From the IMG/VR virus record IMGVR_UViG_3300025674_000144, positions 1-36,910 of that record: a stretch of DNA of 36,910 nucleotides, one strand, 5' to 3'. Below the pieces are notes generated by a model. It was not told the DNA's origin and did no database searches. It saw only the letters and a program-made list of their open reading frames with translations. This DNA is from a virus. A program made the position numbers and the translations under genes. Shown in pieces: positions 1 to 36,910 of this stretch; the first letter of the stretch is position 1, and each line of letters starts with the position of its first letter.

Positions 1-125
1 TGCCAAAAGCCACATATCAAAAAACTCCTAAAGCAACCTTAGATTATCAAGACCAAAAGAAAAGAAAGGGAACTAAAGCAGGTAAGCAACACATACCAAC
101 AGGAAAGAAGTTTAGTCAAAAGTGA
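1..125 (+). CDS. C-terminal end of an unidentified basic protein (partial)
   Basis: The window opens inside a reading frame that runs from base 3 to the TGA at 123-125. It encodes about 40 residues, very rich in Lys, Gln and Thr, ending in GKKFSQK. There is no hydrophobic segment and no recognisable motif. The start lies upstream of the window. The next gene begins at most a few bases beyond this stop, so the two are probably in one transcript. The basic, low-complexity tail could contact DNA or RNA, but nothing visible assigns a function. Confidence 0.6.
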   Translation, partial: PKATYQKTPKATLDYQDQKKRKGTKAGKQHIPTGKKFSQK

Positions 126-130
126 TTTTT

Positions 131-532
131 ATGAGTTGGAAAGATATACTAAAAGAGGAAACAGATTGGACTAATCCTTCTAATTGGACTGTTCCTTACA
201 TGAAAGTGGACTATGATAAACTTCCTTATGGTAGTATTAAGAACAATATGATTAAGGATGGTAAAATTAGTTGGAAGTATTTTACAGACAATTATCCAAG
301 TGATAAACTAAAAAGGTTTGAAGAAAGAACTATCAATTCGATAAAAAGAATACAAAATGATGATAACTTCAAACCTACTCCAAAATGGATAAAGTATCAT
401 GAAGGTCTTCTTGCTCAATATATGAACGAAAAAATTGAACAAGATAGGAAAGGCTCAAAAAGATACAGTCCTAAGAGTAATAGAGAAAGAGAAAGAGGAA
501 TGAATATAGGTGATTTTTTAGGTAAGGAGTGA
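131..532 (+). CDS. Hypothetical protein with N-terminal W-K-D-I peptide
   Basis: A 133-residue soluble protein that I do not recognise. I chose ATG 131 over GTG 122 because it puts the peptide MSWKDILKEE at the exact N-terminus, as in two genes just downstream. The body is Trp/Tyr-rich (NPSNWTVPY, residues about 14-22). The second half is charged, with a basic stretch near residues 105-122 and a terminal GDFLGKE. There is no membrane segment or metal motif. It lies in the small-gene cluster just before the terminase, so a role in packaging or the prohead is plausible but unproven. The shared W-x-D-I terminus is the only specific feature. Confidence 0.75.
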   Translation: MSWKDILKEETDWTNPSNWTVPYMKVDYDKLPYGSIKNNMIKDGKISWKYFTDNYPSDKLKRFEERTINSIKRIQNDDNFKPTPKWIKYHEGLLAQYMNEKIEQDRKGSKRYSPKSNRERERGMNIGDFLGKE

Positions 533-536
533 TAAT

Positions 537-1091
537 ATGAATTGGCAAGATATTTTGAAAGTGGGATATATCCCAAGTGATGAGAAAAAAAGAAAAAAAG
601 TTTTATCAGAAAATTTAGAGAAAAAGATTCTTGATGAAATAGAAAAAGAGGGTGGAGCATTAGGAATGAAAAACCTAAAGCAATTTGGTAGTGAGTCTGA
701 AATTAAAGAAACTCTTTCTCGCTTAGAAAAAGAGGGCAAATTGTTTATGCACAAAGATGGAGATATTTACACTCATAATCCTATTAAGAAATTTTTTGGT
801 AGAAAACCACAGGAGCAAACCTTTGAAGAAAACGGAATTAAATTCACAGACCAAAGAACCTTAGATGAATATAAAAAACTAAAATCCCAATACCCGCAAT
901 TGACTCAAAGACTTCAACAATTACAATCTCAATATCAAACAAACATTCCTATTGGAACAGTTCAATCTGAATTTGAAAGAGGGCTAAAAGAACAAAGGCA
1001 ACAACAGGCTCAACAACAGACTCAACCCCCAGTTCAACCAAGAGGTAGTAAATACGGAGCAAGTGGCGAAGGGTATTCTTGGAGAGGTTGA
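537..1091 (+). CDS. Winged-helix protein, candidate small terminase subunit
   Basis: A 184-residue protein starting at ATG 537, 8 bases after the ribosome site AAGGAG. It opens with MNWQDILKVGY, the same terminal W-x-D-I peptide as its neighbours. Residues about 28-80 look like a winged-helix fold: a helix (ILDEIEKEGG), a recognition-type helix (ESEIKETLSRLEKEGKL), then a short hairpin (FMHKDGDIYTHNP). Residues about 115-170 are Gln-rich and probably flexible. Small terminase subunits often carry a DNA-binding HTH and sit just upstream of the large subunit, as here. That position is the main argument for the call, and a transcription regulator is the alternative. Its stop lies within the ribosome site of the next gene. 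Confidence 0.6.
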   Translation: MNWQDILKVGYIPSDEKKRKKVLSENLEKKILDEIEKEGGALGMKNLKQFGSESEIKETLSRLEKEGKLFMHKDGDIYTHNPIKKFFGRKPQEQTFEENGIKFTDQRTLDEYKKLKSQYPQLTQRLQQLQSQYQTNIPIGTVQSEFERGLKEQRQQQAQQQTQPPVQPRGSKYGASGEGYSWRG

Positions 1092-1095
1092 TATT

Positions 1096-1386
1096 GTGAG
1101 TTGGAAAGATATTGTTTCTAAAAAAGATAAAAAAGATATGAGAGTAGGTCGTGTATATCCTTCCGATAGGGCAGGTAAGAAAATTATGATGCTAACTCAT
1201 GAAGGAAAAAAAATTCATGCAGGTGCTAAAGGCTACGGTAATTGGAAAGGTAAAGGAAAGAATCGTGGTGGTGGAACTCACACCAATAGAAAGCGTAGGG
1301 CTAATTTCAAATCAAGACATAACTGCGACCAATGTAAAGGAAGAATAACAACTCCAAGATGTTTAGCGTGTAAGAAATTGTGGTGA
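1096..1386 (+). CDS. Small basic zinc-knuckle protein (DUF5754-like) with W-K-D-I peptide
   Basis: A 96-residue basic protein. I place the start at GTG 1096, behind GGAGAGGTTGAT, because this makes SWKDIVSKK the N-terminus; an upstream GTG at 1063 would overlap the previous gene without its own ribosome site. Residues about 20-75 are rich in Lys, Gly and Arg, including HAGAKGYGNWKGKGK. The C-terminus CDQCKGRITTPRCLACKKLW carries two CxxC pairs suited to one zinc ion. The order of a KKIHAGAKGY-like strand, an FKSRHNC box and a final CKKLW resembles the small DUF5754-type proteins of large viruses and marine phages. That is from memory, not a search. A DNA-binding or virion-internal role is inferred. 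Confidence 0.65.
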   Translation: MSWKDIVSKKDKKDMRVGRVYPSDRAGKKIMMLTHEGKKIHAGAKGYGNWKGKGKNRGGGTHTNRKRRANFKSRHNCDQCKGRITTPRCLACKKLW

Positions 1387-1388
1387 TT

Positions 1389-2813
1389 ATGGAATTAGAC
1401 ACACTAAACCTTGAACATCAAATGGATATGGAGTTATCAAAAAACTCATTCCCGTATTTTTTTCAACAAGTATTAGGTTTAGATTTTGCCGCCCACCAAC
1501 AAGAATGGCATGAATTAATGAATACTACTCAAAGAACAGTAATCATCTGTTCAAGAGGTCACGGTAAATCTGTATTTATGCACAGTTGGGTAGTTTGGAA
1601 TTTAATCTTCCAAGAGCCACCGTATCAGATGCTATACATTTCATCGAACCAAAAGCAGACTATGGTTCACATGAGAGATATAGATAAGATGTTCACTCAT
1701 CCTCTTCTTAAGAAATTTAAACCCGCAAGAGGATGGGCTATTGGTAATATTACCTTAACAAATGGAAATCAAATCTTAGAGCGTTCAGTTGGTTCACAGA
1801 TTCGTGGACTTCACCCTCAAGAAATTATTATTGATGACCCTTTGAAAGAGTTTAGCGTTAGCGGTATTCAGAAAGTCACCGATTGGTTTTATGGTGACAT
1901 GATTCCTACGCTTCACCATACTGCTTCTTTACGAGTTATTGGAACTCCATTTAGTTATACAGATATTTACCAACAACTCGCTGAAAACGAAGCCTATACA
2001 GTTAGAACCTATCCTTGTCTTAACGCTTTAAATGAGCCGTTATGGGAAGCAAGATGGAACTATGAAACTCTTATGGAAAGAAAGGCTGAAATTGGTTCTT
2101 TAAAATTCACAAGAGAATATATGTGTGTGCCTATTTCAACGGGAACTTCTCTCTTTAATCCCGAACATTTAGATAGTGCTAAGAATAAAAACTTGGTATT
2201 GAAACCTCAAAAAAGAGAGGGAATGAAATACTTCGTAGGAGTTGACCCTGCTATTTCTACTGATGGAGACTACAATGTAATTACAGTTATTGAAATGGAT
2301 GAACATGAGAATAAATCTATTGTCTATATTGACCGAGCAAAGAATGTAGAGTTTAGAGAAAACATACAAAAGGTAAAACTCATTGGTCAAATGTTTAGAC
2401 CCGAAGTTATCCTTTTTGAAACAAATACATTTGCCAAATCATTTACTCAAGAACTTCGCCAAGTGGCCGACTTAAATGTTCATGACTTTAATACGACTCG
2501 CAGAAAAAAGCAAGAAATAATACTCAATTTGCAGATGACTTTGGAAAACAATAAAATGCATTTTCCTTATGGGAACGAAGAGAGCCGTAGAGTCACTTCG
2601 GCTTTAATTGAGGAATTGTCTATGTTTGCTATTACCGAAAGAGGTAAATTTGAAGGAGTTGGGGCTCATGACGATATGGTTATGAGTTTGGCTTTAGCAA
2701 ACGCAGCAACTTACCAAGCGTCAGATAACTTCATACTCCTTGATGATATGGGTATCTTTGATGATGCTCCAAAGAGAGTAAATACTAACTTTGGATTGGG
2801 ATTAAATTTTTGA
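1389..2813 (+). CDS. terL: Terminase large subunit (DNA-packaging ATPase/nuclease)
   Basis: A 474-residue motor that cuts concatemeric viral DNA and pumps it through the portal using ATP. The ATPase half has Walker A CSRGHGKS (residues 54-61) and Walker B EIIIDDP (145-151). A GTP coupling motif follows in RVIGTPFSYTD. The RNase H-like nuclease half has D286 in FVGVDPAIS, E344 in LFETN and the terminal acidic pair in HDDMVMSLAL (427-436), giving the expected three metal-binding positions. Length is typical of the family. ATG 1389 is preferred; GGTGAT lies directly upstream and overlaps the previous stop. The portal normally follows closely, but here about 2.3 kb with two unrelated genes intervenes. 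Confidence 0.96.
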   Translation: MELDTLNLEHQMDMELSKNSFPYFFQQVLGLDFAAHQQEWHELMNTTQRTVIICSRGHGKSVFMHSWVVWNLIFQEPPYQMLYISSNQKQTMVHMRDIDKMFTHPLLKKFKPARGWAIGNITLTNGNQILERSVGSQIRGLHPQEIIIDDPLKEFSVSGIQKVTDWFYGDMIPTLHHTASLRVIGTPFSYTDIYQQLAENEAYTVRTYPCLNALNEPLWEARWNYETLMERKAEIGSLKFTREYMCVPISTGTSLFNPEHLDSAKNKNLVLKPQKREGMKYFVGVDPAISTDGDYNVITVIEMDEHENKSIVYIDRAKNVEFRENIQKVKLIGQMFRPEVILFETNTFAKSFTQELRQVADLNVHDFNTTRRKKQEIILNLQMTLENNKMHFPYGNEESRRVTSALIEELSMFAITERGKFEGVGAHDDMVMSLALANAATYQASDNFILLDDMGIFDDAPKRVNTNFGLGLNF

Positions 2814-2822
2814 GGGATATAC

Positions 2823-4193
2823 ATGGCTACTGCTGAACAATATAGACAAGCCTCTACTCAAATGGATAGGTTGGCTGAACTCAAAGACGAAGAAGAAGAG
2901 GCTATGGAAGAAGTTCAACAAGAATTAGATATTGAACTCAAAGGACTTTTTTCTTATGGAGAAGTTCTTTCTGAACTTGATGAAATTGCTAAAGTTTCTA
3001 ACACTTACAAAATAAATGGTAGTCAAGCAAGGGATATGTTGAATTCATATCCAAAGGAATATTTAGTTCAAGACCAAACAGTTCCAGAAATAATCAAAAC
3101 TATGAGGAATAATAGAAGGAATTTGAAAGGAGAGTATCGAGATAAAATGTCTAAGGCTATTGATACTCTCATTGATGCATACTCCGACCATCTAAACAAG
3201 TGCATTGATTCTATTCATTGGCTAACTCCTTACAAACAAACCTTGTTGAAAATGAGATTTAATGAAAAAGACTTAAGCAAACTTTACAAAATGAAAGACA
3301 TTGAAACAAGAAGAGAAGTCGTAGATGCATTATGTAAGTATTGGGAAGCAGAACTTGAACAACAGGATATGGTATATAGTCAAGAATATGCTCAACTCTC
3401 CAAAACAATGAGTTCAGCAAAGAAACAATTTAGAGATGCGATTGCCAAAGTTAGTGACCAATCAATTACTAAGTCTAAAAAAGAAAGGCAGGAAGAATTT
3501 ATTGTCAAAATGGTTTGTGAAAATCAAGGTATTGGGGCAAGACAAATACATGAAAGAATGCCAACGAATATGTATAAGATTTCAAGCCCTCAAATGATTT
3601 CTAAAATGATAAAGAAGTTAGATATTGTTTCAGTAGATGGGGCATATTACAAGATGCCATCAGAACTAAAAAAGAATATTTGGGCTTATACGGCTGCATT
3701 TATTGATTCAGATGGATATATTACATTAGACCGTAATATGAATCCAAGAGTCGGATTAGTGGCAACAGGAGAAAGAGGAAAGGCATTCATGAATGAAATG
3801 CATAAATCAATTGGTTTTGGTCGTTTGCACCTAAATCAAAAATCTCCTCAAGATACTCGACCAGTAAATCGCTTGAATTTTTATTCTCAAGACGATGTTA
3901 TGAATCTGCTAACAAAATGCCTTCCTCATTTTAGAATGAAGAAAGGAAATGCTGAACTTTTGATTGAATTAATTCGTATGAAAAAATCCTACAAAAAGGC
4001 TGATTGGTATAAACAAAGGTGTGATGAAATTTTTAAGTTAATGAAATGGGAAAATCATAAAGACCATGTTGGTTTTGATTTTACTAAAGAAGGTATATAT
4101 TTAGACGATATTCAAAAATATAAAGATAATTGCAAAATATCCTTAATGGATGAAATGGAACAAATTGGTGGAACTATTCTAAAGGAGGAGTAG
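2823..4193 (+). CDS. Helical/winged-helix protein fused to a LAGLIDADG homing-endonuclease domain
   Basis: A 456-residue protein. Residues 1-225 are highly charged and helical, with coiled-coil stretches near 15-40 and 185-215. Residues about 226-285 look like a winged helix (EFIVKMVCENQGIGARQIHE onward). From about 287 there is a LAGLIDADG-type domain: AAFIDSDGYITL (291-302) keeps the final Asp-Gly of the motif, including the catalytic acid. About 150 residues follow with the usual basic strands (NPRVGLVATGERGKAFMNEM). Only one motif is seen, so an active enzyme would be a homodimer. There are no intein splicing residues. It sits between terminase and an HMG-CoA lyase, splitting the usual terminase-portal pair. 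Whether the N-terminal part is a captured virion protein or only a DNA-recognition module is unknown. Confidence 0.8.
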   Translation: MATAEQYRQASTQMDRLAELKDEEEEAMEEVQQELDIELKGLFSYGEVLSELDEIAKVSNTYKINGSQARDMLNSYPKEYLVQDQTVPEIIKTMRNNRRNLKGEYRDKMSKAIDTLIDAYSDHLNKCIDSIHWLTPYKQTLLKMRFNEKDLSKLYKMKDIETRREVVDALCKYWEAELEQQDMVYSQEYAQLSKTMSSAKKQFRDAIAKVSDQSITKSKKERQEEFIVKMVCENQGIGARQIHERMPTNMYKISSPQMISKMIKKLDIVSVDGAYYKMPSELKKNIWAYTAAFIDSDGYITLDRNMNPRVGLVATGERGKAFMNEMHKSIGFGRLHLNQKSPQDTRPVNRLNFYSQDDVMNLLTKCLPHFRMKKGNAELLIELIRMKKSYKKADWYKQRCDEIFKLMKWENHKDHVGFDFTKEGIYLDDIQKYKDNCKISLMDEMEQIGGTILKEE

Positions 4194-4195
4194 AG

Positions 4196-5074
4196 ATGGA
4201 TATAGAAATCTATGAAGTTGGTGCAAGAGATGGCATACAAAATAGTAGTTTTCCAATAACCACTAAACAAAAAATCCAAATGATAGAAATGCTATATGAA
4301 GCAGGATTAAAGAATATGGAAATCACTTCATTCGTTAATCCAAAGTATGTTCCTAAAATGGCTGATGCTAAAGAAGTATTTGAAGCAACAAAGGATTTAG
4401 ATTCTTTTGGAGTATTAATACCCAATCAAAGAGGAATGGATAGAGCAAGAGAAGTAGGAGCAGAAAAAATAAATGTTTTCTTTTCTCCTTCTAATAGTTT
4501 TAATTATAGAAACTTAGGAACTGATTTAGAAACCGCCTACTCTAACATTGAAAATATGCTAATAGATACTGATAGAAAAGATGTAAGGGCATATATTTCA
4601 TGTGCTTTTGGTTGCCCATTTGAAAGAATGCCTAAAGAACATCAACTAATAGATGCTTTGGAAAAAGCAAGTGCTATTGCTGAAACTGTTGTTTTGTGTG
4701 ATACTATTGGTGCATCTTATCCAACTAAAATGCTGACAACATTAGAACTAACAAAAAAAATTGATTCTAAAATAGCCCTCCATCTTCATGAAAATAGAGT
4801 TGGGGGTAATGATATTTTTGCCAATGTAAAATCTGCTTTAGATTGGGGGATAACTTCTTTTGATAGTAGTATTAATGGGCTTGGCGGTTGCCCTTTCATA
4901 CCAAATAGCGGGAGTAATTTATCTACTAATCAACTAATTCATTGGGCTGATAACAATAACTATGAGACAGGAATAGAGTTGAATGACTTAAGAGAAGTCA
5001 CTTCATATATGCATATGTTAGAGAAGGGCTTGCCCGAAGGATTCATAACAGACGCATCTCCTGTTGCTATTTAA
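4196..5074 (+). CDS. Hydroxymethylglutaryl-CoA lyase homologue (DRE-TIM metallolyase)
   Basis: A 292-residue protein, close to the roughly 300 residues usual for HMG-CoA lyase, which cleaves HMG-CoA to acetyl-CoA and acetoacetate. Visible hallmarks are EVGARDGIQN (7-16) with R11 and D12, E42 in MEITSFV, the paired metal-binding H196 and H198 in HLHEN, the signature loop GLGGCPF with C232, and N241. Spacings R11-E42 and C232-N241 equal those of human R41-E72 and C266-N275. One oddity is that HxHE replaces the usual HxHD. A strong ribosome site (AAAGGAGGAG) precedes ATG 4196, and the gene ends in the portal's ribosome site. The fold and family are secure. The exact substrate is inferred; another acyl-CoA aldolase-type lyase is possible. 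It is not a virion gene by family. Confidence 0.9.
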   Translation: MDIEIYEVGARDGIQNSSFPITTKQKIQMIEMLYEAGLKNMEITSFVNPKYVPKMADAKEVFEATKDLDSFGVLIPNQRGMDRAREVGAEKINVFFSPSNSFNYRNLGTDLETAYSNIENMLIDTDRKDVRAYISCAFGCPFERMPKEHQLIDALEKASAIAETVVLCDTIGASYPTKMLTTLELTKKIDSKIALHLHENRVGGNDIFANVKSALDWGITSFDSSINGLGGCPFIPNSGSNLSTNQLIHWADNNNYETGIELNDLREVTSYMHMLEKGLPEGFITDASPVAI

Positions 5075-5087
5075 GGGAGGTATGACT

Positions 5088-6725
5088 ATGGCTGATGAGT
5101 CGAGAAGATTTAGTCTAACTAATTTATTTAGGCGTTCTACTCCTAAACCTGCGGATAGAGAAATCTATAACATAGGCATTCAAGAAAGGCAACAAAATAG
5201 CCTAATGACCGCACCTTTATTATATCACATTGTTCAAAATTCAGTTATTACTCGAACTTGCATTACTCAACTAAAACAAGAAATATTTAGAAGAGGGTAT
5301 GTTTGGGAAAAAGCATACGAAGCAGTATGTCTTTCTTGTAAAAAACAACACAAAAGACCCGTCACGGAATGCTCAAGGTGTGGTAGTGAAAACCTAAAGA
5401 CTCCCGATGTAAAGCAATTAGAATATGCTGAAAGGTTCATAGAAGGATATGTCAATAAAGCAGAACAATTGTTCATTGATGTTCTTAGAGAACTTGAAGA
5501 TGATTTGAATATCATGGATGATGCTTATATTGTTCTTGTAAAAGAATATTTTATTGACGGAAATCAAAAAATACGAATGCACCGTATTAAAGAAATTTAT
5601 CGTGGCGACCCAGTGACTATGGCAATTTATTCTGATGAGTTAGGTCAAAGAGGAACAAAGGGATTTACTTGTGTTAATCATAGAGGAATGCTTTCCACTG
5701 AACCACATGAAAGATGTGAAGAGTGTGGCAGTTCTCTTTATCCTGTTCATTATGTAAATAGAGTAGGAGGACAAGACCAATACTTCATCAAGGGAGAAGT
5801 TCTTCACTTTAGTAAATATAGTCCATCAAGATTGTATGGTATGTCTCCAATAATTACTCTCTATAATCATATTACTACTCTTATTGCTATGGAAAACTAT
5901 GTTAATTCTTCTTATCAAAAGAGTCGTATGCCAAGAGGACTACTCGCAGTTCAAACAAGAAATATGGATTCTATGCGTTCTTTTTGGAGGTCTGTTAAAG
6001 AGAAAATGGAAACAGACCCCCACTTTATTCCTGTAATGGGCATTGAAGCAGAAGGCGGTAAAGGTTCTGTTGAATGGATTAAGTTCATGGATAGCCTAAA
6101 AGAAATGGATTATGTTTCTGTTAAAGATGATTTGAGAGATAGAATTTCAGCATTCTATGGAGTAAGTAAAGTGTTCATGGCTGATAATACTACAAGCGGT
6201 GGATTAAATAATGAAGGTATGCAAATTCTCGTAACAAATCGAGCAGTTCAAATGGCTCAAAATGTGTATAATAATTATGTATTCCCATTTTTAATCAAAC
6301 AGTTTGGCATTACTGATTGGGATTTAAAACTTCCACCAAGCGAAGAAGAAGATGAAATTGCAGTATTGAGAAAGAGAGAGATTGAAGTTAATATTGCAGC
6401 ATCTACTAAGAATTTGGGCTTTGAAGTTGAGATGGATGAAGATGGTAATTTTACATTTAAGAAGCCCGAACCAAAAGAACCAAAAGAAGGAGAAACTCCT
6501 TCTGATGAGAGCAAAGTTGAATTAGACCCTTATGCTGGCACTAACATAGATGCCAGTCAATTAGGACAAATGCAAGAACAAGCATTTAGCAAACCACAAG
6601 AGAATCCCCCTGCAACAAGAAACAAACCAAGAATGAGCGTTGGCCCAGATAAAAGATTAACAGGATTACCGACAGATGCAGGAAACCAAAATGTAGATAC
6701 AAGAAACGAAAGGAGAATTGGTTGA
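5088..6725 (+). CDS. Portal protein with two zinc-knuckle insertions
   Basis: A 545-residue portal, the twelve-fold ring at the capsid vertex through which DNA passes. I use ATG 5088, seven bases after GGGAGG; ATG 5082 is too close. The core is typical: EVLHFSKYSPSRLYGMSPI, a helical run with LIAMENYVNSSYQK, then the DRISAFYGVSKVFMAD wing and an LVTNRAVQMAQNVYNNYVF helix. Two four-ligand metal sites are unusual. The first is C81-x2-C84 with C95-x2-C98. The second is C195-x2-H198 with C210-x2-C213. The acidic, Pro-rich tail (about 450-545) is probably disordered. Portal zinc sites may be normal for this virus group; I cannot check. Confidence 0.93.
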   Translation: MADESRRFSLTNLFRRSTPKPADREIYNIGIQERQQNSLMTAPLLYHIVQNSVITRTCITQLKQEIFRRGYVWEKAYEAVCLSCKKQHKRPVTECSRCGSENLKTPDVKQLEYAERFIEGYVNKAEQLFIDVLRELEDDLNIMDDAYIVLVKEYFIDGNQKIRMHRIKEIYRGDPVTMAIYSDELGQRGTKGFTCVNHRGMLSTEPHERCEECGSSLYPVHYVNRVGGQDQYFIKGEVLHFSKYSPSRLYGMSPIITLYNHITTLIAMENYVNSSYQKSRMPRGLLAVQTRNMDSMRSFWRSVKEKMETDPHFIPVMGIEAEGGKGSVEWIKFMDSLKEMDYVSVKDDLRDRISAFYGVSKVFMADNTTSGGLNNEGMQILVTNRAVQMAQNVYNNYVFPFLIKQFGITDWDLKLPPSEEEDEIAVLRKREIEVNIAASTKNLGFEVEMDEDGNFTFKKPEPKEPKEGETPSDESKVELDPYAGTNIDASQLGQMQEQAFSKPQENPPATRNKPRMSVGPDKRLTGLPTDAGNQNVDTRNERRIG

Positions 6726-6726
6726 T

Positions 6727-6954
6727 ATGACAGAAGATATGAAACAAAAAGAAATACGACTAAGAAAAGAATTGGCACAAGTAAAGGCACTAAACGCTAA
6801 TGCTAATAGCCAAATTAAAAAGCCAAGAAATTTGGATATAGCAGGGATGCCAACAGATACTACTCATAAGGCGACACCTTCTTCTGCTGATATTCCCGAT
6901 GTTATTTCTCTACCACCGAAGCGAAGAGGAAAGAAAGAAAACATTCCGTTTTGA
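6727..6954 (+). CDS. Small hypothetical protein downstream of portal
   Basis: A 75-residue protein starting at ATG 6727, one base after the portal stop. The first 20 residues form a charged helix (MTEDMKQKEIRLRKELAQV). The remainder is Pro/Thr/Ser-rich and probably unstructured, ending in PPKRRGKKENIPF. No domain is recognised. The tight spacing suggests translational coupling to the portal. It may be a head-assembly accessory, but nothing in the sequence proves this. Its stop codon overlaps the ribosome site of the next gene. Confidence 0.65.
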   Translation: MTEDMKQKEIRLRKELAQVKALNANANSQIKKPRNLDIAGMPTDTTHKATPSSADIPDVISLPPKRRGKKENIPF

Positions 6955-6965
6955 GAGGTATTAAT

Positions 6966-8696
6966 ATGTCTAAAGATAGTTTTAGTTCGTTGCTAAAAAT
7001 GGTATCTTTAGATGACAATACTAAAAGTTTAATCGGTTCATCTAAAGAAGAAATAGCAAAATCTTTGAGAAGCAACATTAATGAAAACAATTCCGCACTT
7101 TATAATGTTCTTATTGCAAAAGCAGAAGAATCAACCGAAGAGGAAGAAGAAGCATTTAGAACGGCTTTAGGTCAAGATAAAGATGAAGATGTTAGCGAAG
7201 TAGAAATTCGAGATGATGAAGAAGGGGAAGCACCCGCTACTAAAACTGCTTATAGAGGATTTATAAATTTGCATAGAAGAATGATGCTTCTTGAGAATAC
7301 TTTGCCGTTGTTAGAAAAACTATCCGAAGAATTAGAATTGGTTGGCAAAACAACAGACACCGCACTTCCTTCGGGATATAGATTTGAAAATGATGAAGAG
7401 TATGATAAAATACGAAGCATAAACGCTTCTAATTTTATTATATCTGTTTTAGTATCGCTATCTAAGAATAAACAATATTTAGAAAATATGAGTGATTATA
7501 TTAAAAATGGAATATTAGTTCCTATTGAACCCCCATTAAAAGAAAGCAGAACTACTGGGGAAATGGTTGCTGGAAAGAAAAAGGAATCCGTAGATGTTAA
7601 AAGAATCCAAGAGCGTTTGATTTCTATAATAGATAAGGAAATTGATGGAATGTCTTTTACAGAAGCAGTTTCTAATCTACATATTAATAGATTTAAGAGA
7701 AATCCTTTGGTTAAAAGAGGAAAGGAAGGAAAGACCCGATATTCTGAAGACATTGGTTTTGCAACAGAATTTATAAGAGGAACTACTATTGGTTCAAGAC
7801 AAAGAGATATACAAAATAAACTTAAGCGATTAAGAAAAATTCTTCAAAACTTTAGAGAATTAGAAGAATATGAAGAAAGTTTATTAGAAAAAATTTCAGA
7901 AATAAAAGATTTAGGAAAAAATATTGATGTAGAAGAAGCCATGACAAAAAAGATTCAAGACATGAATAGGTTAATTTCAAGTGGAGAACGAGTGGCAGAA
8001 ACCTTTAGCAAATACAAAGAAACATTAGCCGATGTTAGAAAAAATCCTGAAAAATACATAAAAGAAATTAGAGAAGAATATGAACTTCAATTATCTGATG
8101 CTCAAATAGACCTTAGAGCAGTTGTAGATGAAATGAAAAAGATTAGTCCTTTTATTGAAGAAATAGTTGAGTTAATAGACTATACTAAAAAATATATGAA
8201 ATTAGATATTATAGAAGATAGAGAATTGGAAAAAAGTAAAAATAGATTAAAAGATGCTAAAGAACTTTTAGAAGAGGTAAAAGCAAATCCAGATAAATTT
8301 GGAGAGAATAGAGAACAACAACTAATCGAAAATGTCGAAGGTCTTGAAGAAGAAATAGAAGAATATGAACAAAATAAAGAAAAGTATTCTAAACTAAGAC
8401 AATTAATCAACAAGAATTCTAAAATTATATTTGATTTAAATGATAAGTTTGATTCGGTGGAAAAGATTGTGAATAAAGTAGAAGAATCATCTGATAAAGA
8501 TGCTGAAAAATTAGCAGAAAGAATTAGTGAATATGTGATTTTTAGAGGAATGACAGGAAACTTTACTAAAGATTTAGTAAAAGTAGTTTCTTTAAAAGAA
8601 GAAGAATCCGAAACTCTTCTATCAGAAACAACAGATATAGTAGAAGATTTAAAAAGAATAAGCGATATTAATACAAAAATAGGTGAACTACTATGA
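6966..8696 (+). CDS. Long coiled-coil protein of the head gene cluster
   Basis: A 576-residue, Glu/Lys-rich protein that I do not recognise. I use ATG 6966 behind GAGGT. An acidic linker (residues about 55-80) contains a run of Glu and Asp. A helical block follows (about 85-180). From about 205 to 560 it is almost continuous coiled coil, with basic FKRNPLVKRGKEG near 240. There is no Cys-rich site, membrane helix or enzyme motif. Its place between portal and scaffold is where internal-core, ejection or minor head proteins are encoded. The last four bases overlap the next gene as ATGA. An SMC-like ATPase is excluded because no Walker motifs are present. Confidence 0.8.
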   Translation: MSKDSFSSLLKMVSLDDNTKSLIGSSKEEIAKSLRSNINENNSALYNVLIAKAEESTEEEEEAFRTALGQDKDEDVSEVEIRDDEEGEAPATKTAYRGFINLHRRMMLLENTLPLLEKLSEELELVGKTTDTALPSGYRFENDEEYDKIRSINASNFIISVLVSLSKNKQYLENMSDYIKNGILVPIEPPLKESRTTGEMVAGKKKESVDVKRIQERLISIIDKEIDGMSFTEAVSNLHINRFKRNPLVKRGKEGKTRYSEDIGFATEFIRGTTIGSRQRDIQNKLKRLRKILQNFRELEEYEESLLEKISEIKDLGKNIDVEEAMTKKIQDMNRLISSGERVAETFSKYKETLADVRKNPEKYIKEIREEYELQLSDAQIDLRAVVDEMKKISPFIEEIVELIDYTKKYMKLDIIEDRELEKSKNRLKDAKELLEEVKANPDKFGENREQQLIENVEGLEEEIEEYEQNKEKYSKLRQLINKNSKIIFDLNDKFDSVEKIVNKVEESSDKDAEKLAERISEYVIFRGMTGNFTKDLVKVVSLKEEESETLLSETTDIVEDLKRISDINTKIGELL

Positions 8697-9055
8697 CATG
8701 GGATTATTATGAAAAAGGCGAAGAATTTGTTCTTAAAGAAAGAAAACAAGTTCCTAAAGAACTACTTGACACTTTAGATGCTAAAGGAAGAAAGAAACTC
8801 AAGAAGATACTACAATCAGCAGAACCGACAGAATTCTTTGGGCAAGACTTTACTAAGTTAGGGGATTTAATTTCCATGCTAAAAGAATTAGATTTGATGA
8901 AGGCTGATAAAAAACTAAACAAGAAAGTGAAATCAATGGATGAGAGAAACATTGATATTGTGGCTACGGCTACGAAACTCCGTAAGGAGTATGAATTGCT
9001 CTTTAGGCAACTAAGAGATTTAGTCTATCCAACAGGTAAGGAGGAGAAAAAATGA
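8693..9055 (+). CDS. Small basic helical hypothetical protein
   Basis: A 120-residue protein whose ATG overlaps the previous stop (ATGA), so it is probably translated by reinitiation. It starts MTWDYYEKGEEF, which places a Trp at position 3 like the W-x-D-I proteins but without the full motif. The rest is mostly amphipathic helix (LLDTLDAKGRKKLKKIL and LRKEYELLFRQLRDLVY). No known domain is visible. With its neighbours it forms a run of four genes linked by overlaps or short spacing between portal and ligase. A head-assembly role is inferred from position only. Confidence 0.75.
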   Translation: MTWDYYEKGEEFVLKERKQVPKELLDTLDAKGRKKLKKILQSAEPTEFFGQDFTKLGDLISMLKELDLMKADKKLNKKVKSMDERNIDIVATATKLRKEYELLFRQLRDLVYPTGKEEKK

Positions 9056-9294
9056 CAGAAGAAACTGAATTTAAAGAAGAGTTGCTGACTATTATTAAAG
9101 CACTAACAAGCAAGATAGAAGAGTTGGAGAAAACAGTTTATTCTCAAGACAACCTTTTGATGAAGTCGGGATATGTTGTTGCTGAAACTCCTACCCCAGT
9201 AATTGACAATGTAATTGGTTCAAGCGTGGCTGATGTTTCAAGTATGGATTGGTCTGATATTCACAAAATGGTAGAAAATGCAGGAGGACAATAA
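9052..9294 (+). CDS. Small coiled-coil protein with C-terminal W-S-D-I-H-K-M peptide
   Basis: An 80-residue protein beginning at an ATGA overlap. Residues 3-32 form a coiled coil (EFKEELLTIIKALTSKIEEL), the middle is Val/Thr/Pro-rich, and the end is SMDWSDIHKMVENAGGQ. That terminus matches the end of the protease-scaffold protein (EMDWNDIHKMAGGI) at eight consecutive aligned positions except one. The shared tail follows a coiled coil in both. This suggests a second scaffold-like or prohead-targeted protein that uses the same capsid-binding tail. The ribosome site AAGGAGGAG precedes it. Function is inferred from this shared tail and the gene's position. Confidence 0.75.
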   Translation: MTEETEFKEELLTIIKALTSKIEELEKTVYSQDNLLMKSGYVVAETPTPVIDNVIGSSVADVSSMDWSDIHKMVENAGGQ

Positions 9295-9295
9295 T

Positions 9296-9544
9296 ATGCC
9301 CGAAAGAGTCACACAAGAAGAAAGAGTAATTAGTCTCGCTATTGAGAAAGCCCGTTCAGCAAAAGAACTACTTCATCAATCGCTTAATGATAATAACCGA
9401 CTACCCGATGAAAAGGATGACCGTATGGAAGAAGTTAAAATTAAGCGACCAAAGGCTGAAAACGATAAAACCAAAATTGAAAACAATGATGGAACTCATT
9501 CGGGCTATGGCAAAGGTGGGGAAACAACAGAATTCAAAGCCTAA
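9296..9544 (+). CDS. Small charged hypothetical protein
   Basis: An 82-residue protein from ATG 9296, behind CAGGAGGAC, which lies inside the end of the previous gene. Residues 5-30 are helical (ERVISLAIEKARSAKELLH). The remainder is Lys/Asp/Glu/Asn-rich with no predicted fold, ending in GGETTEFKA. I recognise no domain. It is the last small gene before the DNA ligase. Confidence 0.65.
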   Translation: MPERVTQEERVISLAIEKARSAKELLHQSLNDNNRLPDEKDDRMEEVKIKRPKAENDKTKIENNDGTHSGYGKGGETTEFKA

Positions 9545-9561
9545 ATAAAAGGGGGTTTTGA

Positions 9562-12108
9562 ATGAAGTTAAGTTCCATCGAGAAGGATAAACAACCTTCG
9601 GAAGAAATACTTCGTTTATTTGAAAAGGTTAGAGTAGCATATCTTTCTGCAAAGAATGACCCTACTGAATATGGGGGTCGTTGGAGAAACGCAGTAGAGT
9701 TAATCAAAGAGTCTTTAGAAGAAATTGACGCTACTTCAAAGGAACTTAAAGATTTCATAGATGAAGATTTATTGGATGCAAAGGAGAGTGGCGACCCGTC
9801 TTCCGACCAAGCAAAGAAAATTTTTGAAGGAATCAAATCTTTAAGATATTCTTCTGATTTAGTTCAAGACCCATTCGCTAAAAGATTTAAGGGTAATGTT
9901 TTGGAAGCCCTTTTGGGAAATCCCGAAATTATGGTTAAGTTTGTGCATTATGCATTGAGGAGTGATGATAACACTTTGCCCAAAGAAGTCTATGCAATAA
10001 AAGACATGCAAATGGATGATATTACAGTAGGTCTTAAGGGTCTTGACATAGAATCTGACGATATTGCCCTCTATATTATTGAGCATTATGGGGATGGAAA
10101 AGACTCGAAAGCGGTAGAAAAGAAAGTTAAATCCGCTTTAGATATGTTAGAACTTTTAATGCTCTCAAGATACGAAGAAAGTGATTTAGATGAACTTGTT
10201 GAAATAGAAGGTTTTGAAACAGAAAAAGAAGAAAAGGCTTCTATTAAAAAAGATGAAACAGAAAAATCAGAAGAAGAAAAATCATTAACAGATTTTATTG
10301 TTCCAAATAAACCAATGTATAGAATATTTGAAATTGAAGATATTAATGAATTAAAAGGATTTAGTGGAGATTGGTATATTCAAGAAAAATACGATGGTAT
10401 GAGAATACAATTGCAAAAAATAGATAAATCAATTAAAGTGTTTTCTTATAATAAAAAAGACATCACGGAAAAATGTAAAGAAATAGTTAGCGAACTAAGT
10501 AAAAAACAATTTGGAGATTGTATTCTTGATGCAGAACTAATTCTATTTGATGGTGAAGATGCTTTACATAGAGCAGACACCATTTCCCATGTATTTCAAA
10601 ATAAATACAAAGATGCAAAATTAAAATGTCATGTCTTTGACATTATGCGACATAATGAACAGAATCTATTAGATGAAGAACTAAGTGATAGAATGACTAT
10701 TATGTTTAACAACTATTCAATGCATTCTTCTGATATTCTTAACTTTCCTTCAAAGAAAGATACTCGTCAAGCAGATAATCTAAAAGATATTGAAGAGTAT
10801 GCAAAAGAGATTATGGAGATGCCTACTTCCGAAGGAGTTGTCATTAAAGATGCTACTTCTACTTATTATGTAGGAACAAGAAAGAACCCTAAGTGGATTA
10901 AGTGGAAGAAGTTTGTAGATTTAGATGTTATTGTTTTAGATAAATCAAAAACTAAAAGCAATTTATATTCCTATACTTTAGGAATTGGGCCTGTCGAAGA
11001 TGAAGGTAAATTTATTCAAGAATTTCAAGGAAAGAAATACATGAATGTTGGTAAGGCTCTTAATACTAAAATTAGTGCTAATATTGGAGATATAATTAGA
11101 GTAAAGGTAGATGAAGTAAAAAATGCAGGAGAAAGATATACTCTTTATTCTGCACAAGTAATTGAGATACCCGAAGTTGAAGCACCCGATAAATTGGTGA
11201 CTTTAGAAATGCTTTCTCAAGATACTAAAAAATCCTTGAACTATTCTATTGAAGGTTTAAAGAAAGGAATAACTATTACAGACCATATTCATGGAGAAGC
11301 CACTCTTATTGTTAAAGCAGACTTAGATGGGTTCACTATCTATGGCTTTGAAGAAAATAATTTAATGTCTAAAAACGCATTGATGGACTTAGATATGTGG
11401 AAACAACAAGTAGAAGAGATAATGAAAACTAAGCAAGGTAAATTAACAGTTGCTATTTTTAATTACCTAAAGCAAAATGGAGCAAAGACTCCCAAAGAAG
11501 TCCATAATTACTTAGTTAGAAATCAACCTTCATTATATGAGGACATTTTAGAAAGCGAATATTCTAAATTAAAAGATTGGGCGGAACAAAGGGATGGAAT
11601 TAGTTTTGAAAATGATAAACTATTTGCAGAAGCAGATAAAATCTATCAAGAAGATGACATTAAGAAAGCCTACAAAACTCCCGAAGAATACCAAAAAGGA
11701 CAATTTAGAATATACATGAGAAAGGATAACAACCTTAACATTGTGATGAAATTAGGTGATGAAAGTATCAATTGGCTTATTGATATAGAAAACGAAGAAG
11801 AACTCTTTGATATGTTTGGCAAAGCAGGTAAATACCCTGCCGAAGTTGCTAAAACAATTGACAAAGAAAAGACAATTGATAGTGGTTCTGTTAAATTAGG
11901 CATTCAAAGACATGGGTATCATGAATATTTCTTAGAAGGCAATAAGTTCCAAACAAAACTTCATGTGCGAGTTATTCCAGTAAAAGGCAATAAGATGTGG
12001 TTAGCATGGACTGGTTTTAAGCAGAAACCAGCAGACCAAGAAGGTGATGAAGGCATTTGGAACATTTATGAAGATAAATTTAGTTCAATGCAAATACCAA
12101 GAAATTAG
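9562..12108 (+). CDS. ATP-dependent DNA ligase with extra N- and C-terminal domains
   Basis: An 848-residue enzyme that seals DNA nicks through a covalent lysyl-AMP. ATG 9562 follows AAAAGGGGG. The nucleotidyltransferase motifs are in order: motif I EKYDGMR with nucleophile K276, motif III LDAELILFDG (E325), motif IIIa HVFDIM (F359), motif IV EGVVIKD (E424) and motif V KWIKWKK (K447, K449). An OB-fold domain should follow to about residue 550. Residues 1-250 are helical with an acidic Lys/Glu-rich linker (about 218-245). The C-terminal 300 residues are extra; the segment with RHGYHEYFLEG and LHVRVIPVKGNKMWLAWTG is not a ligase domain I know, and it lacks clear LigD phosphoesterase motifs. The gene lies among head genes rather than replication genes. 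Confidence 0.93.
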   Translation: MKLSSIEKDKQPSEEILRLFEKVRVAYLSAKNDPTEYGGRWRNAVELIKESLEEIDATSKELKDFIDEDLLDAKESGDPSSDQAKKIFEGIKSLRYSSDLVQDPFAKRFKGNVLEALLGNPEIMVKFVHYALRSDDNTLPKEVYAIKDMQMDDITVGLKGLDIESDDIALYIIEHYGDGKDSKAVEKKVKSALDMLELLMLSRYEESDLDELVEIEGFETEKEEKASIKKDETEKSEEEKSLTDFIVPNKPMYRIFEIEDINELKGFSGDWYIQEKYDGMRIQLQKIDKSIKVFSYNKKDITEKCKEIVSELSKKQFGDCILDAELILFDGEDALHRADTISHVFQNKYKDAKLKCHVFDIMRHNEQNLLDEELSDRMTIMFNNYSMHSSDILNFPSKKDTRQADNLKDIEEYAKEIMEMPTSEGVVIKDATSTYYVGTRKNPKWIKWKKFVDLDVIVLDKSKTKSNLYSYTLGIGPVEDEGKFIQEFQGKKYMNVGKALNTKISANIGDIIRVKVDEVKNAGERYTLYSAQVIEIPEVEAPDKLVTLEMLSQDTKKSLNYSIEGLKKGITITDHIHGEATLIVKADLDGFTIYGFEENNLMSKNALMDLDMWKQQVEEIMKTKQGKLTVAIFNYLKQNGAKTPKEVHNYLVRNQPSLYEDILESEYSKLKDWAEQRDGISFENDKLFAEADKIYQEDDIKKAYKTPEEYQKGQFRIYMRKDNNLNIVMKLGDESINWLIDIENEEELFDMFGKAGKYPAEVAKTIDKEKTIDSGSVKLGIQRHGYHEYFLEGNKFQTKLHVRVIPVKGNKMWLAWTGFKQKPADQEGDEGIWNIYEDKFSSMQIPRN

Positions 12109-12114
12109 GTGTTC

Positions 12115-12122
12115 TTTATATA
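12115..12122 (+). promoter_or_regulatory. Possible archaeal TATA box upstream of protease-scaffold gene
   Basis: TTTATATA matches the archaeal TATA-box core. It lies in one of the few intergenic gaps (12109-12151), 30 bases before ATG 12152. An archaeal start site some 25 bases downstream would fall close to the ATG and possibly past the ribosome site AGGAGGG (12136-12142), which weakens the case. AT-rich DNA produces such strings by chance. Position before the capsid-assembly genes is the main support. Confidence 0.3.
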
Positions 12123-12151
12123 GTAGAGGGTAATTAGGAGGGTTGAAGAAA

Positions 12152-13300
12152 ATGACAGTTCTTCTCAAAAGGGAAACACAAGACTTTCAAATATTGAAAA
12201 GCGATGAATTAATGATAGGGGGATATGCAAGTATAGAAATCGTAGATAAGCAAAACGATTTGATTACCCTAAAAGCATTAAATGAAGCAGTAAAAAAATA
12301 TATGGAGAATCCAAAATTTAGAAATGTAATGACAAATCATTCAAATGTTCAAGTTGGAGAAGTAGTAGAATCATATCGAGATAAAAGTGGGAGGTTATGG
12401 AAAACAGAAGTAGATGATGTTGGCTTCTTTGTTGTAATTAAACTCCGTGACGATATAGAAAAAGCAAAAGAAATAAATCGAGGAATAAGAAAAGGTTCGC
12501 TTAGGAGTTTTAGTATTGGAGGACAAGCAATTCAGAAAGTGAAAAAGAATCACCCAGAATTAGGACAATACAATGAAATTAGCAAATTAGAACTACATGA
12601 GGTAACAATCTGCGAAAAAGGAATAAACCCCGAAGCGAAATTTGACATTTTAAAACAAGAAAAAAAGGTGAAAAATATGACAAAACTAGAAAAAGCATTG
12701 GAGGAATTGGATTCATTAATGAATGAAGTCAATGCTCTAAGAAAAGAAGAAGAAGAAGAAGAGATGATGGATATGCCAGCAGAAGAGGAAGAGAAAGGTA
12801 TGGGCGAATACATGGATGAAGAAGCCAAAGCCGTAGTATCAACCCTTGATGGTGCAGGTGTAGAAATCGGAGAACCCGCAGACCGTGTTGTAGTAGATAA
12901 CGGAAAGCCAAGAGCAACAGATATGCCAGTTGTTAAGGCATTTGATAGTAATGAGTTTTCAACTCTTGACCTATCAAATGAAAACATCGAGAAGGCTTAC
13001 GAGGCTTTCCGACAAGAACAACTTGAAAAGTTGGCTTACGACAATCTACAAAAGCAATTTGAAAGCAGATTTGCAGAAGAAGTCTCTACAAGAGAAGACT
13101 TGTTGGCAAAGGCTGAATATGATGCACAAACAGAAATTGCTTCCCTAAAGGAAGAATTCACACAACTACGAAAGTCTCTAACTGCTGAGAAAGAAACAAT
13201 TCTAAAGGCTCAAGAAGAGGCTCAAATCAAACTCCCTTCATTGGAGGAAATTTCAGAAATGGACTGGAATGACATTCATAAGATGGCAGGAGGAATTTAA
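12152..13300 (+). CDS. Prohead serine protease fused to scaffold (XkdF/S78-like)
   Basis: A 382-residue capsid-maturation protease joined to a scaffold. ATG 12152 is chosen, nine bases after AGGAGGG; TTG 12143 is directly abutting that site. Residues about 10-165 fit XkdF-type prohead proteases: GYASIEIVDKQNDLI, then H63 in MTNHSNVQVG as likely catalytic His, then S121 in SLRSFSIGG as likely nucleophile, and the strand LELHEVTICEKGINP. Residues 176-382 are scaffold-like: acidic and coiled-coil, ending in EMDWNDIHKMAGGI. The capsid gene starts one base after the stop. The protease should cleave scaffold and capsid parts during maturation. The C-terminal peptide is the likely capsid-binding element, by analogy with other scaffolds. 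Confidence 0.88.
   Translation: MTVLLKRETQDFQILKSDELMIGGYASIEIVDKQNDLITLKALNEAVKKYMENPKFRNVMTNHSNVQVGEVVESYRDKSGRLWKTEVDDVGFFVVIKLRDDIEKAKEINRGIRKGSLRSFSIGGQAIQKVKKNHPELGQYNEISKLELHEVTICEKGINPEAKFDILKQEKKVKNMTKLEKALEELDSLMNEVNALRKEEEEEEMMDMPAEEEEKGMGEYMDEEAKAVVSTLDGAGVEIGEPADRVVVDNGKPRATDMPVVKAFDSNEFSTLDLSNENIEKAYEAFRQEQLEKLAYDNLQKQFESRFAEEVSTREDLLAKAEYDAQTEIASLKEEFTQLRKSLTAEKETILKAQEEAQIKLPSLEEISEMDWNDIHKMAGGI
12677..13300 (+). CDS. Possible independently translated scaffold protein (internal start)
   Basis: An in-frame ATG at 12677 is preceded by AAAAAAGGTGAAAAAT, a ribosome site of the GGTG type used elsewhere in this window. It falls exactly between the protease domain and the coiled-coil region. 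The product would be 207 residues: MTKLEKALEELDSL, an acidic run, coiled coil (about 110-190) and the terminal EMDWNDIHKMAGGI. Codon use becomes richer in C-ending and AAG codons from here on, as in the capsid gene. Phage lambda makes its scaffold Nu3 from such a nested start in the protease gene C. The nested product here is inferred, not shown. Confidence 0.5.
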   Translation: MTKLEKALEELDSLMNEVNALRKEEEEEEMMDMPAEEEEKGMGEYMDEEAKAVVSTLDGAGVEIGEPADRVVVDNGKPRATDMPVVKAFDSNEFSTLDLSNENIEKAYEAFRQEQLEKLAYDNLQKQFESRFAEEVSTREDLLAKAEYDAQTEIASLKEEFTQLRKSLTAEKETILKAQEEAQIKLPSLEEISEMDWNDIHKMAGGI

Positions 13301-13301
13301 A

Positions 13302-14636
13302 ATGGCAGGATATATTAACACAATTGCAGATTTAGAAGCACAAACATACGGATTTAGTCTCGGTGGAAGCAGTAATATGCTTTTGAAAACCGCAGGGGCA
13401 GTAACAGGCATTCATGGAGGACATGATGCAGCAACTCAAACTTCCCCAACAACAGGTATTGCAGGTAATCTTTACAATGTTCTATACGGACAAAAAGTTT
13501 GGTCAATGCTAAACAGGGAAGTAAATGCACTTTCTGTTATGGCAAAGCGACCATATACTTCAAGTGGTTGGAGAGTTCTATCAAAGCGACCTGCTGGTGG
13601 CACTGGTAATTCTCATGCTTTTACCCAAACTGGAACTGATTTGGCAGGAACAGATGCTCCAAGATTAGACAACATTGGTGGTGTTCCTGAAAATGCATCT
13701 CTATCAACAAGTGGAGATGGTTTGATTGCTATTGCACCCGAATATTCTACACTCTTTATGAGTCCAAAAACAGTCGCTCATCAATTCGATTTCAGCGAAT
13801 TGGCTATGGAAATGGCTCAAATTGATGACGGAATTGGCGACATTAGGGCTCAAATGCGTGAAGATATGGGTAAGCACCACGCAGAAGCACAAAATCTAAT
13901 GCTTGTTTCTCCTCTTGAGGCATATTTGCAAGCAGATAAGTCAAATGCAGCCGCAGATATTGAAAGAAACTATACCTCTCTTTACAAGGTTATTTCTTCA
14001 AATGCTGAATTAGACCAAATGGACACAGATAACTTCCCTGTTTCCTCAATTACCGCAGATATTAGCGAAGCATACCACATTTACGGAACAAACCGTGATA
14101 ATGCTTCTTTCCTTGATGCAACTATTGATTATGGTGACGGATATGCAAGTGGCGATTCTCGACCATTTACACTAACAATTATGAACAGTCTTTTGAGGCA
14201 ACTTCGTGAAAACGGTGGTTCTCCAAAGGTTATTCTAACAGGATATGACACACTACAAACTCTATCTGACCTTCTACAATCCCAAGAGCGATTTATGGAT
14301 AGAAAAGAAGTTGTTCCAACTGTTAACGGTGTTCGTGGAGTTAAGGGTGCAGAAGTTGGATTCCGTGTAGCAACATACTACGACATTCCACTAATTCCAG
14401 TTGTTTCAATGCAAAGCACATCTGCTGACAGTGGAACAATTAGCGATATGTTGTTTGTAGATACTGACCATATGTGGCTTGCAGTTATGAAACCAACTCA
14501 ATACTTTGAAGATGGTATTAGCAACGGAAACCCATTCGGTGTCGGACAACTTGGAAACCGAGCATTGTATCGAACAATTGCAGAAGTTGGTTGTTCATAC
14601 TTTAAGGGTCAAGGCAAAATTACTAACTTGAAGTGA
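13302..14636 (+). CDS. Major capsid protein (HK97 fold)
   Basis: A 444-residue major head protein. ATG 13302 follows GGAGGAATTT and lies one base after the scaffold stop, the classic protease-scaffold-capsid order. The N-terminal 60 residues are Gly/Ala/Thr-rich. Residues about 60-110 fit an extended N-arm and E-loop region (SGWRVLSKRPAGG). A long helix carries AMEMAQIDDGIGDIRAQMRE (about 167-190), which fits the HK97 spine helix. The segment GGSPKVILTGYDTLQTLSDL is typical of the A-domain. The C-terminus (FKGQGKITNLK) is short. Identification rests on gene order, length and composition rather than a diagnostic motif. C-ending codons, CGA/CGT Arg and AAG Lys are more common here than in neighbours, as expected for high expression. 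Confidence 0.88.
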   Translation: MAGYINTIADLEAQTYGFSLGGSSNMLLKTAGAVTGIHGGHDAATQTSPTTGIAGNLYNVLYGQKVWSMLNREVNALSVMAKRPYTSSGWRVLSKRPAGGTGNSHAFTQTGTDLAGTDAPRLDNIGGVPENASLSTSGDGLIAIAPEYSTLFMSPKTVAHQFDFSELAMEMAQIDDGIGDIRAQMREDMGKHHAEAQNLMLVSPLEAYLQADKSNAAADIERNYTSLYKVISSNAELDQMDTDNFPVSSITADISEAYHIYGTNRDNASFLDATIDYGDGYASGDSRPFTLTIMNSLLRQLRENGGSPKVILTGYDTLQTLSDLLQSQERFMDRKEVVPTVNGVRGVKGAEVGFRVATYYDIPLIPVVSMQSTSADSGTISDMLFVDTDHMWLAVMKPTQYFEDGISNGNPFGVGQLGNRALYRTIAEVGCSYFKGQGKITNLK

Positions 14637-14646
14637 GGTGTTTTAA

Positions 14647-14985
14647 TTGACACACACAACAACAATTTTAGCCGACCATAAAGGCTATACTGCACCAAGA
14701 GTTAGTGGTGACGAATATTTTGTAGATGCGGTAATTGATATTACCACATATACAGTGACAGGAGAAGTAGTCACGGCTGCTTCTTTGGGTCTTGACACCA
14801 TTACATCTGCTACGATTACAGGACATGAAGTTGCTCTAAACACATTTTCTCTTGTTTGTGGTTCTGCGGGAGCATATACAAGCACTTCCTCTCTAACAAT
14901 CTTTGGAGTTGTTAGAGCAACAGGAGCAGAACTAACCGCAACCGATGTAGGAGCAGTTAGAATTAGAGTTTATGGTAATCTTTGA
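14647..14985 (+). CDS. Small beta-rich virion protein, candidate capsid decoration
   Basis: A 112-residue protein with a TTG start at 14647, behind TGAGGTG, which contains the capsid stop. The composition is Thr/Ala/Val/Gly-rich, with alternating strand-like segments (VDAVIDITTYTVTG, GVVRATGAELTATDVGAVRI) and almost no Lys. Small beta proteins immediately after the major capsid gene are commonly head-decoration or cement proteins. I see no diagnostic motif. Codon use still resembles that of the capsid gene, consistent with a highly expressed virion component. Confidence 0.65.
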   Translation: MTHTTTILADHKGYTAPRVSGDEYFVDAVIDITTYTVTGEVVTAASLGLDTITSATITGHEVALNTFSLVCGSAGAYTSTSSLTIFGVVRATGAELTATDVGAVRIRVYGNL

Positions 14986-14994
14986 GGTGTTCAA

Positions 14995-15333
14995 TTGCCT
15001 CAAGTCACTATAAGCGATAGAGCAAACATTGGTCGTCTTGACACACCATACGGTGTAATTCGCAAAAGAGTTCCAATTAGCGTTCCAGTTAATTGGGCTC
15101 TAATGCGAATTAAAGACCCTAATCTAATGTTTGTCTTTGAAGAATCTGATAGAGAAGATGTTTTAAACACCGATGAAAAGACTCTAAGCATACTTAGTAG
15201 GGTAATGGGAGAGGAATTGGCTGACGCTTCTTCCCTCTCATCCCTACTCTTGCCTAAGAAGAAAGTTATTTCAAAACCAAAGATTTCAAAACCAAAAAAG
15301 AAATCAGAAGATAAAGAAGTAGTCGAGGAATAG
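14995..15333 (+). CDS. Hypothetical small head-region protein
   Basis: A 112-residue protein with a TTG start, behind another TGAGGTG site. It has a folded N-terminal part (MPQVTISDRANIGRLDTPYG; VPISVPVNWALMRIKDPNL) and a Lys-rich tail with the repeated KPKISKPKKK, ending in Glu/Val. There are no Cys residues and no membrane helix. It may be a head-completion or capsid-associated protein given the location between decoration-type genes, but I do not recognise the family. Confidence 0.65.
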   Translation: MPQVTISDRANIGRLDTPYGVIRKRVPISVPVNWALMRIKDPNLMFVFEESDREDVLNTDEKTLSILSRVMGEELADASSLSSLLLPKKKVISKPKISKPKKKSEDKEVVEE

Positions 15334-15339
15334 AGAAAC

Positions 15340-15363
15340 TGTTAAGAGTCTTGGCTCTCAACA
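15340..15363 (+). other. RNA hairpin in intergenic gap
   Basis: TGTTAAGAG (15340-15348) pairs with CTCTCAACA (15355-15363) with one A-C mismatch and a six-base loop TCTTGG. It fills most of the 48-base gap between the Lys-rich small protein and the next beta protein, one of the longest gaps here. There is no following U tract, so a bacterial intrinsic terminator is unlikely. It may be an RNA processing or stabilising element at the end of the capsid gene group. Confidence 0.45.
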
Positions 15364-15381
15364 ATTGAATGAGGCGATACT

Positions 15382-15699
15382 ATGGGTGGCGTTTGTAGGA
15401 CAAGTGGAGTAATTAGTAGTAGCACAGTAGTTTCTAAAGTTAGGAGCCTATTGACAAGTTTGCATATTGTAGCAACACATGATGGTGCTAATGATGTGAC
15501 AATCAAAATATGGGATTCTGATAATACTACAACAACGGGCAAAACAGAAATAACAAGATTTGTTTATGCTGCTACTAATCCTGCTCTTACTCACAGTGTT
15601 GAATATGATATGCACAATGTAGTTTGTGATAACGGTATTTATGTTCAAATAACTGCGGGTGGTTCTTCTTCTGCTTCTCTTTCAGTAGAGTTCTCATGA
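15382..15699 (+). CDS. Small beta-sandwich-like virion protein
   Basis: A 105-residue protein from ATG 15382, behind GAGGCGAT. It has alternating strands typical of small virion surface modules: SLHIVATHDGANDVTIKIW, then VEYDMHNVVCDNGIYVQITA, then a Ser/Gly-rich end (SSSASLSVEFS). The pattern of a strand ending in KIWDSDN followed by DNGIYVQI recalls small head or tail accessory proteins of marine phages, from memory only. Two Cys (C5 and one in VVCDNG) are present. The function is unknown; a capsid decoration role fits its place. Confidence 0.65.
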   Translation: MGGVCRTSGVISSSTVVSKVRSLLTSLHIVATHDGANDVTIKIWDSDNTTTTGKTEITRFVYAATNPALTHSVEYDMHNVVCDNGIYVQITAGGSSSASLSVEFS

Positions 15700-15709
15700 A
15701 GGTGATTAT

Positions 15710-16096
15710 TTGGCAGCATTAAATCAAGATACAAGATTAGTAATGACTATTCTTTTTGTCGGAGCATTAAGCGGAGCAAATGTATTTGCTTACGCTCAAT
15801 TTGGAACAGGATTTCCTTATGGGCCATTAGCCCATTCATTTTTGTTTGGATTAGGAACAATAGGGTCTATTATGGTCATGAAAGCCCTATTTGATTTGGC
15901 CTTGAATGATAAAATAGAAATGTGGCTTCTTGATAGAAAAATACAAGCATATTGGGAAAGAAAATCAAGAGATGAGCAACAACGCCAAAAGATGCGAGAA
16001 AGTGCAAAACAATTTGGTGTTCCTGCTTTCTATGCACCGAGAGTTCAAGATGAAGAGAACACCGTTGGGAGTGAGTTTTTAGCCACATTACAATGA
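15710..16096 (+). CDS. Two-pass membrane protein
   Basis: A 128-residue protein with a TTG start behind AAGGTGATT. It has two predicted transmembrane helices, about residues 9-31 (LVMTILFVGALSGANVFAYA) and 41-64 (HSFLFGLGTIGSIMVMKAL). A long, charged, helical C-terminal tail of about 60 residues follows (DRKIQAYWERKSRDEQQRQK). By charge the tail would be cytoplasmic. It starts a run of membrane-linked genes that leads to the GTPase. A holin is one possibility, but holins are usually shorter and not in this position. A membrane anchor for the following complex is equally plausible. Confidence 0.75.
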   Translation: MAALNQDTRLVMTILFVGALSGANVFAYAQFGTGFPYGPLAHSFLFGLGTIGSIMVMKALFDLALNDKIEMWLLDRKIQAYWERKSRDEQQRQKMRESAKQFGVPAFYAPRVQDEENTVGSEFLATLQ

Positions 16097-16106
16097 AGGT
16101 GGTTAA

Positions 16107-16325
16107 ATGGGCTTGACTGATTTAATGGGATTTTCTGATAACGACTTTGTGTATAATCAACAAAGAGCCCATTCTGCTGATGTTTTCTTTTTGAAAATGA
16201 GAGCATGGTTTTGGGGTTCTTGTGCAACTCTTTCTGCCTTGCTTATAGGAAATATTTTGGGAGTTTTTGATATAAATATAATGGGATGGATTATTGATTC
16301 TATTAAAGGATTATTCAAACATTAG
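16107..16325 (+). CDS. Small single-pass membrane protein
   Basis: A 72-residue protein from ATG 16107, behind GAAGGTGG, which overlaps the upstream stop. The N-terminal 30 residues are polar (NDFVYNQQRAHSADVFF). Residues about 33-54 form a transmembrane helix (WFWGSCATLSALLIGNILGV). The C-terminus IMGWIIDSIKGLFKH is an amphipathic, membrane-active-looking helix. It lies between the two-pass membrane protein and the GTPase with 10- to 13-base spacings, so the three are probably made together. Confidence 0.7.
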   Translation: MGLTDLMGFSDNDFVYNQQRAHSADVFFLKMRAWFWGSCATLSALLIGNILGVFDINIMGWIIDSIKGLFKH

Positions 16326-16338
16326 GTGGGAGATATGT

Positions 16339-17001
16339 ATGTCATTAATGACGGGCTTCGCAATACTAATAACCGAAGCAGTTGTTGGGTTTTATAAAAA
16401 AGTTCATGCTATTAATTTTGGAATATATGGAGCAACAATGGTTGGAAAGACAACTATGAGTCACCAATTAAGAACAAGAGGAGAAGTTCCACAAATAAAT
16501 GATAGAACAGTTGGTAGAGGTAGAGCCACAAGAAAAAATATTAAATTAGATGGGGATTCTCATACAATTAGGAGTGCTGATTTAGGAGGAGAAGCAATCT
16601 ATTGGAAAGAATGGGAAAAAGACATGAAAACCCGAAAACCAAAATATATTATTTTTATGATAGACCATAGACACTTAGATAATACTTCAAATTTAGACCA
16701 CCAAGTAGCATGGAAATATTTAGTAGATACAGTGACTTCTAATGTTTGGTCGGATGGTAAAAAGAAAAAAGATATAGACTATCCATTAGCAATAGGTATT
16801 TGGGCAAATAAATATGATATTTGGGGAGAGAAATACAAAAATGACAAACCAATAGAGAAACATGAAATATTTGAGCCCTTTAGTTATGGAATGAGAAAAT
16901 TAAATGATAAAGGAATACCTTGTTTCAAGTATATAGTTTCGGCAAAATCGGATTCAGAAATGGTGTATAAAGGAATACTTACAATGATAAAGGACTACTG
17001 A
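16339..17001 (+). CDS. Membrane-anchored small GTPase, Arf/Ras-like
   Basis: A 220-residue protein with all five G motifs in order. They are G1 P-loop GATMVGKT (31-38), G2 T57 in DRTVGR, G3 ADLGGE (80-85; D81, G84), G4 NKYD (157-160) and G5 SAK (201-203). The strand YIIFMID (103-109) fits the core. The layout of PTVG-like, then DLGGE, then an aromatic/acidic helix is closest to Arf/SR-beta-type GTPases. A hydrophobic N-terminal segment (FAILITEAVVGF, 7-18) probably anchors it to the membrane. Start ATG 16339 follows AGGTGGGAG. Residues 137-147 form a basic loop (DGKKKKDID). It should bind and hydrolyse GTP as a switch at the membrane. Partners are unknown; the flanking membrane and acidic proteins are candidates. 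Small GTPases are not a usual component of tailed-virus virion operons. Confidence 0.88.
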   Translation: MSLMTGFAILITEAVVGFYKKVHAINFGIYGATMVGKTTMSHQLRTRGEVPQINDRTVGRGRATRKNIKLDGDSHTIRSADLGGEAIYWKEWEKDMKTRKPKYIIFMIDHRHLDNTSNLDHQVAWKYLVDTVTSNVWSDGKKKKDIDYPLAIGIWANKYDIWGEKYKNDKPIEKHEIFEPFSYGMRKLNDKGIPCFKYIVSAKSDSEMVYKGILTMIKDY

Positions 17002-17006
17002 TTACT

Positions 17007-17351
17007 ATGTGGAAAAGAATATTAAAAAAAGATATTGATGATATTTTAGATAGAATGCAAAATGAACCATTTAATGAAGAACTTTGGATTCATAACGAAT
17101 ATCCATTAGCCTCAATGACAATAGGTAATTTTGAAGAAACGAAGTATGAACATCTTAGTCCAGAAATACCAGATGAAGAAATAGAAAGAGCATTTAATGA
17201 AATAGTTGAAGAATATTATGCTAAACTTACTTTAGACCAAATAAAAGATGAAGATTTTGATTTTGAGGAACACTTGTCTAACATAATTGATGAATATAAA
17301 GAAAGACCTAAATTTAATAATAAATTTCGAGACTTATATAAAGAGGAATGA
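17007..17351 (+). CDS. Acidic helical protein next to GTPase
   Basis: A 114-residue, strongly acidic protein from ATG 17007, five bases after the GTPase stop. The start MWKRILKKDIDDIL is basic and amphipathic. The rest is Glu/Asp-rich helix (EIPDEEIERAFNEIVEEYY; DEDFDFEEHLSNIIDEYK). There is no enzyme motif. No good ribosome site precedes it, so translation is probably coupled to the GTPase. This makes it a candidate effector, exchange factor or activating partner of the GTPase, by position only. Confidence 0.7.
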   Translation: MWKRILKKDIDDILDRMQNEPFNEELWIHNEYPLASMTIGNFEETKYEHLSPEIPDEEIERAFNEIVEEYYAKLTLDQIKDEDFDFEEHLSNIIDEYKERPKFNNKFRDLYKEE

Positions 17352-17354
17352 AAA

Positions 17355-18017
17355 ATGTATCAACAACAAATTATAGGACAAACTGCCCCACAACAATTTA
17401 ACCCGCTTCTGAATCCAATTCAACAAGCAAGGGCAACAGGAATTGTAGCAGAATATAAACCAATGGCGATTAAGCCAAAAAAACAAAAACAGGAACTAAT
17501 TAAAATCCTATTACCCGAACCCAAAAAATTTCTTTTTATCAAATTTGGAAAAAAATTCAACATGAAAGAAAGATGTGTTGTATGTGGATTTCATCACATT
17601 TGGGAAGCAGGGGATTATCTAAGACCACCAATACCATTAGAAAAAGTAGTAAAGGGTCGGCCTCTTTTTGGAACATATTGTCCTAAACATGCTTCTATTT
17701 TCAATCAATTAGAAGTGTTAGACCAACAGATGTTGGCAGAAAAACATGGTTTGGAGTATAAGGGATTTAAACCGAGAGTTCCTAATATACTAAAAAGTGG
17801 CCCAATTACAAGTTTAAGTAAGACTGATATTGCTTCTCTTACATCAGTAGGTTATTTTATTAAGCCACCTACCATGCGTGATAATAGGTCAGCCACGAAT
17901 GAGGCGATTGAAATAGTCGGGGAAATCAATATATTAACAGATAGATTGAATTACCTAATGATACAAGAAGGAGTTAAGGTGACTAAGCCACTACCCGAAG
18001 AACAAAAAGAGGAATAA
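17355..18017 (+). CDS. Zinc-binding hypothetical protein
   Basis: A 220-residue protein from ATG 17355, three bases after the previous stop. The N-terminal 40 residues are Gln/Pro-rich and likely disordered. A putative zinc site is built from C74-x2-C77, H80/H81, C109 and H112 (CVVCGFHH and YCPKHA). The region KSGPITSLSKTDIASLTSVG lies near residue 145, and the C-terminus is helical (AIEIVGEINILTDRLNYLMI). I do not recognise the family. It ends the membrane/GTPase cluster and may be a cytoplasmic or virion-bound adapter. Confidence 0.7.
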   Translation: MYQQQIIGQTAPQQFNPLLNPIQQARATGIVAEYKPMAIKPKKQKQELIKILLPEPKKFLFIKFGKKFNMKERCVVCGFHHIWEAGDYLRPPIPLEKVVKGRPLFGTYCPKHASIFNQLEVLDQQMLAEKHGLEYKGFKPRVPNILKSGPITSLSKTDIASLTSVGYFIKPPTMRDNRSATNEAIEIVGEINILTDRLNYLMIQEGVKVTKPLPEEQKEE

Positions 18018-18019
18018 AT

Positions 18020-18664
18020 ATGGGCATATTAGGAACAAGTAATGGAACAGTATTGAACGCAGTTCAGCAACAAAATGATGCTAATTTTAAAACTGTAAAT
18101 AATCTATTATCTTTACAAGACAATCATGTTGAGGAATTTTTTCAATATCACGGACAGATGTTTTTTGAAGCGATAGAGCAACTAATGGAAGATGTAATAG
18201 AAAGAGTAGTTTCACAAATGCTTTCTAAGTTATCTTTCACTACTTCGGGCGGTGCTATTGAATTAAATTCAGAATGTATGAGAGAATACGAAAGAATTAC
18301 TCAAGAAAACATTGATTTAGATATTCAAAAGATTCTTGGGGCTGCGTTAAATGCAGAAGTTATTAATCAAAGAAAGATGGCTAAACAACAATATCTCGAA
18401 TCACAAGGATTTAATGGAGGGCAACCATCGGCAGGGATGGCTATTGCAGGATTAACTGGCAATACTCAACAATACAACCAAATGCATGGTGCTATGAATA
18501 ATGGTAGTGGCTACCCTATCCCACCAAACGGCACAGATGGATATGGTCGCCCATATTGGATTGACCCTCAAACTGGTCAAATGAGTTATGAACCTCCAAG
18601 TAGCGGATTAGGTTTGGGTTCAGCAATTCAAAAAGGTGCTGCTTGGGCTAAATGGTTAATGTGA
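18020..18664 (+). CDS. Hypothetical protein with helical core and Gly/Gln-rich tail
   Basis: A 214-residue protein from ATG 18020. Residues 10-75 are helical with heptad-like spacing (NNLLSLQDNHVEEFFQYHGQ; EAIEQLMEDVIERVVSQML). Residues 95-130 are another helix. The C-terminal 80 residues are Gly/Gln/Asn/Pro-rich with YGRPYWIDPQTGQMSYEPP and end in AAWAKWLM, a hydrophobic tip. Low-complexity tails of this kind occur in virion-associated proteins. No known domain is visible. There is only weak ribosome-site sequence before it (GAGGAAT), so it is probably coupled to the upstream gene. Confidence 0.65.
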   Translation: MGILGTSNGTVLNAVQQQNDANFKTVNNLLSLQDNHVEEFFQYHGQMFFEAIEQLMEDVIERVVSQMLSKLSFTTSGGAIELNSECMREYERITQENIDLDIQKILGAALNAEVINQRKMAKQQYLESQGFNGGQPSAGMAIAGLTGNTQQYNQMHGAMNNGSGYPIPPNGTDGYGRPYWIDPQTGQMSYEPPSSGLGLGSAIQKGAAWAKWLM

Positions 18665-18676
18665 GAGTGATTATAT

Positions 18677-20035
18677 TTGGTCGAAGAAGATATTTCTATT
18701 CAGTGGAACGGAATGAAATCTTTTTCTAATCCAAATACTACAAAATTAATAAAAAATGACTTTATAGAATATCTTTCTAAAGATATGGATGAAGCACAAC
18801 TTGAGTATGTATTGGATAAAGCACTTAAGAGTGCGGGTTCTGATAGACAAAAAATACAAGAAAAACTTTCAGAAGTTTTAGAAGAGGCTCTTAAAGACAA
18901 AGATTTATCTTTACAAGCATACAAAGAAGATGTCGAGGCTTGGTCTGAATACTTGAGGGGAGAAAATAAAGAAGAAAGAATTGAGAAAGCAAAAAATATA
19001 AGTTTATTTGATGCTTTTACGGATAGTAAAAAATACTTTCAATTGGTTGGTGCAACTTCTTTAGAACTTGGTAGGGATTTAGAAAATTTACCCGATTTTG
19101 ATTTAGATACTTTTTTAGAACAAGAGAATTTAGACCCAGTGTATTTAGAAGAAATGGGAACAATAACCTTTGGTATAAATATTGGAAAGTTCACGAAGTC
19201 TGCACTTGAACAATTAAAAGTAGTGGAAGAAATTGGTTTAACTAAAGAAATATTATTTGCAAATACTACATTTGTAAAAGAATTGAATATTAAGTATTTT
19301 ATTAAGACCGAAACTGAGGAAAAAAAAGACATTGTTGGTTATATTCCCGAAATTCCAGATGGGTTAAATAAATTTTCAGATAAATTTAGAGAATATTATG
19401 TAGATTACATTAGAAGAGAATTAGGTATAGCAAGTGGAGGGTTTGTTCCTTATGGTCAAAAATATACAAGAACTTCAAGACCTTCTGAATTTGCTTCGAG
19501 AAAAGCAGAAATAAAAACAGAATTTTCTCCTTTAAGAGAATTAGTTATTAATTTAAATATGGGTAAAGAATTCAATATAGATACTAATTTTATTTTTAAT
19601 GAAGTCTTTAATAATTTAGAAGATTTAAAATCAGAAGAAATCAATATTTATAGTGAAGACATTACTAAGGAAGTAATAGTAAATATTCAAAGATTAGATT
19701 ACTTAAATAATTTATTAGATAGCCTTGAAAATCTAAAAGAATTGAAAGCATATGAATTAAATTTCAATGTTGGTATTCCTTCTCCTAATAAAAAAGAATG
19801 GAAAACTGCTTTGAAAGAAAAAATAGATACCTCTAAAACAGATGCTTTGTTAATGAAACCGTTTAAGAATATTAAATTAGCAATAGAAACAAGAGTCGCC
19901 ATATTTGGTAATTATGATTTCAGTTATTATTCCAAAGCAGGTGAAATAAAGAAAGATAAGATGAATGACCATCTTAACGAAATAAGAACTAAAATTATTG
20001 GATTAGGTTATGAAGGAGTTAAAGGGGGTATTTGA
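18677..20035 (+). CDS. Hypothetical helical protein upstream of head-tail connector
   Basis: A 452-residue protein with a TTG start behind GAGAGTGATT. It is Lys/Glu/Leu-rich, with a helical N-terminal third (EYLSKDMDEAQLEYVLDKAL). The mid region (about 120-250) is mixed alpha/beta with GTITFGINIGKFTKSAL, and the end contains IFGNYDFSYYSKAGEI. There are no Cys residues, membrane helices or nucleotide-binding motifs. Its last base overlaps the next ATG (TGATG). Its place between the GTPase cluster and the connector makes a head-completion or internal virion role possible; I cannot name a family. Confidence 0.75.
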   Translation: MVEEDISIQWNGMKSFSNPNTTKLIKNDFIEYLSKDMDEAQLEYVLDKALKSAGSDRQKIQEKLSEVLEEALKDKDLSLQAYKEDVEAWSEYLRGENKEERIEKAKNISLFDAFTDSKKYFQLVGATSLELGRDLENLPDFDLDTFLEQENLDPVYLEEMGTITFGINIGKFTKSALEQLKVVEEIGLTKEILFANTTFVKELNIKYFIKTETEEKKDIVGYIPEIPDGLNKFSDKFREYYVDYIRRELGIASGGFVPYGQKYTRTSRPSEFASRKAEIKTEFSPLRELVINLNMGKEFNIDTNFIFNEVFNNLEDLKSEEINIYSEDITKEVIVNIQRLDYLNNLLDSLENLKELKAYELNFNVGIPSPNKKEWKTALKEKIDTSKTDALLMKPFKNIKLAIETRVAIFGNYDFSYYSKAGEIKKDKMNDHLNEIRTKIIGLGYEGVKGGI

Positions 20036-21348
20036 TGTCAATTACTTCCTCCCCAAGTGATTATACTTTAGCAGGAACTCCTGACTATTCAGCAGGTATT
20101 GGCTATTATACGGATTATATACAAGTTGCTGATTTATTACAAGTTCCTCGTTTTGATGCTTCTGCAACTTATCCAACAAGAGCCCAAGTTGGAAACATAA
20201 TAAAAAGAGTAGAAGGAATAGTTGATGATAAACTTAAAAGAAGTTATAGACCAATAATAACTAAAAAAGAAGTTCATAACTTTGAATACACAAATAGGCC
20301 TGGAATGACGCTTTATGGCGGTTATGTTGGTTTTATTCAATTAAAGCAAATGAAAGTTCAAAAGATTGTTTCTCTACAAGTTTGGTCTGGTAGTGGATAT
20401 AAAGAGATTGCTTCTGCTCAAGCACAAATAGAATTATTAGATAATTTTAGAGATATTTATTCTATTGTTTTACAATTGCCGAATAGTGGCGTTGAATTTG
20501 AAATGATTGCAGAAGACACATTAAACAATTTAGGGAATGATGAATTTTGTAATACCTTTGGAGTTAAAACAACTGTTAATGATATTGTTGCTTTAATTAA
20601 TGAAGAATTTCCATCAACTTCTCAATATACAGGTGCTAATGCACCAAAAAGACTAACAAGTTCTCAATTGTCGCTTTCAGACTTTTTCTTTGCTCAAAAA
20701 GAGGAAGGAAATGGGGCAAAAATCCTCGTTTCATCCCTACTTTCGGGGGATGATGGGGCAGATTGTGTCATTAAAGCCACCACTGAACAGGCGATAACCC
20801 ATACCAATGGAAGCACCAATCTTGTTGTTGCTGATTCATCTAAATTAGTTGTAGGTATGGAAATCGAAAATGGCAATAATCGCATACCAAGCGGAACAAC
20901 AATTACTGCTATTGTAGATTCAACTAATGTTACTATGTCTGCATCAGCCACAAATACTGGTTCAAGCACAGGAACATTTACAACAACTACTGGAATACCA
21001 AATGCTTGTAGCATTACTCAATTTACAGATAAAGAAGATATGAAAAGAACAGGAGATTATTGGCTACTCAATGAAGAGGGCAGAATTTTCTTTTTGCAAG
21101 ATTATCCATACCATACTCGAAACTCAATCTTTGTTTCTTATATTGCAGGTAATTCAAGAGTTCCCGCAGCAGTTCACGAAGCAGCCACAAAATTAGTTGC
21201 TTCGGAATTAATTAGACATGATGACCAAAGCGTATTAATTACCGAAACAGGTGCTAATATTTCCACAAAAGAGAAATATGATATTCTTAGAAAAGAGGCT
21301 ATGGATATACTTGGTGGTAAATCAGACATTGTTTATTTTATTGATTGA
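20035..21348 (+). CDS. Head-tail connector (adaptor) with inserted beta domain
   Basis: A 437-residue protein. ATG 20035 overlaps the upstream stop and follows AAGGGGGT. The two ends look like one connector-type helical fold: YIQVADLLQVP and GNIIKRVEGIVDDKLKRSYR (about 30-75), and HEAATKLVASELIRHDD with KEKYDILRKEAMDILGG (about 380-430). Between them is a long beta-rich stretch. It includes a module (about 245-320) with NLVVADSSKLVVGMEI and TTITAIVDSTNVTMS, a Thr/Ser-rich repeat type common on virion surfaces. Gp6/gp15-type adaptors are usually about 100-150 residues, so this one is greatly enlarged. The assignment rests on end segments and gene order. Confidence 0.65.
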   Translation: MSITSSPSDYTLAGTPDYSAGIGYYTDYIQVADLLQVPRFDASATYPTRAQVGNIIKRVEGIVDDKLKRSYRPIITKKEVHNFEYTNRPGMTLYGGYVGFIQLKQMKVQKIVSLQVWSGSGYKEIASAQAQIELLDNFRDIYSIVLQLPNSGVEFEMIAEDTLNNLGNDEFCNTFGVKTTVNDIVALINEEFPSTSQYTGANAPKRLTSSQLSLSDFFFAQKEEGNGAKILVSSLLSGDDGADCVIKATTEQAITHTNGSTNLVVADSSKLVVGMEIENGNNRIPSGTTITAIVDSTNVTMSASATNTGSSTGTFTTTTGIPNACSITQFTDKEDMKRTGDYWLLNEEGRIFFLQDYPYHTRNSIFVSYIAGNSRVPAAVHEAATKLVASELIRHDDQSVLITETGANISTKEKYDILRKEAMDILGGKSDIVYFID

Positions 21349-21356
21349 GGGATTTT

Positions 21357-21560
21357 ATGAATCTAAAAAAATTTCAAGATTTTTTAGAGATTCAAAAGGA
21401 AAGACAATTAGCCATGCAAGAACTTTCAGCAGTATTAGGAGTAGATATTTCTTTTTCCGAACAAGAAGTTTTTGATAATGCTATGGAAGAGTATGGTAAA
21501 TACCTTGATAAGTATGTAATGAAGGAGGTAGATTCATGGATGAAGTCAGCCTTCTCATAG
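21357..21560 (+). CDS. Small helical hypothetical protein
   Basis: A 67-residue acidic protein from ATG 21357, behind TGAGGGA, with a mostly helical sequence (KFQDFLEIQKERQLAMQELS; QEVFDNAMEEYGKYLDKYV). Its last 25 bases overlap the next gene in another frame, and that gene's ribosome site AAGGAGG lies inside it. It sits among head-completion genes. No family is recognised. Confidence 0.6.
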   Translation: MNLKKFQDFLEIQKERQLAMQELSAVLGVDISFSEQEVFDNAMEEYGKYLDKYVMKEVDSWMKSAFS

Positions 21561-22048
21561 ACCTAATCAATACTAATTGGTCAACCAACGCTACTGCTTT
21601 AGTAAGTGATGGAACTATTAGTGCTTCTCATGCGGTGACTCCCGAAGTAATTGATATTAGAAGTATTACTGCAAATAAAGCATCAAGAGTAGATTTGGGA
21701 AGATACCCCGCTACAATTGTAGTGTTTGAAGATTCGCAAAATATTGAATACCCTACAATTCATTTTGATATTAGAAATGAGTCATATACCTTCACTTTAC
21801 ACATTAGAGTTCTTCATGATGAAAGGTCGGGCTTTGATTCTTCATACGGCAAAGACAGGCTAAGGGCTATATACTTGATACTTCGTAGGGTGCTTGAAGG
21901 TAGCCGTAAAGGTTATACTGCAACTGATGGTTCAAGATTTACCCAATTATTCGTAGGAGCAAGAAGCGAAAGTAATGACCGAGCAAAAAAATTATTTGGA
22001 TATAAGGTGAGTTTAGAAGCAAAGAGATTCAATTTGAGCATTCCCTAA
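21536..22048 (+). CDS. Candidate tail terminator / tail-completion protein
   Basis: A 170-residue protein from ATG 21536, eight bases after AAGGAGG. It has a helix (DEVSLLIDLINTNW), then strands (YPATIVVFEDSQ; YPTIHFDIRNESYTFTLHIR), then a helix (DRLRAIYLILRRVLEG) and a final strand (KKLFGYKVSLEAKRFNLS). This alpha-beta order and length match tail-terminator (gpU-like) or head-tail joining proteins. Its location directly before the tail tube gene is the usual site for them. A 30-base gap with the strong ribosome site GAAGGGGGAG follows. Confidence 0.65.
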   Translation: MDEVSLLIDLINTNWSTNATALVSDGTISASHAVTPEVIDIRSITANKASRVDLGRYPATIVVFEDSQNIEYPTIHFDIRNESYTFTLHIRVLHDERSGFDSSYGKDRLRAIYLILRRVLEGSRKGYTATDGSRFTQLFVGARSESNDRAKKLFGYKVSLEAKRFNLSIP

Positions 22049-22078
22049 GTAAGTTTGTAGGAGAAGGGGGAGAACAAT

Positions 22079-24079
22079 ATGGCAAATACTGATATATTTT
22101 TAGGAAGCGGAGCGAGTATAACATTTATTCCTGAACAGGATATTTATGTTAAAACATCAACAACAGGAACAGTAGATACGATTACTGCTCATTCTGATTT
22201 TACAGATAATTTTTCATTAATTGATGATTTGTATGTTGGTTGTTTAATTGAAAGATATAATTCAAGTGATGAACTGCAAACAACTGCAAGAATTACTTCT
22301 AATGATTCTACTACAATTACATTCTCTCCTTCCCAAACTGTTGCAAGTGGTGATTATTTCATTATAAAGTCATATGGAACTCCTGTTCCTGCTCCTAAAG
22401 TAGCGGGTGCAACTGTAAATGTAGCAGAAGTGACAACTGTAACTTTCTTAAGTGATGATAAAACTGATTATGATGGTATTTATTTGGTATTTACTATTTT
22501 AGCAAGTGCTGGTGGTGCTGCCTCAACAAGAGGAGTTTGGTTTGATGACACTGATGGAGATACTGCACCGACAACGAGTGCTGATGCTGATAGTGAAGTT
22601 TCTATCTTTGATGCAGGTTTAGTCACAAAAGAAGAATATGCAGCAGCATTTACAACTGTAATTAACGGAGTTTCTAATATTTCAGCAACAAGAAGCGGTA
22701 ATGTCGTGACTGTCACAAATGCTTATGGTGGTGCTAATTCCGCAGCAACTACAACAAGTGCTTCTTCTATTATTTTAGTTTCTCAATCAACTGCGGGTGG
22801 AACTTCTACCACAACTGCCGCTAAAAGACTTCTTTCTGACCAATGGTTAGGAATTACTGAATCGGCTACATTTCCTAATACCGAAGTTGAAATGAAACAA
22901 ACTAATCTTTCTCTCGGTGGTTCAAGAAACTTTACTTACCAATATAAAGGAATTACTTCTTTTACAGGCGGAAATTTAGGATTTGTTGCTAATCATGGTG
23001 CATGGCTTTATTATTTCTTAGGAAAATGCACCGAAGTTGAATGCGATACTGCATCAGTGACTACTCCAACAAATTTTGCACCCGATAGTGCTGATAAAAA
23101 TAAAATTTTCTTAGAGGGAGATAGTGGCGAAAGTTCGGGAGGAGCAGGAATTACTACTACTGATTTTCCAGAAACAGGCCCAATTTTTATTAGAAGTGTT
23201 TTAAACGATAGTTCCAATGGAGTCTTTTGTCCTCCTCTTCCACCCAATGTTATTACATTAGCAAATATGGTTTCTTTAGACCGACCCACTACTGTAAGCG
23301 GAACTATGACCAAGCCAATTACCTATACTTTTGAAGAACAAAATGGCGACCTATTGCCTTCTTTTGCTCTTGAAAGAAACTTTAGCAAATTAGCAGGTTC
23401 TTCTAATATTTATAGAACTAACACAGGTGCAGATAATGAAGACTTAAACTTTACAACAATAGCAAGAGGTAATAGAGTAAATACTCTAACCATGACCGCT
23501 AATGAAAATGAAGAAGTTAAAATGACACTTGACCTAAATACAAGAAATGTTCACAACTTAACTCAAACAGAATCTTATGACGCTCGAAGAGGCATTGAAT
23601 CAGAAACTACTTTCTTTAATTTTGATACTACAAATAATAGTGATGATATGAGAGAACCGTTCTTTTTCTCAGATGGAACATTTAAGGTTCTTGACCACTC
23701 TTTCCTTAAAATCAATACTTTGACTTTAACTATGAATAATAACCTACAAGACAGAAGATTCTTAGGTGCAGGTGGAAAGAATATTCAAGAAGGAATTCCT
23801 GCACAAAGAACTTATGAAATTCAATTTACAGGTCATGTGACTGATGATAGGCTATATCAAGCACTTCTAAATGATTCTGAAAATACAACACAAACAATTG
23901 AATTAGTATTTACTAAATCAAACGGAGAAGCAATTACACTTAACTTTACAGACTACTTCATTACTGCAAATAATTTTCCTATTCCCGATGATAAAGGGCC
24001 AATTGCAATAGAAGCAACAGTTATGCCAAGAAATCTAAGTGCTTGCACAGTTAAAACTCATTGGATTTTACAGGGGTGA
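22079..24079 (+). CDS. Major tail tube protein with extra surface domains
   Basis: A 666-residue protein, much longer than usual tube proteins (150-300). The N-terminus MANTDIFLGSGASITFIPEQ and the C-terminal third fit a tail-tube beta barrel: FKVLDHSFLKINTLTLTMNN, then RTYEIQFTGHVTDDRLYQAL, then IELVFTKSNGEAITLNFTDY and the end THWILQG. Two inserted beta modules precede it. One lies near 30-105 (LYVGCLIERYNSS; GDYFIIKSYG). The other lies near 110-255 (DGIYLVFTILAS, GVWFDDTDGD, GNVVTVTNAYGG). Such modules would protrude from the tube and could bind host surfaces. Its position before the chaperones and tape measure supports the call. Confidence 0.8.
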   Translation: MANTDIFLGSGASITFIPEQDIYVKTSTTGTVDTITAHSDFTDNFSLIDDLYVGCLIERYNSSDELQTTARITSNDSTTITFSPSQTVASGDYFIIKSYGTPVPAPKVAGATVNVAEVTTVTFLSDDKTDYDGIYLVFTILASAGGAASTRGVWFDDTDGDTAPTTSADADSEVSIFDAGLVTKEEYAAAFTTVINGVSNISATRSGNVVTVTNAYGGANSAATTTSASSIILVSQSTAGGTSTTTAAKRLLSDQWLGITESATFPNTEVEMKQTNLSLGGSRNFTYQYKGITSFTGGNLGFVANHGAWLYYFLGKCTEVECDTASVTTPTNFAPDSADKNKIFLEGDSGESSGGAGITTTDFPETGPIFIRSVLNDSSNGVFCPPLPPNVITLANMVSLDRPTTVSGTMTKPITYTFEEQNGDLLPSFALERNFSKLAGSSNIYRTNTGADNEDLNFTTIARGNRVNTLTMTANENEEVKMTLDLNTRNVHNLTQTESYDARRGIESETTFFNFDTTNNSDDMREPFFFSDGTFKVLDHSFLKINTLTLTMNNNLQDRRFLGAGGKNIQEGIPAQRTYEIQFTGHVTDDRLYQALLNDSENTTQTIELVFTKSNGEAITLNFTDYFITANNFPIPDDKGPIAIEATVMPRNLSACTVKTHWILQG

Positions 24080-24083
24080 TATT

Positions 24084-24185
24084 TTGGTTTCAAGGTATGA
24101 AAAGAATCTACGAGTGATTCAAGAAAAACTAAAAGAGGTAAAAAAGAAAACTCCTAAAAAGAAAAAATCCAAATTAGCAGAATAA
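24084..24185 (+). CDS. 33-residue basic mini-gene
   Basis: A short reading frame with TTG 24084 as start, five bases after GGGGTGAT, the same stop/ribosome-site/TTG arrangement as several larger genes here. The product begins MVSRYEKNLRVIQEKLKEV and continues into a run of Lys broken by Thr/Pro, ending SKLAE. It is helical and then strongly basic. Without it the region between tail tube and chaperone would be a 156-base gap, unique in this compact window. No homologue is recognised. Confidence 0.5.
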   Translation: MVSRYEKNLRVIQEKLKEVKKKTPKKKKSKLAE

Positions 24186-24188
24186 TAT

Positions 24189-24230
24189 TCCACCAACACC
24201 GTTAGTTTGTTTGTTGGTATAGAAGGTGGA
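24189..24230 (+). promoter_or_regulatory. Alternative RNA hairpins overlapping a ribosome binding site
   Basis: ACCAACA (24192-24198) pairs perfectly with TGTTGGT (24212-24218), leaving a 13-base loop. The overlapping TCCACC (24189-24194) can instead pair with GGTGGA (24225-24230), which is the ribosome site of the tail chaperone gene at 24236. The two pairings share three bases and so exclude each other. One leaves the ribosome site free and the other covers it. This could set the dose of the chaperone. There is no U tract for a terminator. It is a sequence-based inference only. Confidence 0.35.
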
Positions 24231-24235
24231 GAAAA

Positions 24236-24601
24236 ATGGAAAAGAAAATTGTAACAGATAAGAGTGTGCTTTTTGCACTAAATGAGCCTACGCTACATTA
24301 TATTAAAGTAGCACCCGAAACAGAAGAATACCTCAAAGTGTGGGTAAAAGAACCTACATGGCTTGAGGTAGATAAAGCCATGAATAGCATGATGAAGATT
24401 GATGCAAAGCGTCAAGACATGGATATAGATTTGAATGCTATGTTTAAATTCATGGTTGAAAATTTTATTGTAAAGACTGAACCAAGTCTTTCAGCGATTG
24501 ATATTCTTAGATTAACTCCTTTTGTGGGTAATCAAATTAAAGAAATTCTTCCTAATCCTTTTACTGTATTTGAGGAGGATGAGGAAAAAAACGAAAAGTG
24601 A
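24236..24601 (+). CDS. Tail assembly chaperone (gpG-like)
   Basis: A 121-residue acidic protein from ATG 24236, behind GAAGGTGGAG. The N-terminus has strands (LHYIKVAPETEEYLKVWV), then helices (WLEVDKAMNSMMKI; LNAMFKFMVENFIV), with an acidic end (FEEDEEKNEK). Located between tube and tape measure, it matches the lambda gpG type, which coats the tape measure during tail assembly. Near its 3' end, A AAA AAC lies in the correct phase for -1 frameshifting into the next gene, exactly as in G/GT pairs. That makes the role fairly secure without sequence similarity. Confidence 0.8.
   Translation: MEKKIVTDKSVLFALNEPTLHYIKVAPETEEYLKVWVKEPTWLEVDKAMNSMMKIDAKRQDMDIDLNAMFKFMVENFIVKTEPSLSAIDILRLTPFVGNQIKEILPNPFTVFEEDEEKNEK
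24586..24592 (+). promoter_or_regulatory. -1 programmed ribosomal frameshift site
   Basis: The heptamer A AAA AAC (24586-24592) matches X XXY YYZ in the zero frame of the chaperone gene (codons GAA AAA AAC). Slipping back one base makes the ribosome read CGA AAA GTG and continue without a stop to 24804. The fused product would be about 189 residues: 119 from the first frame and 70 from the second. The zero-frame stop is only two codons downstream. No strong stimulatory stem is obvious after it. Confidence 0.75.
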
Positions 24602-24804
24602 GAAACGCATTTAAGGGTCATAAAGCAGACCCTCAAACCGTTTCTCTTATTATCACATACTCCTTAGCAAAAGCATTAGCAATTAGCCCTTTGGAGATAT
24701 ACAAAATGCCGACAAGTTTAGTATTAGATTTGTTAAGAGTGCATTTTGTTGCAGAAGAATTAAAGGCAGAAGAGATAGACAAGGCTATGAGCAAGGCTAA
24801 GTGA
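24598..24804 (+). CDS. Tail assembly chaperone extension (gpT-like), made by -1 frameshift
   Basis: A 68-codon open frame in the -1 frame relative to the gpG-like gene. It contains an amphipathic helix (VSLIITYSLAKALAISPLEI) and DLLRVHFVAEELKAEEIDKA. In lambda-type tails the T part exists only as the GT fusion, which links the chaperone-coated tape measure to tube subunits. A GTG at 24598 overlapping the upstream stop could give a free product, but no ribosome site precedes it closely. The fusion is the more likely main product. Confidence 0.75.
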   Translation: MRNAFKGHKADPQTVSLIITYSLAKALAISPLEIYKMPTSLVLDLLRVHFVAEELKAEEIDKAMSKAK

Positions 24805-24814
24805 GGTGGCGAGT

Positions 24815-26503
24815 TTGGTTGATTCAGTAGAGTTAATGAATAGACAGTTAAAACTACTGGAAAAAATGGAGAAGCGATTCAACTCTATGAGAAAAACCCA
24901 AGAAGATACCAATGAGGTAGAAGAAAAAGCAGTTAAAATCGCTAAGAATAGAAGCCAAGCCGTAACTATGCTTACAAAACAATTAGAAAAACAAGATAAA
25001 AGTTTTAATTTAATCTCTAAAAGCGTTAGTGGCACTATTAAAACATTTAAGGAATTTCAAGAAATTACAGGACAAGGTAAGTTTGTTTCTGGATTAGAAT
25101 ATATTGATTTAATATTAAGCAGTTCTTCTCAAAATGTTAAACTATTTGGAGTAGAAGTCGCTACTGCTCGTAAAATCTTTTACGGGTTTTTACCGCCAGG
25201 AACTTTTAGAGTTTTTAATCAACTTTCTACTGGAATTAGATTTACTACACAAACAATTCGTTCTATGAGCCAAAGCGGAGAAGAAGCCAATAATATTTTT
25301 ACTACTCTATTTAAAGGATTTACAAAAATAAGCGGATTAAAGCCTTTATTAAAATATCAACAAATGGCAAGAAGTGATTTGGCTGCGTCTAAAAGAAAAT
25401 TTGCTGAATCAGAAGAAATAGCCCAAGCAACAGATAGTAGGGGTGGAGAAGCATTAAAAGCGGCTCAATATGGTCAAAGATTACAAACTCGGTCTGAAAC
25501 TTATGCTAAAAGAGGAGAATTTTCTTTTAAAAATTTAGGAAAATTGGCAGTTTTAGGGGATATGTTTGAAAAAGGTGGAGCATTAAGCCTTAGAAAAGAC
25601 GATAGAGCAGAAAGAAAAAGAAAGGCAGAAGAAAGATTCCGAGCAGTTAAAGAAAATTTAGGAGTAATTGCCGAAGCAAGTTGGAAAATGTGGTTAAATG
25701 CAGGAAAAATGATATTAAAAATAGGATTAATGTCTATGCGTTTCTTTATTCTATTCGCCTTTTACGCTTCATTAGCATTTATAATTCTAAAACCACTTAT
25801 GCCAGCACTTAAAGAAGCATTTAATTGGGCGATTACTACATTTGCTTATGGACTTTCTCAACTTTGGGAAGGACTTGGATTTATTCTTGAAGGAGTAATG
25901 ATGGTATTTGGTGCTATATTTGGAGGAGGAACGGCACAAGACTTACTGATGGGATTATGGAATGTAGCGTGGGGAGTAGGTAAAGTTTTATGGGGAGTAA
26001 TTTCAATATTTTTAGGAACGATTCCTGCGTTATTGCTAGGTTTAGGAGCAGGAATTCTTAACTCAGTAGGGGGTTGGTTTAGTGATTTAATGTCGGGTGG
26101 GGATAAGACTTATGATGCAATTATAAATGGTTTTCTTCTTGTAGCAGGTATTGTTATGATAATTAAAGGAATGCCACTTTTAATAATCGGAGCAGCACTT
26201 TTAGCAGTAAAAGCATTGGCTGATTACATTAACCCATTTGCTGATGGTGGAACAACAACTTCGGGGCTTTCTCTTGTTGGAGAAAGGGGGCCTGAATTAG
26301 TTAAATTACCATCGGGTTCAAGAGTTTATTCTAATAAGGACTCTAAAACCATGTTATCTAATTCTAATGGTGGAAATACTTTCAATATTACGATTAATGC
26401 AAGAGATACTTCTGATACTGAACTACGAAGAATAGCAGACAAGATAGGACAAATGATTAACAACAAAGTCACTCGGTCTGTTTCAACAACTACAACTTTT
26501 TAG
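24815..26503 (+). CDS. Tape measure protein
   Basis: A 562-residue tape measure, which sets tail length and may help pass DNA through the membrane. TTG 24815 behind TGAGGTGG is preferred; an in-frame GTG at 24806 is inside that site. Residues 1-90 are coiled coil. Residues 300-480 hold several hydrophobic segments (FFILFAFYASLAFIIL; GVISIFLGTIPALLLGLGAG; VAGIVMIIKGMPLLIIGAAL). The C-terminus carries the usual tape-measure box, FADGGTTTSGLSLVGERGPE with LVKLPSGSRVYS. At about 1.5 angstrom per residue, a rule of thumb, the tail would be near 80-85 nm. There is no lysozyme domain. Confidence 0.88.
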   Translation: MVDSVELMNRQLKLLEKMEKRFNSMRKTQEDTNEVEEKAVKIAKNRSQAVTMLTKQLEKQDKSFNLISKSVSGTIKTFKEFQEITGQGKFVSGLEYIDLILSSSSQNVKLFGVEVATARKIFYGFLPPGTFRVFNQLSTGIRFTTQTIRSMSQSGEEANNIFTTLFKGFTKISGLKPLLKYQQMARSDLAASKRKFAESEEIAQATDSRGGEALKAAQYGQRLQTRSETYAKRGEFSFKNLGKLAVLGDMFEKGGALSLRKDDRAERKRKAEERFRAVKENLGVIAEASWKMWLNAGKMILKIGLMSMRFFILFAFYASLAFIILKPLMPALKEAFNWAITTFAYGLSQLWEGLGFILEGVMMVFGAIFGGGTAQDLLMGLWNVAWGVGKVLWGVISIFLGTIPALLLGLGAGILNSVGGWFSDLMSGGDKTYDAIINGFLLVAGIVMIIKGMPLLIIGAALLAVKALADYINPFADGGTTTSGLSLVGERGPELVKLPSGSRVYSNKDSKTMLSNSNGGNTFNITINARDTSDTELRRIADKIGQMINNKVTRSVSTTTTF

Positions 26504-26513
26504 GTGAATAATT

Positions 26514-27137
26514 ATGTCTTTTGTGTATCTTAAAACTAAAGCCTTTGAAGCAAACACTCTAACTGAAAATCTAATAGAGTTGAGAGTAAATACTGTTAGC
26601 GTTTCTGTTAATAAAACAATACCTTCATTCGGTATTCCTTTTTCTGGATTAGCAACGGGAGAATCCCAAAGAGTAGCACTTGATATTGGTATGTCAGAAA
26701 AAACTCTAAGCCTAAGCGGATTTATTACAAATGGGCCAATTACAAAAAACTTTGATGGAACTCCAACTACTGTTCAAATGACGGCACAAGAAATAGCACA
26801 GTTGATTGCTTCGGGAGTAGATTCTACTGGTATTGCTAAACATCAAAGTTTTGATGAATTAGTAATACTAATAGACTCAGCAGTTGATTCCTCGTATAAT
26901 CAAAGAGGCACGACTACTCCTTTAGAGACTATTCAAATTCCTCTAAACTTTTCTTCAAGAGGAACATTTGATTCTTTAGACAATGATAATATTATTTTAC
27001 CAACAAGTGAATTCCCCGATTCTCAAACAGATGAAGGAATTAGTGGTTTTATTAGAAGTTTCGATTTTACATTAAGCGGAGAAGCAATAGAAGTAGAGTT
27101 TAGTATGCAATTTGAAGTAGCAACAGTTATTCCTTGA
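26514..27137 (+). CDS. Distal tail / tail-tip protein candidate
   Basis: A 207-residue beta-rich protein from ATG 26514, behind AGGTGAAT. It begins MSFVYLKTKAFEANTLTENL and has VNTVSVSVNKTIPSFGIPFS, a Gly-rich segment near 42-60 and a closing pair of strands (SGFIRSFDFTLSGEAIEVEF; SMQFEVATVIP). Strand-rich proteins immediately after the tape measure are normally the distal tail (Dit-like) ring. The ends resemble a tube-fold beta sandwich. There is no Cys or membrane segment. Assignment is from order and fold impression. Confidence 0.65.
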   Translation: MSFVYLKTKAFEANTLTENLIELRVNTVSVSVNKTIPSFGIPFSGLATGESQRVALDIGMSEKTLSLSGFITNGPITKNFDGTPTTVQMTAQEIAQLIASGVDSTGIAKHQSFDELVILIDSAVDSSYNQRGTTTPLETIQIPLNFSSRGTFDSLDNDNIILPTSEFPDSQTDEGISGFIRSFDFTLSGEAIEVEFSMQFEVATVIP

Positions 27138-27147
27138 GGTAATTTAA

Positions 27148-28347
27148 ATGTATCATATTTTAGCAGGGAAACAAAGGGCATTAAAATTCCCTATTATGTG
27201 TAATGCTTCTGTTAAAATAGATTATTCTGATAATATACCCGATACAAATAATAATTCAAATACTGCTGATGATGTAAGATATGGTTTATGGGGTCATGAA
27301 GGCTCTTTTATTTTTGAAGCAATTATTACCCCATATGATATTAATGGATATGGAGCAGGGTGGGATGAAAAACCAAGTGTAGTTAGTGGAAGAACTTTTA
27401 GCGACACTCCTCCAAGTCCTCGTTTAATCAATGCATCAGATAAAGTAATGCCAGCAATTGACTCAAGATTATATTCAGCGAGCGATAGGCAAAGTGAAGC
27501 CTATTTAGCAAGCACTACTGCGGGTAGGCTAAATCACGAAATGATTATCTTTTACAATGATAATTTTCATATTTCTTTAGTAAATACTACAAAACATAAT
27601 CAAAACCAACCTGCTGAATTTGGAATAAAAGTAGGTATTAAAACTCCTAATATGGTAAGTAAAACAGAAATAACTACCGATGCGGTAATTTTACCTTCAT
27701 ATAGTAGAACATATACTTATAGTGCTACTGATGGAATAGACCAAACAGAAGGATTTGATGAGTTTGGTAGGTTTAAGTATTGGAAAGTGAATACTGTTGG
27801 TAGTGGAACAAATACAGGAGATTATGTTTCTTTAGGTTCTAATGCAGTAGATTTTATTGAGGGAGTTAACCAAAAAGTGTTTATTCGAGAAGATAATAAA
27901 TTTGTATTGCTCGGAGAAGTAAATACTAAAACTGCAAGTCAAATTAGAACAGTATCTCCTCATGGTAAAACCTTGACCACTGGGGAAGGGCTCTTTTTAA
28001 AAGCCTATCAAGAACCTACATATATTAATAAAATTCACCAAGTTTCTTGCATTTATGATGACTTACAAAAGAAAGTATTCATTTACCTAAATGGCATTTT
28101 GATTAAAGAAGAAACAATTGTTGCTACTGATAGTTTTGCATTTGACAGAACCGATTGCTTTTTAGGAGCAAATGGAACAAATGCTACGGGAGTTGGTTCA
28201 GCCACTACGAATAAACAATTTATGGGAGAAATGCACGAAATGTATATCTCAAATAGAATATCAAGTAAAATTGTTAGGCACTCAAATTTAATGCCTAACT
28301 ATAATGATGTTCTTCTTTACCTAAGATTTGAGGAGATAGACCTATGA
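27148..28347 (+). CDS. Tail adhesin with LamG/concanavalin-A-like lectin domain
   Basis: A 399-residue virion protein from ATG 27148, behind TGAGGTAA. The C-terminal region (about 288-395) has the jelly-roll signature of LamG-type lectins: INKIHQVSCIYDDLQKKVFI with YLNGILIKEE, then DRTDCFLGANG, then FMGEMHEMYISNRI and VLLYLRFEEIDL. The N-terminal part also looks lectin-like (YGLWGHEGSFIFEAIITPYD), so the protein may hold a split or doubled jelly roll. It overlaps the giant hub gene by four bases (ATGA), pointing to equal production. A role in binding host surface glycans at the tail tip is likely but inferred. Confidence 0.75.
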   Translation: MYHILAGKQRALKFPIMCNASVKIDYSDNIPDTNNNSNTADDVRYGLWGHEGSFIFEAIITPYDINGYGAGWDEKPSVVSGRTFSDTPPSPRLINASDKVMPAIDSRLYSASDRQSEAYLASTTAGRLNHEMIIFYNDNFHISLVNTTKHNQNQPAEFGIKVGIKTPNMVSKTEITTDAVILPSYSRTYTYSATDGIDQTEGFDEFGRFKYWKVNTVGSGTNTGDYVSLGSNAVDFIEGVNQKVFIREDNKFVLLGEVNTKTASQIRTVSPHGKTLTTGEGLFLKAYQEPTYINKIHQVSCIYDDLQKKVFIYLNGILIKEETIVATDSFAFDRTDCFLGANGTNATGVGSATTNKQFMGEMHEMYISNRISSKIVRHSNLMPNYNDVLLYLRFEEIDL

Positions 28348-31300
28348 CAGTTGCAGTATATACAAAGGGAGGGGCTTCTGCAAGCAACATAGATGTGCCT
28401 ACTAATTGTAAAATAACGACAAGTAGCACTTATTCTACGGATGGAACAAGGCTCTATACTGCTATTCATACCGATGCTTCTGAAACAACTCATTCGTATG
28501 AAGAGTTTTCGGGCAACAGTCCATATAGTAATTTGAATACAACTAAGGGATATAGGATAAAAACATATCAAACCGCTACACAGACAGGCTATCTATTCAA
28601 TCCGTCTGATTGGGATGATACGAATAAAAAATTCGATAATTACGATTACTTTGTTTTATTATATGCAGACGACCATTTACAACACCATTTTGCTAAAATT
28701 ACAGAAGTCATAAAAGAAGATGTATTGGGAGATGCTTTTGAATTTTCTCCGAAATTAGGAAATGAGATTCCTAAAGACACTAAATTTATGATTATTAAAG
28801 GGCCGCCACAGAACTCAAATGTTGTTGCTTTTTCTGCGGGAATTAAAAAGGACTTACAAAATGAACTTATGTGTGCTAATCCATTGTTTTATTTTTATGA
28901 TGAGTCTTTAGATAAAATAGGAGAATTAGACCATAATAAAAAATATTTTGTTAGGCAAACAGGGGTTTCTACGGGAACGACTATTGATATGACTTCTGCT
29001 GATGAATGCACTATTTTGACTACTCAAGAATACTTAGGACAAATAGTAGATTATAGTAGGTATTCTATGAAAGTGACACTAACCGATAATCTAAGAGATT
29101 TAGATACAACTAACGGTGGTTCAAATGAAGGAGAAAGCATAACAGGTTATGGCACTAATTCTAATTATGAAGACATATTTGTAAATGCGAGAAGAGATAG
29201 TGATGACCAATTTAATAATAATTACAATGGTGAATATAGATATTTGACTTATTCTTATTCTCCTAATTGCACTAACATTTTATCTAATGTAATTAAACAT
29301 ACTACTAATGAATCTTTTAATAATATTGCAGGTAGAAGCGAAACCACTATTATAGACACTTTCAGAATAACAAATGTTAAACTTAAAGAAAATGATTTCT
29401 ATGGTGTTAGACATAGAGTTCATATTGGAGAAACACAGGATTGGGCAACAATAGAATGTGATATTGATAGCCTTACTACTCCTAGTGGATATAGAGTAGT
29501 GACAATAGATATTGATGATATAGAATCTTATCTGGTTGCGGGTAATGAAATAAAAATAGGTAATGTAATTTGTATTGTTAGAAGTGTTTCTAATGGGGCT
29601 TCTACTTCTACTATTACATTAGAAAATTATTACCGAGCCACAACCGAAGGAGTATTTACTGCTGGAACTCCTACTCTTTCTACTGATGATATTATTTATA
29701 GACGAGCATTTAATCACCTAAATAATACTCTTTTAACTGATTTTAAAATAATGGAAGGTAGAGAAAAAGACCTATATGTTCGGTTCGATGCACATAATTT
29801 TGCTCTATTGGAAGCAAAGGTTTCTTCAACAAATAAAAATCAAAAGTTATTAACTTTAACTTATGAATTTGATTCTTATGATTCTAATGTTTTGGCCTAT
29901 TTAAATGGAGCATATTCTATTGAAATAAATAGATTTGAAGGAGAAATAGAAACAATTACCACCTACAAAGAACAAGGGCAAACTTATGTTGATATATCGG
30001 GAAGAGATAAATTCAATAAAATATTATCTCCTATTATTAATAAAGAGACTGTATTTAGTGAAGATATAATATATTCCAGTGAAAGCCCATATCCCGAATT
30101 ATTTCCATTTGAAACGGGTGGAGGAAGCCAAATTTCCTTATCTTTAGCCACTTTTGATAGTAATAATATACAGTTTAGTGATAGTGTGACAGTTGTTGCT
30201 ACTGATGCAGACCCCTCATCACAAGAATTAGATAATTTTACCCACTTATATGCTAAACTCAATCAACACATATGTTATGTTGGAAGAATATCGGAAAGCA
30301 CTGGTAGTTATTCAGCAGGTAGTGATGTTAGGTTAGAAAATAATTCTTTAGTAGAATTACTTTCGGGAGGTAGTGCATTATTATACTATTCGAGGCTAAA
30401 TAATAAAATTATTTTTAATAAGGCACTTTCTTCTAATGCTGCTATTGATTCGGCTTCTGATTTAAGAGGGGCTTCTGATAAAGGCGTTTTATTTACAGGA
30501 GGATATAGCATTTCATTAGGAGGATATGCAGAAGGTAGTTATTTACCAAACACTTCCACTGATACCACAAATGCTTTAGCAAGAGGATATTATATCAGCA
30601 AAGTCCAAAATATGAAAAATGATTCTTATTTCTTTGCTAATCTTGGAAATGATGCTACTCCCGAAGAATATGAAGATTTTAATGTTGTTAATTCTTTACT
30701 TGATTTTACTGTTGTGAGCGTGAAAGATAATGGGGCATTGAAGGAAATAGAAGTAGCCCCACATAATCCACTATTGCTAGCAAGGAAAGATATTAATTAT
30801 GCTAATGCTATTTCAGAAGAATTAGTTTCTACTGATGAATTAAGCGTGACTATTGGTAATCTATTAAGCAACCAAGACATAGGAGACCAGTATTTCTTGT
30901 TAGATAATAATAGTCTTTCAAATACAAACGCCAACCGTTATGCTCATGAAGGAAACGCAATTTATTCTAACGGGGTTTTTTTGGGAATAATAGATATTTC
31001 TTATCCGTTGAATGCTACTTCAACTGCAATACGGCTAAAATCTCCTGCTCCTATTTCTGTCCTAACAACAGATACTCTTACAATAATTGGCAAAACAACA
31101 GAAGGTATTTATGACGAATACAATAAAAAGAGCCACGAATTTTCCATAATCAATGGTGGAATTTTACATGGAGGAAAAATGATTTCTTTATTGAGTCCTT
31201 TTATGTCAGATTCAAATGCCTCAGTTTTAGATTATATGACTTATCAAACTACTTCTGCAAATAGAGTAAGTTATAAAGAAAGATTCGGCTCACCTATTTA

Positions 31301-34300
31301 TAGAATATTTAATGTAGAAAAGGGCAACATACTTAGAAAAAATCACAGTTATTTGAATAATGACATTGTATTAGATTTTTATAATAAGGACTCTAATATC
31401 GAATACTACGGTAGTGCATATAAAAACGAAAATGGTTTTTTATATGATGGAGGAACATATTACGATAACTTACTCGGTGTAAATAGAAAAATAACTTCAA
31501 GACCCAATTTAGAAATCGAAGGTAGGGGTATAACTTCTGTTATGGGTTCTAAATTTTATGATGCAAATATTTTACCTTCAGGGCAAAGCGAAATACCGAT
31601 TGTTCATGATAAACAAGCCACTAACATTACCAACACAAACCTAATTGCAAGTTTATCTACAATAGATTCCCCAACTACTTATTATAGACCTGAATTTAAT
31701 ATATCCAAAGTAAGAGCCCTACTTAATATTAGAGATTCTACTGCGGATAGAATGTTTATTTATAGCATTAGTGATTTATTACCATATAGTAATAAAAGAG
31801 AAACTGCCTTGCTTTCTGCGGGATATGATAGAACTACTACAAATTATGGTATTATTTCTTTAAATGAAGCAGACATAGACTCTTCACAAGAAACAAAGGA
31901 CAATTTAGGAATTAATACAAATAGAGTCAATTATAAAGATAAAGACTATGCAGTATCTTCTATACTTGATAATGATAAAGAAATTAATTCTTTAAAGATG
32001 TTTAGTATAATGAGATTAACAGAAGTGGTTTTAGATTTTGGATTCAACTCAATTAATATAGAAGAGGAACAACCCAAAAAGAAAGTTCTCCCTGTTTTAC
32101 CAATGCCTTATACTAAATTAGAAAGCAATATTGATGGAACTAATTCTTTAACCTTAGTAGAAGGAGGAAGTAATGACTATGGAACAGGCACTACTATTGA
32201 TGTGACTACTGACTATACGGCAGGTTCTAATCCCTTAATTAGAGGAGATATTTTAACGACTACCAATGGGTTAGTTATCGGAGAAGTTAGCGGAGTAAGT
32301 TCTTCTGTTATTACATTAAATAATGTAAATAGAGTAGAAAAGGGAGATTTATATTATGGGGATATTTATGCTCTAAAGGCTAAAGATGTTATTAATAGCC
32401 CTTTTATTAAAGGAACTGGTGGAGATGATTCTATTGGAAAGGTTGGAAAAGGAATTAGTTTAAGTAAAACTATTACAAGTTCCCATCTTTCAACTACTTA
32501 TTCGAGAACTACATTAAAAACCACATTTAATTGGTCAAGTTGGACTGGTGTTGGTGGAATGAATAATGGATATATCCAATTAGTAGTTCCCGATTCTAAT
32601 ACTGTCACTTCGGGAACAGGACTAACTTACAGATTTGACTTTAATCCCGATTCTGATAATACAGGAAGTTTTCCATCTATTGCGGGGGCTACTGATGTTA
32701 GAATAGATATTGATGGTTTTGATTGGCTTGACAATGATATGAATGAACAATTTTTAGAGAAATTTAAAAAAGCCTTAGAAAGCACTGATATTTTTGATTA
32801 TGTTTATATTAGTAGTCAAGGCCCCACTTCTTTAGGTTTAACTACTATCTTTGAAGACCATTCAACACCTATCGCAGAATGTTCTGCTCTTGTCACATCG
32901 GGAACAAATAATTTTGACAATAAAACCAAATGCTCAGAAGTAGTTGGAGTAAATACTTTTGAAGACGGATATGGGGGAAGCGATAGTGGAAGCGATAGTG
33001 TTTTTGAGAATGATGCAGATACCGATACTAAAAGCACAAGTTTTGGAAGTAGGCTTGGTTCTACAATTACAAGCAATAGGCTTTCGACAAGCCTATTTCC
33101 TTATTTTACAACATGGGGATATAACTCTAACACAGGAAGTTTTACAGTAAGTTCATTTGATACCACATATGATAGGCACACTCCTTCTCATTTATTTAAG
33201 CAACTTTTCTTATGTAATGAAATCGGAGATGCTAAATTGGGTAGTTTAACCCATAGTAATGAATTATTTATGCAAGGTTTCTTGCCAATTGTCTTGGGAA
33301 CTTTTAAAGCAGAAGAAACCACTAACCAAGAATTAGATTATGGAACTGTCGGTCTGCCAATTGAAGGAGTTTCTCGAATAGAATATACTACTAATGATGA
33401 ACTTATGGGCTTTGCTATTGCCCAAAAAGGAGGCATAGGAACTATGCTATCTCACACAGTAGGAGATTTGAATACTACTGCTGAATCAACAGGAGTTCAA
33501 TTTGGTTTTAAGCCAAGATTAGATATGGAAGATGCTCAAACTAATGCCTATCATGTGACTAATTATCCCGAAGGCTACCAAACAAGTAGGGCGGTTGGTG
33601 GAGAAACTGTATATCACTATACTATTGATTCAGCAGAAGGAACAAATGGAGCGACAAACAACGGAAACAAATACAAATGGTTAGAATTATTAGATTTAAC
33701 TGGATGCTATTTAGCGTCATATGAAGGCTATTATACAGATGAAGATAGCGTTCCTGTATTAAGAAATAAAAAACATAGTAGAAGTATGAATAATATTATG
33801 CCATACAAAATAATTTATGTTATTTCTCATGAATTAGATACTTCAAGCACAGAAATTAGACACATTATAACAACGGATGAAAAATTAGATACCGATACTT
33901 ATGTTATTTTACAACCAAATCATGTCTGTTTCCACGAAAATTCAAATAAAAACATTTCTTTGAATATGCTAAGTTCTTCTTATACAATAAATCCCATAAC
34001 AAATAAGCCATTTGAAGATATTAAATCTTATTCTGTCAAAAATAAAATTTCAACAACTATTCAAGGAGATGGAGAATCGGCTTTGTCTATGTATGTTATT
34101 GTAGATAATAACTCCTTACATTATGATATTTCTACAACTGTCAGTGGAGCATATAATACTTCAAATCGCTATCAAAAACACTTAGTTGTAAGAGATGTTC
34201 AAGCGTATTCAGGAACTACAACAAAATTAGATGATATAATGAATGATTTACCAACCAGTATGGTATTTTCAGATGGAGATGATTTTATTAAGAGTTCTAT

Positions 34301-35399
34301 AACTTATTCTAAAAATAAGCAACAGTCATCTACGGCTTCTAATATTTACTATAAACACAATTTAACGCTATCTAATATTAAAAAATTAAAAGGAATTGTG
34401 AGTATTTCCGAACCAATTACTCTACAAGTCACTAATTCTTTTAGTAATAGTGCTAAGAGATGTATGATTGGAACTACTGTTTATATTTGTAATGAAACAA
34501 ATGATTTAATAAATAACTTATTAGAAGAAGAAGGTATAGATTTTCAAATAATAAATGAAGAAGATTATCCTCTATTTGTTGCTCCTGATATTAGAGGTAA
34601 ATCATTATTAGATAGTTTAAATCTACTATTAAATAAAAAGAATAAAACCATATTATATTATGATAATAAATTTATTATAAGAAATAAAACTAATACTGAT
34701 AATTACCCTAATGTATTTTTGAGTGAAGATTCTGATGTTAAAATATATGAATATGAAAGAGATAAAAATATGTTTGATATTTATAATGAAATTATTGTTT
34801 ATGGAGCAAATCATAGAGCAATAAGAAGAAATATTAAAAGCCAAAATGATATAGGTAGAAAAACTTTAGAGCATTTTTCTGATGAACTAACTACTCAAGA
34901 AGAAGTAGATTCTAAGGCAATAGAATTGCTTAAAATACATAGTGAATTAAGTTCCACTTTTAAATTCACAATAGGTCATAATAATGTTTCACAATTAAGA
35001 GCAGGAGATATTATTACGGTGTCTTTACCAAGAGAAAATATACATACTAATCAGTATATTGTTTTAGAGTTAGAACACACCATTGATGGATTAATTAAAT
35101 TAAAAGTCGGAAAATATAGTAAAGAAATAGCAGATAGATTTGTTGAACTGTTATTAGATACTAAGAAACAAACTAACTATCTGAAAAGAAAAAACTTTGT
35201 AGATAAAACCCAAAACTTCACAACAATTGATGGTTTGAATATTAACCTATTAAAACTCAAAATAAGAAAATCCACAGGCACAGGTTTTACATTAGGATTT
35301 GGTCAGCAACTAAATACAGGAACTAATTCGGGCCAATATCCATTAGGATTCGCTGGTGGTAATTTTACATTTACAACATTATTGGAGGAAGAATATTGA
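28344..35399 (+). CDS. Giant tail hub / baseplate protein
   Basis: A 2351-residue protein, the largest here. The region near residues 470-580 (LYVRFDAHNFALLEAKV; then GEIETITTYKEQGQTYVDIS followed by GRDKFNKIL) resembles hub domains that open the tail tip. The last 320 residues again look like a hub: LRGKSLLD-type packing in DIRGKSLLDSLNLLLNKKNK, NEIIVYGANHRAIRRNIKSQ, and QLRAGDIITVSLPR. Between them lie about 1400 Ser/Thr/Asp-rich residues of probable beta modules. Dipeptide-like repeats such as SDSGSDSV occur near 1550. I see no peptidase or lysozyme motif. It starts on the lectin gene's stop (ATGA) and ends on the TTG of the next. It likely forms the central tip that contacts the host. Confidence 0.75.
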   Translation: MTVAVYTKGGASASNIDVPTNCKITTSSTYSTDGTRLYTAIHTDASETTHSYEEFSGNSPYSNLNTTKGYRIKTYQTATQTGYLFNPSDWDDTNKKFDNYDYFVLLYADDHLQHHFAKITEVIKEDVLGDAFEFSPKLGNEIPKDTKFMIIKGPPQNSNVVAFSAGIKKDLQNELMCANPLFYFYDESLDKIGELDHNKKYFVRQTGVSTGTTIDMTSADECTILTTQEYLGQIVDYSRYSMKVTLTDNLRDLDTTNGGSNEGESITGYGTNSNYEDIFVNARRDSDDQFNNNYNGEYRYLTYSYSPNCTNILSNVIKHTTNESFNNIAGRSETTIIDTFRITNVKLKENDFYGVRHRVHIGETQDWATIECDIDSLTTPSGYRVVTIDIDDIESYLVAGNEIKIGNVICIVRSVSNGASTSTITLENYYRATTEGVFTAGTPTLSTDDIIYRRAFNHLNNTLLTDFKIMEGREKDLYVRFDAHNFALLEAKVSSTNKNQKLLTLTYEFDSYDSNVLAYLNGAYSIEINRFEGEIETITTYKEQGQTYVDISGRDKFNKILSPIINKETVFSEDIIYSSESPYPELFPFETGGGSQISLSLATFDSNNIQFSDSVTVVATDADPSSQELDNFTHLYAKLNQHICYVGRISESTGSYSAGSDVRLENNSLVELLSGGSALLYYSRLNNKIIFNKALSSNAAIDSASDLRGASDKGVLFTGGYSISLGGYAEGSYLPNTSTDTTNALARGYYISKVQNMKNDSYFFANLGNDATPEEYEDFNVVNSLLDFTVVSVKDNGALKEIEVAPHNPLLLARKDINYANAISEELVSTDELSVTIGNLLSNQDIGDQYFLLDNNSLSNTNANRYAHEGNAIYSNGVFLGIIDISYPLNATSTAIRLKSPAPISVLTTDTLTIIGKTTEGIYDEYNKKSHEFSIINGGILHGGKMISLLSPFMSDSNASVLDYMTYQTTSANRVSYKERFGSPIYRIFNVEKGNILRKNHSYLNNDIVLDFYNKDSNIEYYGSAYKNENGFLYDGGTYYDNLLGVNRKITSRPNLEIEGRGITSVMGSKFYDANILPSGQSEIPIVHDKQATNITNTNLIASLSTIDSPTTYYRPEFNISKVRALLNIRDSTADRMFIYSISDLLPYSNKRETALLSAGYDRTTTNYGIISLNEADIDSSQETKDNLGINTNRVNYKDKDYAVSSILDNDKEINSLKMFSIMRLTEVVLDFGFNSINIEEEQPKKKVLPVLPMPYTKLESNIDGTNSLTLVEGGSNDYGTGTTIDVTTDYTAGSNPLIRGDILTTTNGLVIGEVSGVSSSVITLNNVNRVEKGDLYYGDIYALKAKDVINSPFIKGTGGDDSIGKVGKGISLSKTITSSHLSTTYSRTTLKTTFNWSSWTGVGGMNNGYIQLVVPDSNTVTSGTGLTYRFDFNPDSDNTGSFPSIAGATDVRIDIDGFDWLDNDMNEQFLEKFKKALESTDIFDYVYISSQGPTSLGLTTIFEDHSTPIAECSALVTSGTNNFDNKTKCSEVVGVNTFEDGYGGSDSGSDSVFENDADTDTKSTSFGSRLGSTITSNRLSTSLFPYFTTWGYNSNTGSFTVSSFDTTYDRHTPSHLFKQLFLCNEIGDAKLGSLTHSNELFMQGFLPIVLGTFKAEETTNQELDYGTVGLPIEGVSRIEYTTNDELMGFAIAQKGGIGTMLSHTVGDLNTTAESTGVQFGFKPRLDMEDAQTNAYHVTNYPEGYQTSRAVGGETVYHYTIDSAEGTNGATNNGNKYKWLELLDLTGCYLASYEGYYTDEDSVPVLRNKKHSRSMNNIMPYKIIYVISHELDTSSTEIRHIITTDEKLDTDTYVILQPNHVCFHENSNKNISLNMLSSSYTINPITNKPFEDIKSYSVKNKISTTIQGDGESALSMYVIVDNNSLHYDISTTVSGAYNTSNRYQKHLVVRDVQAYSGTTTKLDDIMNDLPTSMVFSDGDDFIKSSITYSKNKQQSSTASNIYYKHNLTLSNIKKLKGIVSISEPITLQVTNSFSNSAKRCMIGTTVYICNETNDLINNLLEEEGIDFQIINEEDYPLFVAPDIRGKSLLDSLNLLLNKKNKTILYYDNKFIIRNKTNTDNYPNVFLSEDSDVKIYEYERDKNMFDIYNEIIVYGANHRAIRRNIKSQNDIGRKTLEHFSDELTTQEEVDSKAIELLKIHSELSSTFKFTIGHNNVSQLRAGDIITVSLPRENIHTNQYIVLELEHTIDGLIKLKVGKYSKEIADRFVELLLDTKKQTNYLKRKNFVDKTQNFTTIDGLNINLLKLKIRKSTGTGFTLGFGQQLNTGTNSGQYPLGFAGGNFTFTTLLEEEY

Positions 35400-35737
35400 T
35401 AACAGATAAAGTAAAAGAATTGGTAGCGACATACATACAAGGAATAATTAATAGTGGAGACATTGGGCTTGGTGGTAATTCCACAAGCCCTATTGCTACG
35501 GGGTTAGATGTGCCATTAGGTTTATCTATAACTCCATCTGTCGTCAAGTCAGCAGATAATGTTCTTGAAGTTAAATTATCAATAGCGGGTTCTACAAGTG
35601 CTTTGAGTGGAAAAGTAGTTAGGGAAGCGGGAATATTTAACAGTTCAAATTTATTAATAAGAAATAATTTTACAGGAATTGGCCCTTTCTCATCATCAGA
35701 AACATTAGAGATATTTTTTATATTGGAGGTAGAGTGA
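35396..35737 (+). CDS. Small tail-tip accessory protein
   Basis: A 113-residue protein whose TTG start overlaps the hub stop (TTGA), with GGAGGAAG nine bases upstream. A helix (DKVKELVATYIQGIINSGD) leads into Gly/Ser-rich strands (VLEVKLSIAGSTSALSGKVV; REAGIFNSSNLLIRNNF) and a final strand (ETLEIFFILEVE). The REAGIFNSS-type segment is common in small tail proteins of phages that sit beside fibres, from memory. It lies between hub and fibre, so a joint or adapter role is plausible. Confidence 0.65.
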   Translation: MITDKVKELVATYIQGIINSGDIGLGGNSTSPIATGLDVPLGLSITPSVVKSADNVLEVKLSIAGSTSALSGKVVREAGIFNSSNLLIRNNFTGIGPFSSSETLEIFFILEVE

Positions 35738-35738
35738 T

Positions 35739-36910
35739 ATGGCAACAGAAACAAACCCGTTTTATTATGCAACTAATGAGCAAGGCGGAGGGGCTTCTCC
35801 TCCTGTTCAAATACAAGATAGTGTTGATTTCCCACATACAGGATTAATAAAGGCACTACAACAAGGAATGCAAGGAAATTATGCTATTAAAGGTTCAGCA
35901 AATGAATTTGATATTACGCAAGCATCAACAGGAAATGTTGTTTCAGTAAGTGGCGGAACAGTATTTGAAAATGGGGCTTTAGTCACAGTTTCGGGAACAA
36001 CTGATTTCACTTCAAGTAGTTTTAATGCTACTGATGGTAATTATCATCTATTAGTTTGTAATGGTGGAACACTGGCTATAAGAAAATTTTCTACATCTAC
36101 TATTGATAGGGTTCCAGAATTTAATGCTGGTGATGTGATTATTGCGGTTATTAAATACACAAGTGATGGTTTTGGTAGTATGGAAGTCCAGTATCTTACT
36201 ACAAGTAAGGCTGAAAATGAACTAAGCATTGGTAGAGATGATTCGGGATATACCGAAGGATTAACTGTTAAAAGTAATGCTGGTGATGTGGAAATAGAAG
36301 CAAAAGAAGAAGATAAAGATATTATTTTCAAAGTAAATGATGGTGGAACAACAACAGAAGTGTTGCGTATTGATGGTTCAACAGGAAATGTAGGTATTCG
36401 ATTAAATCAAAATGTCACCGCTGATGAGAGATTAGATGTTGAAGATGGTAATATTTCTTTAACCACTACTGATAGAACAACTGAAAGAGTCCTTAAATTA
36501 AGAAATAGCGGTAGCACTACTTCTATGACAGAAATTGCTATGGCAGGTGCAAATTCTAATAATTTTGAGGGATATATTGCTTTCAAAACAAAAGGCCCAA
36601 GCGATTTGTATAATGACCCATTAAATGAAGTAATGAGAATTGATGGGAATAAAAAAGTCGGTATTGGTGAAACTGCTCCTTCTGCTGATTTACACATTAA
36701 ATCAAGTGCGAATTTTGACCCTACAAGTGCAATCAATACCGCTACACTTATTCTTGAGCAAACAGGTGGAACTCAAGCCGATAATAATGAATCTGTTGGT
36801 ATGACTTTTACTAAAATCAATTCGGGAAGACCATTCGGTTCTATCGCAGGTGTTCAAACAGGTTCGGATGCAGATGTTGGAGGATTAGCATTTTTTACTC
36901 ATGATGCTTT
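35739..36910 (+). CDS. Tail fibre protein (partial, runs off the window)
   Basis: An open frame from ATG 35739, behind GGAGGTAGAGTG, continues for 390 codons to the window end without a stop. The N-terminal 130 residues probably attach to the tail (SGGTVFENGALVTVSGTTDF). After about 165 comes a repetitive beta-strand fibre with boxes such as VLRIDGSTGNVGI, VMRIDGNKKVGIGETAPSAD and LHIKSS. These are the modules of fibres that often end in an S74-type self-cleaving chaperone; that end lies beyond the window. Host recognition is the expected job. Confidence 0.8.
   Translation, partial: MATETNPFYYATNEQGGGASPPVQIQDSVDFPHTGLIKALQQGMQGNYAIKGSANEFDITQASTGNVVSVSGGTVFENGALVTVSGTTDFTSSSFNATDGNYHLLVCNGGTLAIRKFSTSTIDRVPEFNAGDVIIAVIKYTSDGFGSMEVQYLTTSKAENELSIGRDDSGYTEGLTVKSNAGDVEIEAKEEDKDIIFKVNDGGTTTEVLRIDGSTGNVGIRLNQNVTADERLDVEDGNISLTTTDRTTERVLKLRNSGSTTSMTEIAMAGANSNNFEGYIAFKTKGPSDLYNDPLNEVMRIDGNKKVGIGETAPSADLHIKSSANFDPTSAINTATLILEQTGGTQADNNESVGMTFTKINSGRPFGSIAGVQTGSDADVGGLAFFTHDA

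Follow-up and report, generated by a model that had tools for sequence, protein, structure and literature searches.

The window analysed here comprises positions 1 to 36,910 of IMG/VR record IMGVR_UViG_3300025674_000144, a single 36.9-kb record, one strand of which carries genes for a large terminase, a portal, a prohead protease, an SU10-type capsid protein, an ATP-dependent DNA ligase and an HMGL-like lyase. The SU10-like major capsid protein (13269..14636, + strand) shares 27% identity with that of HCTV-1 (Druskaviridae). The gene list of the Magrovirales, which have been attributed to Poseidoniales archaea, consists of a Druskaviridae-related capsid protein, terminase, portal, protease, ligase and HMG-CoA lyase (PMC10768690), and each of these is present in the window. 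Judged from gene content, the window covers part of the genome of a magrovirus-like tailed virus, and its host, taken over from the magrovirus literature, would be a member of the Poseidoniales, marine archaea. The HMGL-like lyase gene (4196-5074) is located amid the packaging genes and also appears in the Aoguangviridae gene list, while the large terminase adjoins a gene (2823-4193) for a 456-aa protein with an HNH-endonuclease-like C-terminal part (phrog_5046), perhaps a packaging protein with a homing nuclease domain. At the tail end, a 2351-aa ORF (28344-35399), with no relative within the fetched flanks, likely encodes a tail or receptor-binding protein.

The ORF of main interest (16339..17001, + strand) lies in the capsid-to-tail gene block on the same strand as its neighbours, in agreement with the virion operon originally described, and encodes a 220-aa small GTPase of the Ras/Arf superfamily, as indicated by motifs, relatives, family models and predicted fold. 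An upstream in-frame TTG at 16294 offers an alternative start; the ATG at 16339 was adopted because relatives begin at the same place (MS[LVI]). From the N-terminus, the protein comprises a hydrophobic/amphipathic helix (residues 1-22; 16339..16404), the G1 P-loop GATMVGKT (residues 31-38; 16429..16452), the G2 switch-I Thr T57 within RTVG (16507..16509), G3 DLGGE (residues 81-85; 16579..16593), G4 NKYD (residues 157-160; 16807..16818) and G5 SAK (residues 201-203; 16939..16947), all on the + strand. The five G motifs of the Ras superfamily are therefore all located, in order and in one domain, within 220 residues, as the original prediction of a complete GTPase had it.

Relatives were collected in six IMG/VR scans reaching down to about 60% identity, which gave 196 distinct sequences among the matches listed; the GTPase-anchored scans returned the best 80 loci each, and the resulting counts are not a prevalence. 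Among these matches, GxxxxGKT, DxGG[E/Q], NK[YFH]D and SAK were all intact in 196/196 distinct relatives and RT[VI]G was kept in 188. Since four of the five motifs are conserved across all 196 distinct relatives and the G2 motif in 188, they are not a product of chance, and the positions proposed for G4 (NKYD) and G5 (SAK) proved correct. At the catalytic position after G3, the window protein has Glu, as do 165 of the 196 distinct relatives; the other 31 have Gln. All Gln forms fall within one clade of the tree, and the bootstrap trees imply between one and four changes. A precedent exists in Rup group 1, which lacks the G3 Gln and is an accepted exception to DxxGQ (PMC4316618). The replacement of the catalytic Gln by Glu suggests that hydrolysis may be slow and regulated. 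In a 74-row alignment, D81 was invariant, as were S2, G6, F7 and E13 in the N-terminal helix region. In one outlier (L258), whose capsid match is weak, the reading frames are shortened in a way that looks like assembly frameshifts.

The assignment was extended with family models on 14 family members. TIGR00231 small_GTP matched 14 out of 14 (best 4.9e-7), the Pfam models MMR_HSR1, Roc, SRPRB and Arf matched relatives at about 1e-4 to 4e-5, and the MMR_HSR1, Roc, SRPRB and Ras models responded in most of the 14. The Pfam Arf model was above its cut-off in one relative (23.7 vs 22.3 bits); this was discarded as proof of Arf membership, since the same model also scores above threshold in 13 of the 14 control genomes. 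Used as a single query, the window protein found no match in Pfam, PHROGs, the PDB or phage genomes, and the family was detectable only via its relatives, which may be why this type of gene has so far gone unnamed. Searches of 50,697 phage genomes with the GTPase, a divergent relative, HRAS and ARF1 gave zero matches, and the Ras-like viral matches in BFVD were nearly all from giant viruses of eukaryotes, both in line with the earlier statement that such switches are unusual for tailed viruses. No match was obtained in the plasmid records searched, and a cellular donor was sought in one scan, covering close relatives only, which returned no close cellular relative. A 12.2-kb contig carrying the viral GTPase (NZMJ01000024.1, L160) has been assigned to a MAG of the bacterial genus Maricaulis and is most likely a misbinned virus fragment, while contig IMGVR_UViG_3300021958_000021 (184.7 kb) contains two GTPase loci ~90 kb apart (L056/L416 and L146) and is possibly two joined genomes. 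In the open literature searched, no paper mentioning both magroviruses and a GTPase was found, although an earlier annotation is possible; the legend of the ICTV Aoguangviridae genome map names no GTPase (PMC10768690).

An AlphaFold2 model generated from 74 diverse sequences (pLDDT 80.5, pTM 0.79) displayed an N-terminal helix (residues 2-22) followed by the canonical G-domain/Ras-fold order of strands and helices; an earlier AlphaFold model, for which 23 close relatives were used, reached a pLDDT of just 56.6, and its fold matches were set aside. Foldseek matched the model to Rab, Arl and Ras chains with E values of about 1e-8 to 2e-7. In VIA-align 2, the top 21 rows were Arf/Arl chains (Z 16.7-17.4), the best being ARL1 (Z 17.4, rmsd 2.7 Å, 163 aligned residues, 18% identity), and next came a Lokiarchaeal RagA-like chain (Z 16.7), the Asgard ArfR GerdArfR1 (Z 16.5) and Rab (Z about 16, i.e. 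about 1 to 1.5 below Arf/Arl). Both Arf/Arl and Rab chains matched over about 160 residues with rmsd values of 2.5-2.9 Å. The predicted fold is that of a small GTPase (Z 17.4 to about 16 at pLDDT 80.5), and not one outside the TRAFAC GTPases, which would have contradicted the original prediction.

Profile comparison with hhalign aligned the family to HRAS with a probability of 88.8% (E 2.5e-6) and with G1 through G4 in register, and to ARF1 with a probability of 16.7%, gaps being needed in the interswitch. In ARF1, 19 residues separate the G2 Thr from the G3 Asp and G5 reads CAT. The viral protein has 24 residues from T57 to D81 and SAK at G5 in all 196 distinct relatives, and shows neither the short interswitch nor the CAT of Arf. 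As to Arf versus Ras, the fold ranks Arf/Arl first by a small margin over Rab, while the profile, the interswitch length and SAK look Ras/Rab-like. Taking model and motifs together, the protein is a Ras-superfamily GTPase that has no assigned family and carries an Arf-like element at its N-terminus.

The N-terminal element had been called an anchor. A hydrophobic helix is indeed predicted at residues 2-22, but its Kyte-Doolittle value of 1.59 in the window is only borderline for a transmembrane span, and the corresponding helix in one relative (L194) has a value of 1.21 and is more amphipathic. The membrane predictions given here derive from a simple hydropathy calculation, not from a trained topology predictor, and "membrane-associated helix" is the safer wording for what is predicted. 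By hydropathy and model, this helix is predicted to contact the membrane; it could also pack on the G domain.

The GTPase gene (16339-17001) is the third of five genes forming a conserved cassette, all on the + strand. The product of cassette gene 1 (15710..16096) is 128 aa long and has two hydrophobic spans together with a helical tail that is charged, whereas that of cassette gene 2 (16107..16325), 72 aa long, has a single hydrophobic span and ends in an amphipathic helix; on hydropathy, these two small upstream neighbours are predicted to be membrane proteins. Cassette gene 4 (17355..18017) encodes a 220-aa protein with an invariant CxxC-x31-CxxH, which is conserved and linked to the cassette and may form a zinc site. 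R26 and R90 of this protein are also invariant, it belongs to no Pfam family, and it is a possible zinc-type (GAP-like) regulator of the GTPase. The 214-aa product of cassette gene 5 (18020..18664) has a weak match to the virion structural PHROG phrog_14074 (E 7.6e-4). The products of 15710, 17355 and 18020 had no match in the 50,697 phage genomes. An accessory 114-aa ORF (17007..17351, + strand) between the GTPase and the CxxC gene is a local insertion outside the conserved cassette, occurring in just 5 of the first 158 loci. Neighbouring genes are 2-13 bases apart, which is consistent with co-transcription of the cassette. The gene after the cassette (20032..21348, + strand) is kept with or without it and matches phrog_17057 (unknown function); it would be connector-like from position alone.

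Presence of the five genes was compared across 214 distinct loci that extend from the capsid gene as far as 20032, of which 171 carried the complete cassette, 43 none of it and 0 a part of it. When only capsid-anchored loci were counted, which removes the bias of a GTPase search, the all-or-none linkage still held (46 with the cassette, 49 without, 0 partial). This goes further than the original prediction, as the GTPase gene is a fixed part of the cassette throughout a virus lineage. The capsid tree displayed one change of cassette state, with Druskaviridae-like outgroups lacking the cassette; a single gain (or loss) explains this distribution, and a second change is possible because the branch support is 82/90. 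Seven large records (87-96 kb) of cassette-lacking viruses contained no GTPase of this type anywhere, and four records of cassette-carrying viruses contained exactly one each.

In most relatives, the gene just before 20032 is a very fast-evolving ORF (18677-20035 in the window; equivalents of about 400-1300 aa), the cassette-positive and cassette-negative versions of which have no detectable similarity. It was considered as a replacement gene in cassette-negative viruses and rejected, as a large fast-evolving ORF precedes 20032 in both groups, making it a position-equivalent neighbour. In Druskaviridae (L161, HCTV-1), the place of the cassette after the capsid gene is taken by a single gene (12488-12877), whose small product has a hydrophobic span at its N-terminus.

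Selection was compared over eight genes of the block on a common relative set. Mean dN/dS was 0.097 for the GTPase, against 0.14-0.23 for the seven others, some neighbours being represented by few unsaturated pairs (n=9 for 17355 and n=16 for 15710). The capsid protein had a mean dN/dS of 0.17, and the nonsynonymous divergence of the GTPase was about half that of the capsid protein. The strongest purifying selection among the eight genes was therefore on the GTPase, the function of which must be closely tied to virus fitness.

The reading we favour, with a probability of roughly 0.5, is that the five genes form a late-type membrane cassette for assembly or exit in which the GTPase is the switch, in an Arf/ArvA-like manner; late expression would follow from gene position. 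GTP loading would free the N-terminal helix for binding to the cytoplasmic membrane of the host, and there the GTPase may assemble with the two membrane proteins (15710 and 16107). The CxxC/CxxH protein (17355) and the 18020 protein would regulate the GTPase or link it to virions, and the complex would reshape or open the membrane at assembly or exit. Arf and euryarchaeal ArvA are thought to act by GTP-dependent membrane binding of the kind proposed here. The absence of the cassette from sister viruses implies that the step is carried out in another way there or is host-specific.

Alternatively, the five proteins might be part of the particle itself, in the head interior, at a vertex or in the neck, with the GTPase acting in assembly or at entry. 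Such a location would suit genes that are flanked by those of the capsid region and the tail region, all on one strand, as well as the structural PHROG match of gene 18020 and the match of one relative of gene 17355 to a baseplate domain (E 0.005), but both family matches are weak. Furthermore, two predicted membrane proteins and a GTPase with a hydrophobic N-terminus would be odd in a non-enveloped tailed virion, and the virions of sister viruses with related capsid genes do without all five proteins, so that we consider a virion component unlikely, though deserving of attention.

A bolder version of the membrane-cassette reading can also be formulated, in which an Arf/ArvA-type GTPase and its membrane partners, having evolved in a prokaryotic virus and been inherited as one cassette, would act on the host membrane by budding or opening it, so that virions could leave the cell or spread in vesicles. 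Egress, which was also among the roles first suggested, alongside envelope remodelling, is something we infer for the GTPase, and in this specific form the proposal is speculative and rather unlikely.

Host takeover or superinfection exclusion, also raised in the original prediction in the form of blocking superinfection, would have the GTPase compete with host small GTPases at the membrane, in vesicle formation, polarity or surface structures. The membrane-type helix and neighbours are compatible with this, and Euryarchaeota possess a membrane-acting small GTPase that would be open to imitation (PMC10927574). However, genes of this kind are usually variable and scattered, and the viral GTPase evolves more slowly than the other seven genes in the comparison and is never parted from its four partners, which leaves a takeover function distinctly doubtful. 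A cargo gene (moron) of cellular origin, serving a house-keeping GTPase function apart from virion formation, would account for sister viruses that lack the cassette, which was gained or lost as a unit. Nevertheless, the gene is kept in every sampled member of the cassette clade, is tightly packed in the structural block, has the lowest dN/dS and showed no close cellular relative in the one scan made for close relatives, and a moron is very improbable. It is scarcely credible that the protein is another P-loop NTPase with NKYD and SAK placed by chance, as the negative single-sequence family searches might allow, given that G4 and G5 are intact in 196/196 relatives, that the predicted fold matches small GTPases and that the HRAS profile alignment is in register from G1 through G4.

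Membrane small-GTPase switches are seen as characteristic of trafficking in eukaryotes, and the archaeal ArfR and ArvA are their cellular forerunners. A GTPase fixed in the virion block of viruses attributed to highly abundant ocean archaea would extend a regulated membrane step to prokaryotic viruses. The findings point to a step at the membrane that appears so far undescribed for the life cycle of these viruses, although an earlier mention is possible. The five-gene set makes the assembly or exit of these never-cultured tailed viruses testable, and the sister viruses, which have a related capsid gene and lack the cassette, provide a natural comparison.

In comparison with known systems, the giant-virus Rab/Ras GTPases in BFVD resemble the protein as virus-encoded small GTPases of similar fold but belong to viruses with eukaryotic hosts, and to our knowledge they have no tie to a fixed structural-gene cassette. 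MglA and Rup are, like the viral protein, single-domain prokaryotic Ras-superfamily GTPases, and the Rup groups have Ras-like G motifs, whereas the G3 of MglA is TVPGQ or GTPGQ, without Asp (PMC4316618); the viral protein keeps the G3 Asp and does not have the MglA form of G3, and a search for MglB/roadblock among the neighbour proteins gave no match. With Ras/Rab, the viral GTPase shares SAK at G5 and an RKxxxxDG interswitch that aligns gap-free with HRAS up to the G3 Asp, but its membrane element is N-terminal, it lacks a C-terminal tail past the last helix, its G3 has GG rather than AG and its beta4-beta5 region is longer. Arf/Arl chains, with Asgard ArfR and Rab close behind, head its fold matches, and with Arf/Arl and ArfR it shares an N-terminal helix directly before beta1 and DxGG[Q/E] at G3, but it differs in the 24-residue interswitch (19 in ARF1) and in SAK (CAT in ARF1).

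The closest functional precedent is the archaeal vesiculating GTPase ArvA/OapA of Euryarchaeota. In Haloferax volcanii, vesicle formation is driven by ArvA, a small GTPase whose N-terminus is an amphipathic helix, and ArvA has two operon partners, ArvB, a proposed GEF, and the Zn-ribbon protein ArvC, a proposed GAP (Mills et al. 2024; PMC10927574). OapB (PF09846) and OapC (PF09845) were unmatched in four cassette-positive records of 84-97 kb, even at E 10, and no OapB/OapC-type Pfam match was seen among the neighbour proteins of the GTPase. Membership in the ArvABC system was rejected on these grounds, and the resemblance to ArvA is considered an analogy because homologues of OapB and OapC were not found. 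The viral gene also differs in its place in a virion block and in having two membrane-protein neighbours upstream. By the published description of ArvA, the two have in common a single-domain GTPase in which an N-terminal helix precedes the G domain, matches to the Pfam families PF01926 and PF00025, a euryarchaeal setting and operon partners that include a downstream Cys-rich zinc-type protein.
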